Positions 1 through 64,000 of a stretch of DNA of 64,000 nucleotides are shown here, piece by piece. Origin of the DNA: Arenibacter latericius DSM 15913 (GTDB lineage Bacteria > Bacteroidota > Bacteroidia > Flavobacteriales > Flavobacteriaceae); assembly GCF_000424985.1 (NCBI RefSeq), contig NZ_AUKX01000005.1, positions 62,001 to 126,000 on the forward strand. The letters run 5' to 3'. The translations under genes were made by a program, and so were the position numbers. Position 1 is the stretch's first letter; each line of letters starts with the position of its first letter. The notes beneath the pieces were generated by a model. It made no database searches, was not told where the DNA came from, and saw only the letters and a program-made list of their open reading frames with translations.

Positions 1-2796
1 CTACAGGGAGCTACTCCAGGCCTTACCATTACTTCGCCTAGTGGACAAATTGGAGAAAACCCCACTATTAAATTAAGGGGTTCTGTTGGTACTTTGGGTA
101 CAGGTGGTGGAGCACAACCGTTAATCTTAGTAGACAACGTAGAAATTCCAAACCTACAGTCTATTAACCCTGAAGACATTGAAGAAATATCCGTATTAAA
201 AGATGCAGCTTCTACTTCTATTTATGGAGCTAGAGGAGCTTGGGGAGTTATTCTGATTACTACTAAAAAAGGACGTAAGAACAGAGCTCCTTCAGTAAAC
301 TACTCCAATAACTTCTCATGGGCTACTCCAACCGTGACCCCAAAAGTAGCACCCGCTGCTGAAGGTGCCGAGATGGCATTTGCGGCAGTAAACAGAAGAA
401 TACCTTCTTTACAGTCATTTGGTGTAGTAGGGATGAGAATAGACCAATTGGCTATCGAAAAGATGAGAGAATGGGACCAACAATACGCAGGTCAAGATCT
501 AGGAATGGAAATGGTTGAAGGTAGAGATTACGAAATTAGAGATGGAAATCTTTTCTTCTACAGATCTTGGGACCCAAGAAAACTTTTTGTTAAAAAATGG
601 GCTCCACAGCAAAAGCAAGACTTTTCTGTTACCGGTGGTGGAGAGAACACTACATACTACCTAGGATTAGGTTACTTAAATCAAGGTGGGGTATATAAAA
701 CTAATCCCGATAAATACGAACGTTACAACCTTAACCTTAGTATTAACTCAACCGTAACGGATTGGTTAGATCTTAGAGCTAAGGTGATGCACAATAATTC
801 CTCACAGGAAGATCCCTTTAAGTTTGGTTCTGCAACTTATGACGCATGGTACTACACCACAAGATGGCCTGCGTTCTACCCATATGGTACTGTAGACGGT
901 AAACCGTTTAGGAACCATATTTCAGAAGTAGAACAGGCTAAAATGAATGAAAACAATTATAGCCTATCTAGAATTAATTTAGGAACTACCATAACCCCTA
1001 TTGAGGATTTAGCAATTAATTTTGACTTTACCCATGACAGGGTTGAAAATCACGATAAGCAAGTAGGAGGAACTTTGTACGCCTATAATTTTTGGGCACA
1101 GGGAGCAGACTTCTCTTATGTACCGTATAGCAGCTCTGCTTATGACCGTGTGCAATACAACTCTAGCTGGAGTAGAAGAAATACCGCAAAAGCATATTTA
1201 GTTTACGATAAGACTTTTGATGATCACCAACTTAAATTCACTTTCGGTGGAGATATGGAAAAATATGACTATTGGTACCACTATTCTCAGAGAAGAGACC
1301 TTCTTAACCCTGATCAAGGTGAATTAGCACTGGCAACAGGAGATATGTTTGTTGGTGGCGATAGAAATAAATGGAACACTTTAGGGTTCTTTGGTAGAAT
1401 TAACTATGCCTATAAAAACAAATTATTATTAGAGCTAAATGCTAGATATGATGGTTCTTCTAGACTTTCCTCTGATAACAAATGGGGGTTCTTCCCATCT
1501 GTATCTGCGGGATATATCTTAACCGAAGAAGAATTTATGGAATCTTTAGAGCCCACATTATCTTTCTTAAAAGTAAGAGCTTCTTATGGTTCTGTAGGAA
1601 ACCAAAATACCTATCTATCTAGTATTTACAGGATTATGTCCTCTAGATCTTCTGGATGGCTAATAAACGGAAACAATCAACTTACAACAGGAACTCCAGG
1701 TGCATTACCATCTTCCCTAACTTGGGAAACTGTAACCACCTTGGACTTTGGTTTAGATGCTAAGTTTTTTAATAATAAGCTTGGGATGACATTTGATTGG
1801 TACGAGAGAACCGTTAGTGATATGCATAGTTCAGGGGTAACCCTTCCAAGCAGCTTTGGCACCTCTTCTCCAAGACGTAATTACGGAGAGCTACAGACAA
1901 AAGGTTGGGAATTAAGCTTAGACTACAAACACCAGTTTGACAATGACCTTAGAGTTAGCGCAATGGTGACTTTGACAGATTTCAAAGAGAAATTGACCAA
2001 ATTCTCTAACACAACTAATAGCATTTACTCTAATTATGAAGGAAGAGTATTAGGTGAGATATGGGGTTATGAAACGGACAGATTCTTTACCGAGGACGAC
2101 TTTAACACAGATGGTTCTTATGCCAATGGCGTAGCAGACCAAAGCATTTATGAAACCAACTCATGGTTTAAGTATGGCCCTGGAGATGTTAAGTTTAAAG
2201 ATCTAAACGGAGATGGCGTAATTGACTACGGAACCAATACTGTAGGGGATTCTGGAGATATGAAGGTTATAGGTAATTCAACTCCAAGATATCAGTATGG
2301 AATTCAATTGGGTGCCGATTTTAAAGGTGTAGACCTTAGCATGTTTATGCAAGGAGTTGGAAAACGTGATTTCTGGGCTAATGGTCCAGTATTTATCCCA
2401 GGATATAGATATGGAGAAGGTTGGTATGAGCATCAATTAGATCATTGGACTCCTGAGAATCCTAATGCCTATTACCCTAGACCTAACGATCAACAACAGA
2501 GTAACAGTAGAATGAACTTCTTACCACAGACTAAATATTTACTTAACATGTCTTACCTACGTATGAAGAACATTACACTAGGATATTCTTTCCCAGAGTC
2601 TGTATTAAATAAATTAAATTTAGACAGACTGAGATTATACTTCAGTGGTGAAAACTTATTTGAATTTAGTGGAGTAGAAATTCCGGTAGATCCAGAAGTT
2701 GACTATACCAATGCTGGCACCAATGACACCTCTACCTTTGGAAGAGTCTATCCATTTAGAAGATCGTACTCTTTTGGACTTCAAATATCCCTATAA
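1..2796 (+). CDS. SusC-like TonB-dependent outer-membrane receptor (5' truncated by window edge)
   Basis: SusC/RagA-family TonB-linked outer-membrane channel that imports oligosaccharides or glycopeptides together with its SusD partner. The frame is open from base 1, so the signal peptide, the carboxypeptidase-like domain and the start of the plug lie outside the window. Visible first is the end of the plug domain (IKLRGS..., ILVDNVEI, EEISVLKDAASTSIYGARGA, the last being a SusC hallmark). A long beta-barrel region follows, with the late DLNGDGVID motif and a C-terminal strand ending in an aromatic-rich FGLQISL-type sequence. A TTG near base 94 is only an internal codon. The SusD partner starts 16 nt downstream. 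The substrate cannot be read from this protein. The flanking NagZ, AnmK and GHL10 genes suggest peptidoglycan-derived amino sugars (inference). Confidence 0.95.
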   Translation, partial: LQGATPGLTITSPSGQIGENPTIKLRGSVGTLGTGGGAQPLILVDNVEIPNLQSINPEDIEEISVLKDAASTSIYGARGAWGVILITTKKGRKNRAPSVNYSNNFSWATPTVTPKVAPAAEGAEMAFAAVNRRIPSLQSFGVVGMRIDQLAIEKMREWDQQYAGQDLGMEMVEGRDYEIRDGNLFFYRSWDPRKLFVKKWAPQQKQDFSVTGGGENTTYYLGLGYLNQGGVYKTNPDKYERYNLNLSINSTVTDWLDLRAKVMHNNSSQEDPFKFGSATYDAWYYTTRWPAFYPYGTVDGKPFRNHISEVEQAKMNENNYSLSRINLGTTITPIEDLAINFDFTHDRVENHDKQVGGTLYAYNFWAQGADFSYVPYSSSAYDRVQYNSSWSRRNTAKAYLVYDKTFDDHQLKFTFGGDMEKYDYWYHYSQRRDLLNPDQGELALATGDMFVGGDRNKWNTLGFFGRINYAYKNKLLLELNARYDGSSRLSSDNKWGFFPSVSAGYILTEEEFMESLEPTLSFLKVRASYGSVGNQNTYLSSIYRIMSSRSSGWLINGNNQLTTGTPGALPSSLTWETVTTLDFGLDAKFFNNKLGMTFDWYERTVSDMHSSGVTLPSSFGTSSPRRNYGELQTKGWELSLDYKHQFDNDLRVSAMVTLTDFKEKLTKFSNTTNSIYSNYEGRVLGEIWGYETDRFFTEDDFNTDGSYANGVADQSIYETNSWFKYGPGDVKFKDLNGDGVIDYGTNTVGDSGDMKVIGNSTPRYQYGIQLGADFKGVDLSMFMQGVGKRDFWANGPVFIPGYRYGEGWYEHQLDHWTPENPNAYYPRPNDQQQSNSRMNFLPQTKYLLNMSYLRMKNITLGYSFPESVLNKLNLDRLRLYFSGENLFEFSGVEIPVDPEVDYTNAGTNDTSTFGRVYPFRRSYSFGLQISL

Positions 2797-2812
2797 TTTT
2801 TAAATTAAAAAT

Positions 2813-4528
2813 ATGAAGACAATATATAAAATATCACTATTTTTTCTTAGCCTAACCGTATTCGTAGGCTGTGAAGACGACCTATTGGACGTGCCACCGC
2901 AAGATATGTTGGTAGACGAGACCTATTGGAGCAGTGAGGGTAATGTCAAGACTTTTGCCTTTGGCTTCTACACCGGTTACTTTAAAGGATATGGTTCCGG
3001 GTACACTTGGGGAAATTACTTCTCCGGGCAATCATTAAATGATGATTTTGCACCAACCAATCCACCTAGATTTGCCTTACAAGTTCCTACCTCTGGTGGG
3101 GGATGGGGATTTAGCTGGGTAAGAAAAGCTAATATCTTTATCAACAGAGTACCAACTGTACCTATGCCTCAAGAAGCCATAGATCACTGGACCGGGATAG
3201 GAAGGTTTTTTAGAGCCTTGGAATATCATGATTTAGTAGCAAGATTTGGAGACGTCCCTTATTATGATCAAGAATTATCTGAAGAGGATAACGAACAGCT
3301 ATATAAAACAAGGGATGATCGTACTTTTGTGATGGATAAGGTACTAGAAGATCTACAGTATGCAGCAGCTAATGTAAGGACATCTGTAGACAATGATGGC
3401 TTAGAAGTAAATAGGGATGTGGTACTCGCATTTATGTCTCGTATCATGTTATACGAGGGTACTTGGCAAAAATATCACGAAAACAACACAGCCAAAGCTT
3501 CTGAGTATTTGGAAGCAGCTAAATGGGCCGCTGATCAAATCATAAGCAGTGGAAATTATTCACTAGGGAATTATAGAGAGGTATTTAGTTCTTTAAGTCT
3601 TGCCTCGAACCCTGAAGTTATCATGTATAGGGAATACGAGCCAGGTATGATTACCCATGCGCTAAACAGTTATAACAATAAAGAACCACAAACAGGAATC
3701 TCTAAAAATGCTATTGACACCTATCTTGCAGAAGATGGTTTGCCAATCTCCCTATCTCCATTGTATCAAGGTGACCAAGGAATTGACAATCTAATGGCTA
3801 ATAGAGATGGTAGAATTTATGAAACCTTTGTATCCACAGAACTAAGAATTAATGGGGTTGCACCTAACCATTCAACAACAGGAATCGCAACACATAAGTT
3901 TTTAAATGAAAGTATAAAGGACGATCCTATTGGAAGCTCTAACTTAAACCCAACAGATGCCCCTATTATTCGTTATGGAGAAGTATTGCTTAATTACATT
4001 GAAGCAGTAGCAGAGTTATCTACCATAGGAGGAGCTGCTGTATCGCAAGGTGATTTAGACAAGTCCGTTAACGTATTAAGAGATCGTGACGGTGTTAACC
4101 TACCTCATTTACAAGTATTGGGAGATTTACCTGCTGTAGGTGGCGTGGTTTATGACGATCCAAATAGAGATCAAGATGTACCTGCACTTCTTTGGGAAAT
4201 ACGAAGAGAAAGAAGAGTAGAGTTGATCATGGAAGGTTATAGATTAGACGATCTTAAACGTTGGAAGAAATTGGAATATGTAGATATGGTTGCTAATCCT
4301 GAAATTAATCAAGGTGCTTGGATTAAGAAATCAGACTATCCTGATAGTGAACTAAATGATATCACCCTAACAGATGGAGAGGAAGGTTATATTATTCCTG
4401 CTTCAGCATCCTCTTCCTTAAGAGAGTTCGATAATGAAAGGGTATACCTCAGTCCAATTCCATTAGATCAAATTACTCTTTACAATGATCAAGGAGTTAC
4501 TTTGGAGCAAAACCCAGGATGGGAATAA
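2813..4528 (+). CDS. SusD-like surface lipoprotein (RagB/SusD family)
   Basis: Surface-exposed substrate-binding lipoprotein that caps the SusC channel. It has a lipoprotein signal peptide with Cys20 (FVGCEDD) followed by acidic residues, as is usual for Bacteroidetes surface lipoproteins. The N-terminal LLDVPPQ and the TYW motif are typical of SusD. The C-terminal half has the family pattern around ERRVELIMEGYRLDDLKRWK and a closing LEQNPGWE. The 571-residue length is normal. The start lies 16 nt after the SusC stop, so the two genes form an operon; a strong hairpin terminator follows the stop. The ligand is unknown from sequence and is inferred from the neighbours to be a cell-wall-derived sugar. 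Confidence 0.95.
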   Translation: MKTIYKISLFFLSLTVFVGCEDDLLDVPPQDMLVDETYWSSEGNVKTFAFGFYTGYFKGYGSGYTWGNYFSGQSLNDDFAPTNPPRFALQVPTSGGGWGFSWVRKANIFINRVPTVPMPQEAIDHWTGIGRFFRALEYHDLVARFGDVPYYDQELSEEDNEQLYKTRDDRTFVMDKVLEDLQYAAANVRTSVDNDGLEVNRDVVLAFMSRIMLYEGTWQKYHENNTAKASEYLEAAKWAADQIISSGNYSLGNYREVFSSLSLASNPEVIMYREYEPGMITHALNSYNNKEPQTGISKNAIDTYLAEDGLPISLSPLYQGDQGIDNLMANRDGRIYETFVSTELRINGVAPNHSTTGIATHKFLNESIKDDPIGSSNLNPTDAPIIRYGEVLLNYIEAVAELSTIGGAAVSQGDLDKSVNVLRDRDGVNLPHLQVLGDLPAVGGVVYDDPNRDQDVPALLWEIRRERRVELIMEGYRLDDLKRWKKLEYVDMVANPEINQGAWIKKSDYPDSELNDITLTDGEEGYIIPASASSSLREFDNERVYLSPIPLDQITLYNDQGVTLEQNPGWE

Positions 4529-4551
4529 TAGTTAAGTGTTAATTACATACT

Positions 4552-4590
4552 AAAGTACTTCAGGGCATTGCTCTGAAGTACTTTTTTTAA
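4552..4590 (+). terminator. Intrinsic terminator after susD
   Basis: A perfect 12-bp stem (4552-4563 pairing with 4573-4584, AAAGTACTTCAG) closes a short loop and runs into a T-tract. It ends the SusC/SusD transcript, so the next gene needs its own promoter or read-through. Confidence 0.85.
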
Positions 4591-4644
4591 TCTTAGAATA
4601 ATCGTTTTACAACAATACAATCTCCCCTCTATCCATAAAATTCA

Positions 4645-6207
4645 ATGAAAAAAAATTCCCATCACCTAATACTACTTGGGATTCTTTGCGTCCTGTTTAT
4701 AGGATGTAAATCCGCAAATAAATCAACTTACCTAGACAAACACCCCATTCCAACTGTAGAGACGAATAAAAAAGCAGTAAAATGGGACCCAAAAACACCT
4801 TATAATGTAGAAGAGTTTAGAGCTGCATGGGTAGCCACCGTTGCAAATATAAATTGGCCAAGCTCCCCAGGACTACCTGTTCATGAGCAACAAAAAGAAG
4901 CACTACAGCTTTTAGATTTCCTAGAAGAAAATAATTTTAATGCCGTTATATTTCAAGTCCGCCCTCAGGCAGATGCCCTATACAAAAGTAACTTAGAGCC
5001 TTGGTCTTACTACCTTACCGGAAAACAGGGAAGCCCTCCTGAAGTAACATATGACCCCTTACAATTCTGGGTACAAGCTGCCCACGAAAGAGGTTTAGAA
5101 TTGCATGCATGGCTAAATCCATATAGAGCACACCATACTGCAGGTGGCGAAATAAGCAGTTCTTCTATAATAAAAACCAATCCCGAATTGGTTGTAGAAC
5201 TAGAAAATGGTATGTATTGGATGGATCCATCCCTAAAAGGAACACAAGAACATTCCTTAGCAGTGGTTATGGACATTGTTAACAGATACGATGTAGATGG
5301 CATCCATTTTGACGATTATTTTTATCCCTATGACTCCTACAATAATGGGAAGGATTTTCCGGATGATAAAAGCTGGATATCCTATCTTAACAGTGGTGGT
5401 AAGCTATCTAGGCCTGATTGGCGACGCCAGAGTGTAAATACTTTTATAAAAAATGTTTATACTGGGATAAAAGAAGCTAAGCCGCACGTGAAATTTGGCC
5501 TTAGCCCCTTTGGCATATGGAGACCGGGCTACCCAGAATCCGTAGTAGGACTAGATCAATACGATAAGCTGTATGCAGATGCCAAACTCTGGTTAAACAA
5601 AGGGTGGGTAGATTACTATACCCCACAACTCTATTGGAAAATAAACAAAATAGGACAAAGTTTCCCTGAACTTTTGGGCTGGTGGCAAAGTGAGAACACC
5701 AAACAAGCACACCTTTGGCCTGGATTGAATGTTGGACTAGGTGGAGATGAGAAGAATGCCGATGAAGTAATTAATCAGATAATGATTACACGAGGAATGG
5801 TACCAAAAAGTAAAGGTGCCGTACATTGGAGTATAGCTCCATTAATTAAGTACGATAGTTTAGCCCTTGCAATAAAACAAGGTCCTTACAACAAAAAGAC
5901 TTTGGTTCCGCCTTCCCCTTGGTTAAACAACACACCTCCTACTCCCCCAAGTCTTCAAATAAAAAAAGATCAGGATTCCATTACCTTTTCATGGAACCAC
6001 CCGGAACAATATCAAGTTTTTAGGTGGGTATTATATTACCAACGCCAAGGCAAAAGATGGGAACACACCATCCTAAACCAAGGAACAACATCCTTAACCC
6101 TCCCCATTACTCAAGAAAATGGTAAATTCCCCATTGTTAAGGCCGGACTAACAGCGGTAGATAGAACAGGTAACCAGAGTGAATTTTTTGAATTGAATAT
6201 CAATTAA
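4645..6207 (+). CDS. GHL10/YngK-like glycosidase-family lipoprotein (DUF187)
   Basis: Predicted lipoprotein (Cys21 in LFIGCKS) of the glycosyl-hydrolase-like 10 family, PF02638, to which Bacillus YngK belongs. The TIM-barrel signature EFRAAWVATVANINWPS is at about residues 57-73. VDGIHFDDYFYP (217-228) carries acidic residues expected at the end of a barrel strand, and LSPFGIWRPG follows later. The last ~90 residues look like a fibronectin-III-type domain. Family members occur in loci for MurNAc or peptidoglycan use, but the exact bond cleaved is not established by this sequence. The gene is 12 nt upstream of a sodium:solute symporter and is probably co-transcribed with it. Confidence 0.88.
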   Translation: MKKNSHHLILLGILCVLFIGCKSANKSTYLDKHPIPTVETNKKAVKWDPKTPYNVEEFRAAWVATVANINWPSSPGLPVHEQQKEALQLLDFLEENNFNAVIFQVRPQADALYKSNLEPWSYYLTGKQGSPPEVTYDPLQFWVQAAHERGLELHAWLNPYRAHHTAGGEISSSSIIKTNPELVVELENGMYWMDPSLKGTQEHSLAVVMDIVNRYDVDGIHFDDYFYPYDSYNNGKDFPDDKSWISYLNSGGKLSRPDWRRQSVNTFIKNVYTGIKEAKPHVKFGLSPFGIWRPGYPESVVGLDQYDKLYADAKLWLNKGWVDYYTPQLYWKINKIGQSFPELLGWWQSENTKQAHLWPGLNVGLGGDEKNADEVINQIMITRGMVPKSKGAVHWSIAPLIKYDSLALAIKQGPYNKKTLVPPSPWLNNTPPTPPSLQIKKDQDSITFSWNHPEQYQVFRWVLYYQRQGKRWEHTILNQGTTSLTLPITQENGKFPIVKAGLTAVDRTGNQSEFFELNIN

Positions 6208-6219
6208 AATCAAACCCCT

Positions 6220-7680
6220 ATGAGCCCATTAATCGTTTTTGGAGTAATAGCCGCCTATTTTGCAATGCTAATGGCTATTAGCTACTTCACCTCCAAAAAA
6301 GCAGACAACAACACCTTCTTTACTGGTAACAAACAATCACCTTGGTATTTAGTGGCTTATGGAATGGTAGGGGCATCCCTATCTGGGGTCACCTTTATTT
6401 CTGTTCCAGGGGAAGTAGGCAATACTGCTTGGACCTATCTTCAATTTGTAATGGGAAACATGGTGGGTTATGCCGTTATTGCCTTTGTGCTAATACCGCT
6501 TTTTTATAAGCTAAACCTAATTTCTATCTATGAATATCTAAAAGATAGGTTTGGAATAAAATCGTACCGGACTGGCGCATCATTCTTCATTATTTCACAA
6601 ACTATTGGAGCCTCTTTCAGGCTCTTCCTTGCCGCATTAGTCTTACAAATTGCCTTTTTTAATGCTTTTGGAATTCCGTTTTGGGTAACTGTATTTATCA
6701 CTATTTTATTAATATGGCTATACACTTATAAAGCAGGTATCAAAACCATAGTATATACAGACACCTTGCAAACCACTTTCCTATTAGCAGCAGTTATCAT
6801 CAGTATTGTTGTAATTCTACAACATTTAGATCTAAAACTAGGGGATCTTTATGGGGTTGTAGCCTCTAATCCAATGTCTCAAGTTTTTGAATGGGATTGG
6901 CTATCTAACCGTAATTTTTTCAAAACGTTTTTAGCAGGTGTATTTATAACCATTGCTATGAATGGACTAGATCAAAATGTAATGCAGAAAAACTTAACCT
7001 GTAGAAATATAAAGGATGCCCAGAAAAATATCCTTTGGTTTTCGGTTACCTTCTTCCTCTCTACCATGTTATTCCTTGTACTAGGAATTCTAATCTACGA
7101 GTATGCAGTAAGCCATAATATTGCTATTCCAGAAAGAACGGATGATCTATACCCCCTATTGGCATTAAACTATTTTGGCATTCTAGCAGGAACAGTATTT
7201 CTAATTGGAATTGTAGCAGCAGCTTTCTCAAGTGCCGATTCTGCCTTAACAGCACTTACAACCTCCTTTTGCGTAGACATTCTTGACATCAGGAAAAAAC
7301 AATCGTCTCAAAAAAACATTAGGCAGTATGTACATATTGGTTTTACTATTCTAATGTTTACGGTGATCGTTATTTTCAATGCCTTTAATGACAGTAGTGT
7401 GGTAAGTGCGGTTTTTAAAGTAGCCGGATTTACCTATGGACCACTATTAGGGCTATTTGCATTTGGACTCATTTTTAAACAAAAGATACACGACAAATAT
7501 GTCCCCTACATTTGTATCCTATCTCCTATACTATCCTTAGTTCTAGATCTTAATTCCGAAACTTGGTTTAATGGTTTTAAGTTTGGATTCGAGATATTAT
7601 TGGTCAACGCAATGATAACCATGATTGGACTTTGGATGTTGACACAAAGAAATAACACGGTAAGCGCCAACGCTAATTAA
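6220..7680 (+). CDS. Sodium:solute symporter (SSS family), probable amino-sugar importer
   Basis: Inner-membrane Na+-coupled transporter of 486 residues with about 13 hydrophobic segments. Typical SSS stretches are GASLSGVTFISVPG near residue 50, the SIYEYLKDRFG motif after TM3 and AAAFSSADSALTALTTSFCVDI in the second half. It follows the GHL10 lipoprotein after 12 nt. Bacteroidetes sugar loci often pair SusC/D with an SSS permease, and related permeases serve sialic acid or MurNAc-type sugars. The substrate here is inferred from context (GlcNAc-MurNAc or MurNAc). Confidence 0.9.
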   Translation: MSPLIVFGVIAAYFAMLMAISYFTSKKADNNTFFTGNKQSPWYLVAYGMVGASLSGVTFISVPGEVGNTAWTYLQFVMGNMVGYAVIAFVLIPLFYKLNLISIYEYLKDRFGIKSYRTGASFFIISQTIGASFRLFLAALVLQIAFFNAFGIPFWVTVFITILLIWLYTYKAGIKTIVYTDTLQTTFLLAAVIISIVVILQHLDLKLGDLYGVVASNPMSQVFEWDWLSNRNFFKTFLAGVFITIAMNGLDQNVMQKNLTCRNIKDAQKNILWFSVTFFLSTMLFLVLGILIYEYAVSHNIAIPERTDDLYPLLALNYFGILAGTVFLIGIVAAAFSSADSALTALTTSFCVDILDIRKKQSSQKNIRQYVHIGFTILMFTVIVIFNAFNDSSVVSAVFKVAGFTYGPLLGLFAFGLIFKQKIHDKYVPYICILSPILSLVLDLNSETWFNGFKFGFEILLVNAMITMIGLWMLTQRNNTVSANAN

Positions 7681-7760
7681 AGAAGTGCTCTTTAAAAAAC
7701 GGCACCACTCATTAAGTGTTAATAACCACAAAACTCAATACTTATTGAATTAACTAGTTT

Positions 7761-7806
7761 AAACTTCCCTCCCTTTTAATTTTAGGGGACGGGAAGTTTT
7801 AATTTT
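7761..7806 (+). terminator. Terminator between converging genes
   Basis: The stem AAACTTCCC (7761-7769) pairs with GGGAAGTTT (7791-7799) and extends inward through CCC/GGG with one bulge. A T-rich tail follows on the plus strand. It separates the symporter gene from the opposing phosphodiester-glycosidase gene. Confidence 0.75.
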
Positions 7807-7879
7807 AACTCCTGAATTCTTTCTGCCGAATTAGTAATAAATGAAGCAACTCAAAAGGCTTCTGTTTATGTCTCCACTC

Positions 7880-10800
7880 CTACTCCTTCAACCGATACAT
7901 ATAATAGCCACCGCCTTTGTCCCAACTACAGAATATAAGTGTTTTTTCATCCGGTGACACCCCTAGCCCCCTTGGTTCTGCTCCATCCAACTCTGGTAAT
8001 TCCAAGGTCCAAACTTGCTTCTTATTTTCATCCCTATAATGAAAAGTGGAAGGAGAAACACCGCTAGATCTTGTTGCTACATACATTGCACCAGTCCTCG
8101 GCACCCGTAAGGCACTACTCCCTCCATAGGCACTAGTAATAGCTTCCTCTTCCGCATACTTCCGTCCGTCTTTACTAGTGTACACCTGTATCTTTGCTGT
8201 CCCAGGATCAGGGAAATAAAGACTTAATCCATCTGAACTCATATCAAACGTACGGGCCAAAATTCTATCTTTTAGTTCTATGGTTCTCACTAAGTCAAAC
8301 TTTGAAGGATCATTCTCGTTTTGTTTTAATACATAATTAGGATCGTCTGCAAAAAGAGACATAGCATAAATCTCCCCCGCCTCATTAACTCTTGGCGCTG
8401 TGATGGCACGCTCACCTGCTGGCACCTCCCATACCGCTATTCCTTCTCCGGTATTGGCATCTATCTTTATTAGACGCCTATTGATTCCCGCCAAAATATG
8501 TCCGTCTAAATCAACTCCTACTCCATTTACTGGACTAAGTTTATAATCTTCCCCGTTTATTGTTACTCGTTGTAAAGGAGAGAAACTGGTAGGAGTGCCC
8601 TCCGCAGTCCTAATAACAAACCCCTTGTTGTAATCGGCTAACCAAAGTTTATTACTTCCATCCCAAACGGCTCCATAACCTCCTCCTGATGGTACTATTT
8701 TCTCTACCAACACATAGTTGGGAGCTACTATTTCAGCGAAATCCACCAAGGGCTCATCAGACTTTATCAAATGTAACTCCGCTGTTGATGAAGGAGTTAT
8801 ATTACTCCCATCAGAAGCCAATATTCGATGGTATAATATTCCTGACTCCCCCTCCTTAATGTCCGACAAAAGTTGGTACCAAGTACGTTCAACAATTTTC
8901 AGCTTAGACTCCCTTCCTGTTTGTTTCTGCCATAGGATATTTTTAAAATCGGGGTCTTTAGACAATTGGTACGTATAGGAAACAAAATCCCCATCCTTAT
9001 CCATAGAAGGCTTCCATTCCACCGTGTACATGGTTTCTAAATTTCTAATACCATAAGTGTTTTTGGATTGATGTGATAAAATTTCCGATGCTTCCGGCGG
9101 AATATTGCTTAGCGGGTAAAGCTGTGTTCTATATTTTTGACCTTCCCATGTTACCTCAACGTTTAAAGCACCCACTGCAAGGGATTCCTTTAAATCTTGG
9201 GTTAACCCCATCTCTTCCTTAAATGCGAGTTGACCCTTTTTTCTCCGAGTAATTTTAAGTGACTTTATAGTATTACTCTCTTCGGTATTTCTCCCACTTC
9301 CCAAATTCACAGAAACATCTTTGGAAAAAGATTGATTTAGAAAGGTCAAATGCCCATCTAGGTATAAAGTTTTACCCCGAATTTCTGCTACTACCTTTCC
9401 TTTGCCCATACTATTATGGTCTACCCCTGTATCGAAAACCGACATAAAGTTCCCTTCAACATTTGTGAAATCTGTATCGATATCGCGACGAATAATATTT
9501 CCATTTACTCCGAACATAGCGGAAGGATACCTAGATGTTTCTAAAATTTCCATTTTGGAAGCATTCTTCTCTTTAATGTTATAGGTTGTATATTCTAACC
9601 TCTTCCCATCTTCAAAAATATCCACAATGGTTATGGTATTTTCAGGAAGGCGGGTATCTCCCAACCAAGCACGGGGACCAGAACCTGCAGCACCGGCATT
9701 CAGCAATTCTAGCTTACCTTTTTTTGCAGGATAATAGGCATGCTGGTGTCCACTGATATAGGTATGCACCTTATAATCTTCCAACAATCCTTGTAACTTT
9801 TTCGGATTCTCTAATAGATTCCCTTTAGAATCCCTTCCTTGGGCCACCCCATATAACGGCATATGCCCTATAACGAAACGGTTTTTTGCATTTATCGCCT
9901 CAGACGTTTTAAACTGTTCCTCTAACCAATCCAAATTTTCTTGAGTAATTACCGATGAGGAAGCCTCCCAAGAGACAAAAAACATTCCATTTTTCACAAA
10001 GGAGTAATAGTGGGGAAAATGAGATGCGTCTACAAAATTCAGTCTAGTCCTATCTATATTCTTCTCCCAAAATTTTCTGGTCGCCTCGTGTTCTATGGGG
10101 AAAGAACGTGGACCATCATGATTTCCTACTGTAAAAGCAAAAGGAATTTGGGCTTTATCCAAGGGATCCATAATATGTTTATTAAATCCATCCCACATCT
10201 TTTGTAGTTGTAGCGTATCCGAAATTCCCATTCCCGCAACCATATCACCCCCACACAACACCAAATCTGGTTTCCATATTCTTGGAATACGCTGCATAAT
10301 ACTATCTACTTGCCATTCGTAATCTGCAGCCCCCAAACCAGAATTCAAGTCGCTGATTACCGCTATTCGCATTGCCCCTCTTTTTGGAAGTTCAGGAAAG
10401 TCTTTCTCGGATACCAATCGTATAGCATCCGTGGTAAACCTGCCTTCTCCTCCACCTATAATTTCGATCATATCCCCAGCTCCTAAATGAAATGATCCCA
10501 ACACTTCCCATTTCCCTGGTTGGGATATGGATTGCTGGTTTACAGAAAGGGTGTCTATTCCAGAAGTACTATGCACCACATAGAAGACCTCATCAGAATG
10601 TGCTTCATCCTTAATATACCAAACTCCTAGTTGGTAGGTATTTCTTCTAATATTTTCTAATTGATATACGGCCTTATTAATACTATTCACCATGCTACTT
10701 CGCGCTGGCGTTTCACCATAATAATTATTATCCCTGCTATTTTTCCAAATACCCACTTCGGAATAAAAAGGGCTATCCGTATCTAAAATGATAACTTCAC

Positions 10801-11740
10801 CACGCTTGGTGGGGACTTTTTCTGATAGCACTAAGGCACCTGCGTTTTTACGTAAACTATTTCTATTACCCCCAGTTATATCTGTTGGCACGTTAACCAC
10901 CTCATCACCAGCTACCATTGCTGAAGATCCGCCTCCATCTAAATTTAGAGCTTCTTTGGCCCCTATCCCATGCATTAGTTTTGCCAATTCCTCCAAGGTA
11001 ACCCCTACACTAGCTGCTTGACGTCCGTCTACCACCATCATCAACAAGGTATTTTCATCTGCATAACCAATGGCACTTCTTGGATGTCTAATTAAATGCC
11101 CCTTACCAAAGCCTTCTTCCTCCGATGTAACATTAATCTCCCCATTTTTTATCAACACTGGTCCAGCTCCTATAGCCTGTTCTGGATTCCATTTTACCCC
11201 CTTTTTATTTGTTCCAGGCTTGGAATACTTCCAAATTGCTCCGTCTTGCTCAGATCCAGTAGACCATACTATTTCTGGCAATCCATCTACTAAGCCAAAC
11301 GCCCCACGACCTCTATCTCCAGTAGGACCTAGAGCTATAGTTTTTCCGTCTTGAACAATGAGACTCACAGAGCTAGTAGGAGCAAAATACCCCCCGTTCA
11401 AAGCAAGAATACCTCTATTTTTCTCATACGTTTCCAAGGTAGTCTCCCTAATTGTATTGCTACCTATAGATCTTAGATCTAAATTTATGTCTCGTAAATC
11501 TATTTTAGCATAGACTGCCCTAATAGGTTCTCCATCGGCCAATGTTCCAGCAGCATCAAAGACCTGAACAGAATGTGGCAATACTATATTAAGATCTTCC
11601 CGAGGCTTCCAATTTATTACCAGATTCTGGGAAAATAGAGGCAAGGATAAAAAGAAAGTAAAAACAAGAAAAAGAGGCAGGGATAAATGCAATTTCCCAC
11701 AAAAGTTACCATGGAGTCTTCCTAATAAAAAAGAGTTCAT
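7880..11740 (-). CDS. Exported multidomain phosphodiester glycosidase (NAGPA) - golvesin-like - metallophosphoesterase - propeller protein
   Basis: A 1286-residue protein with an N-terminal hydrophobic export signal (about 18-37, ending LFSQ). Residues about 70-306 are a NAGPA/DUF2233 phosphodiester-glycosidase domain with ALNGGYFAP (113-121), GAGPVLIKNG (191-200), HPRSAIGY and the LNLDGGGSSAMV signature (266-277). Residues about 317-443 resemble the golvesin/Xly accessory domain. Residues 457-720 are a calcineurin-like metallophosphoesterase with SDLNSG (Asp464; the usual DxH is DxN here), GGDM (Asp499), GNHD (539-542), GHMP (625-628) and GHQH (664-667). A fibronectin-like region (about 880-990) and a propeller-like region (about 1000-1286) follow. 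NAGPA homologues remove GlcNAc linked through a 1-phosphodiester, so this protein could remove GlcNAc-phosphate decorations and then hydrolyse the phosphate (inference). It sits on the opposite strand inside the amino-sugar locus. Confidence 0.88.
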   Translation of the reverse strand: MNSFLLGRLHGNFCGKLHLSLPLFLVFTFFLSLPLFSQNLVINWKPREDLNIVLPHSVQVFDAAGTLADGEPIRAVYAKIDLRDINLDLRSIGSNTIRETTLETYEKNRGILALNGGYFAPTSSVSLIVQDGKTIALGPTGDRGRGAFGLVDGLPEIVWSTGSEQDGAIWKYSKPGTNKKGVKWNPEQAIGAGPVLIKNGEINVTSEEEGFGKGHLIRHPRSAIGYADENTLLMMVVDGRQAASVGVTLEELAKLMHGIGAKEALNLDGGGSSAMVAGDEVVNVPTDITGGNRNSLRKNAGALVLSEKVPTKRGEVIILDTDSPFYSEVGIWKNSRDNNYYGETPARSSMVNSINKAVYQLENIRRNTYQLGVWYIKDEAHSDEVFYVVHSTSGIDTLSVNQQSISQPGKWEVLGSFHLGAGDMIEIIGGGEGRFTTDAIRLVSEKDFPELPKRGAMRIAVISDLNSGLGAADYEWQVDSIMQRIPRIWKPDLVLCGGDMVAGMGISDTLQLQKMWDGFNKHIMDPLDKAQIPFAFTVGNHDGPRSFPIEHEATRKFWEKNIDRTRLNFVDASHFPHYYSFVKNGMFFVSWEASSSVITQENLDWLEEQFKTSEAINAKNRFVIGHMPLYGVAQGRDSKGNLLENPKKLQGLLEDYKVHTYISGHQHAYYPAKKGKLELLNAGAAGSGPRAWLGDTRLPENTITIVDIFEDGKRLEYTTYNIKEKNASKMEILETSRYPSAMFGVNGNIIRRDIDTDFTNVEGNFMSVFDTGVDHNSMGKGKVVAEIRGKTLYLDGHLTFLNQSFSKDVSVNLGSGRNTEESNTIKSLKITRRKKGQLAFKEEMGLTQDLKESLAVGALNVEVTWEGQKYRTQLYPLSNIPPEASEILSHQSKNTYGIRNLETMYTVEWKPSMDKDGDFVSYTYQLSKDPDFKNILWQKQTGRESKLKIVERTWYQLLSDIKEGESGILYHRILASDGSNITPSSTAELHLIKSDEPLVDFAEIVAPNYVLVEKIVPSGGGYGAVWDGSNKLWLADYNKGFVIRTAEGTPTSFSPLQRVTINGEDYKLSPVNGVGVDLDGHILAGINRRLIKIDANTGEGIAVWEVPAGERAITAPRVNEAGEIYAMSLFADDPNYVLKQNENDPSKFDLVRTIELKDRILARTFDMSSDGLSLYFPDPGTAKIQVYTSKDGRKYAEEEAITSAYGGSSALRVPRTGAMYVATRSSGVSPSTFHYRDENKKQVWTLELPELDGAEPRGLGVSPDEKTLIFCSWDKGGGYYMYRLKE

Positions 11741-12007
11741 ATATACAGAAATAGAAATGTTAATATTAAATAACTATTAATAGTTTAAGACATAAATTTT
11801 AAACCCTAAATATAAAGCTCCCTCTATTTAGAACCTAGTCTTTAACACGCTTTACCTAAAACTGTTATAAAACAGTGGAAGTAGTGAATAAATAGGGGAA
11901 ACTCTCTATTAATTTGCGAAAAAAAGCCTTACTTTTAGAGATTTGAATTTTAAATAACCAACAGATTAAATCTTGATCTAAATCTTTAAAAAAGCAACCA
12001 ATATTAA

Positions 12008-13138
12008 ATGAAAAAAATGAGTACTACACAAAGGTATTACGCCTTGGATATTTTACGAGGTATGACCATTGCCTTAATGATAATGGTAAACAACCCGGGA
12101 AGCTGGTCACACATCTATCCACCCCTTAAACACGCCGCTTGGCACGGCTTTACTCCAACAGATTGGGTATTCCCTTCGTTTTTATTTGTTGTAGGTACAG
12201 CTATGAGCTTTAGTCTTAGGAAATATGAGACCATGGGAAACGGTTTAATTTTAAGAAAAATATTTAAAAGGGCAGGAATGATATTTTTAATCGGACTCCT
12301 GTTAAATGCCTTCCCTTTTGTGTATCGTGCCGATGATGGTATAACCCTTAAAAATTTAGCAAACATCCGTATTATGGGCGTATTGCAACGGATTGCACTT
12401 TGCTATCTCTTTGCTTCTTTAATCATTCACTATTTAAAACTTAAAAAATCTGTCATTGTTGGCGCATTAATTCTCTTAGCCTATTGGGCTATAATGTACT
12501 TTTTTGGATCATCCCCCACTCCCTTCAGCCTCGAAAATAATGCCGCTCTAAAATTTGATAATCTCATTTTTAGGCCAGAAAATATATACCGAGGATTCGG
12601 TATTCCATTTGATCCAGAGGGGCTCTTAAGCACCTTAACCGCTACGGTAAATGTTATTGCGGGATACGCTGCTGGAGTCTTTGTACAAAAGTCCGGAAAT
12701 CAGATTAAAACCGTTTTAAAACTTATAGCTTCTGGTATAGTTCTTATTATTCTAGCGCTTATTTGGGATATATACTTCCCTATAAATAAGCCTATTTGGA
12801 CCAGTAGTTACGTTTTATACAGTACGGGATGGACACTTATGGTACTGGCTATTTTAATCTATATAATAGAGTTATTAAACCTAAAAAAATGGGCTTATTT
12901 CTTTGAAGCCTTTGGAAAAAACCCCCTTTTTATATTTGTTATGTCTGGCGTATTCGCAAAGCTTCTTGGATTAATTCGTATTAACGGAGCTTCCCTTCAT
13001 TCCTGGCTATATAAAAACCTCTATTTAAGCTGGTTAAGTGAAGTAAATGCTTCCTTAGCATTTGCCATCAGTTTTATAGCAGTAATGTGGCTGTTGGGCT
13101 ATGTGCTAGACAAGAAAAAAATCTATATAAAAGTATAA
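12008..13138 (+). CDS. HGSNAT/NagX-like multi-pass membrane acyltransferase (DUF5009, COG4299)
   Basis: A 376-residue inner-membrane protein with about ten hydrophobic segments, related to the catalytic part of lysosomal heparan-alpha-glucosaminide N-acetyltransferase. The family pattern is clear: LDILRGMTIALMIMVNNPG near the N-terminus, then AAWHGFTPTDWVFPSFLFVVG, which contains the conserved His-Gly...Asp...Phe-Pro residues. Such proteins (sometimes called NagX) occur in GlcNAc utilisation loci, where transfer of an acetyl group to glucosamine across the membrane has been proposed. An alternative start lies at codon 4 (Met). Its stop is 14 nt upstream of the NagZ-fusion start, so it begins the second half of the amino-sugar operon. 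Confidence 0.88.
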   Translation: MKKMSTTQRYYALDILRGMTIALMIMVNNPGSWSHIYPPLKHAAWHGFTPTDWVFPSFLFVVGTAMSFSLRKYETMGNGLILRKIFKRAGMIFLIGLLLNAFPFVYRADDGITLKNLANIRIMGVLQRIALCYLFASLIIHYLKLKKSVIVGALILLAYWAIMYFFGSSPTPFSLENNAALKFDNLIFRPENIYRGFGIPFDPEGLLSTLTATVNVIAGYAAGVFVQKSGNQIKTVLKLIASGIVLIILALIWDIYFPINKPIWTSSYVLYSTGWTLMVLAILIYIIELLNLKKWAYFFEAFGKNPLFIFVMSGVFAKLLGLIRINGASLHSWLYKNLYLSWLSEVNASLAFAISFIAVMWLLGYVLDKKKIYIKV

Positions 13139-13152
13139 TAATACCCACTAAT

Positions 13153-16095
13153 ATGTATATTAAAAAGTTACCCTTATTTATCGCTTTATACCTGCTCGCT
13201 ACTATTTCACGAGCCCAGGAAAATCCTAAAAAGACACCTGAATTTCTACAATATACCCAAAGTGCTTGGGTAGATTCCATCATGAAATCCCTTACCCCAC
13301 AGGAGCGTATCGGACAACTTATATGGGTGTCTGCATACTCTAATCGGGGTCCTGAACACCGAGCGGATATCCTAAAAACCATAAAAGACTGGAATATTGG
13401 AGGTTTGGTCTTTTTTCAAGGCGATCCCGTAACGCAAGTAAAATTGATGAACGAGTATCAGAATGCTTCCAAAGTACCACTTATGGGTGCAATTGATGCC
13501 GAATGGGGTCTGGGGATGCGATTGGATAGTACCATAAGCTTCCCCTTCCAAATGGCTCTAGGAGCAGTACAGGATGATGACCTAATCTATGAAATGGGAA
13601 AAGAAGTGGCCCATCAGATTAAAAGTGTAGGATTACACCTCAATTTTGCTCCTGTTGCAGATGTAAATAACAACCCCAACAACCCAGTAATCAATTACCG
13701 ATCTTTTGGCGAGGATAAATTTAAGGTTGCCGAAAAGAGCATTGCTTATATGCAAGGGATGCAAGATGGAGGTCTAATTACAACCGCAAAACATTTCCCC
13801 GGGCATGGTGATACGAGTACCGACTCTCATTATGATCTTCCACAGATAAACCACTCTAGAGAGCGATTAAACGATTTAGAGCTATATCCTTTTAAAAAAC
13901 TTATAAATGCCGGTATTAACGGCATGATGGTAGCTCACCTTAATATCCCTGCACTAGACCCATCTGGGGTACCTTCTACCCTTTCCAAAGCAATAATTAA
14001 CGACCTACTTAAAGATCAATTGGGTTTTGAAGGTCTTATTGTAACCGATGCTATGGAAATGAAGGGGGTAACCAAAGGAAATTCACCTGGGATTGTAGAT
14101 AAACAAGCCGTATTGGCTGGCAATGATGTTTTAGAGATTGTACAAGACGTTTCCAAAGCAATTACTGAAATTAAAAAGGCCGTAGACAAAGGAATCATTT
14201 CGCAAAAAACAATAGATGCTAGGGTGCGTAAAATCCTTGCTGCTAAGCAATGGGTAAAACTTAACAAATACGAGCCATTGCCTATTTCCAATCTACTGCA
14301 GGACATAAACAATCCACATGCCTTATTGTTAGAGCGCAAACTAACCGAAGCTTCTTTAACGGTACTAAAAAATGAGGCAGATCTCCTTCCTTTAAAACAC
14401 TTGGATACTTTAAAAATCATGTCGGTTTCTATTGGTGCCGACAAAAAATCTACATTCCAAAAAACGTTGGATCTATATACCAAAGTAGATCATTTTACAC
14501 TTTCAATGAAGGCCTCCCAAAAGGAAATGGAAGCGATAAAAAAAGAACTTCCTAACTACAACTTAGTTATCGTTGGAGTACATGATGATACGCCTAGACC
14601 ACGTAACACCATAAAATTTTCAGAACCCGTACAGTCTTTTATCCAAACGCTACCTTTTAATAAAACGGTAGTTGCCTATTTTAAAAACCCCTACTCTATA
14701 GACAAACTGAACAACTTGGAAAATGCCAAGGGGCTTATTGTAAGTTATCAGGATGGGGAATCCGCACAGGACCTGTCCGCACAATTAATTTTTGGAGGTG
14801 TGGGTGCAAATGGTCAACTCCCTGTAGGAATTGGGAAAAAATTTAAGGCAGGGGACGGACTTACCATTAAAGGAGGAATACGGTTTAAATATACCCTACC
14901 AGAAGATGCCGGAATGGACTCCAAAACCCTAATCCATGGGGTAGATTCTTTAATGAATCAGGCCATTGATTTAAAAGCTACTCCTGGTGGACAGCTTTTA
15001 GTAGCCAAAAATGGAAAGGTAGTTTTACACAAGGCCTATGGTGTAAAAAAATATAACGACACCGCAAAAGTGTCCCTTGAAGATATTTATGATCTTGCAT
15101 CCGTTACTAAAATTTCCTCTGCGCTACCTGCTGTCATGAAATTGTACGATGAAGGAAAGTTTGACCTAGATAAAGGGATTGCTGATTACCTGAAATATTT
15201 TAAAAACTCTAATAAAGCAGATGCCAATTTAAGAGAAATACTAGCGCACCAAGCTAGATTTAATCCCTATATCACCTATTGGAAAAATACCCTTAGAAAA
15301 AATGGTAGCTATAAATGGAGTACTATTAAAAAAGATTCGTCGGCTCGGTTTCCTATAAAGATCAGCTCTAATATGTGGTTACACCGCAATTACCAAAAAA
15401 AAATATTTAAAGCGATTAAGAAATCGCCCCTCCTAGAGAAAAGGGAATACAAATATTCAGGCTTACTATTTATGCTACTACCCACAATGATTGAAGAAAT
15501 TACCGAAGAGGATTTTGTGGAGTACGTAGATCAAAATTTCTATAACAAACTGGGAGCAACTACATTAACCTACAATCCAGCTGAAAAATTTAACAAGAAA
15601 CAAATCGTCCCTACGGAACACGATTTTATCTTTAGACACCTTCCGGTACATGGTACCGTACATGATGAAGGTGCTGCCATGATGGGTGGAATTTCTGCCA
15701 ATGCAGGTTTATTCTCCAATGCCAACGATTTGGCCAAGTTAATGCAGATGTATCTTAATATGGGTACCTACGGAGGCGAAGAATATATAAAGGCAAGTAC
15801 GGTAAAGGAGTTTACCAAGGCTCAGTTCCCTGACAATAACAATCACCGCGGGTTAGGGTTCGACAAGCCTTTTTTAGAATATAAAGGTGTAAATAGCAAC
15901 ACAGCCAAAGATGCAAGTAGCGATAGTTTTGGACATACTGGGTTTACCGGTATAATGGTTTGGATGGACCCAAAAGAGGAGCTATTATACTTATTCTTAT
16001 CGAACCGAGTACTGCCAACCAGAGCAAATACCACCCTTTATAAACTAAACACTCGAACCAATATTCAACAGGTTCTTTACGATGCCATCAAATAA
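13153..16095 (+). CDS. Exported beta-N-acetylglucosaminidase (GH3, NagZ type) fused to AmiE-like serine hydrolase
   Basis: 980 residues when started at 13153. An upstream in-frame ATG at 13087 lies inside the previous gene, whereas 13153 gives a clean signal peptide ending SRA|QE. The N-terminal half is GH3 with the NagZ signature around KHFPGHGDTSTDSH (213-226, catalytic Asp/His pair) and a nucleophile Asp299 in VTDAMEMKG. The C-terminal half has the class-C beta-lactamase fold with SVTK (Ser650, Lys653) and HTG (928-930). The middle YxN motif reads YSG (768-770). In Bacillus, NagZ and the beta-lactamase-fold MurNAc-L-Ala amidase AmiE are separate neighbours; here the two activities appear fused. 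It would release GlcNAc and strip the peptide from muropeptides in the periplasm. AnmK follows 18 nt downstream. Confidence 0.93.
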   Translation: MYIKKLPLFIALYLLATISRAQENPKKTPEFLQYTQSAWVDSIMKSLTPQERIGQLIWVSAYSNRGPEHRADILKTIKDWNIGGLVFFQGDPVTQVKLMNEYQNASKVPLMGAIDAEWGLGMRLDSTISFPFQMALGAVQDDDLIYEMGKEVAHQIKSVGLHLNFAPVADVNNNPNNPVINYRSFGEDKFKVAEKSIAYMQGMQDGGLITTAKHFPGHGDTSTDSHYDLPQINHSRERLNDLELYPFKKLINAGINGMMVAHLNIPALDPSGVPSTLSKAIINDLLKDQLGFEGLIVTDAMEMKGVTKGNSPGIVDKQAVLAGNDVLEIVQDVSKAITEIKKAVDKGIISQKTIDARVRKILAAKQWVKLNKYEPLPISNLLQDINNPHALLLERKLTEASLTVLKNEADLLPLKHLDTLKIMSVSIGADKKSTFQKTLDLYTKVDHFTLSMKASQKEMEAIKKELPNYNLVIVGVHDDTPRPRNTIKFSEPVQSFIQTLPFNKTVVAYFKNPYSIDKLNNLENAKGLIVSYQDGESAQDLSAQLIFGGVGANGQLPVGIGKKFKAGDGLTIKGGIRFKYTLPEDAGMDSKTLIHGVDSLMNQAIDLKATPGGQLLVAKNGKVVLHKAYGVKKYNDTAKVSLEDIYDLASVTKISSALPAVMKLYDEGKFDLDKGIADYLKYFKNSNKADANLREILAHQARFNPYITYWKNTLRKNGSYKWSTIKKDSSARFPIKISSNMWLHRNYQKKIFKAIKKSPLLEKREYKYSGLLFMLLPTMIEEITEEDFVEYVDQNFYNKLGATTLTYNPAEKFNKKQIVPTEHDFIFRHLPVHGTVHDEGAAMMGGISANAGLFSNANDLAKLMQMYLNMGTYGGEEYIKASTVKEFTKAQFPDNNNHRGLGFDKPFLEYKGVNSNTAKDASSDSFGHTGFTGIMVWMDPKEELLYLFLSNRVLPTRANTTLYKLNTRTNIQQVLYDAIK

Positions 16096-16113
16096 TAAGA
16101 CAACTAAGAAGGG

Positions 16114-17190
16114 ATGAAAATTTATAAAGTTTTAGGGCTAATGTCTGGCACCTCCTTAGATGGTCTGGATCTTGCCTATTGCCATATTTGGAAAACCCCA
16201 ACGGGATGGGATTTCGATCTAAAAAAAACGGACAGCATTCCCTATTCCGATACGTTAAAAGAAAAGCTTAAAAATGCTATTTACATTCCTGCTGAAAAAC
16301 TTTTGGAATTTCATAACACCTATGGAACCTGGCTAGGTCAAAAATCTAAGGAGTTTATAGCGACCCATAAATTGGAGGTCGATTTTATAGGAAGCCACGG
16401 ACATACCACTCACCACCAGCCACAAAAGGGATTCACTTTTCAAATAGGCTCCGGTCAACACCTCGCCAACGCAAGTGGCACTAAAGTAATTTGTGATTTT
16501 CGCTCTAACGATGTGGCACTGGGCGGACAAGGAGCACCATTAGTACCTATAGGAGACAGACACTTCTTTGGGCAGTACGATTTTTGTCTAAACCTAGGAG
16601 GAATTAGTAATATTTCCTTTGAACGTAATGGGGAACGTTTGGCCTATGATATCGGTCTAGCAAATATGATCCTTAACCACATTACTCAGAAAATAAACCT
16701 CAACTATGACAAGGATGGGGCTCTCGCAAGAAAAGGAAGTATAAATAAACCAATGCTAGAGCAATTAAACAACCTAGAATTCTACAAACTTCCTTTTCCT
16801 AAGTCCGTTGGTTTTGAATGGTTTGTAGAAAAAGTGATCCCCATTGTTGAAGCAAACGACGACAGTATAGAAAATCTACTACATACCAGTATTCATCATA
16901 TCTGTGAGCAGGTTGCTAAACAGGTGGAATTGCAAAAAAACAAAACAGAAAACACTCTTTTTGTTACAGGGGGAGGTGCCCTAAATGGTTTTCTTATGGA
17001 AACATTACAACAAAAAGTTGGTAGTAGCACCAAAGTGGTAAAACCCACTAACCTCCTAGTAGAGTTTAAAGAGGCCCTAATCTTCGCTCTCATGGCAGTA
17101 TTACGAGAAGAGAATTCTATAAATTGTTTGCGATCCGTTACCGGAGCAAAACACGATTGTTCTGGTGGCGTAGTCTTTCTTCCTGCCTAA
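16114..17190 (+). CDS. anmK: Anhydro-N-acetylmuramic acid kinase
   Basis: Cytoplasmic enzyme that hydrolyses and phosphorylates 1,6-anhydro-MurNAc to MurNAc-6-phosphate during cell-wall recycling. The ATP-binding opening GLMSGTSLDGLDLAY (residues 8-22) is the AnmK signature. It is followed by IGSHGHTTHHQP, a CDFRSNDVALGGQGAPLVP stretch and the C-terminal VTGGGALNGFLME. The length, 358 residues, is normal. It starts 18 nt after the NagZ fusion and is the strongest evidence that this locus handles peptidoglycan sugars. No MurQ etherase is seen in the window, so the next step must be encoded elsewhere, perhaps just left of the window. Confidence 0.96.
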   Translation: MKIYKVLGLMSGTSLDGLDLAYCHIWKTPTGWDFDLKKTDSIPYSDTLKEKLKNAIYIPAEKLLEFHNTYGTWLGQKSKEFIATHKLEVDFIGSHGHTTHHQPQKGFTFQIGSGQHLANASGTKVICDFRSNDVALGGQGAPLVPIGDRHFFGQYDFCLNLGGISNISFERNGERLAYDIGLANMILNHITQKINLNYDKDGALARKGSINKPMLEQLNNLEFYKLPFPKSVGFEWFVEKVIPIVEANDDSIENLLHTSIHHICEQVAKQVELQKNKTENTLFVTGGGALNGFLMETLQQKVGSSTKVVKPTNLLVEFKEALIFALMAVLREENSINCLRSVTGAKHDCSGGVVFLPA

Positions 17191-17271
17191 ATTAAATTAT
17201 TAAATTATTGTTCAAATTCTTACCTTAGAAACCGCAAAAAAACTTACCAACCAATAAAAAAACCAAACCAA

Positions 17272-17532
17272 ATGGAAGACAAACAGAAAAAGGCCACTGC
17301 ATATTGGAAAGAAAATGTCCGTTACCTTTTCATTCTACTTTTTATTTGGTTTGTAGTCTCCTTTGGGGCTGGAATACTCTTTAAAGATTATCTCAATACG
17401 TTTAAACTCGGAGGGTTTAAACTAGGGTTTTGGTTTGCACAACAAGGAGCTATCTATGTCTTTGTAGTTCTCATTTTCGTCTACGTTTATTTAATGAACA
17501 AATTGGATAAGAAATACGGCTATAACGAATAA
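17272..17532 (+). CDS. DUF4212 small subunit of a sodium:acetate-type symporter
   Basis: An 86-residue protein with two membrane segments (about 18-40 and 55-78) and the family pattern YWKENVRY, FGAGILF, LGFWFAQQGAIYVFV. DUF4212 proteins are the small partners of VC_2705-type SSS transporters. Here the large subunit follows 37 nt downstream. The two genes plus acs make an acetate uptake and activation unit. Confidence 0.93.
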   Translation: MEDKQKKATAYWKENVRYLFILLFIWFVVSFGAGILFKDYLNTFKLGGFKLGFWFAQQGAIYVFVVLIFVYVYLMNKLDKKYGYNE

Positions 17533-17569
17533 AAACTAATCAACCAATCAACTACCAAAACCAAAATCT

Positions 17570-19267
17570 ATGAGCGTTCAAACCTGGACCTACCTTCTCG
17601 TAGGAATAACATTTGCTCTTTATATCGGAATTGCTATTTGGTCCAGAGCGGGCTCAACAAAAGAATTTTATGTAGCTGGAGGTGGAGTATCTCCTTTAGC
17701 TAACGGAATGGCTACTGCGGCCGACTGGATGTCTGCAGCTTCCTTTATCTCTATGGCTGGTATTATAGCCTTTGCAGGTTATGATGGCTCGGTATACCTT
17801 ATGGGATGGACGGGTGGCTATGTGCTGCTAGCACTACTACTTGCCCCCTACCTTAGGAAATTCGGGAAGTTTACAGTCCCCGATTTTATTGGGGAACGCT
17901 ACTATTCCAATACAGCAAGAATGGTAGCTGTATTTTGCGCCTTAATTGTGTCCTTTACCTATGTAGCTGGCCAAATGAGGGGTGTTGGCGTAGTGTTTTC
18001 GCGATTTTTACAGGTGGAGATTGATACCGGAGTTATTATAGGGATGGTTATTGTCCTATTTTATGCCGTTTTGGGAGGAATGAAAGGGATTACTTATACC
18101 CAGGTGGCACAATACTGTGTGTTAATTTTTGCCTTTATGGTACCCGCAATATTTATTTCCTTTCAAATGACAGGCAATCCAATTCCACAGATGGGAATGG
18201 GCGCTACTTTTAACGATGGCTCTGGCGTCTTTTTATTAGACCGCTTAAACGGACTCTCAACCGAACTAGGCTTTGCAGAATACACAGATGGGTCTAAATC
18301 CATGGTAGATGTATTTGCTATTACCTTAGCGTTAATGGTAGGAACCGCAGGGCTGCCGCATGTTATAGTTCGTTTTTTTACCGTAAAAAGGGTTAAGGAT
18401 GCCCGTAAATCGGCAGGATTAGCACTTCTTTTAATAGCAATTCTTTACACCACTGCGCCCGCTATCTCCGTTTTTTCTAAAATCAATTTAATAAATACGG
18501 TAAGTAAGCAGCCATATATAGATATGCCTCTATGGTTTAAAAATTGGGAAGAAACTGGACTCTTATCCTTTGACGATAAAAATAAAGATGGACTAATTCA
18601 GTACCTAGCCGATCCCAACCAAAACGAACTCACAGTTGACAATGATATTATGGTACTGGCCAATCCAGAGATCGCCAATCTTCCGGCTTGGGTAATCGCA
18701 TTGGTAGCTGCAGGAGGACTAGCGGCAGCACTTTCTACCGCAGCGGGATTATTATTGGTGATTTCATCTTCAGTATCCCACGACCTTATCAAGAAAATAT
18801 TTTTACCCAATATCTCCGAAAAAGGAGAGTTATGGTCAGCAAGAATCGCGGCAACAGTGGCCGTAGTTGTTGCAGGATATTTTGGCATCCATCCACCAGG
18901 ATTTGTAGCTGCTGTAGTTGCACTAGCTTTTGGATTGGCCGCCGCATCCTTTTTCCCGGCAATCGTATTGGGAATATTTTATAAAAAAATGAACAAAGAA
19001 GGGGCTATTGGGGGTATGATTGTTGGTATAAGCCTAATGCTTTTCTATATGGCAAAATTTAAGTTAGGGTGGTTAGGAGAAATCCCAGACAAATCTGAGT
19101 GGTGGTTTGGAATATCACCGGAAGGCTTTGGAACTGTAGCTATGATTGTTAATTTTATTGTGGCTATTGTCATCAATAAATTTACCCCAGAACCCCCTTT
19201 AGAGGTTCAAGAAATTGTAGAACATATCAGGATTCCTAGTGGTGCTGGGAATGCAATAGAACATTAG
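17570..19267 (+). CDS. VC_2705-type sodium:solute symporter (acetate/short acid permease, ActP-like)
   Basis: A 565-residue SSS-family permease with about 13 membrane segments. ATAADWMSAASFISMAG and TVPDFIGERYYS near the N-terminus and GGLAAALSTAAGLLLVISSSVSHDL near residue 390 are typical of the ActP/VC_2705 branch. A hydrophilic loop near residues 330-345 has a calcium-loop-like DDKNKDGLIQ pattern. Co-encoded with the DUF4212 subunit upstream and acetyl-CoA synthetase downstream, which points to acetate or a similar small carboxylate as substrate. Confidence 0.92.
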   Translation: MSVQTWTYLLVGITFALYIGIAIWSRAGSTKEFYVAGGGVSPLANGMATAADWMSAASFISMAGIIAFAGYDGSVYLMGWTGGYVLLALLLAPYLRKFGKFTVPDFIGERYYSNTARMVAVFCALIVSFTYVAGQMRGVGVVFSRFLQVEIDTGVIIGMVIVLFYAVLGGMKGITYTQVAQYCVLIFAFMVPAIFISFQMTGNPIPQMGMGATFNDGSGVFLLDRLNGLSTELGFAEYTDGSKSMVDVFAITLALMVGTAGLPHVIVRFFTVKRVKDARKSAGLALLLIAILYTTAPAISVFSKINLINTVSKQPYIDMPLWFKNWEETGLLSFDDKNKDGLIQYLADPNQNELTVDNDIMVLANPEIANLPAWVIALVAAGGLAAALSTAAGLLLVISSSVSHDLIKKIFLPNISEKGELWSARIAATVAVVVAGYFGIHPPGFVAAVVALAFGLAAASFFPAIVLGIFYKKMNKEGAIGGMIVGISLMLFYMAKFKLGWLGEIPDKSEWWFGISPEGFGTVAMIVNFIVAIVINKFTPEPPLEVQEIVEHIRIPSGAGNAIEH

Positions 19268-19290
19268 ATTATGATATAAGAAAATAAAAC

Positions 19291-19378
19291 TCGGATAGGA
19301 AAAGACCTATTATTTTAATACCAAAATAGGTATTTATAAGGTTATGGATTTGCAAAATCAAGTCTCAAAACTATCCGA
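19291..19378 (+). promoter_or_regulatory. Structured leader candidate upstream of acs
   Basis: In the 153-nt gap between the symporter and acs, an 8-bp closing stem (TCGGATAG 19291-19298 with CTATCCGA 19371-19378) encloses two hairpins. The first is ACCTATT 19305-19311 with AATAGGT 19325-19331; the second is GATTT 19347-19351 with AAATC 19355-19359. This is a three-way-junction layout. It could be a regulatory leader for acs, a processing site or a decayed mobile repeat. I recognise no known riboswitch class. Confidence 0.4.
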
Positions 19379-19420
19379 ATTAAGATGATTTGTATAAATT
19401 TATAAAAAATCAAATAGAAC

Positions 19421-21328
19421 ATGAGTAATTATCACATTAAACATTTGGAGGAGTACTATCAAGTGTACCGGAAATCCATCCGAGAACCAGAAAACTTTTG
19501 GGGAGAAGTCGCAGAAGAGCATTTTTTATGGCGTAAAAAATGGGATAAGGTCCTTAGTTGGAATTTTAGTACTCCAGAAATCAAATGGTTTGAGGGTGCT
19601 AAACTAAATATAACTGAAAACTGTATAGACAGACACTTATTAAATAGAGGCGATAAAACTGCCATTATTTTCGAACCCAACGACCCAAATGAAGAAGCAG
19701 AACATATTACCTACAAACAATTGCATGAAAGGGTATGTAAACTGGCTAATGTTTTAAAAGATCAAGGCATAAAAAAGGGAGATCGCGTTTGTATCTACCT
19801 TCCTATGATTCCTGAATTAACTGTATCATTACTGGCCTGTGCTCGTATTGGAGCAATTCATTCCGTAGTATTTGCTGGGTTTTCATCAACCGCATTATCA
19901 TCTAGAATAAACGATAGCGATTGTAAACTAGTTATTACCGCAGATGGCTCTTTTAGAGGTGCTAAATCCATAGACCTTAAAAGCATAGTAGATGAGGGAT
20001 TAGAAAAATGCCCAGGAGTTAAGTCCGTTTTATTAGTGAAGCGTACTAAGGCCGACATTAATTTCGTAGAAGGTCGTGATCAATGGCTACAACCATTGAT
20101 AGACAAAGCTGATTCTGATTGCAAGCCCGAAATTATGGATGCCGAAGATCCATTGTTTATCCTTTATACTTCTGGTTCTACAGGAAGCCCCAAGGGAATG
20201 GTACATACCACTGGTGGCTATTTAGTGTATGCAGCCTATACTTTTAAAAATGTATTTCAATATACCGAACACGATGTGTATTGGTGTACAGCAGATATCG
20301 GGTGGATTACCGGTCATAGTTATATCGTCTACGGACCTTTGGCCAATGGAGCTACTTCTTTAATGTTTGAAGGGGTTCCTAACTATCCAGATTACAGTAG
20401 ATTTTGGCAAATTGTAGAAAAACACAAAGTTAATCAGTTTTATACTGCACCAACCGCTATTAGAGCATTGGCAAAACAGAATATAGAATTTACCAAAAAA
20501 CACGATCTAAGCTCGTTAAAAGTGTTAGGATCCGTAGGAGAGCCAATAAACGAAGAAGCATGGCACTGGTACAATGACGTAATCGGGAAAAAGAAAAGTC
20601 CCATCGTAGACACCTGGTGGCAAACAGAGACCGGAGGTATTATGATTACTCCTATACCTTTTGTAACACCTACCAAACCTACTTTCGCTACCCTACCCTT
20701 CATCGGAATTCAACCTGCTATTATGGGTGATAACGGAGAAGAAATAAAGGGCAATCAAGTAGAGGGCCGTTTATCTATAAAATTCCCATGGCCAGGTATG
20801 GCAAGAACTATTTGGAACAATCATAAGCGATATAAGGAAACTTATTTCTCTACCTATCCTGATTACTATTTCACCGGGGATGGTGCCTTTAGAGACGAGG
20901 TAGGCTATTACAGAATTACAGGACGTGTAGATGATGTAATCATCGTTTCTGGTCACAATCTAGGAACTGCACCTATAGAAGACTCTATAAACGAACATCC
21001 TGCAGTATCAGAATCGGCTATTGTTGGTGTTCCACACGACGTAAAAGGAAGTGCTCTATATGGCTTTGTAACCTTAAAGGAGACAGGAGAATCACGTGAC
21101 CATGACAACCTAAGAAAGGAGATTAATCAAATGATCACAGAACACATTGGCCCAATTGCCAAGTTAGATAAAATCCAATTCACTAGTGGATTGCCTAAAA
21201 CACGTTCTGGTAAGATTATGAGACGTATCCTAAGAAAACTAGCTAGTAGGGATATGGATAATTTAGGAGATACAAGTACCCTTCTAAACCCAGAAGTGGT
21301 AGATGATATTAAAGAGAATCTTCTTTAA
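19421..21328 (+). CDS. acs: Acetyl-CoA synthetase
   Basis: Cytoplasmic AMP-forming acetate-CoA ligase, 635 residues, the normal length. Adenylation motif YTSGSTGSPKGMVHT starts near residue 249. The late TWWQTETGG motif contacts the adenine and acetate pocket. GLPKTRSGKIMRR carries the catalytic, acetylation-prone Lys598. Located downstream of the DUF4212/ActP-like transporter, it would convert imported or recycled acetate to acetyl-CoA. A structured leader precedes it and an inverted repeat follows its stop. Confidence 0.97.
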   Translation: MSNYHIKHLEEYYQVYRKSIREPENFWGEVAEEHFLWRKKWDKVLSWNFSTPEIKWFEGAKLNITENCIDRHLLNRGDKTAIIFEPNDPNEEAEHITYKQLHERVCKLANVLKDQGIKKGDRVCIYLPMIPELTVSLLACARIGAIHSVVFAGFSSTALSSRINDSDCKLVITADGSFRGAKSIDLKSIVDEGLEKCPGVKSVLLVKRTKADINFVEGRDQWLQPLIDKADSDCKPEIMDAEDPLFILYTSGSTGSPKGMVHTTGGYLVYAAYTFKNVFQYTEHDVYWCTADIGWITGHSYIVYGPLANGATSLMFEGVPNYPDYSRFWQIVEKHKVNQFYTAPTAIRALAKQNIEFTKKHDLSSLKVLGSVGEPINEEAWHWYNDVIGKKKSPIVDTWWQTETGGIMITPIPFVTPTKPTFATLPFIGIQPAIMGDNGEEIKGNQVEGRLSIKFPWPGMARTIWNNHKRYKETYFSTYPDYYFTGDGAFRDEVGYYRITGRVDDVIIVSGHNLGTAPIEDSINEHPAVSESAIVGVPHDVKGSALYGFVTLKETGESRDHDNLRKEINQMITEHIGPIAKLDKIQFTSGLPKTRSGKIMRRILRKLASRDMDNLGDTSTLLNPEVVDDIKENLL

Positions 21329-21345
21329 TATTATTTTGAGAGCAT

Positions 21346-21375
21346 TGCCACTTTATAAAAAAATATAAAGTGGCA
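21346..21375 (+). terminator. Hairpin after acs
   Basis: A perfect 12-bp stem (21346-21357 with 21364-21375, TGCCACTTTATA) and an all-A hexaloop lie 17 nt after the acs stop. There is no clear T-tract, so it may stabilise the mRNA end or act as a weak terminator. A second, shorter inverted repeat (TTGCCTT/AAGGCAA, 21532-21552) lies before the converging MFS gene. I see no gene in 21329-21595. Confidence 0.55.
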
Positions 21376-21595
21376 CGTGCTTTCCACTATATCTTTTTTA
21401 TAGCCATAAAAAAGGATGCCGTTGCAATCACTAATGCGGAAATCCAAATACAAACACTTCAAATTTTAGTCCACCTTTCGACAAAGCTATTTCTTATCCT
21501 TTTAACAAACCTAGTTGAATTCATTTATAGCTTGCCTTATAATAAAAGGCAATATTCTATATAAAAGTGAGATTATGGTTATTTAAAAATTTAAC

Positions 21596-22813
21596 CTAAC
21601 GATCAAAAGCCGTCTGAAGTACAACACTCTTACGAACAAAGACCATAATAAAGAGAGATAGACCGGCACAAATAGCAAACCCTATAAACAGCGGAAGTGT
21701 AGTCCCCTCCATAAAACTACCGATATAGGTCGCAATTGGTATAGCGATCATAGTAGAGACAAACCCAGTAATAGCTGCTCCAATTCCGGCAATATGCCCA
21801 ATAGGTTCCATGGCAATAGCCCTAATATTCCCAAATAAGAACCCCAAAGCAAAAAACTGAATAGCAAGAAAAATAATCAGCACCCACAAAGGAGGGTTAC
21901 TAGAATTCCAAAACAAACTTATATAGGTTAGCGAAATAACAAAAAACAAACTAAGGGAGATAGAAGCAAGTTTACGCATACCCCATCTTACCACCATTGT
22001 ACCATTTAATAAAGTAGAAATCCCAACTGAAATTGCTAAGCCTGCAAAGATATATGGGAAGTCATCCGCTAAACCATATTGATCCTCAAAAACCTGCTGG
22101 GCCGAACTTAAATACACCATAAAAGCACCCGTAATTAAACCCGACACTAAAGTGAAGGCTACACTTTCCTTATGCCTTAGCAGCTCCTTTAAACCTTTTA
22201 AATATATATGTCTAGAGAATTTAATCTTATAATCTGGCTTTAATGTTTCTGGTTGTCGCTTCCAGAACCATACCCCAATCATAATCGTGGCTAACAATTG
22301 CACATAAAAGATAGACTCCCATCCAAAACGATCTAAAAAGAATTTCCCCATTGCCGGAGCCACAATAGGCACCAAAATAAAGAAAGCGGTAACAAAAGAC
22401 ATAATCTTAGCCATATAATCACCTCTATAAGAATCCCGAATCATGGAAATACTAATAGAACGTGCGGCAGAGAGCCCCACCCCTTGTAATACACGTCCCA
22501 CCAACATCCATTCTAAATTAGGAGCAACAACACAAATAACACTTGCTATCATGAAAAGGCCAAAACCAAAATACACAATAGGCTTACGGCCAAAGCTATC
22601 AGACAGTGGACCTAGCATCAATTGACCTATTCCTAGTCCCAAAAAAATCATGGTGATCAACTTCTGATTTTCTACAGGATCATGACTACCAACATCTAAT
22701 CCAATAGTGGCCATAGCAGGTAAAATAGCGTCTATGGTTAGCGCCACAATGGACATAAGAGAGGCCATTATGGCAACAAATTCGAATTGTGGTCGTTGCT
22801 GAGAATTTTGCAT
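21596..22813 (-). CDS. MFS drug-resistance-type exporter (Bcr/CflA family)
   Basis: A 405-residue, 12-TM major-facilitator protein. The DHA1 motif A is present as GPLSDSFGRKP between TM2 and TM3, and GRVLQGVGLSAARSISISMIRD matches the Bcr/CflA pattern in TM4-TM5. Members export chloramphenicol, bicyclomycin or metabolites; the substrate here is unknown. A perfect -7 element four bases upstream of the ATG suggests a leaderless transcript. It stands alone, converging on acs. Confidence 0.9.
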   Translation of the reverse strand: MQNSQQRPQFEFVAIMASLMSIVALTIDAILPAMATIGLDVGSHDPVENQKLITMIFLGLGIGQLMLGPLSDSFGRKPIVYFGFGLFMIASVICVVAPNLEWMLVGRVLQGVGLSAARSISISMIRDSYRGDYMAKIMSFVTAFFILVPIVAPAMGKFFLDRFGWESIFYVQLLATIMIGVWFWKRQPETLKPDYKIKFSRHIYLKGLKELLRHKESVAFTLVSGLITGAFMVYLSSAQQVFEDQYGLADDFPYIFAGLAISVGISTLLNGTMVVRWGMRKLASISLSLFFVISLTYISLFWNSSNPPLWVLIIFLAIQFFALGFLFGNIRAIAMEPIGHIAGIGAAITGFVSTMIAIPIATYIGSFMEGTTLPLFIGFAICAGLSLFIMVFVRKSVVLQTAFDR

Positions 22814-22817
22814 CCAG

Positions 22818-22825
22818 CAAAAGTA
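22818..22825 (-). promoter_or_regulatory. Bacteroidetes-type -7 element, leaderless MFS gene
   Basis: TACTTTTG on the minus strand matches TAnnTTTG and ends four bases before the start codon at 22813. Transcription starting about six bases after the element would put the first base at or beside the ATG. I see no good -33 TTG at the usual distance. Confidence 0.5.
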
Positions 22826-22975
22826 GTCATATTCAACACTATAGAAAAAGAAGCACCTTAAAATAACAAAATGATAACAGTTGAAAGAGCCCTCAACACT
22901 TTACGTAATATCACAATTTTCTCGCATACCTAACTAAGAGATCTACCCTGTAAAGGCGGCACCTAGAACATAATT

Positions 22976-23008
22976 TATAAGCTAGATAAATGTTATAATT
23001 AGCTTATA
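22976..23008 (-). repeat. Inverted repeat downstream of the DUF2914 gene
   Basis: TATAAGCTA (22976-22984) pairs perfectly with TAGCTTATA (23000-23008) in the gap after the minus-strand DUF2914 gene. There is no T-tract. It may be a weak terminator or an mRNA 3'-end hairpin. Confidence 0.4.
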
Positions 23009-23087
23009 GGGATGGTAAATTGATCCTATTCTCTTTCCAAAACCTACTTATGGAAACTTATAAAAAGCTTTAAATATTAAATAATTA

Positions 23088-24203
23088 TTAGAATCTTCTC
23101 TTTACAACCTTCTTGGGTTGCAAGGACGAATCAATCAGAATTTCAAAATCAATTACTCCCAACACCAACTCTTCCTCGGTAATAACCTCAACAGACCATA
23201 ATCCCGGTTTAACATTATTCTTATAAGTGTATCCGCGATACCCCCCATCCCTACCTCCGGTAATTTCATAACCTATATCATCCACAATCTCCCATTCGTT
23301 AGTTTCTTCATTATACCAAATCCACCTATGATAGATGGATTTTTTTAGATCAGTGGGGGCAAATATGGAAGAAAACACATATACATTTTCACCAGGCTCA
23401 TGAATATATTGCGATCTATGGTCTCTCCAAAATACATACCACTCATCCGTTTCGTAGGTAACGTAGTATCTATTATTTTCCATTTCAATATTATGCGCTA
23501 CCATTCCTGTTTGCATCGCCAATGGTACAGGAGGTATCATCCTAAAAAAGTAAAAAACATTGATCAGTGTGTAGATAGATATAATAAGCCCAAATATTTT
23601 ACCCAAGTGAATTTCTAATCTGGTACTTGGACTGATACTATAAATTATAGAGATTAGTAGAAGAGTACAAAATAGACTGACCCCACCAGAAATAAGAAAA
23701 ATAGTAGTATTCATTTCACTTATGAATACTGGGATAATAAAAGTGAAAAAAGTAAAACTTATAAAAAAGTAAACTCCAAACTGTAAATACTTATTAGAAA
23801 TCCTTTTTTTAAGCAATTCATTAGCAAAAAGTAATAGCACAAGGATTACAAAAAAGGATATAGTTCTAGAAAGAGAAACACTTCTGGAAAAATAAATAAC
23901 AAATGCACTAGAAAGACCTCCAAAGAAAAATTGAATCGCCAATGGAAAATACTCTTCATACCGTCCCAATATGGTGTTTTTCCACCGGCCATCATCGGCC
24001 AAATTAAAAAGTACTAGTGTTATAGTTAAAGAAGACATATGAAGGCAAAGCACCACCAAATCGTATAACCTATCTATACGCCCAAGGGTTAAGGAATCAA
24101 AAATAAAACCCGCTACGAAGAAAATTATCGGAGCGTATTTCTCATGTCTCTTAATAAATTTCCTAAAACCGCTATTCCTAAGTCTTACTAATGTTCTTTT
24201 CAT
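23088..24203 (-). CDS. DUF2914 membrane protein
   Basis: A 371-residue protein with about seven hydrophobic segments in residues 30-230 and a soluble C-terminal DUF2914 domain (about 255-360). The family pattern is visible as SIYHRWIWYNEETNEWE, then GGRDGGYRGYTYK, then PGLWSVEVITEE. The function is unknown; the soluble domain probably faces the periplasm. It is monocistronic by spacing, with 219 nt to the next minus-strand gene upstream. That upstream gap (24204-24423) contains only AT-rich sequence and a short GGACA/TGTCC repeat. Confidence 0.85.
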   Translation of the reverse strand: MKRTLVRLRNSGFRKFIKRHEKYAPIIFFVAGFIFDSLTLGRIDRLYDLVVLCLHMSSLTITLVLFNLADDGRWKNTILGRYEEYFPLAIQFFFGGLSSAFVIYFSRSVSLSRTISFFVILVLLLFANELLKKRISNKYLQFGVYFFISFTFFTFIIPVFISEMNTTIFLISGGVSLFCTLLLISIIYSISPSTRLEIHLGKIFGLIISIYTLINVFYFFRMIPPVPLAMQTGMVAHNIEMENNRYYVTYETDEWYVFWRDHRSQYIHEPGENVYVFSSIFAPTDLKKSIYHRWIWYNEETNEWEIVDDIGYEITGGRDGGYRGYTYKNNVKPGLWSVEVITEEELVLGVIDFEILIDSSLQPKKVVKRRF

Positions 24204-24423
24204 CTAAATATTTGGAAGGGATAAAAATAATTGAATATTGGACACACTGTCCATTTATTTTGTTCCTAGGATTCCATTATAACCTCTCCCAAGCACTAGA
24301 ATAAATGAAGACTGACTAAGTGACAATACTCCAACTTTAAATTTATAGACCTAAAAATAACTGAAATTATATGAACCAATTCTAAGATCGTTATTTATAT
24401 TTTTCTCCAAAGTTTAGAGGAGT

Positions 24424-25317
24424 TTATAAATAATGCTGCAGGTTTTTCTTAAAATACTGAGCACTAGTAGCGGCACTCTTCATTGAGTTTTGGGTGAAAT
24501 TCCCCCCTTGCTCAATATAGTAATATTCTAAACCCGACTCCTTGGGGTCTGGAAGTATTTCTTGATAGTTAATAGATCCATTGCCCAGTTCGGTATAATC
24601 CCTACTAATCTTATGCATATCCTTTATATGCCACATGGTATACCGCTTCGGCTGCTTACGGATTAGTTCCTTCGGACTGTAGTTAGAAGAATGTATTATC
24701 CAATACATATCTAGTTGCAATTTCACCAGGTTAGGGTCGGTCTCATTTATAATTATATCAAATCCGTTTTCCCCATTCTCATTTTCAAACTCATAGCCGT
24801 GGTTGTGATAGGCAAATCCTAGGCCTGCGTCTGTTATTTGCTCCCCGATAGCATTCATCTTCTTAGATAACAATTTATACTTATCAATAGTTCTTTGTTC
24901 AGGTGACAGCCAAGGCAAGGTAATATAATCGCTTTTTAAGGTTTGCGCCCCATCAATACACTGATCCACAAAACGCTTTAATTCGTCCTCAGTTTTATCC
25001 AGATATGGAGAGAAATTATAATGCCCACTACTTACAGTTAAGCCTAAATCATCTAACAATTGCTTAAAATCCGATGATGAATAACCATAATAACTCCCAC
25101 TTTCAGCATCAAAACCATAGATTTCAAAATCCTCATACCCTAGTCCTTTTAAATACGTTAACGTGCTCTTAGGATCTTTGGCCATCTCATCTCTAATGGA
25201 AAATAATTGGTATCCCATCTTATATTTTGGACTGTTAATCAAAGAAAATGAAGACAGCGGCAACAATGCAGCTACTCCCAACACTCCGGTGTTTCCAATA
25301 AACTTTCTTCTATTCAT
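24424..25317 (-). CDS. Tat-exported sugar phosphate isomerase/epimerase-like TIM-barrel protein
   Basis: A 297-residue member of the xylose-isomerase-like AP endonuclease 2 superfamily. The N-terminus has a twin-arginine motif (NRRKFIG) and a hydrophobic stretch ending near residue 28, so export by Tat is predicted. Barrel and metal-site patterns include GYEDFEIYGFD, SGHYNF, FAYHNHGYEFE, LQLDMYWI and MWHIKDMH, with acidic and histidine residues expected to bind a divalent metal. Such exported isomerases often work with Gfo/Idh/MocA oxidoreductases on 3-keto sugars. One lies at 45007, but the link is only an inference. Confidence 0.87.
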   Translation of the reverse strand: MNRRKFIGNTGVLGVAALLPLSSFSLINSPKYKMGYQLFSIRDEMAKDPKSTLTYLKGLGYEDFEIYGFDAESGSYYGYSSSDFKQLLDDLGLTVSSGHYNFSPYLDKTEDELKRFVDQCIDGAQTLKSDYITLPWLSPEQRTIDKYKLLSKKMNAIGEQITDAGLGFAYHNHGYEFENENGENGFDIIINETDPNLVKLQLDMYWIIHSSNYSPKELIRKQPKRYTMWHIKDMHKISRDYTELGNGSINYQEILPDPKESGLEYYYIEQGGNFTQNSMKSAATSAQYFKKNLQHYL

Positions 25318-25715
25318 AATTATACTCTAATTCAAGGTTAAAATTCAACTTTAAAATCTACCTGCCCATTATTTATTAATAAGATTTTAATCCTTTTTAT
25401 TCCCTTCCAAGGTAACTAAATTTTATCCAATAATTTATCTGCTTTTAAGAGTTAGATTAAAATATCAATTGAAATCTAAGTCATTACCTCCCCTCAAAAT
25501 CTTAAATAAGCAGCTAATATTTTGTGTTGTTTCTAAAATCAACTTAATTTAAACAATCTGAACCATTATGTTGTTTTACAAAAGCTTAAACGATTGATTT
25601 TAGGTCTATCAACGATAAAAAAAAAGTCTGACCGATTTTATATACTAAAAAAAAGGGATTACAAAAATTGGAATTACCTTTAGTCCAACTTTTCGCTTTG
25701 GCGATATTTACTTTT
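25318..25715. other. AT-rich divergent intergenic region
   Basis: 398 bases between the divergent isomerase and dikinase genes. It is strongly AT-rich and must hold both promoters, but I see no convincing TAnnTTTG element, no coding frame with recognisable similarity and no clear hairpin. TTG at 25668 opens the dikinase frame earlier, but it is not a likely start because the signal peptide begins at 25716. Confidence 0.6.
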
Positions 25716-28607
25716 ATGATAAAACAATTCCTTGCTTGCCTACTCCTATTACATATCTCTTATTTTGCTTGGGGACAAAAACCGAATAACCAAGAAATTA
25801 AAGAGCTCATCACTTCTTACAAAAAGGATATTAGGGGTCCCTATAAAGAAATCCGATGGTTTTGCACAGATGGTAGTATTCGTCAGCCAAAAGACCCATG
25901 TCCAGATAAAATTGGTCCCGGAGTACAACATGCTACCTACAAAAACTCGGTTATCGATCTAGGTAAGAGCAATCATTTATTTTTTGGTCAAATTCTTGCG
26001 TATACCAATAAAGAAGAGTTCTGGGATAAGGACAATAACCATTCGCGCCTAAAACAATATCAGCTAGACAAATATTTAAGGTCTGTTGACGATGGTTGGG
26101 TGTTACAAAAAGGGCAGTATTATAGAGGAGCTATACAGTCTGAAGATGAAGAGGCATGGGGTGTTGAGTTTTTTAAATGGCTACTCTCTGATACCGATAA
26201 TATAAAAAAGCATTTTTTTCTTATAAGACAATCCTTAAAAGATATACCACACCAAGGAGATGATAATTTAGCGCAAAAAATTAGAAGCGAATCTAAAGTG
26301 ATTTCCGACATGGCACCTAGCTTTATGGATTTGCGAATTAAAATTCATAGTCAGCCCGATGCGGGAGATATTAATAGGGTAACCCATTATAAAAACAACC
26401 ATAGCGGAAAATTAAGTTCGGAGGTTAATTTAAAAATTGATGCCTTAACCCGCACCATGACAACTTTCTACAAGTCTGTAGATATTGCCGCTTTGCCAAA
26501 AAGAACTAACCTTGTTGAGGAAAAACAGATTGGCAAGGATATAATCACTTATTCGAACCTTTATTCAGAGGAAAAAAACAACGCATTTTTAATACCGGCA
26601 ACGGCAGAATTACTGTTATCCATTAGAAAGGCAATAATAGAAGAAGAGTCTGCTTCCGCTAGATTACAATTAATGGACGCCTCGTTAAAACTAGAGGAAA
26701 TAATTTTTAAAAAAGCACCTGAATGGCAGCCCAAGGACTTAAACGAACTCTTAGATAAGGTATGCTATTTAGGAATGGCTAATACAGGTGCTGGATATAT
26801 TGAACTAGAAGAATGGCAGCAATTAAACTTAGCTTCCAAGGGGAATTCATTAGGAGAACTCACCAAAACATTAGAACATGCACGTAGGGAAGTAGAATGG
26901 AGTTCTTCTATGGTAAAAGCCAATTATCAAAGAATTGTAGATATATATACCGGATTTGAGCCCAATGCCTATGGGTATATAGACGATAAAATTAGGGGTT
27001 CTATAGCCTTACACCTTGGGCAGTCCGTTAGTGAATTAGGGGATATAATTGCCAAGGAATCGGCACTCACCAATAAGGTTATGGGTATTGATAACCAAAG
27101 TGGATTTCGCGGGTTAAATTCGGGTTATGCATTGGGTGAACTAGTCGTTGTGAGCGGGTCCCCAGATGAAATTGAAGTAGTTTCAGATAAGATATATGTA
27201 TTTCAGCGACCACCAGCAGATTTAAAACCTGTGGCCGGCATTGCCACGGTATCCGAAGGAAATATGGTCTCTCACGTACAGCTTTTGGCTAGGAATTTAG
27301 GAATACCCAACGCAGCACTAGCTGATGATAACCTTAAAAACCTTCTAAAATATAACGGAGAGATGGTATTTTTCGCAGTTTCCAATAAAGGTAATGTGAT
27401 TATGAAGCTAGAAAATGATATGACTCCCGAGGAGCGCAATCTCTTTGCCAAAAAAGAACGCAGGGAAGATAGGGTGCGCGTCCCTGTTGATAATATCAGA
27501 TTACAGGAAAACAAAATATTAGATCTAAAGGAAGTGGATGCTAGTGATTCGGGGAAGCTCTGCGGCCCCAAAGCGGCTAACCTCGGTCAATTAAAAAAGA
27601 TGTTCCCTAACAAAGTGGTAGAAGGTCTAGTAATTCCCTTTGGAATTTTTAGATCCCATATGGACCAACCTATGCCAGATAGCAAAGTTACATATTGGGA
27701 GTTTTTAAATACCATCTTTAAAGAGGCCGAAACCATGCGCGCCCAAGGAATTAACCATAGTGAAGTTGAGAACTATCAATTACAAAGGTTGGAGGCTCTA
27801 AGAGAAGCAATAAAAAATATTCATCTACAAGCGGAGTTTCTTGAACAACTAGAAAAAGGGTTTGCCAATATACTCGGGGAAAATTTAGGGGAGATTCCAG
27901 TATTCCTTAGGAGTGACACCAATATGGAAGACCTTAAGGACTTTACTGGAGCAGGTCTTAATTTAACCATATTTAATGTAGTGACAAAAGAAAAGATAAT
28001 TGCAGGAATTAAAGATGTATGGGCTTCTCCTTATACGGAACGCAGTTTTAAATGGAGACAAAAATTTCTGTTGAATCCAGAAAATGTTTTCCCTTCTATA
28101 TTGGTTATCCCCAGTGTAGATGTGGATTATTCTGGAGTTTTAATTACCAAGGGAATCAACTCCGGAAGACCCGAAGATTTAACAGTAGCCTTCAGTAGAG
28201 GTGCCGGGGGTGCGGTAGATGGGCAATCTGCGGAAACCTACGAGATATTTGATGCTGGAGGCAAACAGTTGCTTGCACCTGCTAGAGAATCTTATTACAA
28301 TAGGCTCCCCTCAGCAGGAGGGACAGAAAAAAAGATAGCTACCTTTGAAAATTTCATTCTTAACGATCAAAACATTCAGGACATTAGGGATCTTGCAAAT
28401 GCGATTCGAGAAACGATGCCCAAAGAAACAAACACTGATTATAATGGTGCCTATGATGTAGAACTAGGTTTCCAAAAGAATAAGTTATGGCTCTTTCAGA
28501 TTAGACCTTTTGTAGAAAATAAAAAAGCACAAAGCTCCGATTATTTAGAGTCTATTACCTCAAAAATAGATCTAAACAAAAAAATTAATCTCTCCCAAAA
28601 AATATAA
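25716..28607 (+). CDS. Exported PEP-synthase/glucan-water-dikinase-like ATP-grasp dikinase
   Basis: 963 residues from ATG 25716, chosen because a signal peptide begins there (hydrophobic LACLLLLHISYFAW, cleavage likely after WG before QKP). A longer frame from TTG 25668 adds only 16 residues. Residues about 20-480 are not recognised. A phosphohistidine swivel-type segment has VSEGNMVSHVQLLARN with candidate catalytic His520. The PPDK/PEPS-type ATP-grasp domain follows: CGPKAANLGQL, RSDTNMEDLKDFTGAGL (Arg732), WASPYTERSFKWR, and a closing DVELGF (Glu916) ... QIRPF (928-932). The order His domain then ATP-grasp resembles plant glucan, water dikinase rather than PEP synthase. All visible catalytic residues are intact, yet export would place it away from cytoplasmic ATP. 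The acceptor is unknown. A serine hydrolase gene follows after one base. Confidence 0.85.
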   Translation: MIKQFLACLLLLHISYFAWGQKPNNQEIKELITSYKKDIRGPYKEIRWFCTDGSIRQPKDPCPDKIGPGVQHATYKNSVIDLGKSNHLFFGQILAYTNKEEFWDKDNNHSRLKQYQLDKYLRSVDDGWVLQKGQYYRGAIQSEDEEAWGVEFFKWLLSDTDNIKKHFFLIRQSLKDIPHQGDDNLAQKIRSESKVISDMAPSFMDLRIKIHSQPDAGDINRVTHYKNNHSGKLSSEVNLKIDALTRTMTTFYKSVDIAALPKRTNLVEEKQIGKDIITYSNLYSEEKNNAFLIPATAELLLSIRKAIIEEESASARLQLMDASLKLEEIIFKKAPEWQPKDLNELLDKVCYLGMANTGAGYIELEEWQQLNLASKGNSLGELTKTLEHARREVEWSSSMVKANYQRIVDIYTGFEPNAYGYIDDKIRGSIALHLGQSVSELGDIIAKESALTNKVMGIDNQSGFRGLNSGYALGELVVVSGSPDEIEVVSDKIYVFQRPPADLKPVAGIATVSEGNMVSHVQLLARNLGIPNAALADDNLKNLLKYNGEMVFFAVSNKGNVIMKLENDMTPEERNLFAKKERREDRVRVPVDNIRLQENKILDLKEVDASDSGKLCGPKAANLGQLKKMFPNKVVEGLVIPFGIFRSHMDQPMPDSKVTYWEFLNTIFKEAETMRAQGINHSEVENYQLQRLEALREAIKNIHLQAEFLEQLEKGFANILGENLGEIPVFLRSDTNMEDLKDFTGAGLNLTIFNVVTKEKIIAGIKDVWASPYTERSFKWRQKFLLNPENVFPSILVIPSVDVDYSGVLITKGINSGRPEDLTVAFSRGAGGAVDGQSAETYEIFDAGGKQLLAPARESYYNRLPSAGGTEKKIATFENFILNDQNIQDIRDLANAIRETMPKETNTDYNGAYDVELGFQKNKLWLFQIRPFVENKKAQSSDYLESITSKIDLNKKINLSQKI

Positions 28608-28608
28608 A

Positions 28609-29868
28609 ATGCAGAAATATATCATCTACAACCTTTTAATACTATGCTGCTCTGCATTTACTGTGGCAACCTTTTACCCCATAGACGGATATGAACGCAC
28701 GGGAATAAAACGTTTAAAGTATTTGGAACTGGTTAAAAGTGGAGAAATAAAATCAGCCTCCCCCCTACCTGCCGGAGCTTATAAATCTTACGAGGAAATT
28801 GACCTTAATCTACTTTCAAAAAAGAAGGATAGTTTGGAGTCCATTTTAACGATAGAAGAAAATTTTCAGAAAGAAATAAACGGACTTTTCAAAGGATTGG
28901 ATAAAAGTTATTCTCTTGCGGTTCTGGATATCTCCGATGTAAATAAGATTCGCTTTGCAAAGCGGAACGAAACTGCAGGCTATCAACCGGGAAGCGTAGG
29001 TAAATTGGCGGTATTGGTAGCGCTGTTTGATCAATTATCGAAAATTTATCCTGACTCCTTTGAAAAACGAATCGATTTATTACGCTCAAAATCCGTTAAG
29101 TCAGGAGTTTGGGGCTTAACAGATTCACATACTGTTCCTATTTTTAATGTAGAGACCCATAAACTTATTAAAAGACAGGTGGTTGCTAGTGACGTATTTA
29201 CCTTATTTGAATGGGCAGACCATATGCTCTCTGTTAGCAATAATGGCGCTGCCAGTATAGTGTGGCGAGAAGCTTTATTAATGGCCGCCTTTGGACAAGC
29301 ATACCCCGAACTTACTCAAGAAGAAGCCGATACTTATTTTAACACTACCCCAAGAAAAGAACTCACCGATTTATCCAACGATATTGTAAACCTACCATTA
29401 CGTAATTTGAACATAAGTTCCGATGAATGGCGATTGGGAAGCTTTTTCACCTCTGGGGCCAATAAATACGTTGGAGACAAAGGAGGAAGTATAGGGTCTA
29501 CCTTGGGATTAATGAAATTCTTAATCCAATTAGAACAAGGAAATGTTATAGATGAAGCCTCTAGCCTTGAGATGAAGCGATTAATGTATATGACGGATCG
29601 CAGGATAAGATATGCACAATCCCCTTCATTAAAAGAAGCCGCTGTTTATTTTAAATCGGGAAGTTTGTACCAGTGTAATAAAACAAGTGGTGAACCTTGT
29701 GGCAAATATATGGGGAACATCACTAATTTTATGAACTCTGTAGCCATTATTGAACATCCAGACAACTGCACCTATATGGTGGTTCTAATGACCAATGTAT
29801 TGCGAAAAAATTCGGCCACAGACCATATGATGTTGGCTAGCAGTATTGATAAAATAATTAAAAAGTAG
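28609..29868 (+). CDS. Exported class-A beta-lactamase-fold serine hydrolase
   Basis: A 419-residue protein with an N-terminal hydrophobic export segment (about 5-22). Beta-lactamase/transpeptidase-fold motifs are all present: SVGK (Ser129, Lys132), SNN (210-212) and KSG (349-351). The C-terminal part holds a pair of cysteines (356, 364). It starts one base after the dikinase stop, so translation is probably coupled and the two products likely work in the same compartment. It may be a peptidase, esterase or amidase; antibiotic hydrolysis is not implied. Its last 11 bases overlap the tail of the converging NTT-HEAT gene. Confidence 0.85.
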   Translation: MQKYIIYNLLILCCSAFTVATFYPIDGYERTGIKRLKYLELVKSGEIKSASPLPAGAYKSYEEIDLNLLSKKKDSLESILTIEENFQKEINGLFKGLDKSYSLAVLDISDVNKIRFAKRNETAGYQPGSVGKLAVLVALFDQLSKIYPDSFEKRIDLLRSKSVKSGVWGLTDSHTVPIFNVETHKLIKRQVVASDVFTLFEWADHMLSVSNNGAASIVWREALLMAAFGQAYPELTQEEADTYFNTTPRKELTDLSNDIVNLPLRNLNISSDEWRLGSFFTSGANKYVGDKGGSIGSTLGLMKFLIQLEQGNVIDEASSLEMKRLMYMTDRRIRYAQSPSLKEAAVYFKSGSLYQCNKTSGEPCGKYMGNITNFMNSVAIIEHPDNCTYMVVLMTNVLRKNSATDHMMLASSIDKIIKK

Positions 29869-32734
29869 GTTTTTCTGTGGATTGAAGGATTTCGGCAGCC
29901 TTTTTCCTAACCTTTACATGAGAATCATCCAAAGCCATTTTTAAAAGGGAATTGTATTTTGGCTCGTTAATTTTTTCAATTAGGTAAAGTACCGCGAACC
30001 TTAGTTTAACATCTTTTCTTTTTAAAAGGATATTATAACATTCATATTCACTTAGTACCTTAACATCCAAATTCTTTAAATTCTTTTCTGAACCTATTTC
30101 TAAAAGGGTAGATTCGGCTACAGGAATCAATTCCTTTTTAAGCTGAATATCTAAGATGTTATCTAGAAATTCAATGGCATGTATCCGTTGTTCCTCTTTT
30201 CCATGCAGTATAGAGTTTAGTATGGGGTCTACATCCTGGGGAGGGTATTTGATGCCTAAAAACTTAAAGATTCGCTGTAATTGCCTATCCAATCGCATTT
30301 CCAACAAATGAATCAAGCTATTTCTGGCCTCGTTTTCTTCGCGCGATTCCGGTATCTCGGAATTTCTTTTATATCGGATGATAATCTGGGAATGAATAAC
30401 GGAAAGTGTATTTTGATATAAGTTGCATTCGTCTAATATTCTTTCCACAACAAATCGGTCGTTAATTTTTAAATGTGGATACTTCCATTTCAATCTTTTT
30501 AAGACCTCAATAGCTTCAATTTTTATAGTATGCTCAGTTTCTCTAGTTAGTTTTATCAGGGTATTAACAGCTTTTTGCGAGGCAAATTTCTCCATCACCA
30601 ATACTACTACCGCAGCTTCTTCCATCTCCAGCTCATTCTCCTTCAATACCATTTCGTATAGAATATCTATTATAGGCTCTCCAAAAAAATATAAGGCTTC
30701 TATACTAGACTTTCTAGTTTCTTTCCCCGGTAACTTAGCAACAATTAAACCCACAAACTGCTCATTCAAGGTTTTAGATGCCGCTGTTATTGCAGTATTG
30801 GCCACAGCACTATTAGGAGACTTTATATGGGTCTTTATCACATCGTAAAACCGTTCTACCTTAGCATTCCCTATAGCTTCCAAAATAGCCTGTGTCTTAT
30901 TTGTTTTTTCCTCTTCGGAACTTAAAAAGGTAAGTTTCGATAATGCTTTTTCTATTCTATCTTCCAAACTAAAGCGGCTTTGCAATAGCTCATTATTTCT
31001 TAATTCTAAGGACAAGCCTACTAAAGCAGCATTGGCAATGGTATTATCATCCACATTGAGATAGGTATTAAAAAGTTGAACCTGATCTTGATCGTAATTC
31101 TTCAACAAATATCTAAACGCAGAAGTGGTGACTTGCTGATCTTTATCCATTATCAGTTCCTGAATGGGTACACATAAATTTTCTGTGTTAAGAAAATAAA
31201 GGTTCTCAATAGCAAGAGCCCTCACCTTGGCAGAAGGATAGCTTAGCAGATTTTTAATGGCATAAAAAAAACGTTCATCCTTCACCTCTAAAGTTTTATG
31301 AAGCATGTGAAGTATCTGATTCTCCGTTCCGCTATTAAGCACCCGGATAACTGTATCTATAATAGACGTAACTTTTATTTCTTTCTTATCTGCCTTTTCC
31401 TTTTTTACTCCAGGTTGTTCCAACAACCCTTTAAACGCTACTATATACTCCCTTCTAAGGTGATAGATAAAATACAACCATATAGAAATTAGGACAATAA
31501 TGATTAAACTGATGTAAGTTGACGGTATTTCTAGTGCATTGATAAAGAATATTAAGATAAAACCGGCCATTCCCGTTGCTATGCTATCTACCACTACATC
31601 TGTAAAGGTTTTGGTTTTCTTTTTAATTTCTATGGGGATGGGTATAGAAAGTAGCTCCGTTGCCGCTTTATTTACAGACTGCTTTAAACTCCCATCTACA
31701 ATTTTAATAAATACCACCACCCACAACTGAGGAAGAATCAATAATAGAACAGACCCAATTAAAATACCTGTCGGCAACCATAATAAGGACTTCCCCACCC
31801 CAAAGGTCCCTACAATTCGCTTGGTAAGAAATAATTGTATTAATAGAGAAATTACACTAAGCGTAGAAAACCAAAACCCAAAAAATGAGGTCAGCTCATC
31901 CTGATCTTGTATAAACCTAGAGGCATAATCACTGTATTGGTAATCTACAAGCTTGGCGATTAGCACACTAATTCCGATAACCAGAGCAATTAAGCTCAGT
32001 AGTTTAGACTGTTTAATGAGTCTAAAAGGGGATTCTCCTTTAGGTACAGACCTTCCTGAAACTTGAAAAGGGTTTAATTTAACTACTTCTGTACTCCATA
32101 TGTAACGGGTAATGGGAAGACAGCATAAAAGCAAAGCCGCTGCAACAAAAAGTAAATTCTCTGTATAAAGTATCTTGGTCAACAAGGAGGTTAAATATCC
32201 TCCAAAAATTCCGCCAGCTATGGCCCCGGCACCAATAAACCCGAAGACACGTTTTGCCTCCCTTACGTTATAGACAAGGTTAGCCATTATCCAAAACTGC
32301 GAGGCGGTAAGCAGTCCAAACAATGCCACCCACACATAGGGTATATAAAGGATATATCCGCTAGTAAGGTTAAAACTAAATGCGATACCAAATAGCACCA
32401 ATGAAATTACCGAACCTATAATAGTCCTATCAACTATTATGTTCAGGGCATACTTTTCCATGGCGCTATCATAAAAATAAGAACCACCAATGGCCATAAT
32501 TGCTGTTAGCACATACCCTAGAGGAAGAGCACTAGAAGAGAGTTCGGAAAGAAATAAGGAATTAATAGTTGGTTTTACAATCAGTAGAACCGTTATAATG
32601 AGGAATATGTTCAACTGCAGCAGGAGCGTTTTTTTCAACTCCTCCTCCTTTAGATCAAAAGCTTTTAGAATATATATTTTAATCAGTGATAAAAGGTGGT
32701 TCAAATGTGGTGCTTTATGTATATTAAATACCAA
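29858..32734 (-). CDS. NTT/ADP-ATP-carrier-like membrane protein fused to HEAT-like repeats
   Basis: 958 residues. Residues about 30-440 contain 11-12 hydrophobic segments with the pattern of the bacterial/plastid nucleotide transporter family, for example YVWVALFGLLTASQFWIMAN, then AKRVFGFIGAGAIAGGIFGG, then KIVDGSLKQSVNKAATELL. From about 450 to the end the protein is soluble and alpha-helical with repeated pairs of helices (for example ALIGLS-, AALVGLSLEL-, VRKKAAEIL-type units) resembling HEAT repeats. The start is TTG at 32734; no ATG exists for about 90 codons. A perfect -7 element nine bases upstream of transcription start supports it. Family membership suggests nucleotide or nucleotide-phosphate exchange, but transport has not been shown and the direction is unknown. 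Confidence 0.8.
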   Translation of the reverse strand: MVFNIHKAPHLNHLLSLIKIYILKAFDLKEEELKKTLLLQLNIFLIITVLLIVKPTINSLFLSELSSSALPLGYVLTAIMAIGGSYFYDSAMEKYALNIIVDRTIIGSVISLVLFGIAFSFNLTSGYILYIPYVWVALFGLLTASQFWIMANLVYNVREAKRVFGFIGAGAIAGGIFGGYLTSLLTKILYTENLLFVAAALLLCCLPITRYIWSTEVVKLNPFQVSGRSVPKGESPFRLIKQSKLLSLIALVIGISVLIAKLVDYQYSDYASRFIQDQDELTSFFGFWFSTLSVISLLIQLFLTKRIVGTFGVGKSLLWLPTGILIGSVLLLILPQLWVVVFIKIVDGSLKQSVNKAATELLSIPIPIEIKKKTKTFTDVVVDSIATGMAGFILIFFINALEIPSTYISLIIIVLISIWLYFIYHLRREYIVAFKGLLEQPGVKKEKADKKEIKVTSIIDTVIRVLNSGTENQILHMLHKTLEVKDERFFYAIKNLLSYPSAKVRALAIENLYFLNTENLCVPIQELIMDKDQQVTTSAFRYLLKNYDQDQVQLFNTYLNVDDNTIANAALVGLSLELRNNELLQSRFSLEDRIEKALSKLTFLSSEEEKTNKTQAILEAIGNAKVERFYDVIKTHIKSPNSAVANTAITAASKTLNEQFVGLIVAKLPGKETRKSSIEALYFFGEPIIDILYEMVLKENELEMEEAAVVVLVMEKFASQKAVNTLIKLTRETEHTIKIEAIEVLKRLKWKYPHLKINDRFVVERILDECNLYQNTLSVIHSQIIIRYKRNSEIPESREENEARNSLIHLLEMRLDRQLQRIFKFLGIKYPPQDVDPILNSILHGKEEQRIHAIEFLDNILDIQLKKELIPVAESTLLEIGSEKNLKNLDVKVLSEYECYNILLKRKDVKLRFAVLYLIEKINEPKYNSLLKMALDDSHVKVRKKAAEILQSTEKPTF

Positions 32735-32748
32735 ATAACTTATTAGGG

Positions 32749-32756
32749 CAAATCTA
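32749..32756 (-). promoter_or_regulatory. -7 element of the NTT-HEAT gene
   Basis: TAGATTTG on the minus strand matches TAnnTTTG exactly, 14 bases upstream of the TTG start at 32734. This placement, the same as for several ATG genes in the window, is the main support for the TTG start. Confidence 0.5.
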
Positions 32757-32830
32757 ATTTACAATAAAATGTGCTTGTATGGGTAACAGGGACTACCTAA
32801 TACTTCACAAATCTAATGATGTAATGCAAT

Positions 32831-33751
32831 TCAATTATTGGCCACCTGGGCGCGTCCTGCCCGTAGTACTTTCTCCACTGGCTTCACAAGATCTCGAATA
32901 ATTTGTTCTCCGGATTCATCATCTATTAAAGCAACTAATATATAACGTCTATTAGGATTCTTCCCCCAGACTAGAACCGAGTCTGAATGAAAATTTCTCC
33001 AGGATCCAGATTTACGATACAATTTTGCAGAGGGTGCAATAACGTCTAGCGTGTTTACAAATTTATGATGCAATTCAGGATCACCCATTATATCTAGCAT
33101 CTGTTTAGATCTCTCCCTATTTACTAATTGACCGTTGGCTAACAAATAATAATAACGGCATACTTGGTTAACCGTTGCGGCATGGGATAAATTCTTAAGA
33201 GGCTCTCTATTAGTAGCTCCACCTCCACCGTAGCGCTTACCTACCCAGAGACCGCCTCCACGCTCTTCATCATAAAACTTATATTTAGGATCGGTCATCA
33301 CGGATTGTATCTTATCATAACCCAATCGATCTATCATCCTTGTAGAAGCTGCATTGCTAGATTTACTAATCATAAGCCTCATATCTTCTCTAATAGTCTG
33401 GTTGTCCTTAAGTTCCCCTTTTTCTAAAGCATCCATGGAAGACAATAAAATGGCAATTTTAGGCAAGCTAGCCGCATACATCATGTAGTTCCCGTTAATA
33501 CTAGCATATTTTGCCTCTTCCGGGTTTTTTAAATCCACAATCCCTACAGCCATTTTTCTATTTTTCATCAACGCCTTCCACTTGGGGTTAGACATAAGTT
33601 CACGTTCTAAACTTTGCTGTAGGCTAGTGCTCGCTAAACTTGCCAACGGTTTCACCTGAGAATCCCGTACTTTAATTGGAAGTTCCTTTTGAGCATATAT
33701 ACCCATAACGGATAAAAATGTAAGCATAAATAGGTAAAGTCTATTTCCCAT
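32831..33751 (-). CDS. Exported class-A beta-lactamase-fold serine hydrolase
   Basis: 306 residues from ATG 33751; a GTG at 33763 would add four residues. Signal peptide with cleavage after IYA|QK near residue 20. Catalytic motifs are SLPK (Ser95, Lys98), SSN (131-133) and KSG (247-249), the class-A beta-lactamase/transpeptidase set (PF13354). A glycine-rich insert near 165-178 (GGGLWVGKRYGGGG) is unusual. It is transcribed toward, and lies 96 nt upstream of, the NTT-HEAT gene. Together with 28609-29868 it is the second beta-lactamase-fold enzyme of this cluster. The substrate is unknown; cell-wall peptide or ester hydrolysis is possible. Confidence 0.85.
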   Translation of the reverse strand: MGNRLYLFMLTFLSVMGIYAQKELPIKVRDSQVKPLASLASTSLQQSLERELMSNPKWKALMKNRKMAVGIVDLKNPEEAKYASINGNYMMYAASLPKIAILLSSMDALEKGELKDNQTIREDMRLMISKSSNAASTRMIDRLGYDKIQSVMTDPKYKFYDEERGGGLWVGKRYGGGGATNREPLKNLSHAATVNQVCRYYYLLANGQLVNRERSKQMLDIMGDPELHHKFVNTLDVIAPSAKLYRKSGSWRNFHSDSVLVWGKNPNRRYILVALIDDESGEQIIRDLVKPVEKVLRAGRAQVANN

Positions 33752-33780
33752 AGTATTGATCACTGTTACAACATATTAAA

Positions 33781-33788
33781 CAAAATTA
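33781..33788 (-). promoter_or_regulatory. -7 element of the serine hydrolase gene
   Basis: TAATTTTG on the minus strand matches TAnnTTTG, 29 bases before the ATG at 33751. It implies a leader of about 24 nt. The rest of the 33764-34062 gap is AT-rich with no gene. Confidence 0.4.
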
Positions 33789-34037
33789 TTCATTTATAGA
33801 ATTACTCCTTGTTAATATTTGTAAATGCTTACTATTTTAAATCCCCTTATTTATATGGTTTTTTAGCCAAAAGCCCTCCTGTAAATGTTAAATCTTTTAG
33901 TATCTTTCTACAAACAGGGACTTTATCTGCATAACTTTAAATTACTCACATAAAAATCCCAAACCAACAAGGAAGGGAGGCCTTACCTTTTTGCTTATTG
34001 TCAAAATTAAAATCAAAGGGTTTTCATCCCAAATCGC

Positions 34038-34045
34038 TATTTTTG
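34038..34045 (+). promoter_or_regulatory. -7 element of udk
   Basis: TATTTTTG matches TAnnTTTG and lies 17 bases upstream of the ATG at 34063. It falls inside the longer possible reading frame starting at 33991 and so argues for the shorter udk start. Confidence 0.5.
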
Positions 34046-34062
34046 GAACAAAATATTTAGAA

Positions 34063-34671
34063 ATGCTAATTATCGGGATTGCAGGAGGAACCGGATGTGG
34101 AAAAACAACCGTAGTAAACCAGATTATCAATGAATTACCAAATAAGGAGGTTGGCGTCATTTCCCAGGACTCTTATTACAACGATCTTTCTCATCTTTCT
34201 TATGAGGAGCGGTCACAAATAAATTTTGATCACCCACGGGCGATCGATTTTGAACTACTTGGAAATCATTTACAGGAATTAAAACAAGGAAACCCTGTTC
34301 ACCAACCAGTGTATTCTTTTGTAAACCATAACAGGACCAAGGATACTATCCTTACCCATCCTAGAAAAGTAATGATTGTTGAAGGCATATTAATTATGAC
34401 CAATCCACAAATTAGGGATATGTTTGATATTAAGATTTTTGTACATGCCGATTCTGATGAACGATTAATTAGAAGGTTAAAACGTGATATTAATGAGCGG
34501 GGAAGAGATCTTGATGAAGTGTTAGATAGGTACCAGAAAACCTTGAAGCCTATGCACAATCAATTTATTGAACCCACCAAAGAGTATGCAGATATAATAA
34601 TCCCAAACAACAAATACAATACCGTTGCCGTAGATATTGTTAGGTCTATCATTAATCAAAAGCTAGCATAG
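34063..34671 (+). CDS. udk: Uridine kinase
   Basis: Pyrimidine-salvage kinase converting uridine and cytidine to UMP and CMP. The start at 34063 is chosen because the protein then begins MLIIGIAGGTGCGKTT, the normal Udk opening with the Walker A motif; the frame extends upstream to 33991 without family similarity. The Walker-B-like and substrate patterns SQDSYY, FDHPRAIDF and VEGILI are present, followed by the lid-like RRLKRDINERGRD. 202 residues, normal length. The FtsB/DivIC-like gene follows after 6 nt. Confidence 0.95.
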   Translation: MLIIGIAGGTGCGKTTVVNQIINELPNKEVGVISQDSYYNDLSHLSYEERSQINFDHPRAIDFELLGNHLQELKQGNPVHQPVYSFVNHNRTKDTILTHPRKVMIVEGILIMTNPQIRDMFDIKIFVHADSDERLIRRLKRDINERGRDLDEVLDRYQKTLKPMHNQFIEPTKEYADIIIPNNKYNTVAVDIVRSIINQKLA

Positions 34672-34677
34672 CTATTT

Positions 34678-35010
34678 ATGGGAATAAAAGAAATAAGGAA
34701 GAAAAAATGGTTTGCCATAGTAACCAATATGTATGTATTGGTACTAACCGCTTTTTTAATATGGATGGTTTTTTTTGATACCAACTCCCTACTCATTCAT
34801 TGGGAATTAAAAAGGGAAATTAGAAACCTAGAAAAGCAACGAGAATTTCTACAAGAGGAAATCTCTAGAGATAAAAAAATCATAGAAAAGCTTTCCGATC
34901 CAGAGGAGTTAGAAAAGTTTGCGAGAGAACAATACTATCTGAAAAAGAAGAATGAAGAGATTTATTTAATTGAATACGAAGACAGTATAAAATCTAAGAA
35001 AGATGAGTAA
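34678..35010 (+). CDS. Septum formation initiator family protein (FtsB/DivIC-like)
   Basis: A 110-residue bitopic membrane protein with a short cytoplasmic basic N-terminus, one TM helix (about 15-37) and a coiled coil (about 43-75, LEKQREFLQEEISRDKKI). A conserved DPEELEKFAREQYYLKK segment follows. FtsB/DivIC proteins join the divisome in the periplasm. It is 6 nt after udk and overlaps the mutase small-subunit start by 8 bases, so udk-ftsB-like-mutA form one transcript. Confidence 0.88.
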   Translation: MGIKEIRKKKWFAIVTNMYVLVLTAFLIWMVFFDTNSLLIHWELKREIRNLEKQREFLQEEISRDKKIIEKLSDPEELEKFAREQYYLKKKNEEIYLIEYEDSIKSKKDE

Positions 35011-36385
35011 TTCTGAGTTGTTTAGTGATTTTCGGGAGATTTCTTTAAAAGAATGGAAACAACTAATACAAGTAGATCTAATGGGAGAGGACTATAATGA
35101 ACAATTAGTTTGGGAATCCCCGGAAGGAATTAAAACAAAGCCATTCTACCATAAGGAAGATTTGGCCAACTTAGATTTACCCAATTTTCAATTAAAAAAT
35201 TCGTGGGGAGTTGGACAGGCCATTTATGCAGGAAATGCGGCCATCGCTAATAAAATTGCCATAAATGCCATAAAAAAAGGAGCAGAAGATCTTCATTTTA
35301 CAATCCCAACACCTACAATAGATCCAAAGGAGTTACTGCGACATATCGATTTGAATAAAAACACCATCTATTTTAACTTACAGTTCCTTTCGGATGGGTA
35401 TTGCAAATCGATTTTAGAGTTCGCAGGAGATAAGGCTCATCATATTTTTTTAAACATTGATATTGTTGGAAATTTAGCACGCACTGGCAACTGGTTTTCT
35501 AATATGAAGCAGGATCACCAGCAGCTAGATAGCATCCTCGGATTAAATCATGACAATACTCTAAGCGTTGATCTTACCCTTTATGAAAATGCAGGTGCCA
35601 ACAAGGTGCAACAACTGGCTTATGCCATGGCACATGCCAATGAGTACCTTAACCATTTAGAGAAAAATAATAAATCACTTTTAAAATCGGCCTTATTTAC
35701 TTTTAAGGTGGCTATTGGCGGAAATTATTTTTTTGAGATTGCTAAACTAAGGGCACTTAGGGTTTTGTATGCTACCCTAGCAAAGGAATATGGAGCTAAG
35801 CCCAATTGCCATATCATTGCTTGTCCTTCCAAAAGAAACAAAACCTTGTACGATAATAATAACAATATGCTTCGCACAACCACAGAATGCATGTCGGCCG
35901 TACTTGGAGGAGCCAATACCGTTTGTAATTTACCCTTTGATACTTTATATAAAAAAGATAATGACTTTAGTTCTAGAATGGCCAGAAATCAGTTGCTTCT
36001 ATTAAAAGAGGAGGCCCATTTTAACAAGGTTGGCAATGTATCAGATGGCAGTTATTACATAGAGACATTAACCCATCAACTAGCTTCCCAAGCGCTAGAC
36101 CTGTTTAAACAGATAGAAGCTGGAGGTGGGTTTTTAAATCAATTAAAACAGCAGCTAATCCAGAAAAAAATTAAGGAAAGTGCGAGTAAGGAACAGGAGG
36201 AGTTCAATAAACAGGAGACCGTCCTTATAGGAACCAATAAATTCCTTGCTAAGGAAGAAGAAATAAAAGATAAATTGGAATTGTATCCTTTTGTAAAAAC
36301 CAAGAGTCGAAAAACGTTGATAGAACCCATCATAGAGAAAAGGCTATCAGAAGAATTAGAGCAAAAGCGCTTGAAACAAGAGTAA
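35003..36385 (+). CDS. mutA: Methylmalonyl-CoA mutase small (beta) subunit
   Basis: A 460-residue MutA-type subunit, the structural partner of the B12-binding large subunit. It begins LFSDFREISLKEWKQLIQVDLMG and shows the (beta/alpha)8 barrel patterns of the family (YENAGANKVQQLAYAMAHANEYL, TECMSAVLGGANTVCNLPFD, DGSYYIETLTHQLASQALDLF). The C-terminal cobalamin domain is degenerate or missing, as usual for small subunits, though it is shorter than typical ones (often about 600 residues). It overlaps the upstream gene by 8 bases. The large subunit starts 122 nt downstream; that gap contains an imperfect AAAACCCC/GGGG-GTTTT stem. Confidence 0.92.
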   Translation: MSNSELFSDFREISLKEWKQLIQVDLMGEDYNEQLVWESPEGIKTKPFYHKEDLANLDLPNFQLKNSWGVGQAIYAGNAAIANKIAINAIKKGAEDLHFTIPTPTIDPKELLRHIDLNKNTIYFNLQFLSDGYCKSILEFAGDKAHHIFLNIDIVGNLARTGNWFSNMKQDHQQLDSILGLNHDNTLSVDLTLYENAGANKVQQLAYAMAHANEYLNHLEKNNKSLLKSALFTFKVAIGGNYFFEIAKLRALRVLYATLAKEYGAKPNCHIIACPSKRNKTLYDNNNNMLRTTTECMSAVLGGANTVCNLPFDTLYKKDNDFSSRMARNQLLLLKEEAHFNKVGNVSDGSYYIETLTHQLASQALDLFKQIEAGGGFLNQLKQQLIQKKIKESASKEQEEFNKQETVLIGTNKFLAKEEEIKDKLELYPFVKTKSRKTLIEPIIEKRLSEELEQKRLKQE

Positions 36386-36507
36386 CTTAAGTTTTAATAG
36401 AGGCAGTTTGGTTATATTACATCAGAAAAATTAAAACCCCAAAGATTAAACAATGGGGGAGTTTTAGACCAGTTTTCTCAGGTGCGCTTTAAAATAATTT
36501 GTAAACA

Positions 36508-38682
36508 ATGGCTAGAAAAAATCTCCAACATATAAAACTTAATAAGAGTGATAATTCCCATAATTACGAATTAACCGGGGAGCAATTTATAACTGCAGAG
36601 GGCATCCCTTTAAAACCTTCCTATTCCCAAAAAGATACGGAACGCTTAGGACACTTAAATTTTGCAGCAGGAATTCCGCCCTACCTAAGGGGACCCTATA
36701 GCACTATGTATGTTAAACGCCCATGGACCATTAGGCAATATGCCGGATTTTCAACAGCCGAAGAGAGTAACGCTTTCTATCGGCGTAACTTACAAGCGGG
36801 TCAAAAAGGACTATCCGTAGCATTTGACCTGCCTACTCATAGAGGATACGATAGCGATCATGAGCGAGTTGTAGGGGATGTAGGGAAAGCTGGAGTTGCT
36901 ATAGACTCGGTTGAGGATATGAAAATTCTCTTTAAGGATATCCCCTTAGACAAAATGTCTGTTTCCATGACCATGAACGGAGCGGTTCTTCCTATTATGG
37001 CTTTTTATATTGTTGCCGCAGAGGAACAAGGTGTATCTCTAGATCAATTGGCAGGTACTATCCAAAATGATATCCTAAAGGAATTTATGGTTAGGAATAC
37101 GTATATCTACCCACCTACACCCTCCATGCAGATTGTAGCCGATATTTTTAAGTATACCAGTAAACATATGCCCAAATTTAACAGCATCAGCATCTCTGGT
37201 TATCACATGCATGAGGCTGGAGCTACTGCCGATTTGGAGCTAGCCTATACTTTAGCCGATGGATTAGAATATATAAGGACAGGTATAAAAGCAGGCTTAG
37301 ATATAGATCACTTTGCACCGCGACTCTCTTTCTTCTGGGGAATAGGCATGAACCATTTTATGGAAATCGCCAAAATGAGGGCAGGCCGAATGTTATGGGC
37401 TAAATTGGTAAAACAGTTTAACCCTAAGAAAAATAAATCCCTAGCACTGCGCACCCATAGTCAGACTAGCGGATGGAGCCTTACCGAGCAAGATCCTTTC
37501 AATAATGTTGCGAGAACTACTATTGAAGCCTCTGCTGCAGTATTTGGAGGAACCCAAAGCCTACACACCAATGCCTTAGACGAGGCCATAGCACTCCCTA
37601 CGGATTTTTCTGCTCGAATAGCACGAAACACCCAACTATTCTTGCAAGAAGAAACAGGAATAACCAAAACTGTAGATCCCTGGGGCGGCAGCTATTATGT
37701 GGAATCCCTAACTCATGAAATAGCGCAAAAAGCTTGGGAATTAATTCAAGAGGTTGAAGAGTTAGGCGGTATGACCAAAGCCATAGAAGCTGGTATCCCT
37801 AAACTTAGAATAGAAGAAGCAGCGGCAAAAAAACAGGCGCGTATAGATAGTGGTCAAGATGTTATTGTGGGTGTTAATAAGTATCTAGCAGAAGAAGAGC
37901 GGAATAGTTTTCAGATATTGGAAGTAGATAACGCAAAAGTACGAAGTCAACAACTAGAGCGATTGCAGCAACTAAAAGCTAATAGAAATACTAGTGAAGT
38001 TCAGAACGCTTTAGACAATCTTTCTGCAGCCGCAGAAATAAAGATGAAAGCTACTTCATCCAAAAATAGTAGCGATAATTACGGAGATGAAAATAATTTA
38101 CTAGCTTTATCGGTAAAGGCGGCTAAGGCAAGAGCAACCTTAGGAGAAATTAGTGCTGCCTTGGAAAAAGCTTTTGGCAGGCATAGAGCTGAAATAAAAA
38201 CATTTACTGGAGTGTATTCAAAAGAAATAAAAGAAGACAACAGCTTTGAAAAAGCTCGAGAAATGGCTAATAAGTTTGCCGAACAAGAAGGGCGCAGACC
38301 ACGGATAATGATTGCTAAAATGGGACAGGATGGTCACGATCGTGGTGCAAAGGTGGTTTCTACAGGTTATGCCGACTTAGGGTTTGATGTAGATATTGGC
38401 CCTTTATTTCAGACCCCTGCAGAAGCAGCAAAACAGGCGGTAGAAAATGACGTCCATATTTTAGGCATCTCCTCATTAGCAGGCGGTCATAAAACCCTTG
38501 TACCCCAAGTACTAGAGGCATTAAAAAGTTATGGACGGGAAGATATTATGGTAATTGTAGGAGGAGTAGTACCAAAACAAGACTACGATTTTTTATATGA
38601 ATCCGGAGCCGTGGCAATTTTTGGTCCTGGAAAAAAAATAAGCGATACGGCGATTCATATTTTAGAGATTCTAATGGACTAG
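36508..38682 (+). CDS. scpA: Methylmalonyl-CoA mutase large (alpha) subunit
   Basis: Coenzyme-B12-dependent enzyme interconverting methylmalonyl-CoA and succinyl-CoA (propionate metabolism). 724 residues. The catalytic barrel shows [39 protein letters not shown] and [16 protein letters not shown]. The C-terminal cobalamin domain carries DGHDRG with the cobalt-ligand His610, then [14 protein letters not shown] and VIVGGVVP. With MutA upstream it forms the heterodimer typical of Bacteroidetes. Confidence 0.97.
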
Positions 38683-38803
38683 ATGACTACAAAACAGTCG
38701 TTAACACCATACCCCCTGCCGTTTTTTTGGGAGGTAGGTGATGTACTATGACTTTATTTACCATCTGTTAACAAAATACATTTTATAACAACGTAAATAA
38801 TCG

Positions 38804-38811
38804 TATTTTTA
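38804..38811 (+). promoter_or_regulatory. Possible -7 element upstream of parA
   Basis: TATTTTTA (7 of 8 to the TAnnTTTG consensus) lies 14 bases before the first ATG and 20 bases before the preferred parA start at 38832. The G at the last position is missing, so it is only a candidate. Confidence 0.3.
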
Positions 38812-38831
38812 CCCACTAACTTACTATGATA

Positions 38832-39605
38832 ATGGGCAAAATAATTGCTATAGCAAATCAAAAAGGCGGCGTAGGCAAAACCACCACTTCGGTGAACCTA
38901 GCAGCTGCTTTAGGTGTTTTGGAAAAAAAGGTATTATTAATTGATGCCGATCCCCAGGCAAACGCAACCTCCGGATTAGGAGTAGATGTGGAGACTGTAG
39001 AAATGGGAACCTATCAATTATTGGAGCATACTAAATCTTCAAGGGAAACTATAGTGACCACTTCTTCCCCTAACCTGGATCTTATACCCTCGCATATCGA
39101 CTTGGTTGCCATTGAAATAGAATTGGTAGACAAGGATAATCGCGAGTATATGATGAAAGATGCCATCGCATCCTTGAAAGACGAGTATGATTATATTCTA
39201 ATAGATTGCGCTCCTTCTTTAGGGCTCTTAACATTAAATGCCCTTACAGCGGCAGATTCCGTTATGATTCCTATTCAATGTGAATACTTTGCATTAGAAG
39301 GATTGGGAAAATTATTGAATACGATTAAAAGTGTTCAAAAAATTCACAATCCAGCATTAGATATAGAAGGTATGGTACTTACCATGTACGATTCTAGATT
39401 ACGTCTTTCTAACCAAGTGGTAGAAGAAGTAAAAAAACACTTCTCAGAAATGGTTTTTGATACCATTATCCAAAGAAACGTCAGATTAAGTGAAGCACCA
39501 AGTTATGGCGAAAGCATTATTAAATATGATGCAAGTAGTACGGGAGCGGCCAATTATTTAAATTTGGCCAATGAATTAGTAGTGAAAAACAAGGAAACTG
39601 TATAA
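38832..39605 (+). CDS. parA: ParA chromosome-partition ATPase (Soj-like)
   Basis: Deviant Walker A ATPase that segregates replicated origins with ParB. Starting at 38832 gives the conserved opening MGKIIAIANQKGGVGKTT (P-loop KGGVGKTT); an ATG two codons earlier (38826) is possible. Later motifs are LIDADPQANATSGLG, YILIDCAPSLGLLTLNAL and a C-terminal RNVRLSEAPSYGE. 257 residues, chromosomal size rather than plasmid type. The stop overlaps the parB start as TAATG. Confidence 0.95.
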   Translation: MGKIIAIANQKGGVGKTTTSVNLAAALGVLEKKVLLIDADPQANATSGLGVDVETVEMGTYQLLEHTKSSRETIVTTSSPNLDLIPSHIDLVAIEIELVDKDNREYMMKDAIASLKDEYDYILIDCAPSLGLLTLNALTAADSVMIPIQCEYFALEGLGKLLNTIKSVQKIHNPALDIEGMVLTMYDSRLRLSNQVVEEVKKHFSEMVFDTIIQRNVRLSEAPSYGESIIKYDASSTGAANYLNLANELVVKNKETV

Positions 39606-40525
39606 TGGCGAAAGCGACAAAGAAACAAGCGTTGGGCCGAGGATTATCGGCCTTATTAAAAGACCCCGAAAACGACATTCAATCGGCTTCCGACAAGAAT
39701 GCCGATAAGGTGGTGGGTAATATAGTTGAGTTAGACCTAAGCTCTATAGAGGTTAACCCATTTCAACCCCGTTCTAATTTTAATGACGAAGCCTTACATG
39801 AACTTGCTTCATCCATTAGAGAATTAGGCGTTATACAGCCTATAACGGTTAGAAAATTAGATTTCAACAAATACCAATTAGTTTCTGGAGAGCGACGTTT
39901 TAGAGCCTCTAAATTAGTTGGTTTAGAAACCATTCCTGCCTATATCCGAATTGCCAACGACCAGGAATCCTTGGAAATGGCTTTGGTAGAAAATATTCAA
40001 CGTCAAGATCTAGATCCTATAGAAATTGCGCTTTCTTATCAGAGGCTGATTGATGAAATTCAATTGACTCAAGAAAAAATGAGTGAAAGAGTAGGAAAAA
40101 AACGTTCTACCATCACCAATTATCTGCGTCTATTGCGTTTAGATCCCATTATTCAGACCGGTATAAGAGACGGTTTCGTTAGTATGGGCCACGGTAGAGC
40201 ATTAGTAAATATAGAAGAAAAAGAAGATCAAATAGCTCTTTACGAAAAAATTATTACGGAAAATATTTCCGTAAGAAATACAGAGAAAGCCGTAAAGGAG
40301 TACCAAGAAAGAAAGTCTGCCGCAGCATCACCTACTGAGAGTAAGAAACAACAGAAATCCAAAAGCAGTCCAGAATTTATAGCTAGGAGTGTAAGTAGAT
40401 TTACAGACTATTTGGATGTAAAGGTAGATATTAAGGCTACAGAAAAAGGGAAGGGCAAGATTACTATTCCTTTTCACTCTCAGGAAGAATTTAATCGGAT
40501 AAAAAAATTGATTACGGGTGAGTAA
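39605..40525 (+). CDS. parB: ParB/Spo0J chromosome-partition protein
   Basis: Centromere-binding CTPase partner of ParA, 306 residues. The N-terminal segment LGRGLSALL is typical. The ParB/Srx domain has NPFQPR, ELASSIRELGVIQPITVR and the CTP-pocket region GERRFRAS (GERRFRA), followed by ENIQRQDLDPIEIA. The helix-turn-helix follows (TQEKMSERVGKKRSTITNYLRLL). I saw no palindromic parS-like 16-mer in this window. Overlaps the downstream DUF5683 gene by 8 bases. Confidence 0.95.
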   Translation: MAKATKKQALGRGLSALLKDPENDIQSASDKNADKVVGNIVELDLSSIEVNPFQPRSNFNDEALHELASSIRELGVIQPITVRKLDFNKYQLVSGERRFRASKLVGLETIPAYIRIANDQESLEMALVENIQRQDLDPIEIALSYQRLIDEIQLTQEKMSERVGKKRSTITNYLRLLRLDPIIQTGIRDGFVSMGHGRALVNIEEKEDQIALYEKIITENISVRNTEKAVKEYQERKSAAASPTESKKQQKSKSSPEFIARSVSRFTDYLDVKVDIKATEKGKGKITIPFHSQEEFNRIKKLITGE

Positions 40526-41165
40526 TTTCTTTCTATCACTAGTAGCATGTTTTCTGGTTGTCTCTTTTGGGTTTGCCCAAGAAAAAGAGGATAAAAAACA
40601 AGAATCCGATTCTGTAAAAGTAGCCCTTAATGAAAAGGGATTTACAGCAATAGACACCCTTAAAATTAAAAAGAAAGGAATTAATCCCTTAGCTCCTAGT
40701 AAAGCCGCTTTTTATTCCGCCGTTTTCCCGGGCCTAGGTCAAATCTACAACAAACGCTACTGGAAAGTACCCATTGTATACGCAGCAATCGGGACTGGAG
40801 TATACGCCTATAAATACAATGATGATCTGTACGATCGATTTAGGACTGCTTTTAAACGCAGGCAAGCCGGATTTACCGATGATGAATTCTACGACCTAGG
40901 GACGCCAAATCCACCAGGTTCCCCACCAGACTTTTCCGACACAGCCTTGGAAAATGCCCAGGATAGATACCAGCGAGACAGAGACCTTTGGCTATTAGTC
41001 ACAATTGGAATGTACGTTCTTAATATTGTAGATGCCAATGTAGACGCCCATTTAAAACAATTTAACGTGGACGATGATCTAAGTTTAGATTTTAAACCTT
41101 TCTTGGATACAGACGCCCTCACAGCCAACCCAGTTTACGGAATGGCATTAACTATAAAATTTTAA
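40518..41165 (+). CDS. DUF5683 exported protein
   Basis: 215 residues from a GTG start lying inside the end of parB (8-base overlap). A signal peptide is followed by cleavage after GFA|QEK near residue 20. A conserved block, PSKAAFYSAVFPGLGQIYNKRYWKVPIVYAAI, resembles TM2-type membrane domains with Gly-rich turns, and a second hydrophobic helix follows near 135-160. DUF5683 proteins sit between parB and dapB in many Flavobacteriia. Function unknown; the constant position suggests co-transcription rather than a known joint role. Confidence 0.82.
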   Translation: MSNFFLSLVACFLVVSFGFAQEKEDKKQESDSVKVALNEKGFTAIDTLKIKKKGINPLAPSKAAFYSAVFPGLGQIYNKRYWKVPIVYAAIGTGVYAYKYNDDLYDRFRTAFKRRQAGFTDDEFYDLGTPNPPGSPPDFSDTALENAQDRYQRDRDLWLLVTIGMYVLNIVDANVDAHLKQFNVDDDLSLDFKPFLDTDALTANPVYGMALTIKF

Positions 41166-41168
41166 TTG

Positions 41169-41870
41169 ATGAATATTGCCTTGTTCGGATATGGTAAAAT
41201 GGGGAAAATGATTGAACAAATCGCCCTAAAAAGAAACCATACCATAGTAGCAAAAATTGACGTAGACACAACGGAAATAAACTTCTCTGAAATAGATGTA
41301 GCCATAGATTTCAGTATGCCAAGTGCTGCTTTTGATAATATAAAAACATGCATGGAAAACAACATTCCCGTAATTTGTGGTACCACAGGATGGTTAGAAG
41401 ATTACGACAATGCTGTACGGATATGTAAAGAAAATAATGGCGCATTTATTTATGCTTCCAATTTTAGCCTTGGGGTAAACCTGTTCTTTGAACTAAACTC
41501 CTATTTGGCAAAAATGATGGGAAATCTAAAGCAATATCAGGTAAGTATGGAGGAGATTCACCATACTCAAAAATTAGATGCTCCTAGTGGTACGGCTATA
41601 ACTTTAGCTGAAGGGGTAATAAATGAAACTGACTATTCTGCATGGAAGCTAGATAATGCTGACGCTAACGAAATCCCTATTACAGCAAAACGGATTGATG
41701 ATACTCCAGGTACCCATACCGTTACCTACGATAGTGAAGTAGATAGCATTGAGATAAAACACACCGCTCATAATCGCGAAGGATTTGCCCTAGGAGCAGT
41801 GATAGCAGCAGAATGGATACAAGATAAGAAAGGTGTATTCTCTATGAAAGATGTGTTAAACCTTAGTTAA
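41169..41870 (+). CDS. dapB: 4-hydroxy-tetrahydrodipicolinate reductase
   Basis: NAD(P)H-dependent reductase of lysine and meso-DAP synthesis, so it also feeds cell-wall synthesis. 233 residues from ATG 41169; a TTG at 41166 would add one residue. Nucleotide-binding GYGKMGK is at the N-terminus, then CGTTGWL, the active-site block EEIHHTQKLDAPSGTA with the catalytic His and Lys, and the C-terminal HTAHNREGFALGA. It starts 3 nt after the DUF5683 stop. Confidence 0.96.
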   Translation: MNIALFGYGKMGKMIEQIALKRNHTIVAKIDVDTTEINFSEIDVAIDFSMPSAAFDNIKTCMENNIPVICGTTGWLEDYDNAVRICKENNGAFIYASNFSLGVNLFFELNSYLAKMMGNLKQYQVSMEEIHHTQKLDAPSGTAITLAEGVINETDYSAWKLDNADANEIPITAKRIDDTPGTHTVTYDSEVDSIEIKHTAHNREGFALGAVIAAEWIQDKKGVFSMKDVLNLS

Positions 41871-41953
41871 GGAGCGTAACAATCACCAACAAAGAAAGAC
41901 TTAAAAGATTGATTGTTAATTTATAAACAACAATCCAAAATCAGCATACGGAT

Positions 41954-43687
41954 ATGAACGGTACACAGTGGATTATTTTTATTCTTATCATTCAGGTAGT
42001 ACATTTTTTAGGAACCTGGAAATTATACGTAAAGGCAGGTAGAAAAGCTTGGGAGGCAGCTATACCAGTATACAATGCCATAATCTTAATGAAAATTATC
42101 AATAGGCCTAAATGGTGGGTAATTCTGTTATTTATACCTATTATTAACCTATTAATGTTCCCTGTGGTATGGGTAGAAACACTTAGAAGTTTTGGCAAAA
42201 ACAGCCTTTTAGATACTTGGTTGGCCATACTTACCTTAGGTTTATATATCTACTATGTAAATTATTTTACAGAGGTCACCTATATAGAAAACAGGGATCT
42301 TCATCCAAGAACCGCTTTAGGGGAATGGGTAAGCTCCATAGTATTTGCCATCGTTGCAGCTACTTTAGTTCACACCTATATAATTCAACCTTATGTTATC
42401 CCTACTTCCTCTTTGGAAAAAACACTGTTGGTGGGCGACTTCCTTTTTGTGAGTAAATTCCATTATGGGGCACGTGTTCCGATGACCACCGTAGCCGCAC
42501 CAATGGTACATGATACCCTACCTATTCTAAAAACAAGATCATATGTAGCCGATGTAGATCCCGCTACCTATAAAACATCATTTTGGAATAAACTACAGCT
42601 TCCTTATATGCGTCTCCCCGGCTTTAAAAAAGTAAAAAGGAATGAAATTGTAGTGTTTAGCTGGCCTGCCGATACGGTCTACCAATTCTTTAAGCAACAA
42701 GAAGGAGTACGCAAACCCATCGATAAAAAATCAAATTACGTAAAACGTGCCGTAGGTATACCAGGGGATACCTTATCTATAGTTGACGGATATGTACACA
42801 TCAACGGTAAAAAAACGGTATTGCCTTATAGAGCAAAACCTATGTTCTCGCATACAGTAACGGTAGAAAACGGTTTTTCTAATGCAGCAATAGATATATT
42901 AGGAAGAGAAAATTTTGCTGGGAACGTAGTTCGTATCCCCAACAGTTCTTTAGAGTTGGAAAATGCAGACCAAGTAATCACTGCAATGCATATGGAGAAA
43001 ATAAAGTCCGACTCTGCCTACACTTACTATTCCGGAAATGTTAGTAATAATAGGGTCCGCGACTATTTAAAGTCGGAAGACGTAAGCAATATGGCCATCT
43101 TTAATTTAACAGAGGAAGAAGCCAAAAATTTCACTGGAAAAGATGGTATAATATCCATAGAGAAACTTGCATTTACCACTAAAAAAACCTCTCTTTTCCC
43201 ACAAGATCCAGCACATCCTGGAACTTTAGATAATATGCAGGCCATTTACATCCCCGAACAAGGGAAAACCGTGGCGCTTAATTTAGAGGTGCTTCCTCTT
43301 TATGAGAAAATAATTAAGGAATACGAAGACAACACTCTTAAAGTAAACGGAAATCAGATACTGATTAATGGAGAGGTTGCAAACTCCTATACCTTTAAAC
43401 AGGATTACTATTGGATGATGGGAGACAATAGACACCGATCCGAAGATAGTAGAACTTGGGGATACGTTCCAGAAGACCATATAGTAGGCACGCCAGTATT
43501 TATTTGGATGAGTATAGATGGAATCAACGATGGAATGAAAAACTGGAAAATCCGTTGGGATAGAGTATTTACTACGGTCCACGGAGATGGAGAACCTACC
43601 TCCTACTTTAAGTACTTTTTAATTGCACTTGCGGGATGGTTTGTTTTTGATTATTTCAGAAAAAAGAAGAAAACAGATAAAAAATAA
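41954..43687 (+). CDS. lepB: Signal peptidase I, long Bacteroidetes form
   Basis: 577-residue inner-membrane protease that cuts export signals. The first ~110 residues form an extra multi-pass domain (three to four TM segments, DUF5684-like). Then come a TM helix, the catalytic serine motif PTSSLEKTLLVGDF (Ser153), the lysine motif NYVKRAVGIPGDTL (Lys264), and the late box MMGDNRHRSEDSRTWGYVP. Between Lys264 and the late box there is an insert of about 200 residues, which makes the protein far longer than E. coli LepB. One more hydrophobic segment lies near the C-terminus. It lies 83 nt after dapB. Confidence 0.94.
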   Translation: MNGTQWIIFILIIQVVHFLGTWKLYVKAGRKAWEAAIPVYNAIILMKIINRPKWWVILLFIPIINLLMFPVVWVETLRSFGKNSLLDTWLAILTLGLYIYYVNYFTEVTYIENRDLHPRTALGEWVSSIVFAIVAATLVHTYIIQPYVIPTSSLEKTLLVGDFLFVSKFHYGARVPMTTVAAPMVHDTLPILKTRSYVADVDPATYKTSFWNKLQLPYMRLPGFKKVKRNEIVVFSWPADTVYQFFKQQEGVRKPIDKKSNYVKRAVGIPGDTLSIVDGYVHINGKKTVLPYRAKPMFSHTVTVENGFSNAAIDILGRENFAGNVVRIPNSSLELENADQVITAMHMEKIKSDSAYTYYSGNVSNNRVRDYLKSEDVSNMAIFNLTEEEAKNFTGKDGIISIEKLAFTTKKTSLFPQDPAHPGTLDNMQAIYIPEQGKTVALNLEVLPLYEKIIKEYEDNTLKVNGNQILINGEVANSYTFKQDYYWMMGDNRHRSEDSRTWGYVPEDHIVGTPVFIWMSIDGINDGMKNWKIRWDRVFTTVHGDGEPTSYFKYFLIALAGWFVFDYFRKKKKTDKK

Positions 43688-43697
43688 TCTATACAAC

Positions 43698-43740
43698 CCT
43701 AAGCCTTAATTAACCTTTTAATTTGAGGCTTAGGTTTCAA
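43698..43740 (+). terminator. Terminator after lepB
   Basis: CCTAAGCCT (43698-43706) pairs perfectly with AGGCTTAGG (43726-43734); the inner arms can pair further through AA/TT stretches. A short T-run follows. Confidence 0.75.
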
Positions 43741-43796
43741 ATTACAGTAGATACAAACTTAAAAATTGCATCATTCCCCATATCGCCTAAAGTTAC

Positions 43797-43826
43797 TTGA
43801 ATTAGTGGCAAATTAATTTATTTTTA
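43797..43826 (+). promoter_or_regulatory. Candidate sigma-A promoter for the WbqC-like gene
   Basis: TTG (43797-43799), a 19-base spacer, then TATTTTTA (43819-43826) match the Bacteroidetes -33/-7 layout except for the final A. Transcription would begin about 27 bases before the ATG at 43860. Confidence 0.45.
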
Positions 43827-43859
43827 GATTAATACATTAACAAATAGATTCATTAAAAA

Positions 43860-44492
43860 ATGCAGTTGCTTCTTCATCCAGGATATTTTTTAAACATCGC
43901 CAACTTCGCGGCCATTGTTCAGAATGATATTTGTTGGGAGACAAAAGACAATTATCAAAAGCAGACTTTTAGAAATCGTTGCTATATAAGCACAGATACG
44001 GGAAAGCACATGCTTAACATTCCTATTAAGCATATTGGTAACAACAGCAACAAACAGTTATATGCCAATGTAGCTATTGACAATAATTACCAATGGCAAA
44101 GACAACACTGGCGCACCTTGCAAACGGCATATCGGACCTCTCCTTTTTTTGAGTTTTACGAAGATGATATAGCCCCCCTTTACAAAGAGACTTTTCCCTC
44201 TTTAATGGAATTTAACCTGAAGACAATTGAAACTATTTGTGAGTGCCTACAAATAGAGATGCCTACTGATAAAACCATTATATACGAGCCAACAGTAATC
44301 GATAAAATAGACGGGCGTCATTTTATTAATTCTAAAATTAAATTGGAGTTTGATCAACCTGAGTATGTTCAAGTTTTTAACGATAGAAACCCCTTTATTT
44401 CTAATCTAAGCATATTAGACCTTCTGTTCAATGAAGGCACCAACACCCTATCTTATCTCAAAAATGTAAATTTAAGACTCCATCATGCTTAG
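43860..44492 (+). CDS. WbqC-like family protein
   Basis: 210-residue cytoplasmic protein matching the WbqC-like family (PF08889): an N-terminal LLHPGYFLNIANFAAI, NRCYI with LNIPIK, and the characteristic QWQRQHWRTLQTAYRTSPFFEFYEDDI. Family members sit in polysaccharide-synthesis or core clusters, but the biochemical role is not settled. Here it lies downstream of lepB and overlaps the next gene by 8 bases. Confidence 0.85.
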   Translation: MQLLLHPGYFLNIANFAAIVQNDICWETKDNYQKQTFRNRCYISTDTGKHMLNIPIKHIGNNSNKQLYANVAIDNNYQWQRQHWRTLQTAYRTSPFFEFYEDDIAPLYKETFPSLMEFNLKTIETICECLQIEMPTDKTIIYEPTVIDKIDGRHFINSKIKLEFDQPEYVQVFNDRNPFISNLSILDLLFNEGTNTLSYLKNVNLRLHHA

Positions 44493-44793
44493 GTGGTTTA
44501 TGCACTATGGAATCCATTTCCTAGTACCCATTTTGGTCGGTCTTCTTTTTTATAAAGAATATAAATGGAAAGCCATTATAATTCTTTTGGCGGGTATAAT
44601 CATTGATATAGACCATTTATGGGCAAACCCAATCTTTGATCCTAACCGATGTAGTATTAATTTCCACCCCTTACACACCTATTGGGCAATAGCAATCTAT
44701 TGCTTAATGTTAATTCCCAAAAAGACCAGAATATTCGGTCTAGCATTCGTAATTCATATTATAGCGGATATTACAGATTGTCTTCTAATGTAA
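44485..44793 (+). CDS. DUF6122-like small membrane protein
   Basis: A 102-residue protein with three to four hydrophobic segments. Conserved-looking polar residues lie between them: HYGIHFLVP, IIDIDHLWANP, DPNRCSINFHPLHTYW and the C-terminal HIIADITDCLL. The His and Asp pattern resembles YdjM-type membrane-bound metal-dependent hydrolases, so a membrane metalloenzyme is possible. It overlaps the WbqC-like gene by 8 bases and is translationally coupled. Confidence 0.7.
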   Translation: MLRWFMHYGIHFLVPILVGLLFYKEYKWKAIIILLAGIIIDIDHLWANPIFDPNRCSINFHPLHTYWAIAIYCLMLIPKKTRIFGLAFVIHIIADITDCLLM

Positions 44794-44810
44794 TAAACAG
44801 GTTGCTCTAC

Positions 44811-44838
44811 TAGGCCAATTAATAAGCCTATATTTTAA
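44811..44838 (+). terminator. Weak terminator after the WbqC-like operon
   Basis: TAGGC (44811-44815) pairs with GCCTA (44826-44830) and is followed by a T-rich run. The stem is only 5 bp. The remaining bases to 45006 are AT-rich, with no gene seen. Confidence 0.3.
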
Positions 44839-45006
44839 TATTGAATCCAAATTAGGGTGACCTCGGAGCAGTGTAAATAAAATTATTACTATTTCTTGCT
44901 AAATCAATTATAAAGCAGGCATCAACAAGCAATTGCACTTATTTAGAAAATTATTGCTATTTTGTACTCTTGATTTAAATACAATATAATAAACCAATAA
45001 AGTGTT

Positions 45007-46320
45007 ATGGGAGATCATAAATTTCACAACCCCATTCCTTCTGGCAGAAGAGAATTCATAAAAAAATCTGGTATTGCCTTAATCGGGGGATCCCTTGTAT
45101 CCCCGGCAGTATCTTTTGGAGCCACTAGCCTTTACAAAGATTCTACCTTAAAGGTAGGATTAATCGGTTGTGGGGGCCGAGGTACTGGAGCTGCTGCACA
45201 AGCCTTGCAAGCAGATCCTAACGTAATCCTATACGCAATGGGGGACGTTTTTGAAGATAAATTGAATTTGGCACATCAGGAGTTGCAGAAAGCAATGGGA
45301 GATAAGGTAAAAGTTGCTCCAGAAAACAAATTCATAGGATTTGACGCCTATCAAAAAGTAATAGATTCTGGCGTAGATGTGGTATTACTTACTACTCCAC
45401 CAGCCTTTAGACCAGACCACCTAAATGCTGCAGTAGAAGCTGGGAAACACGTGTTTTGCGAGAAACCTGTAGCGGTAGATGCACCGGGTGTACACAAAGT
45501 ATTAGCTGCTGCCAAAAAAGCCAAGGAAAAAAACCTGTCATTAGTTTCTGGCTTCTGTTTTAGGTATGATTACCCCAACAGAGCCATCTTTGGACGCGTT
45601 TTAGACGGACAGATAGGAGATATAAGAACTGTTACAACATTCCGCCATGGAGGGGAAGCTTGGTATAAGGAGCGCCAGCCAGATTGGACAGACATGACCT
45701 ACCGTATGCGCAATTGGTATTATTACAATTGGCTGTCTGGTGATATAGTAGTAGAGCAAGCTGTACACAGCCTAGATATGATGTCTTGGGTTATGGGCGA
45801 TAAGATGCCTATAAGCGCCACAGGAACTGGAGGCAGACAAGTACGTGTAGACAGTAAATACGGTAACATATACGATCATTTTGCAGTAGAATTCGAATAT
45901 GAAAATGGAGCTAAGGGCTATCACTTTACTAGACAACAAAACAACACCTCCCATAGGAACAGCGTAGAGGTACTGGGTAGTGATGGGTCTTCTATTACTA
46001 ACATAGGACGTAGGTATGAAATTACCGGAAAAAACAGCTATACCTACCGAGGAGAAAGAAATAATATGTTCCAAACTGAACACGATGAACTATTTGCCTC
46101 CATTAGAAACGGCAAACCTATGAACGATGGGGAATGGATGGCAAAGAGTACTATGCTAGCAATTTGGGCTCGTATGGTTGGGTACACTGGACAAACTATA
46201 ACTTGGGAGCAAGCCTTTAACTCTAAAGAAGAGCTAGGGCCAAAAATAGACGAATACAATTGGGATCTAGTATGGCCTTCTGCACCTGTGGCTATTCCCG
46301 GTAAAACTAAGTTTATTTAA
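45007..46320 (+). CDS. Tat-exported Gfo/Idh/MocA-family oxidoreductase
   Basis: 437-residue NAD(P)-dependent sugar oxidoreductase. The N-terminus has a twin-arginine signal (GRREFIKKSG, then a hydrophobic run to about residue 38), so it is probably exported folded with its cofactor. The Rossmann glycine motif GLIGCGGRGTG follows, then the family hallmark CEKPVAVD. WLSGDIVVEQAVHSLDMMSW carries the active-site Asp/His. In Bacteroidetes such enzymes oxidise glycosides at C3 and act with DUF1080 hydrolases and isomerases. The decayed DUF1080 tail just downstream supports that pairing. Confidence 0.9.
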   Translation: MGDHKFHNPIPSGRREFIKKSGIALIGGSLVSPAVSFGATSLYKDSTLKVGLIGCGGRGTGAAAQALQADPNVILYAMGDVFEDKLNLAHQELQKAMGDKVKVAPENKFIGFDAYQKVIDSGVDVVLLTTPPAFRPDHLNAAVEAGKHVFCEKPVAVDAPGVHKVLAAAKKAKEKNLSLVSGFCFRYDYPNRAIFGRVLDGQIGDIRTVTTFRHGGEAWYKERQPDWTDMTYRMRNWYYYNWLSGDIVVEQAVHSLDMMSWVMGDKMPISATGTGGRQVRVDSKYGNIYDHFAVEFEYENGAKGYHFTRQQNNTSHRNSVEVLGSDGSSITNIGRRYEITGKNSYTYRGERNNMFQTEHDELFASIRNGKPMNDGEWMAKSTMLAIWARMVGYTGQTITWEQAFNSKEELGPKIDEYNWDLVWPSAPVAIPGKTKFI

Positions 46321-46349
46321 CCCCACTTTTAATTAAAAATTGACTAATT

Positions 46350-46392
46350 AAACCACATGGCGTTTTATACGTCTTGTGGTTTGATTTTATTG
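46350..46392 (+). terminator. Terminator after the Gfo/Idh/MocA gene
   Basis: AAACCACA (46350-46357) pairs perfectly with TGTGGTTT (46375-46382). The stem continues after one mismatch through GGCG/CGTC-type pairs. A T-rich stretch follows. It lies 30 nt after the stop. Confidence 0.65.
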
Positions 46393-46408
46393 CATAACAG
46401 CTTATTAA

Positions 46409-46649
46409 GATGAAGCTTATCCCTACCTTGTTTCTAGGAATGCCATTAAGTTTTGGGATAGTTATACAGTAGTCTGCGTTGATGGGACCATCAAAACAAT
46501 CGTAAACGGAAAGCTTGTAAATAGCATAAGTAAATCTTTCATTAAAAAAGGAATTAGAAGGGAATTAAACTCAATTTAGAAATCTTTATGCCATAGACTT
46601 TCATATAGGAATAACCTATGCAGAACAAACCCTATACGAACTGTTTTAA
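46409..46649 (+). pseudogene. Decayed C-terminal fragment of a DUF1080 (3-keto-disaccharide hydrolase) protein
   Basis: Two adjacent frames give the end of a DUF1080/LamG-like domain. In the first, FWDSYTVVCVDGTIK, then NGKLVNSISKSFIKKG, corresponds to the usual strand pair with 'W-x-x-Y-x-I-x-C' and 'NG-x-x-VN'. After a frame change near 46550-46560 a second frame reads QFRNLYAIDF, the normal 'FRN-I' end, to a stop at 46647-46649. An in-frame stop lies within each piece. No start codon or upstream catalytic region remains, so it is a remnant. Intact relatives are commonly found beside Gfo/Idh/MocA oxidoreductases, as here. Confidence 0.65.
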
Positions 46650-46711
46650 GGATATAGCTAACATAAGGTGAAGAACGCCTTAAAACATCTTAAATGACCT
46701 TATAGCACTAA

Positions 46712-46759
46712 TAAGTTGGATGCCCTACCACTTAATTGTATGGGTAGTTGGCCAACTTA
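46712..46759. repeat. Inverted repeat after the remnant
   Basis: TAAGTTGG (46712-46719) pairs with CCAACTTA (46752-46759), and an inner CTACC (46725-46729) pairs with GGTAG (46743-46747). There is no T-tract on either side. It sits downstream of the minus-strand EEP gene and could end its mRNA, or be a trace of a mobile element. The rest of 46650-46828 is AT-rich without a recognisable gene. Confidence 0.4.
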
Positions 46760-46828
46760 CTTCAATTAACAATACAAACAAACCGATATCGTTTAGAATT
46801 ATGAGCTGTAATTAAAAAAATGCCACCG

Positions 46829-47854
46829 TTAGTCTACAAGGTCAAAAGAAGCCATAAGCGGAAAATGGTCAGACAGTTTTACATCTAAGTTTTTATGAGC
46901 CTTTACCTGAAAGGCCTTATCTACTAATATAAAATCTATCCTAAGGGGATAATATTTAAAATTAAACGTTCGTCCATATCCAACACCCTGCTCCATAAAA
47001 GTATCCTGCATATCTCCTTTAATAACGTGATAGACATTAGAAAACTGGGTATTATTAAAATCACCACAAACAATTTTCTTATAGGGAGTAGCATCCCGGT
47101 GCTCCTGAAAAATAGCCACCTGTTCTTGCTGTTTAGCAAAAGAACCACTTATTCGTTTAAATAATCTGGTCTTAGACTCTTTGTTGAATTCTTCTACAGT
47201 AGGCACCACCTTATGAGATTCTAAATGCACATTGTACATCCTTACCGTATCCTTTTTTAGGACTACATCCACATAAATGGCATTATTGCTACTATCAGGG
47301 AAATCCAATGACCCCTTTGCTATAATTGGGAATTTAGAATATATCGCAAGAACCACCTTTTTATGTCCATATTCAAAATCCACGTACTTATAGTCGTATT
47401 GATTAAAGTCTTCGCCTTTCTTTTTTGTGTAATCAAACTCCTGGAAAAATACAATGTCTGGATCTTCTGCTTTTACTAGGTCTACAATCTGGGTACCTAC
47501 AGTTGTATCCTTTATGGTTGCAGACCTATTAAATCCTCGGGTATTAAAACTCATTATACTCACCTCACCATCACTAATAGGCTTTTCTGATGCTTGAAAC
47601 TTAAAAAATGTACCCAACGCAAGATAACCTACCGTCAACACAAGGCCAGATAATACAAGGTTACGACTCCCTTGAAGCAACCAATAACAAAAAAATAGAA
47701 AGTTAAATAATACTAGGAGGGGCACCGTAAGCGATAATAACAACATAATCGGAACATGTGTTACTGGAATGTAAGGTGCAAAGCACGCCAATACCAAGAG
47801 AAGAGCTAAAAGCCCATTAAGTAGGAATATTAATTTGTTAATTAAGTTTCCCAC
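46829..47854 (-). CDS. Membrane-anchored endonuclease/exonuclease/phosphatase (EEP) family protein
   Basis: 341 residues. The first ~95 residues hold three hydrophobic helices; the rest is the EEP fold. Motifs are MSFNTRGFN (metal-binding Asn), a QEFDY metal-binding Glu, VHLESHK, VCGDFNNT (catalytic Asp/Asn) and SDHFPLMASF (catalytic His). The catalytic domain probably faces the periplasm or outside after the third helix. The substrate is unknown (nucleic acid or phospholipid/inositol phosphate). It is the last gene of the hyp-mutL-rhomboid-rhomboid-EEP transcript, 5 nt after the second rhomboid. Confidence 0.87.
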   Translation of the reverse strand: MGNLINKLIFLLNGLLALLLVLACFAPYIPVTHVPIMLLLSLTVPLLVLFNFLFFCYWLLQGSRNLVLSGLVLTVGYLALGTFFKFQASEKPISDGEVSIMSFNTRGFNRSATIKDTTVGTQIVDLVKAEDPDIVFFQEFDYTKKKGEDFNQYDYKYVDFEYGHKKVVLAIYSKFPIIAKGSLDFPDSSNNAIYVDVVLKKDTVRMYNVHLESHKVVPTVEEFNKESKTRLFKRISGSFAKQQEQVAIFQEHRDATPYKKIVCGDFNNTQFSNVYHVIKGDMQDTFMEQGVGYGRTFNFKYYPLRIDFILVDKAFQVKAHKNLDVKLSDHFPLMASFDLVD

Positions 47855-47859
47855 CTTTC

Positions 47860-48738
47860 TTAATCTTCCTTACCTGCTTTGAATAAAAAATCCTTTTCAG
47901 CCTTAGAGAGACTTTCGTAGCCAGACTTACTAATTTTATCTAAAATAGCATCAATTTTTCGCTGCCGACTTTCCTTATCGTAGCTCCTTGTAGTTTTAGA
48001 GGATTTACTTTCCCTCCTATATACGGTCTTCATAGACGCCTTTTTTTCTTTCCCCTTAAACATATTGCGAAAGCTATCCAATAGGTTTGAAAACCAGCTA
48101 CCAATATCATTTCCCTTAGGGAGCTGACTTGCATAATAATATCCTAGGGCAGCGCCTCCTATATGGGCTAAACCTCCACCAATATTGTTACCCAATGAAA
48201 TTTGAATTAAATCCATTAGCACTACCAACACCCCTATATGCCAGAGCTTAATATTAAAAAATATAACGCGAACCTCTTGATTGGGTAAATAGGTACAAAT
48301 AAATATTAGAACTGCCGTTACCCCAGCAGAAGCTCCAATTAGAGAAGTATTTTGACCTATTAAAGCAGGGAAAATATTATAACTCAATAAAAAGATCATC
48401 CCGCCAAAGATTACTCCTAGGAAGTAAACGTTGATAAACCTTTTCTTATCAAAGAGATTTAAAAAGATTCTTCCCGCAAAGTAGAGCATTATCATATTCC
48501 AGAAAATATGCCCTATTCCGGAATGAAAAAAGGAATAGGTTATTAATGACCATGGTTGGGTAAGAAAATCGAAGAAATCCTTAGGAATTCGGAACCAACG
48601 ATCCACCCCATTATTTACGGGAAGGGCAAATAACAAATTAATCAGGCCGCCAACAATAAATACGGCAACATTAAACACTATTAGCTTCTCGGCTATACTT
48701 AACCGATTATAATAGTATGAAATATTCTGATTACGCAT
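47860..48738 (-). CDS. Rhomboid-family intramembrane serine protease (second copy)
   Basis: 292 residues from ATG 48738, whose ATG overlaps the stop of the upstream rhomboid (TAATG); an in-frame ATG at 48750 would add four residues. Six membrane helices in residues 15-205. The catalytic pair is Ser137 in GASAG and His192 in GLAHIGG, with Asn81 in the HIFWNM helix as the oxyanion residue. The C-terminal ~80 residues form a basic, soluble tail (KGKEKKASMKTVYRRESKSS), unlike the first copy. Probably translated by coupling. Confidence 0.92.
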   Translation of the reverse strand: MRNQNISYYYNRLSIAEKLIVFNVAVFIVGGLINLLFALPVNNGVDRWFRIPKDFFDFLTQPWSLITYSFFHSGIGHIFWNMIMLYFAGRIFLNLFDKKRFINVYFLGVIFGGMIFLLSYNIFPALIGQNTSLIGASAGVTAVLIFICTYLPNQEVRVIFFNIKLWHIGVLVVLMDLIQISLGNNIGGGLAHIGGAALGYYYASQLPKGNDIGSWFSNLLDSFRNMFKGKEKKASMKTVYRRESKSSKTTRSYDKESRQRKIDAILDKISKSGYESLSKAEKDFLFKAGKED

Positions 48739-49484
48739 TATAGATCCCATCGATTATTATTAAACTGATTTTTCTTCCAATACCACATCATTACAAACCC
48801 GAATAAGGCGCCTCCCACGTGAGCAAAATGTGCTATTCCGCTTCCAAAGATTGAGTACCCCGTAACCCCTGAAAACAAATCGAGTCCAATAATTACTGGA
48901 ATAAAATACTTTGCTTTTACCGGAACTGGTATAAACATCAAGAACAGTTCGGCATTAGGGTAAGACATCGCAAAAGCAACCAAAACTCCATAAATGGCCC
49001 CAGAAGCCCCTACAGCCGGGGTATTAATAGCACTCAAGAAATTATCTATCGTATCCTTTGAAGCTATGTTATACCAATTAGGACTGTACTTTCCATTGGT
49101 AACAATCTCCATTATTTGTTCCCTAGGGATTCCTGAATTTACCAAGGCCTCCATTCCCTGATTAAAATAATAGTAGTTTACCCCAGTATGAATTAATGCA
49201 GCCCCTAATCCTGCTGAAAAATAGAAGAATAGAAATTTATTTCTACCCCACATTCTTTCTAAGGGCGAGCCAAATGCCCATAACGCATACATATTAAACA
49301 AAATATGCATAAACCCACCATGCATAAACATATGGGAAAGTACCTGCCAATATTCAAAGTTACCATTTTTTGGAAACCATAAGGAAAACCACTGATACAT
49401 TTGGTCTCCATACAAGTAAGTAGCTATAAAAAATAGCCCATTTACAATAATCAAATGCTTTACTGCATCCGTAATTCTACCCAT
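48738..49484 (-). CDS. Rhomboid-family intramembrane serine protease (first copy)
   Basis: 248 residues, six or seven membrane helices. The catalytic pair is Ser161 in VGASGAIYG and His222 in FAHVGG. The HMFMHGGFMHILFN helix contributes Asn64. A loop of ~45 residues (about 105-150) lies between helices 3 and 4. It starts on the base next to the mutL stop and ends overlapping the start of the second rhomboid, so the two proteases are made together. Substrates are single-pass membrane proteins, not identifiable here. Confidence 0.93.
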   Translation of the reverse strand: MGRITDAVKHLIIVNGLFFIATYLYGDQMYQWFSLWFPKNGNFEYWQVLSHMFMHGGFMHILFNMYALWAFGSPLERMWGRNKFLFFYFSAGLGAALIHTGVNYYYFNQGMEALVNSGIPREQIMEIVTNGKYSPNWYNIASKDTIDNFLSAINTPAVGASGAIYGVLVAFAMSYPNAELFLMFIPVPVKAKYFIPVIIGLDLFSGVTGYSIFGSGIAHFAHVGGALFGFVMMWYWKKNQFNNNRWDL

Positions 49485-51338
49485 TTATATAAATTTTTTA
49501 TCAATATCGTCCTCAGTAATAGTAACGTATATTGATTTATTAAAAGGACTTAATCGAGATTCCTTGCAGGCAAACAAATCGTTAACCAATGCCAATTGCG
49601 AATCCCTATCGAGCACTTCCCCAGTTTTTACTGCCAAGGATTTAGCTAAGGTTTTAGATAGCACGTCTGTCTGCGAAAATCCGTCCACCACAAAATCTTG
49701 TTGGTAGTCAGAAATCAACTGATCTAATATCATGTCTACCTCGCTTTCGGGGACCGATAAAGGCACCCCACTTATTTTAATCTCCTCTTCTCCAATAGCT
49801 TCAAAATCGAAACCAATACTGATTAAGTTTTCTTTAATCTCCATGATAATATCCCGATCGGCCTTGGAAAAAGTTAAAGATAATGGAAATAACAATTGTT
49901 GGCTCACCGCTTCTTTAACGGTAATATTTTTAAGAAAATTCTCATAGAGTACTCGCTGATGCGCCCTACTTTGATCTATAACCACCATACCAGATTTTAT
50001 AGTGGTTACTATATACTTTCGTCTTAACTGAAAGGTAGTTGTAACCGCATCTACACCAATCTTGCTATCGTCAAAAATAGATCCAGTAATAGTATCAGAC
50101 TCAAAACTGATACTACTGAAATCGGTGTTTTTCTCTCCCTGAGATTCCATTCCAGAATAAAGCGACTCCCATCCTTTTGTAGCAGGCTTCTTTACACTAG
50201 TTGCTCCTCCTCTAGTAGCTGAATATTCTTCCTTAAACGGATTAAATCCAGAATCTACAACCACTCGTGGCTGTTCTACTGATTTGTTTTTATAATCATA
50301 AGGCGTTTCCAAATTCTGATCCTGATCAAAATCTAAACTTGGAATTACATTAAATTGTCCTAAACTATGTTTAACGGTAGATCGTAAGATAGCGTATAGC
50401 GTGTGCTCATCATCAAATTTGACCTCTGTTTTAGTAGGATGTATATTGATATCTATAGCTCCTGGGTCTACTGTTAAATAAAGGAAATACCCTGGATGGC
50501 TGTCTTTTTTTATAAGGCCATCAAAAGCAGCCACAATTGCGTGATGCAAATAAGGACTTTTTATAAATCTATTATTAACAAAAAAGAATTGCTCTCCTCT
50601 ACTCTTTTTTGCAAATTCTGGCTTACAAATAAAACCACTTATAGAAACCACCTGAGTTTCTTCCTTTACAGGAACCAATTTTTCATTGGTTTTGCCTCCA
50701 AAAACATTTACAATCCTTTGGCGATCATTGGAAATTGGTAAATTAAAGATTTCATTACCATTATTATAAAAGTGGAAGGATATGGATGGATGCGCCAATG
50801 CTACCCTATGAAATTCATCAATAATATGCCTTAATTCTACTTGGGTAGATTTTAAGAAATTACGCCTAGCAGGAATGTTGAAGAATAAATTCTTCACCAT
50901 CATACTAGTCCCTTTTGGTGCAACAGTAACTTCTTGTGAGATTACTTTGCTACCTTCTATGCGTATATGTGTGGCCACCTCATCCTGCTCTGTTCTAGAC
51001 TGCATTTCTACATGAGCAATAGCAGCAATAGAAGCCAAAGCTTCTCCCCTAAATCCGTTGGTACTTAAATTAAAAAGGTCTTCGGCCTTTCTGATTTTGG
51101 AAGTAGCATGTCGCTCAAAACTAAGTCTGGCATCGGTAGCACTCATACCAACACCGTCATCTATAACTTGGATTAGCGTTTTACCTCCATCCTTTACTAT
51201 TAGTTTAACGGTAGATGCACCTGCATCTATAGCATTCTCCATTAGTTCTTTAACAACGGAAGCGGGACGTTGCACCACTTCTCCTGCAGCAATCTGATTA
51301 GCTACATGATCTGGCAAAAGTTGAATGATATCTGCCAT
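49485..51338 (-). CDS. mutL: DNA mismatch-repair protein MutL
   Basis: 617 residues. The N-terminal GHKL ATPase domain is clear: ENAIDAGAS, DDGVGM, TNGFRGEALASIAAIA and KGTSMMVKNLFFNIPARR. The C-terminal dimerisation domain contains IDQSRAHQRVLYE (residues 454-466) where nuclease-type MutL has DQHA(X)2E(X)4E; here the His, the Ala and the first Glu differ. The upstream 96-residue gene overlaps by one base and the first rhomboid follows directly, so repair and rhomboid genes share an operon, an arrangement of unknown meaning. Confidence 0.95.
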   Translation of the reverse strand: MADIIQLLPDHVANQIAAGEVVQRPASVVKELMENAIDAGASTVKLIVKDGGKTLIQVIDDGVGMSATDARLSFERHATSKIRKAEDLFNLSTNGFRGEALASIAAIAHVEMQSRTEQDEVATHIRIEGSKVISQEVTVAPKGTSMMVKNLFFNIPARRNFLKSTQVELRHIIDEFHRVALAHPSISFHFYNNGNEIFNLPISNDRQRIVNVFGGKTNEKLVPVKEETQVVSISGFICKPEFAKKSRGEQFFFVNNRFIKSPYLHHAIVAAFDGLIKKDSHPGYFLYLTVDPGAIDINIHPTKTEVKFDDEHTLYAILRSTVKHSLGQFNVIPSLDFDQDQNLETPYDYKNKSVEQPRVVVDSGFNPFKEEYSATRGGATSVKKPATKGWESLYSGMESQGEKNTDFSSISFESDTITGSIFDDSKIGVDAVTTTFQLRRKYIVTTIKSGMVVIDQSRAHQRVLYENFLKNITVKEAVSQQLLFPLSLTFSKADRDIIMEIKENLISIGFDFEAIGEEEIKISGVPLSVPESEVDMILDQLISDYQQDFVVDGFSQTDVLSKTLAKSLAVKTGEVLDRDSQLALVNDLFACKESRLSPFNKSIYVTITEDDIDKKFI

Positions 51339-51628
51339 TATTTAGAAGTAAAAATAGATAGATCGAAATCTATTATATAAAGAAAAATAAAAATTAGGAT
51401 TGCTATTATAACAACCAATCTAATGTTCTGGTCTCGATTTCCTGTTCGTTTCAGGTCTTCAATAGCCCTAGAGAACTTACCTTTAAGCCCAGAACGGCCA
51501 TCCATAGTAGGCCTAAACTTATCTAATTTATGTTCAATTTTAAAAGGGTTCCCCTCACCTTTATCGTCATAGTAACGCGGCGTATAACTGAACTTCTTAT
51601 TTTTACGTAATCTTGAAAACTTTCCCAT
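51338..51628 (-). CDS. Small basic protein with C-terminal membrane helix, upstream of mutL
   Basis: A 96-residue protein. The first 70 residues are basic and soluble (SRLRKNKKFSYTPRYYDDKG, KIEHKLDKFRP). One hydrophobic helix (about 73-91) is near the C-terminus, suggesting a tail-anchored topology. It overlaps the mutL start by one base. Related small proteins precede mutL in Flavobacteriia and are sometimes labelled riboflavin synthase beta subunit, a label this sequence does not support. Function unknown. Confidence 0.75.
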   Translation of the reverse strand: MGKFSRLRKNKKFSYTPRYYDDKGEGNPFKIEHKLDKFRPTMDGRSGLKGKFSRAIEDLKRTGNRDQNIRLVVIIAILIFIFLYIIDFDLSIFTSK

Positions 51629-51641
51629 AATATTAGATTCC

Positions 51642-51649
51642 CAAAGTTA
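51642..51649 (-). promoter_or_regulatory. -7 element of the mutL operon
   Basis: TAACTTTG on the minus strand matches TAnnTTTG, ending 13 bases before the ATG at 51628. It would start the hyp-mutL-rhomboid-rhomboid-EEP transcript with a leader of about 7 nt. Confidence 0.5.
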
Positions 51650-51768
51650 CTCAAAATAGAAAAATATGCTGTACCCGAGTTGCTAAAATATGTTAACATT
51701 TAAAGGCAATAGGAGCATTACAGCATTATCTGCTGCTTAATTTAATAAATAGAAAGGAGGAAAGAGAA

Positions 51769-52251
51769 TTAATTTCCCAAATGAGCCATCTTAATCGCAG
51801 CAATAGCAGCTTCTGTACCTTTATTACCATGTGTACCACCACTACGAGCAATAGCTTGATCCATATTATTATCAGTTAGAACACAAAATATAACAGGGGT
51901 CTCTGTTTTCACATTCAGATCCATAATGCCCTGCGCTGCTGCACCACAAACGAAATCGAAATGCATGGTTTCTCCCTTAATAACACTCCCGATTACAATT
52001 ACTGCATCAACTTTTTTAGTATTGATCATTTTCTTTGCTCCAAAAGGAAGTTCAAAACTACCAGGAACGTTCCAACGAATTATATTTTCTTCTTTGGCTC
52101 CACAATCCAATAAAGCTTCTATAGCTCCATTATAAAGTCCTTCTGTAATATTCTCATTCCATTCAGAAACAACAATCCCAAACCGAAAATCTTTCGCGTT
52201 TGGGACAGTTGTTTTATCATAATCCGATAAATTCTGTTTTTTTATTGCCAT
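51769..52251 (-). CDS. ribH: 6,7-dimethyl-8-ribityllumazine synthase
   Basis: Penultimate step of riboflavin synthesis. 160 residues, normal length. The family patterns are FGIVVSEWNENIT, VPGSFELPFGAKKM, GSVIKGETMHFDFVCGAAAQGIM (with the catalytic His), PVIFCVLTDNN and the late ARSGGTHGNKG. It follows the TPR gene after 5 nt. Confidence 0.96.
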   Translation of the reverse strand: MAIKKQNLSDYDKTTVPNAKDFRFGIVVSEWNENITEGLYNGAIEALLDCGAKEENIIRWNVPGSFELPFGAKKMINTKKVDAVIVIGSVIKGETMHFDFVCGAAAQGIMDLNVKTETPVIFCVLTDNNMDQAIARSGGTHGNKGTEAAIAAIKMAHLGN

Positions 52252-52256
52252 CTTAC

Positions 52257-53021
52257 TTAGATACTTTTTGCCTTACCTATAAAAGCGTCAATGGTTTTAG
52301 CCTCTTCAGAAGAAGAGAACTCGTTTTTAATTCTTTGGAAATATTTAAGCGCCTTGTCTTTTTTATTTAAATCTAGCGCTGTAACCCCTGCTTTATATAA
52401 GTATTTAGGTGTGGTATACTCATTAGTGCTATGAGATATTGCCTTTTCATAATAACTTAAAGCATCATCTGGTTGATTCAATTGTAAAAAAGCATCACCG
52501 ATACCTCCTTTAGCAACAGCTCCTAAGATTAAATCCTTAGAAGAAAAACCTTCCAAATACTTTATAGCCTCATCATATTTCTGCATATTTAAATATGCCA
52601 TACCAGCGGAATACTTAGCTAAATTAGCAGCAGGTGTTCCATTGTACTCCTCGATAATATCTAAAAACCCAAACTTACCTTCTGCACCATTCAATGCTAA
52701 AGTGAATAAAGAGTCTTTTTCCGTTGTAGCAAAAAGAGCTTGATCAAAATATTGTTGCGGATAAAGCATCTCGTTAGCAGCATTTTCAGCCTTTGGTTTT
52801 TCTACAAACTGAAAGTAAGCCATATACCCTAATACAGCTACAGCGATAACACCTATCACACCTAAAATATAGTTCTGGTTTTTAGAAACCCATTCCTCAG
52901 ATCTAGAAGCCCCTTCATCTAATGAGCTAAACACTTCTGCAGTAGTACTTTCCTGCTGATCTAATTGATTCTCCTCTTCTTTATTTTTCGGTTTATAACC
53001 TCTTTTCTTGTAAGTTGCCAT
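52257..53021 (-). CDS. YfgM-like membrane-anchored TPR protein
   Basis: 254 residues. Cytoplasmic hydrophilic N-terminus (acidic after a basic start), one TM helix (about 51-72) and then TPR-type helix pairs from about 95 onward (SAGMAYLNMQKYDEAIKYL, IGDAFLQLNQPDDALSYYEKAI, AGVTALDLNKKDKALKYFQRI). Resembles YfgM/TolA-side periplasmic chaperone partners; precise role not known. A -7 element lies 22 bases upstream of the ATG. It is divergent from recF and co-transcribed with ribH. Confidence 0.85.
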   Translation of the reverse strand: MATYKKRGYKPKNKEEENQLDQQESTTAEVFSSLDEGASRSEEWVSKNQNYILGVIGVIAVAVLGYMAYFQFVEKPKAENAANEMLYPQQYFDQALFATTEKDSLFTLALNGAEGKFGFLDIIEEYNGTPAANLAKYSAGMAYLNMQKYDEAIKYLEGFSSKDLILGAVAKGGIGDAFLQLNQPDDALSYYEKAISHSTNEYTTPKYLYKAGVTALDLNKKDKALKYFQRIKNEFSSSEEAKTIDAFIGKAKSI

Positions 53022-53042
53022 TATAGAATTTGATTAGTGCCG

Positions 53043-53050
53043 CAAAAATA
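53043..53050 (-). promoter_or_regulatory. -7 element of the TPR-ribH transcript
   Basis: TATTTTTG on the minus strand matches TAnnTTTG, 21 bases before the start at 53021. A related TAAACTTTG on the plus strand (53101-53109), with one extra spacer base, may serve recF. Confidence 0.45.
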
Positions 53051-53145
53051 TAGTTTTTATCCAAAATCCGCTTAGTATTTATGGTTAATTTTAGATATTT
53101 TAAACTTTGCTTGACTATTGGAAAATAAAAAATTTACTTCGCAGA

Positions 53146-54225
53146 ATGTTTCTAAAGAAATTATCGCTTATTAATTATAAAAATTTTGCCTCTCAAAGCT
53201 TTGACTTTGACACCAAGATTAATTGCTTTGTAGGCGATAATGGGGTAGGCAAAACAAATGTTTTGGATGCCATTTACTACCTTTCTTTTGGGAAAAGCTA
53301 TTTTAATCCTATAGCCACCCAAAACATAAAGCATGATGAAGATTTTTTTGTAATTGAAGGAGAATTCCAAAAAGAAGAGCGAGAAGAAAAAATTCTTTGT
53401 AGCTTTAAAAAGGGTATGAAGAAAGTTATTAAGCGAAATGCAAAAGCTTACGACAAATTCTCAGACCATATTGGTTTTATACCCCTAGTAATTATCTCTC
53501 CAGCAGATCGAGACCTAATTATTGAAGGAAGCGAAACTAGACGAAAATTTATGGATGGGGTGATTTCACAATCGGACAAAACCTATCTCCAAAACCTCAT
53601 TAAATACAATAAAGTACTTGCTCAAAGAAACTCTCTATTAAAGTATTTCGCCTTTAATCATACTTTTGATAAAATCACCCTAAACATATACAACGAACAA
53701 TTACAGCAGTACGGGCAAGAAATTTTTAACAAGAGACTCGCATTTATAGAATCGTTTATCCCTATCTTCCAAGAACAATATCTTGCTATTTCTGGCGGAA
53801 AAGAACCTGTAGATTTAACATACCAAAGCAAGCTGATAGAGAATGATCTTGTAACTTTATTGGAGGAGAGTCTAGAAAAAGACAGAGCACTGCAATATAC
53901 CAGTACAGGTATTCACAGAGACGATTTACTTTTCTCCATTGACGGTCATCCTATAAAAAAATTCGGGAGTCAAGGTCAACAAAAATCTTTTCTAATCGCC
54001 CTAAAGCTTGCACAGTTTCAGTTCATTAAAAAACAAGCTGGAAGTACGCCATTATTACTATTAGACGATATTTTTGATAAATTGGATGAAAACAGGGTAA
54101 CTCATATTATCCAACTGGTGGACGAAGATAATTTTGGACAGATATTCCTTAGTGACACCCACACTGAAAGAACAGAAAATGCGGTTAAAAACACAAATCA
54201 ATCATATAAAATATTTAAATTATAG
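53146..54225 (+). CDS. recF: DNA replication and repair protein RecF
   Basis: 359-residue SMC-like ATPase that loads RecA at gaps. The frame opens at TTG 53107, but ATG 53146 gives the normal RecF opening ([12 protein letters not shown]). Walker [11 protein letters not shown] is near residue 34. The RecF-type signature is [17 protein letters not shown], and Walker B is [16 protein letters not shown] lipoprotein gene starts one base after the stop region. Confidence 0.94.
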
Positions 54226-54226
54226 C

Positions 54227-54643
54227 ATGAGAACTCTTAAACTCCTTTTAATCTTTTTAGTCTTTAGCGCGTGTAAACAAGAGGTGGGATGGGACCAAAT
54301 ATCCCATTTAAACGGCTATTGGGAAATAGAAAAGGTAAGTTTCCCCAATGGGACGGAAAAGATATATACTGTGAACACCACTATAGATTTTATAGAAGTA
54401 ACTGATAAAAAAGGCTACCGAAAAAAAGTACAACCTACCCTTTTAGGCACTTACGACACTTCTAACGATGCAGAATACTTTACATTAATAGAAAGTAATG
54501 GAGGTATAAACATGCATTATAAGAACCAATTAAGCGAATGGGAAGAGAAAATAATTAGCTTAGACGAGGATAGTTTTAGCACCACAAACAAAGAACAGAC
54601 AACATACCATTATAAACGTTTTACCCCCATTAATCTAGAATAA
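54227..54643 (+). CDS. Small lipoprotein, lipocalin-like
   Basis: 138 residues from ATG 54227; an earlier in-frame ATG lies inside recF. Lipoprotein signal with Cys16 (VFSACKQE). The mature part has W-rich beta-strand patterns (HLNGYWEIEKVSFPNG, TTIDFIEV) as in lipocalin-like proteins that bind small molecules. The gene begins 1 nt after the recF stop and ends 2 nt before the DUF721 gene, so all three are co-transcribed. Function unknown. Confidence 0.75.
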   Translation: MRTLKLLLIFLVFSACKQEVGWDQISHLNGYWEIEKVSFPNGTEKIYTVNTTIDFIEVTDKKGYRKKVQPTLLGTYDTSNDAEYFTLIESNGGINMHYKNQLSEWEEKIISLDEDSFSTTNKEQTTYHYKRFTPINLE

Positions 54644-54645
54644 TC

Positions 54646-54942
54646 ATGGCAAAAAGAAAAAACAACAACCTCAGCATGGGCGAAGCCCTTCAAGAGTTTA
54701 TTTCACAGAATAAACTACAAAAAGGAATGGATCGTGTAAACGTCCGTGATGCATGGAAACAAATGATGGGTAACGGAGTAAACAACTATACCACTGCCAT
54801 AGAGTTACGAAACGATACTCTTTTTGTCTCTCTATCCTCTTCCGTTCTTAGAGAGGAACTAAGTCATGGTAAATCCAAAATCATCAATATGATAAACGAG
54901 GAAATGGGAAAAGAACTGGTAAAGAAAATTGTGCTTCGCTAA
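54646..54942 (+). CDS. DUF721 (DciA-like) protein
   Basis: 98 residues. The DUF721 pattern is visible: an N-terminal LSMGEALQEFISQNKL, RDAWKQMMGNGVNNYT (helix with conserved W), then LFVSLSSSVLREELSHGKSKIINMINEE. DciA-related proteins assist replicative helicase loading or DNA repair. The position next to recF fits a replication or repair role. A strong terminator follows. Confidence 0.88.
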   Translation: MAKRKNNNLSMGEALQEFISQNKLQKGMDRVNVRDAWKQMMGNGVNNYTTAIELRNDTLFVSLSSSVLREELSHGKSKIINMINEEMGKELVKKIVLR

Positions 54943-54965
54943 TTAGAAGACTTTTAGAAACAAAA

Positions 54966-54995
54966 AAAAAGGCCGACTTAATCGTCGGCCTTTTT
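54966..54995. terminator. Bidirectional terminator between DUF721 and ndk
   Basis: AAAAAGGCCGAC (54966-54977), loop TTAATC, then GTCGGCCTTTTT (54984-54995): 12 perfect base pairs with a U-run in both directions. Confidence 0.9.
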
Positions 54996-55012
54996 ACTCT
55001 TATTCGTTTTTC

Positions 55013-55432
55013 TTAGTACACTTCACGACCGGAAAAATGAAAAGCACCTTCAATAGCTGCATTCTCATCACTGTCTGACCCGTGAACAGCATTTTCTCCA
55101 ATAGAAGTTGCATATAATTTACGGATAGTACCTTCAGCAGCTTCTGCTGGATTAGTAGCACCAATTAATGCACGAAAATCCTCAACAGCATTATCTTTTT
55201 CCAAAATAGCTGCCACAATAGGACCTCTAGTCATAAATTCTACCAACTCACCATAAAAAGGACGTTCCTTGTGAACTGCATAAAACTCCTGAGCGTCTCT
55301 TGTGCTCAATTGAGTATATTTCATAGCCACAATCTTAAAACCAGCAGAGGTTATTTTTTCCAAAATTCCGCCTATATGTCCGTTTTCTACGGCATCTGGC
55401 TTTATCATGGTAAATGTTCTGTTTGTAATCAT
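55013..55432 (-). CDS. ndk: Nucleoside diphosphate kinase
   Basis: 139 residues from ATG 55432 ([15 protein letters not shown]); the frame extends 25 codons further with no family similarity. It balances nucleoside triphosphate pools. [12 protein letters not shown], the [17 protein letters not shown] region and the active-site His of [13 protein letters not shown] are all present. A -7 element 17 bases upstream supports this start. Confidence 0.96.
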
Positions 55433-55448
55433 CTGTTTAAATTTTGGG

Positions 55449-55456
55449 CAAAAATA
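55449..55456 (-). promoter_or_regulatory. -7 element of ndk
   Basis: TATTTTTG on the minus strand matches TAnnTTTG exactly, 16 bases before the ndk ATG. It implies a leader of about 11 nt, the same as for udk and pepD. Confidence 0.5.
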
Positions 55457-55702
55457 CATTTTATTCTTCAACCTACAAGAAGAAAAAGTTGCGCTATCTA
55501 TTTGCATCTAACCACTTACAATCAACACACTAAGACAATCACCATCACATTTAAATCATTTAAAACCTAGCAAATTGGTAATTCTAAAATTATATTTATC
55601 AATCACAAAAACTGGTTAACTCCCCATAAAACAAGGGCCAACAACCGATTATTATCTAAGTCAAATTAAAATATTCGAATAAAAGTATATATTTATAAAT
55701 TG

Positions 55703-55710
55703 TATCTTTG
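55703..55710 (+). promoter_or_regulatory. -7 element of the NrnA-like gene, leaderless
   Basis: TATCTTTG matches TAnnTTTG exactly and is separated from the ATG at 55716 by only five bases. Transcription starting the usual six or so bases downstream would begin at the ATG. Confidence 0.55.
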
Positions 55711-55715
55711 CGCCC

Positions 55716-56732
55716 ATGAATTTAGAAATAATTAAAGCAATCGATGCGCTTCTTGAGACTCCTCAACGCATCGTAATAATCCCTCACAAAAATCCTGATG
55801 GTGATGCCATTGGGTCCACTCTAGCTTTATGGCACTATTTAAACAATTTAGGACAGCAGGCCAAGGTGGTCGTTCCAAACGATTTTCCTAAATTTTTAAA
55901 ATGGCTTCCACTAAGTGAGCTGATCATTAATTTTGAAAAAGACACAGAATCTGCAAAAGAGCTAATAAATGAGGCCACAGTTATATTCACATTAGACTTT
56001 AACCATTTAGGTAGAATTGGCCAATTACAGCCCCTTTTAGAAGAGGCTTCTGCTACTTTTGTGATGATTGACCATCACCAAGAACCATCTGATTATGCGC
56101 AAATCATGTATTCAGATGTAAGCATGAGCTCTACCTGTGAAATGGTGTACAATGTAATAGAAGCTCATAAAGGTATAAACCATATAACCCCAGAAATTGC
56201 TATTTGCTTATATACGGGAATAATGACCGATACTGGCTCTTTTAAATATTCTTCCACCTCCAGCAGAACACATACTGTAGCGGCTAATTTAATTGAGAAA
56301 GGGGCAAATAACACCCTCGCACATAGCATGGTATACGATACTAACACCCCTAGCAGATTACATTTATTGGGATGTGCGTTAAAAAATATGGTGATTTTAG
56401 AAGAATTTCGCACCGCCTACATCACCCTTTCCCAGGAAGAATTAGATAAAAACAATTTTAAAAAAGGCGACACCGAAGGGTTTGTAAATTACGGACTTAC
56501 TCTAGAAGGAATTATTTTTGCGGTAATCTTTATTGAAAATAAGGACGAAGGAATAATTAAGATTTCTTTCCGTTCGGAGGGAGATTTTTCAGTAAACGAA
56601 TTTGCTAGGGCTCACTTTAATGGAGGAGGTCATAATAACGCCTCTGGAGGACGTAGTGAAATGAGCCTTACAGAAACCACTAATTATTTCACCTCCCTAT
56701 TACCTTCCTATAAAGACCAACTAAAGAAATGA
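55716..56732 (+). CDS. NrnA-like bifunctional oligoribonuclease/pAp phosphatase (DHH family)
   Basis: 338 residues. The DHH phosphoesterase pattern is complete: IVIIPHKNPDGDAIGS (first Asp cluster), FTLDFNHLGRIG, VMIDHHQEP (DHH), IMTDTGSFKYSSTS. The DHHA1 half ends with the substrate-binding FARAHFNGGGHNNASGG. It degrades short RNA oligomers and 3'-phosphoadenosine 5'-phosphate. The mRNA looks leaderless. Its stop overlaps the gldI start by four bases (ATGA). Confidence 0.93.
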   Translation: MNLEIIKAIDALLETPQRIVIIPHKNPDGDAIGSTLALWHYLNNLGQQAKVVVPNDFPKFLKWLPLSELIINFEKDTESAKELINEATVIFTLDFNHLGRIGQLQPLLEEASATFVMIDHHQEPSDYAQIMYSDVSMSSTCEMVYNVIEAHKGINHITPEIAICLYTGIMTDTGSFKYSSTSSRTHTVAANLIEKGANNTLAHSMVYDTNTPSRLHLLGCALKNMVILEEFRTAYITLSQEELDKNNFKKGDTEGFVNYGLTLEGIIFAVIFIENKDEGIIKISFRSEGDFSVNEFARAHFNGGGHNNASGGRSEMSLTETTNYFTSLLPSYKDQLKK

Positions 56733-57268
56733 GAAAGCTCTATTATTTGCTCTTGCTCGCTCTAATTACACAATGCGGTGTTCCGGAAGCAAGAAAACCT
56801 ATCAAAGTTAAAACAGGGAGTATCCTAAAAGAATCCGTAGAACGCAACAAGACATTGCTAAAACAAGAAGAAGAGCAAATCCGAAAAATAATCGCAGCCG
56901 ACAGTAATAACACTTATCTAGCAAGTGGTGGTGGCACTTGGTATCACTATATAAATAAAAATAACGAGAGTAACTACTACCCACAACCAGATGATTTAGT
57001 TACCATGCAGTATAATATTATTAGCCTGGATAACGACACAATATATTCCCAACAGGAAATTGGCACCATAACTTATAAGGTAGATAAACAACAACTTTTT
57101 CCAGGACTAAGAAATAGTGTGAAATTATTAAAGGAAGGAGAGCGTGCTACATTTTTAATCCCCTCTTCCCTAGCCTATGGCTATCATGGCGATAAAAATA
57201 AAATTGGGACAAACCTCCCAGTTAAAACAACAATTACCATTATAAAAATCGATAAAAGTCAAAATTAA
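56729..57268 (+). CDS. gldI: Gliding-motility-associated FKBP-type peptidyl-prolyl isomerase lipoprotein GldI
   Basis: 179-residue lipoprotein (Cys16 in ALITQCGV). The FKBP domain occupies about residues 90-178, with [43 protein letters not shown] and the closing LPVKTTITI. The assignment to GldI rests on the N-terminal conserved ETRKP-like region, the lipoprotein nature and flavobacterial context. GldI is needed for gliding in Flavobacterium johnsoniae, so the host may glide. Overlaps the NrnA-like gene by 4 bases. Confidence 0.85.
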
Positions 57269-57279
57269 AACCACAAGAG

Positions 57280-58389
57280 ATGAGAAAAGCTTACCTATTA
57301 CTATTCATACTATCCATAGCGGTTACTAGTTGTAAATCTAGTAAACACGCCGAATTAGGCGATGGTATTTTTGCAGATATCAACACCAATAAAGGAGATA
57401 TTATATTAAAATTAGAATATGAAAAAACGCCTTTAACCGTTGCCAACTTTATATCTCTTGCCGAAGGAGAAAACCCATTTGTTAGTGATAGTTTAAAAGG
57501 AAAAAAGTATTACGATGGAATTATTTTTCACAGAGTAATTAAAGATTTTATGATTCAAGGTGGAGATCCAACGGGTACTGGTAGCGGAAATCCAGGCTAC
57601 AAGTTTAAGGACGAGTTTAATGATTCCCTAAAACACGATAAAGCAGGAATCCTTTCTATGGCCAATGCAGGACCTACCACTAACGGAAGTCAATTCTTCA
57701 TCACTCACAAAGAAACTCCTTTTTTAGATGGAAGACATACTGTCTTTGGAAATGTAGTAGCTGGAATGGAAGTAGTAGATTCTATTGCTAATGTAGAGAC
57801 TGGTGAAAGAGATAGACCCGTAACTGATGTGGTTATGAATTCTGTAGAAATTATTAGAAATGGAAAAGACGCTAGAAAGTTTGATGCCGTTAAGATAATG
57901 AGCGATTATTTTGCTAAGGAAGAAGAGAAAATTAAAGCAAAAGAGAAAATGATTAGCGATATGGTTGCCGAATTTTCCCAGCAGGAGCCACAAGCCAAAG
58001 AGCTTCCTTCCGGACTAAAAATATTCACCTTAAAAGAAGGAGAAGGCGATAAGCCAAAATTGGGACAAAAAGTAAATGTATATTATGCAGGATATTTATC
58101 TGATGGTTCGTTATTTGATAGTAACATTGAAGAAATTGCTACTCAATACGACGCATTTAACCCGGCTAGAAAGCGAGGCGGAGGATACCAGGCAATTCCT
58201 ATGGACTACAGCCCAGAAGCACCTTTAATTGCTGGTTTCAGAGAAGGTCTAATGGAAATGAAGGTAGGCGACAAAGTTCGTTTGTTTATTCCTTCTCATT
58301 TAGGCTATGGTGAGGCAGGAGCAGGTAACGTTATCCCTCCAAATTCAGATTTAGTATTTGATCTTGAAATCACAGAATTAGCCCAATAG
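57280..58389 (+). CDS. Cyclophilin-FKBP fusion lipoprotein (dual PPIase)
   Basis: 369 residues. Lipoprotein signal with Cys18 (AVTSCKSS). Residues about 30-195 are a cyclophilin ([57 protein letters not shown]). Residues about 250-368 are an FKBP ([47 protein letters not shown]). A charged helix joins them (about 200-240, [13 protein letters not shown]). Two unrelated proline isomerases in one lipoprotein would fold exported outer-membrane or surface proteins. It lies 11 nt after gldI. Confidence 0.9.
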
Positions 58390-58410
58390 GCATTCATACT
58401 TTACAATTAA

Positions 58411-58455
58411 AAAACCGCCACTAGCATGAACTTCATACTGGTGGCGGTTTTGTAT
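58411..58455. terminator. Bidirectional terminator after the PPIase operon
   Basis: AAAACCGCCAC (58411-58421) pairs perfectly with GTGGCGGTTTT (58441-58451), with further inner pairs. A T-run lies on each side. It separates the PPIase gene from the converging CBS gene. Confidence 0.85.
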
Positions 58456-58480
58456 TATAAACCCACAAAATTAAAATCTA

Positions 58481-58939
58481 TTACCACTTTTGGGACTTCA
58501 ATTCTAAGGTAGCTTTTAAAATATCTTTTTGGGAGATTTGTCCAACCAACTTCCCATTTTCAACTATAGGAAAACGCCTTCTTTTTTCAGTTAAAAACTT
58601 ATTAGCAGCATCAAAAATATTCATATCACCATCAATGGTTTCCACATTCTTAATCATATGCTCCTTCACTAGCTTATTAGGACTAGGCATATTGTGATAT
58701 CTTTTTTCACTGATATGCTTTATACAATCCCCTTCGGAAATAATTCCTATCAATTCGTAATTCTCGTTTACTACAGGCCCTCCAGAAATTTTATATTTCA
58801 ATAAGGCTTCAATCACCTCTTCTACAGCTTGATCTGGTCTAAATGTTATAAGCTTAGTCGTCATATAGTGCCGCACTCTTAATAGTGTTTCCTCTTCGGG
58901 TTGCACCATCCTAGGTCCCTTATAATTTTTGATAGCCAT
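58481..58939 (-). CDS. CBS-domain protein
   Basis: 152 residues with two CBS repeats: MTTKLITFRPDQAVEEVIEALLKYKISGGPVVNENYELIGIISEGD and then a second ending FPIVENGKLVGQISQKDILKA. CBS pairs bind adenine nucleotides and act as regulatory modules; here nothing else is fused. The partner is unknown. Monocistronic by spacing. Confidence 0.9.
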   Translation of the reverse strand: MAIKNYKGPRMVQPEEETLLRVRHYMTTKLITFRPDQAVEEVIEALLKYKISGGPVVNENYELIGIISEGDCIKHISEKRYHNMPSPNKLVKEHMIKNVETIDGDMNIFDAANKFLTEKRRRFPIVENGKLVGQISQKDILKATLELKSQKW

Positions 58940-59069
58940 ATTTATAGTGATTTTAATTTCACCTTATAATATAGCAAAAATTACAAAATAAACCTAACTA
59001 AACCTCTTAAGAATTAATCCTATAAAAATGTCATACAGCCTACTAGATATCATAATCCAGTATAGTAAA

Positions 59070-60530
59070 TTAAGCTTTCGGAATACTTTCCAAAATACTC
59101 AGCGTATACCTCCAAAACTTCTGTGTTGAAGAGATACTAGCTCTCTCATCCGGAGAATGCGCACCTTTAATGGTAGGACCATAACTAATCATATCTACAT
59201 CAGGATAGTTCTGCCCCAATATTCCGCATTCTAGTCCTGCATGACAGGCCACTACATTAGGCTCCTCATTAAACAGCTCCACATATTTGGCTTCCAATAC
59301 TTTTAAAATAGCTGAATCTGGATTAGGATTCCAGCCAGGGTAGTCACCGCTGAGCTTCACTTCATAGCCAGCCTTTTCAAATACCGATTTCAGGGATACT
59401 GCAAGTTCATTTTTTCCTGCTTCTACCGATGACCTAGTAAGGCATGCAATTTTCAAGCTCCCTTCCTTAACCTCAACTCTTGCAATATTATTAGAAGTTT
59501 CCACCAAATCTTCCATAGAAGCACTCATGGCGTACACTCCATTATGTGCACCTTCTAAAGCGGTCAATAGGTTATTCTGCTCCTTGCTTCCCATTACCTT
59601 TAATACCCCCCCAGTAGGTTGCGCTGTAATTTTTAAGTTAGGATCTGTAGAAGCAAAATCATTAATAACACTTTTTGCCCATTTCTTAAAATCTTGAGTA
59701 AACTTCTCTGCATTAACACCGTCTACAATTATCAAAGCAGTACTTTCCCTTGGGATAGCGTTTCTTAGTCCACCTCCATTAATTTCGGCAATCTTAATAT
59801 TGTACTTCTCAGTGGCATTCACTAGTAAACTATTCATAAGTTTATTGGCATTTCCAAGCCCTTTATGAATATCCATACCACTATGACCTCCGCTTAATCC
59901 TTTTACAGAAATTACAAATGCAACTGAATCCTCTGGACTATTTTCTTCATTATACGTTGCCTTAGCGGTAACATCTACCCCTCCTGCACATCCAATATCA
60001 ATTTCATCATCTTCCTCCGTATCCAAGTTTAAAAGAATATCTCCTTTTAGCAATCCTCCTTTTAAACCTTTAGCTCCCGTCATTCCAGTTTCCTCATCAA
60101 TTGTAAAAAGCGCCTCTAAAGCGGGGTGAGGAATGTCCTTGCTTTCTAATATGGTCATAATAGTGGCTACGCCCAAACCGTTATCTGCACCTAAAGTAGT
60201 ACCTTGAGCCCTAACCCAATCTCCATCTACGTACATTTGTATTCCTTGGGTATCAAAATCGAATTCTGTGTCGTTATTTTTCTGATGCACCATATCTAGG
60301 TGCGACTGTAAGATAACCGATTTTCGATCTTCCATCCCTTGAGTAGCAGGTTTTCTTATGATTACGTTGCCCACCTCATCTTTAATAGTTTCTAATCCAA
60401 GATTTTTACCAAAATCCATCATGAATTCTATTACTCTTTCTTCTTTTTTAGATGGCCGTGGCACTGCATTCAGATCTGCAAATTTATTCCATACCGCCTT
60501 TGGCTCTAACTCACGTATTTCTTTTCCCAT
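59070..60530 (-). CDS. pepD: Aminoacyl-histidine dipeptidase (M20 family, PepD-like)
   Basis: 486 residues from ATG 60530 (MGKEIRELEPKAVWNKFADL), chosen over the longer frame because family similarity starts there and a -7 element lies 18 bases upstream. Metal and catalytic patterns are ILQSHLDMVHQK, LGADNGLGVA, TIDEETGMTGAKGL and LNLDTEED; the late CHAGLECGILG is also present. It cleaves Xaa-His and other dipeptides in the cytoplasm. Divergent from the DUF3810 gene with 72 bases between starts. Confidence 0.94.
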   Translation of the reverse strand: MGKEIRELEPKAVWNKFADLNAVPRPSKKEERVIEFMMDFGKNLGLETIKDEVGNVIIRKPATQGMEDRKSVILQSHLDMVHQKNNDTEFDFDTQGIQMYVDGDWVRAQGTTLGADNGLGVATIMTILESKDIPHPALEALFTIDEETGMTGAKGLKGGLLKGDILLNLDTEEDDEIDIGCAGGVDVTAKATYNEENSPEDSVAFVISVKGLSGGHSGMDIHKGLGNANKLMNSLLVNATEKYNIKIAEINGGGLRNAIPRESTALIIVDGVNAEKFTQDFKKWAKSVINDFASTDPNLKITAQPTGGVLKVMGSKEQNNLLTALEGAHNGVYAMSASMEDLVETSNNIARVEVKEGSLKIACLTRSSVEAGKNELAVSLKSVFEKAGYEVKLSGDYPGWNPNPDSAILKVLEAKYVELFNEEPNVVACHAGLECGILGQNYPDVDMISYGPTIKGAHSPDERASISSTQKFWRYTLSILESIPKA

Positions 60531-60548
60531 AAATATAAATCTAGATCC

Positions 60549-60556
60549 CAAAAATA
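60549..60556 (-). promoter_or_regulatory. -7 element of pepD
   Basis: TATTTTTG on the minus strand matches TAnnTTTG exactly and lies 18 bases before the pepD ATG. It is part of a compact divergent promoter with 60590-60597. Confidence 0.5.
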
Positions 60557-60589
60557 CAGATAGAAAAATAACTATGCGAGAATATTGGT

Positions 60590-60597
60590 TAAATTTG
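60590..60597 (+). promoter_or_regulatory. -7 element of the DUF3810 gene, leaderless
   Basis: TAAATTTG matches TAnnTTTG and is five bases from the ATG at 60603, the same spacing as at the NrnA-like gene. The mRNA would begin at or next to the start codon. Confidence 0.5.
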
Positions 60598-60602
60598 GAC
60601 GG

Positions 60603-61670
60603 ATGAAACAAAAATTTAAAAATCTCATCGCCCTATCCCTCCTACCCCAAATATTTTTGGTGAAGTGGATAGGTACTAATCCCGAGATTATAGAGAAATA
60701 CTACAGTAAGGGATTATATCCTATCATATCAGGGTTTTGGCGCGCACTTTTAGGGTGGATACCTTTTTCCATTGGAGATATTTTATATGCCCTTCTCATT
60801 ATTATTGCAATAAGATATCTTATTGTTAATCGTAAACAGATAGGAAAAAAGCCTTTATGGTTCCTTAGAGATATTGTAATGGTGGCATCTGTGGCATATT
60901 TCAGTTTTCATATTTTATGGGGCTTTAATTACTATAGGGAACCCTTAGCCAAAACATTACAATTAAATGAACAACACAGCCAACAAGATTTAGTAGATTT
61001 TGTAGACAGATTGGTAGCTAAGACTAATGAGGCACAATTTCAACTAACCAAGGATACTACCAAAATGGTAGAAATCCCCTATAGTAAAAAAGAAATATTT
61101 AAAATTACCATAGATGGTTACCAATCTTTAGAAAAGCAACTCCCTTTATTTTCCTACAAAAGCCCTAGCATAAAGAAATCTCTTTTTAGCACTCCCCTTA
61201 CCTATATGGGCTATGGCGGGTATCTAAATCCATTCACCAATGAGGCTCAGGCAAACGGAAGGATACCAAACTTTAGGTTTCCTATTATAAGCGGGCATGA
61301 AATTGGCCATCAACTAGGGTACTCTGCAGAGAACGAAACCAACTTTATCGGTTACTTAGTTACTGTAAAAAATGAAGATCCCTATTTTAAATACGCTGCC
61401 TATGCTTATGCACTTAGTTATTGTCTAAGCGACCTAGCATATAGGGATCGAGAACTATTTGATAATGCCTATAGCCAACTAAACGCAGGGGTAATTAAAA
61501 ATTATAAGGAAGTTACCGATTTTTGGAAAGCCCACGAAAACCCAATGGAACCTATTTTTAAATCGATTTACAGCTCTTTCTTAAAAGCCAATAACCAATC
61601 TAAAGGTATTAGGAGTTATAATGCTGTGGTTTCACTTTTAGTTAACTACTATCAGGACAAACCTCTGTAA
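60603..61670 (+). CDS. DUF3810 membrane metallopeptidase-like protein
   Basis: 355 residues from ATG 60603; the frame also opens at 60585, inside the putative promoter. Two or three N-terminal hydrophobic helices (about 10-110) precede a soluble domain. SGHEIGHQLGYSAENETNF is an HEXXH-like zinc motif with the first Glu kept (HEIGH), so a zinc peptidase is plausible, with the second His-rich helix supplying ligands. DUF3810 is known in Bacteroidetes, but its substrates are not. Divergent from pepD. Confidence 0.85.
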   Translation: MKQKFKNLIALSLLPQIFLVKWIGTNPEIIEKYYSKGLYPIISGFWRALLGWIPFSIGDILYALLIIIAIRYLIVNRKQIGKKPLWFLRDIVMVASVAYFSFHILWGFNYYREPLAKTLQLNEQHSQQDLVDFVDRLVAKTNEAQFQLTKDTTKMVEIPYSKKEIFKITIDGYQSLEKQLPLFSYKSPSIKKSLFSTPLTYMGYGGYLNPFTNEAQANGRIPNFRFPIISGHEIGHQLGYSAENETNFIGYLVTVKNEDPYFKYAAYAYALSYCLSDLAYRDRELFDNAYSQLNAGVIKNYKEVTDFWKAHENPMEPIFKSIYSSFLKANNQSKGIRSYNAVVSLLVNYYQDKPL

Positions 61671-61718
61671 TAAAAGAATATTTAACAGCAATCATCATAG
61701 TAATCAAACACAAAAAAA

Positions 61719-61756
61719 TAACATTTAACCATAGCAACTACCCTTCTTAAATGTTA
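61719..61756 (+). repeat. Inverted repeat upstream of the amidohydrolase
   Basis: TAACATTTAA (61719-61728) pairs perfectly with TTAAATGTTA (61747-61756). The plus-strand tail is A-rich, so it is not a normal terminator for the DUF3810 gene. A TATTTTTA element (61796-61803) about 31 bases before the next ATG may be its -7 region. Confidence 0.4.
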
Positions 61757-61833
61757 AAAAAATCTAAACGCTTTACTCTTTTGTAAGGGAAAGGTTATTT
61801 TTAGATCGACTAATATAACTAACACAATTTAAT

Positions 61834-64000
61834 ATGAAAATGCGCTTTTTTGCACTGGCCATAATGTGGTGCAGTGTTTCATTATTTGCACAAGAATACT
61901 TTCCAAAAAATGATGGTGTTAAAGCAGAGGACCTCAACTACACAGCCTTAACCAATGCTAAAATTTATGTAACCCCTACAAAGGTTATAGATAATGCCAC
62001 CTTACTCATTCATAAAGGTAAAGTCGTAGAAGTGGGAAAATCCGTAAACCTTCCTCAAAATACGGTATCTATAGACCTAAATGGAAAATTTATCTACCCC
62101 TCCTTTATAGATGTTTATTCCGATTTTGGAATAGAACAACCAAAAAGAGCCTCTGGTGGGCGAAGAACAGCTCAATATGAACCTTCTAGAGAAGGATTTT
62201 ATTGGAATGACCATATAATGCCAGAGAACAAGGCTATAGGGGTTTTTAAATACGATGACAAAAAAGCAGAAGAGTTAAGAAAGGCTGGATTTGGAACGGT
62301 AAACACCCATATTCATGATGGTATTGCCCGAGGAACCGGTGCTTTAATTGCTCTTAATGGAAAGGGTAGCGACGCCGATCGTATTTTGGACGATAAATCG
62401 GCCCAATATTTTTCATTAAAAAGAAGTGTACTAAAATCACAATCTTACCCAAGCTCTCTAATGGGTTCTTTGGCCTTGTTAAGACAAATGTATTTCGATG
62501 CTGACTGGTATGCCAAAGGAAACATAGAAACCAAAGATCGCTCGCTAGAGTCATTGAACGCTAATAAGAATTTAGTGCAAATTTTTGAGGCTGGAGACAA
62601 AAACCATGTGTTGCGTGCACATAAGATTGGCAAAACCTTTAACATTCCTTATGTAATTTTAACAGGAGGCAATGAATACGAAAATATCACAGATATAAAA
62701 GCTACCAACGCCAAGTTAATAGTTCCTATTAATTTCCCAAAGGCGTATGACGTATCCAACCCATTTCAAGCCCAATTTATAAGCTTAAAGGATATGCGAT
62801 TATGGAATCAGGCACCTTCCAATCCTAAAGTGCTTGAGGAAAACGAAATAACCTTTAGCCTTACCTTACATGACTTAAAATCTCCCGGAGAGTTTAAAGA
62901 CAAGCTAGCAACTGCTATAGAATATGGACTATCCAAAGCTACTGCCTTAAAGGCACTTACCACCGTTCCTGCAGCAATTTTGGGAAAATCCGAAGAAATA
63001 GGAACATTACAAAACGGAAGTCAAGCTAATTTCCTAATTACCTCTGGAGATATTTTTGACAAGGGCACTGTGTTGTTTGAGAACTGGGTACAGGGTCAGC
63101 AGCATATTATAAATGATAAGGAACTTAAAGATATAAGAGGCAACTACGAACTAAGTGCAGGAGGAAATAATTACACCCTCTCTATTAGTGGCGAACCCGG
63201 AAAGCCCAAAGCAGAAATTAAAGAAGGAGAGGACAAGCGCTCTTCCTCTTTAAGTTACGACAACAGTTGGGTAGCATTAACCTTCCATAATAAAGAGGGC
63301 GATAAAATCTATAGAATGTCAGGGAAAGTCAACCCAGACTCAGATGATATTTCTGGAAGACTAATCCTGCCCAACGGCTCAGAAACTACATTCACAGCCA
63401 AGAAAACCTCCTCTTTTTCAGAAAAGCCTAAAAATAACAAACAAGACAAAACTCCAGTAGTTCAGCCAGTCACCTATCCTAATGTAGGCTACGGATACGC
63501 TAGTAGACCAAAGCAAGAAACTATATTGTTTAAGAATGCTACCGTATGGACTAGCGAGGAAGCAGGAATATTGGAGGCTACCGATGTACTGATAAATAAT
63601 GGAAAAATCTCTAAAATTGGGAAAAACCTTAGTACAAGAGGCGCTACTGTAATAGATGCTACGGGGAAACACCTTACGGCAGGAATTATTGACGAGCACA
63701 GCCATATTGCGTTATTATCTGTTAACGAAAGCGGACAGAATTCCACTGCAGAAGTAAAAATGGAAGATGTGGTAGACTCAGAGCATATAGGAATCTATCG
63801 TAACCTAGCAGGTGGAGTAACCTCAGCCCAACTACTACACGGATCTGCAAACCCAATTGGAGGAAGATCTGCTATTATTAAATTAAAATGGGGAGCAAGT
63901 GCTGACGAGATGATCTATGATAACTCTCCTAAATTTATCAAATTCGCATTAGGCGAAAATGTAAAACAGTCTAACTGGAGCAGTTTTAGTAGATTCCCCC
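61834..64000 (+). CDS. Exported tandem amidohydrolase (3' truncated by window edge)
   Basis: Open from ATG 61834 to the window end (722 codons visible). Signal peptide with cleavage after LFA|QEY near residue 20. There are two amidohydrolase modules. The first (about 30-420) has GKFIYPSFIDVYSD where the metal-binding HxH should be, so its metal site is degenerate. The second begins near residue 565 (TILFKNATVWTS) and has an intact GIIDEHSHIAL motif followed by LAGGVTSAQLLHGSANPIGG. Such long proteins are common in Bacteroidetes and are annotated as imidazolonepropionase-like amidohydrolases. The substrate is unknown. Confidence 0.88.
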   Translation, partial: MKMRFFALAIMWCSVSLFAQEYFPKNDGVKAEDLNYTALTNAKIYVTPTKVIDNATLLIHKGKVVEVGKSVNLPQNTVSIDLNGKFIYPSFIDVYSDFGIEQPKRASGGRRTAQYEPSREGFYWNDHIMPENKAIGVFKYDDKKAEELRKAGFGTVNTHIHDGIARGTGALIALNGKGSDADRILDDKSAQYFSLKRSVLKSQSYPSSLMGSLALLRQMYFDADWYAKGNIETKDRSLESLNANKNLVQIFEAGDKNHVLRAHKIGKTFNIPYVILTGGNEYENITDIKATNAKLIVPINFPKAYDVSNPFQAQFISLKDMRLWNQAPSNPKVLEENEITFSLTLHDLKSPGEFKDKLATAIEYGLSKATALKALTTVPAAILGKSEEIGTLQNGSQANFLITSGDIFDKGTVLFENWVQGQQHIINDKELKDIRGNYELSAGGNNYTLSISGEPGKPKAEIKEGEDKRSSSLSYDNSWVALTFHNKEGDKIYRMSGKVNPDSDDISGRLILPNGSETTFTAKKTSSFSEKPKNNKQDKTPVVQPVTYPNVGYGYASRPKQETILFKNATVWTSEEAGILEATDVLINNGKISKIGKNLSTRGATVIDATGKHLTAGIIDEHSHIALLSVNESGQNSTAEVKMEDVVDSEHIGIYRNLAGGVTSAQLLHGSANPIGGRSAIIKLKWGASADEMIYDNSPKFIKFALGENVKQSNWSSFSRFP

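Follow-up and report, generated by a model that had tools for sequence, protein, structure and literature searches.

How might an ATP-dependent phosphotransferase work outside the cytoplasm? The bacterial envelope is generally regarded as free of ATP, and modifications there that contain phosphate draw on lipid-linked donors. The question is raised by a gene in the 64,000-nt stretch of the Arenibacter latericius DSM 15913 genome analysed here (the window), whose product, DIK, was proposed in a preliminary description to be an exported ATP-grasp dikinase with the domain order of glucan, water dikinase (GWD) and with an activity that is not known to have a described role outside the cytoplasm. 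The parts of DIK and the three genes associated with it are located in the window as follows.

25716..28607, plus strand: DIK, predicted exported dikinase-like protein, 963 aa (PPDK_N, PF01326; orthologues)
25716..25775, plus strand: predicted DIK signal peptide, residues 1-20, followed by Gln21 (N-terminal features across orthologues; Q-rule)
25776..27101, plus strand: N-terminal, mostly helical DIK domain, residues 21-462, with invariant Cys50 and Cys62 (model, conservation)
27102..27497, plus strand: putative phosphohistidine (swivelling) DIK domain, about residues 463-594, limits approximate (weak PF00391, weak PF22973, His520)
27498..28565, plus strand: DIK ATP-grasp domain (PPDK_N), about residues 595-950 (PF01326, phmmer, fold, conservation)
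27273-27275, 27909-27911, 28461-28463 and 28497-28508, plus strand: DIK codons of His520, Arg732, Glu916 and QIRP, respectively
28609..29868, plus strand: BLA, predicted exported or membrane-anchored hydrolase of the Beta-lactamase2 family (PF13354), with S129xxK132, S210xN212 and K349-S-G
29858..32734, minus strand: TLCHEAT, predicted membrane domain of the NTT (ATP/ADP translocase) family fused to HEAT repeats (PF03219, PF13646)
32831..33763, minus strand: SerHyd, predicted exported hydrolase of the Beta-lactamase2 family (PF13354)

The DIK frame runs, as described earlier, from an ATG at 25716 to a stop codon ending at 28607 (963 aa). The PPDK_N family (PF01326) matches residues 615-944 (E 3e-26; 92.9 bits against a cut-off of 27), and the mobile phosphohistidine domain PF00391, a general model of PEP utilizers, matches residues 503-539 weakly (E 0.0084; 16.1 bits, cut-off 23.1), as it does in all 18 members compared (E up to 1). 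These were the only two families found on DIK at E up to 0.01, and no PEP-binding barrel family was among them. The chain stops after the ATP-grasp domain, with His520 on its N-terminal side. His520, Lys619, Arg732, Glu738, Asp739, Asp914, Glu916 and Q928-I-R-P931 are invariant in the 70 aligned sequences (69 dereplicated from 130, plus that of the window), so that all of the residues named earlier, i.e., the candidate phosphohistidine His520, Arg732, Glu916 and QIRP 928-931, are in place in every one of them. By phmmer, the ATP-grasp part aligns with sequences of PEP synthase and rifampin phosphotransferase (RPH), and the histidine stretch with one PEP synthase, only as a low-scoring second stretch (6.4 bits). 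Judged by its ATP-site residues, fold and catalytic histidine, DIK is a member of the PPDK_N/dikinase superfamily; an intact active site is well supported by the alignment, and the ATP-grasp and phosphohistidine domains are predicted to be competent, probably both.

The AlphaFold2 model of DIK (mean pLDDT 84.8) agrees with the sequence matches on the GWD-like order of domains. Its closest fold matches are the ATP-binding domains of RPH (TM 0.81-0.83 of target length), so the comparison with rifampin phosphotransferase suggested earlier bears out the ATP-grasp fold. The N-terminal domain, for which 56 of the 69 dereplicated DIK sequences plus that of the window were aligned, was also modelled confidently (pLDDT 88.1, pTM 0.88). 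A search of the PDB for a fold relative gave nothing up to the limit of E 0.001 (the best match had E 0.31), and neither a starch-binding nor any other known domain was detected at the DIK N-terminus (Pfam, 18 members, E up to 1; PDB folds).

Three types of known enzymes resemble DIK in different respects. In plant GWD, which transfers the beta-phosphate of ATP to glucan, the phosphohistidine domain precedes a C-terminal PPDK_N ATP-grasp domain. DIK has this order of GWD and PWD, and 7 of the 18 members compared gave weak matches to GWD1_pHisD (PF22973), with a best E of 0.02. The kinship with GWD suggested earlier is thus supported in part: the domain order agrees, but no starch-binding or other known domain was found at the N-terminus. 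Unlike the plant enzymes, DIK carries a predicted signal peptide and belongs to a bacterial four-gene module with an NTT-HEAT protein and SxxK hydrolases. We rejected DIK as a GWD proper, since no starch-binding domain (Pfam, 18 members) and no PDB relative of its N-terminal domain were found. PEP synthase and PPDK have in common with DIK the PPDK_N domain, the ATP-site residues and the phosphohistidine stretch, but they have the opposite domain order (in 8a8e, a protein of this type, phmmer places the ATP-grasp domain at 110-374 and then the histidine stretch at 385-459), and DIK differs further in lacking the PEP-binding barrel and in its predicted export. RPH and HpeI share the ATP-grasp fold (TM up to 0.83 of target); in RPH, however, the ATP-grasp domain comes first (80-286) and the histidine stretch last (near 813-849, phmmer), the acceptor domain is unlike that of DIK, and DIK is the predicted exported protein.

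A strongly hydrophobic N-terminus was observed in 68 of the 69 scored DIK orthologues, and a small residue followed by Gln in all 69, according to a crude home-made rule that picks the best start (1 of 70 rows remained unscored) and that also placed one of seven cytoplasmic proteins of the window, ParA, over the hydrophobicity limit. Bacteroidetes signal peptides follow a Q-rule, according to the relevant part of PMC5837995, and the Gln after a small residue in DIK fits this rule, which points to a signal peptide of the Bacteroidota type. The signal peptide noted earlier is thus a feature of the whole family, and a real start downstream of the hydrophobic stretch, which would leave a cytoplasmic protein, is unlikely because these N-terminal features are common to the orthologues. 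Judged by them, DIK is very probably exported.

The preliminary description was also right in placing DIK in a cluster of exported proteins; an NTT-family transporter is in the cluster as well. Among 99 DIK loci (one genome counted twice, as L116 and L146), BLA is near DIK in 97, TLCHEAT in 82 and SerHyd in 80, versus at most 16 for other genes of the window, and we therefore regard the four genes as a conserved unit. The corresponding counts for 58 hand-picked loci are 57, 50 and 49, with 11 for the next family. BLA was found in the locus or the genome for all 99 loci, and TLCHEAT is missing from the neighbourhood of DIK in 17 loci, for 15 of which a strong match lies elsewhere in the genome or at a contig edge. 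In one genome with DIK (G325), the sole NTT is a single-domain protein; in another (G341), the NTT-HEAT is a distant one. DIK orthologues occur in 28 of 149 Flavobacteriaceae genomes and in 13 of 395 Bacteroidota genomes. Full-length DIK and strong matches to BLA, TLCHEAT and SerHyd are found in the same 28 Flavobacteriaceae genomes, a co-occurrence inflated by kinship among them; TLCHEAT is single-copy in each, including those in which it is unlinked (G108 and G144). Distances between the four proteins were correlated over 57 loci, dereplicated from the 77 that carry the complete set; the coefficients were 0.93 (DIK-BLA), 0.83 (DIK-SerHyd) and 0.67 (DIK-TLCHEAT); calculated without a background control, they are not relied on here. 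Promoter and terminator scans gave counts close to those for shuffled sequence. The association of DIK with the other three genes is well supported, and a functional link between DIK and NTT-HEAT is quite probable. The module, with its NTT-HEAT transporter, was absent from the earlier account of the locus.

The SxxK, SxN and K-S-G motifs are unchanged in 42 of 42 aligned BLA sequences (41 of 152 dereplicated, plus that of the window) and, as S96xxK99, S132xN134 and K248-S-G (numbering of window:32834-33754), in 29 of 29 aligned SerHyd sequences (28 of the 40 that dereplication left from 110, plus that of the window). By these motifs and PF13354, both proteins are assigned to the serine beta-lactamase/PBP fold. 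No solved relatives of BLA were found at E up to 0.1, and SerHyd gave just two weak matches to solved structures, over 20 residues.

TLCHEAT matches PF03219 (35.5 bits, cut-off 21) and the HEAT family PF13646, and 42 of 48 members match PF03219 at E up to 0.01. In the PDB its profile finds NTT structures, with E 2e-11 for 9j3j and 1e-8 for 9j3n. On this sequence evidence, TLCHEAT contains a TLC/NTT membrane domain. We take the charged substrate-contact residues of plant NTT1 to be K155, E245, E385 and K527; the positions paired with them in TLCHEAT hold Leu76 (from a stretch scoring -1.5 bits), Ala137, Asp264 and Thr387, so that three of the four are lost and one acid is kept. The cargo may consequently not be ATP, and the loss of three contact residues lowers the prospect of outward nucleotide movement; judged by the residues, such movement through TLCHEAT is possible but somewhat doubtful. 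The 48 aligned sequences (47 of 105 dereplicated, plus that of the window) show no change at other charged residues, namely K54, K351, K371, K375 and D383.

Among the 395 Bacteroidota genomes, scored for up to two candidates each for DIK and NTT-HEAT and up to three for a kinase-like lipoprotein, all 21 with a close NTT-HEAT encode either DIK or this unrelated, predicted exported lipoprotein. Close here means at least 185 bits, a limit set at a gap after the scores had been seen (the next values are 182.5, for the second piece of the gene in G208, and 117.5, for a single-domain NTT), and lower-scoring relatives with HEAT repeats, present in other genomes, were left out of the count. Conversely, all 11 genomes in which the kinase-like lipoprotein is intact have an NTT-HEAT of an independent clade; the lipoprotein family was picked as a neighbour and only afterwards tested for genome-wide co-occurrence. 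The lipoprotein has weak HipA matches only, and no solved relative was found for it; its NCBIfam matches are scattered over single members, the best (LsoB_effector, E 0.00066) being taken as chance. It is conceivable, although rather unlikely, that in Bacteroidota NTT proteins, with or without HEAT repeats, pass ATP outward to at least two unrelated kinds of extracytoplasmic phosphotransferases, DIK and, in a second group of the phylum, a HipA-like lipoprotein kinase. If so, phosphorylation with ATP would take place generally in the envelope and involve a dedicated transport step, and a role could be assigned to NTT-HEAT fusions for the first time.

We propose that the four genes may form one cell-envelope system. 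Outside the cytoplasm, the ATP-grasp domain of DIK would phosphorylate His520 at the expense of a nucleotide, ATP or a different one. The swivelling phosphohistidine domain would then pass this phosphate on to an acceptor bound by the large N-terminal domain, as the superfamily and the conserved residues suggest. Family, neighbourhood and co-occurrence point to NTT-HEAT as the protein that would supply the nucleotide at the outer face of the inner membrane and might also retrieve the product. Its presence beside DIK bears directly on the argument that an enzyme outside the cytoplasm would find no ATP. Both SxxK hydrolases would work on the same envelope substrate as DIK. Their motifs are presumably those of penicillin-binding proteins and DD-peptidases, and for this reason peptidoglycan or a wall-linked glycan is our first guess at the acceptor, a weak one and unlikely to be correct. 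The phosphotransfer activity of DIK and its acceptor are thus predictions, and an envelope phosphotransfer system fed with nucleotide by NTT-HEAT has a little less than an even chance of being the right reading.

Two other readings accept the module but change its chemistry or direction, and each is distinctly less probable. NTT-HEAT might import nucleotides, as the parasite NTTs characterised in the relevant part of PMC5381601 do, while the exported dikinase would spend ambient ATP on trapping or phosphorylating a solute whose products are taken up. Such scavenging fits the named hosts, which are largely marine Flavobacteriia, and the existence of exported proteins of the dikinase type where no NTT match was found, which would need ambient ATP, but it leaves unexplained both the two conserved SxxK hydrolases and the pairing of the other NTT-HEAT clade with the kinase-like lipoprotein; we consider it unlikely. 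Alternatively, the ATP-grasp domain may ligate or use another donor, or the transporter may move a wall precursor or a recycled fragment. The lost contact residues of TLCHEAT, its match to MFS_1 below the cut-off and the prodigiosin ligases PigC and RedH among PPDK_N relatives agree with this alternative, whereas the invariance of His520 and the ATP-grasp residues, and the fact that NTTs are the only PDB transporters matched by the TLCHEAT profile at E up to 0.1, argue against it and make it improbable.

The remaining readings are far weaker. That RPHs are the closest folds to DIK, and that both hydrolases belong to Beta-lactamase2, might suggest an envelope cassette inactivating antibiotics, yet DIK differs from RPH in domain order and in its N-terminal domain, is strictly retained across six families and lacks any match covering 80% of its length among 72,556 records of plasmids and 50,697 of phages, so this reading is very improbable. 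A mobile or defence origin was likewise rejected on these records and on the PADLOC results, a HEAT-ARM match for the transporter only and none for the other three proteins. Finally, no PPDK_N protein other than DIK was found in the A. latericius genome, as might be expected if DIK were a common cytoplasmic relative of PEP synthase whose start had been mispredicted; the signal-peptide features across orthologues, the lack of any match to a PEP-binding barrel family and the second PPDK_N frame in six genomes (G037, G056, G108, G129, G369 and G513) render this extremely improbable. Cytoplasmic misannotation was ruled out on the first of these grounds, and replacement of a lost PEP synthase by DIK on the other two.

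The rule that the envelope contains no ATP would be broken by a conserved pairing of an exported, apparently intact ATP-grasp dikinase with an ATP/ADP translocase-type transporter, and our results suggest that the cell envelope of some bacteria may be supplied with nucleotides as fuel. If this is true, the exception spans a large and mainly marine group of bacteria, a function is suggested for the widespread NTT-HEAT fusions, and an unknown envelope modification is indicated. The parts of the module are all from known superfamilies and its novelty lies in the system; we know of no described counterpart of DIK, NTT-HEAT and SxxK hydrolases acting together, and none was found for the four-gene system in the literature (open-licence papers). 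Fusions of NTT with HEAT repeats form a broad, monophyletic and uncharacterised group according to the passages on them in PMC5381601; TLCHEAT is likened to them by architecture alone, and the neighbour named in those passages is cyclic-nucleotide-binding, not an exported phosphotransferase. Animal secretory-pathway kinases of the Fam20 type also phosphorylate outside the cytoplasm, as outlined in part of PMC7948968, but differ from DIK in fold, organism and compartment. Two other exported phosphohistidine-PPDK_N families were found in genomes without a match to NTT-HEAT of the TLCHEAT type, which speaks against the proposed supply of nucleotide by the transporter. The second PPDK_N frames mentioned above, at 803-822 aa, are of PEP synthase length.

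The open reading frame at 25716-28607 (+) encodes DIK, a dikinase-like protein of 963 residues. The preliminary description proposed that it is an exported dikinase with an intact-looking active site, and this is confirmed at the sequence level by a signal peptide, a match to the ATP-grasp family PPDK_N (Pfam, residues 615-944, E 3e-26) and strict conservation of the predicted catalytic residues: His520, Lys619, Arg732, Glu738, Asp739, Asp914, Glu916, Gln928 and Arg930 are invariant in all 70 aligned proteins. In a phmmer comparison, chains of rifampin phosphotransferase and PEP synthase align to the ATP-grasp region, and a second, low-scoring stretch (6.4 bits) pairs the segment around His520 with its equivalent in PEP synthase 8a8e. 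The placement of candidate His520 ahead of the ATP-grasp domain was also borne out, the order being N-terminal domain, phosphohistidine (pHis) domain and ATP-grasp, as in glucan, water dikinase (GWD). The PEP-utilizers mobile domain was found at residues 503-539 with a score below its Pfam cut-off; this model matched 18 of 18 DIK members, and GWD1_pHisD weakly matched 7 of the 18. The nearest named record among the best 80 of 403 relatives is from Arenibacter certesii (94% protein identity), and no second PPDK_N protein was found in DIK's own genome.

The AlphaFold2 model of DIK (70-sequence input, mean pLDDT 84.8) has 15 Foldseek matches at E 0.001 or better, including the ATP-binding domains of rifampin phosphotransferase 5hv6 (TM 0.81 and 0.83 of target) and other PPDK_N enzymes. 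A separate model of the N-terminal 442 residues (pLDDT 88.1, pTM 0.88) has no PDB fold match at E 0.001 or better and 257 at E up to 10, the best being 0.31.

The signal peptide comprises residues 1-20 and is followed by Gln21. By a crude rule of our own that chooses the best start, and that also placed one of seven cytoplasmic controls above its hydrophobicity limit, the N-terminus is hydrophobic in 68 of the 69 orthologues scored (from 70 alignment rows), and a small residue precedes Gln in all 69. Gln is the usual residue after the cleavage site in Bacteroidetes signal peptidase I substrates (PMC5837995). The mature protein contains four cysteines; Cys50 and Cys62 are invariant (70/70), which would suit a disulphide, and the others are kept in 40 and 65 of the 70 proteins.

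Three further genes accompany DIK in the window.

28609..29868 (+): BLA, a Beta-lactamase2 protein, starting one base after the DIK stop codon
29858..32734 (-): TLCHEAT, 958 aa, a TLC/NTT (ATP/ADP translocase family) protein with HEAT repeats, convergent with BLA
32831..33763 (-): SerHyd, a second Beta-lactamase2 protein, next after TLCHEAT

The SxxK, SxN and KSG motifs are kept in BLA (42 aligned members) and SerHyd (29 aligned members). Among 99 DIK loci (80 named records, the best among 403 relatives, plus 19 further loci, one genome being counted twice), BLA was found nearby in 97, TLCHEAT in 82 and SerHyd in 80, and the remaining window genes in at most 16. Both genomes lacking BLA at the DIK locus carry it elsewhere. 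In 58 hand-picked loci the counts were 57, 50 and 49, respectively, the next family reaching 11. By these neighbour counts the conserved unit is four genes. The preliminary description is confirmed and widened: to judge from sequence, DIK, exported and with a seemingly intact active site, is one part of a conserved module that also comprises an NTT-HEAT transporter and two SxxK hydrolases.

Full-length DIK is encoded in 28 of 149 Flavobacteriaceae genomes, and the identical 28 contain BLA (E below 1e-100) and a single copy of TLCHEAT (above 570 bits). SerHyd was found in all 28 and in G146, where DIK was looked for and not found and a contig ends within a TLCHEAT start; G031 has an additional weak SerHyd match. 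Weak TLC matches occur in three genomes without DIK (G017, 91 bits; G077, 55; G120, 54). For 15 of the 17 loci without a nearby TLCHEAT, a strong match lies at another site of the genome or where a contig ends; the other two have a distant NTT-HEAT (G341, 28% identity) or a single-domain NTT only (G325). Thirteen of 395 Bacteroidota genomes, from six families, encode DIK; TLCHEAT scores above 460 bits in 11 of them and in no other genome.

TLCHEAT occurs in two forms, with at least 55% identity to that of the window in 36 of 80 loci and below 50% in 44. In two Arenibacter loci, L058 and L060, the distant form (44-45%) occupies the same position despite a DIK that is 72% identical, which suggests an in-place exchange of the gene. 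The loci compared with these two were L050-L057, L059 and L061.

Compared with the sequences of the PDB, a profile of 48 TLCHEATs had 25 matches at E up to 0.1, namely the chloroplast ADP,ATP carrier 9j3j (NTT, E 2e-11), another such carrier, 9j3n (E 1e-8), and 23 engineered or natural HEAT-type repeat proteins. PF03219 was detected in 42 and MFS_1 in 43 of the 48 members, in which K54, K351, K371, K375 and D383 are invariant (48/48). Four charged positions of plant NTT1, which we take to be critical, correspond to Leu76, Ala137, Asp264 and Thr387, so that one acid only (Asp264) is kept; this loss counts against simple ATP exchange by TLCHEAT. NTT-HEAT fusions are described as broadly conserved, monophyletic and uncharacterised (PMC5381601).

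If NTT-HEATs feed envelope enzymes, exported ATP-users are predicted as their neighbours in other clades. A family of lipoproteins, about 560-600 aa long, recurs in six of 18 further loci of NTT relatives, and five of these six share a second exported family, one member of which matches Omp85 and another nothing.

L202:9951-11654 (+): kinase-like lipoprotein, with relatives in L197, L199, L200, L201 and L214

The twelve intact lipoproteins, from 11 genomes, have in common Lys167, Glu181 (Asp in one), Asp297-x4-Asn302 and Asp319, which are arranged and spaced like protein-kinase motifs. HipA kinase models matched weakly, at the model start, in 3 of 10 lipoproteins scanned singly (Pfam, best E 0.028), and there were no matches to PDB sequences. 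All 11 genomes (of 395 Bacteroidota) contain an NTT-HEAT, from the second clade in ten (188-334 bits) and of the DIK type only in G513. Five divergent copies lack most of the kinase-like residues; G290 and G451 have divergent copies only and no NTT-HEAT match. With a score limit for close NTT-HEATs set afterwards, at a gap, and a lipoprotein family chosen as a neighbour, all 21 genomes with a close NTT-HEAT among the 395 encode DIK or the intact lipoprotein, and 21 of the 22 genomes encoding either have one, the sole exception being G325. In L197 (G341) and L201 (G337), single-domain NTT and NTT-HEAT genes lie in tandem, adjoining the lipoprotein gene.

Two other exported families combine pHis and PPDK_N.

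L187:5179-7053 (-), L188:5775-7667 (-), L192:5796-7667 (+), L193:5666-7564 (+): second family, 624-633 aa
L189:3270-7964 (-), L190:3910-8274 (-), L191:402-4769 (-): third family, 1,455-1,565 aa

The histidine in PLSH and the RSSTNxED motif are kept in the seven proteins read from both. Third-family proteins contain a signal peptide, PPDK_N, CARDB, SprB, Lamin Tail and Por_Secre_tail; the type IX sorting domain, present in 3 of 3 scanned, suggests that they are probably secreted by that system. Both families occur in genomes without a TLCHEAT-type NTT-HEAT match (e.g., G313, G165, G055, G046 and G123), and therefore not all exported dikinase-like proteins depend on such a transporter.

The reading we favour, though at slightly less than even odds, is that the four-gene module is a phosphotransfer system of the envelope to which TLCHEAT would deliver nucleotide; wall material is a first guess at the acceptor of DIK phosphotransfer. 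A literature search of open-licence papers returned no account of such an envelope system. Upstream of DIK, at 12008-17190 (+), lie three peptidoglycan-recycling-like genes named by eye, for a membrane protein, a long glycosidase-like protein and an AnmK-like kinase, the last being near DIK in only 4 of the 99 loci. The window also encodes, at 7880-11740 (-), a protein of 1,286 aa with a hydrophobic N-terminal stretch and NAGPA phosphodiester glycosidase, Golvesin_C and calcineurin-like phosphoesterase domains, and a Flavo-1 RNA (RF01705) at 21369-21442 (-), scoring 50.1 bits.
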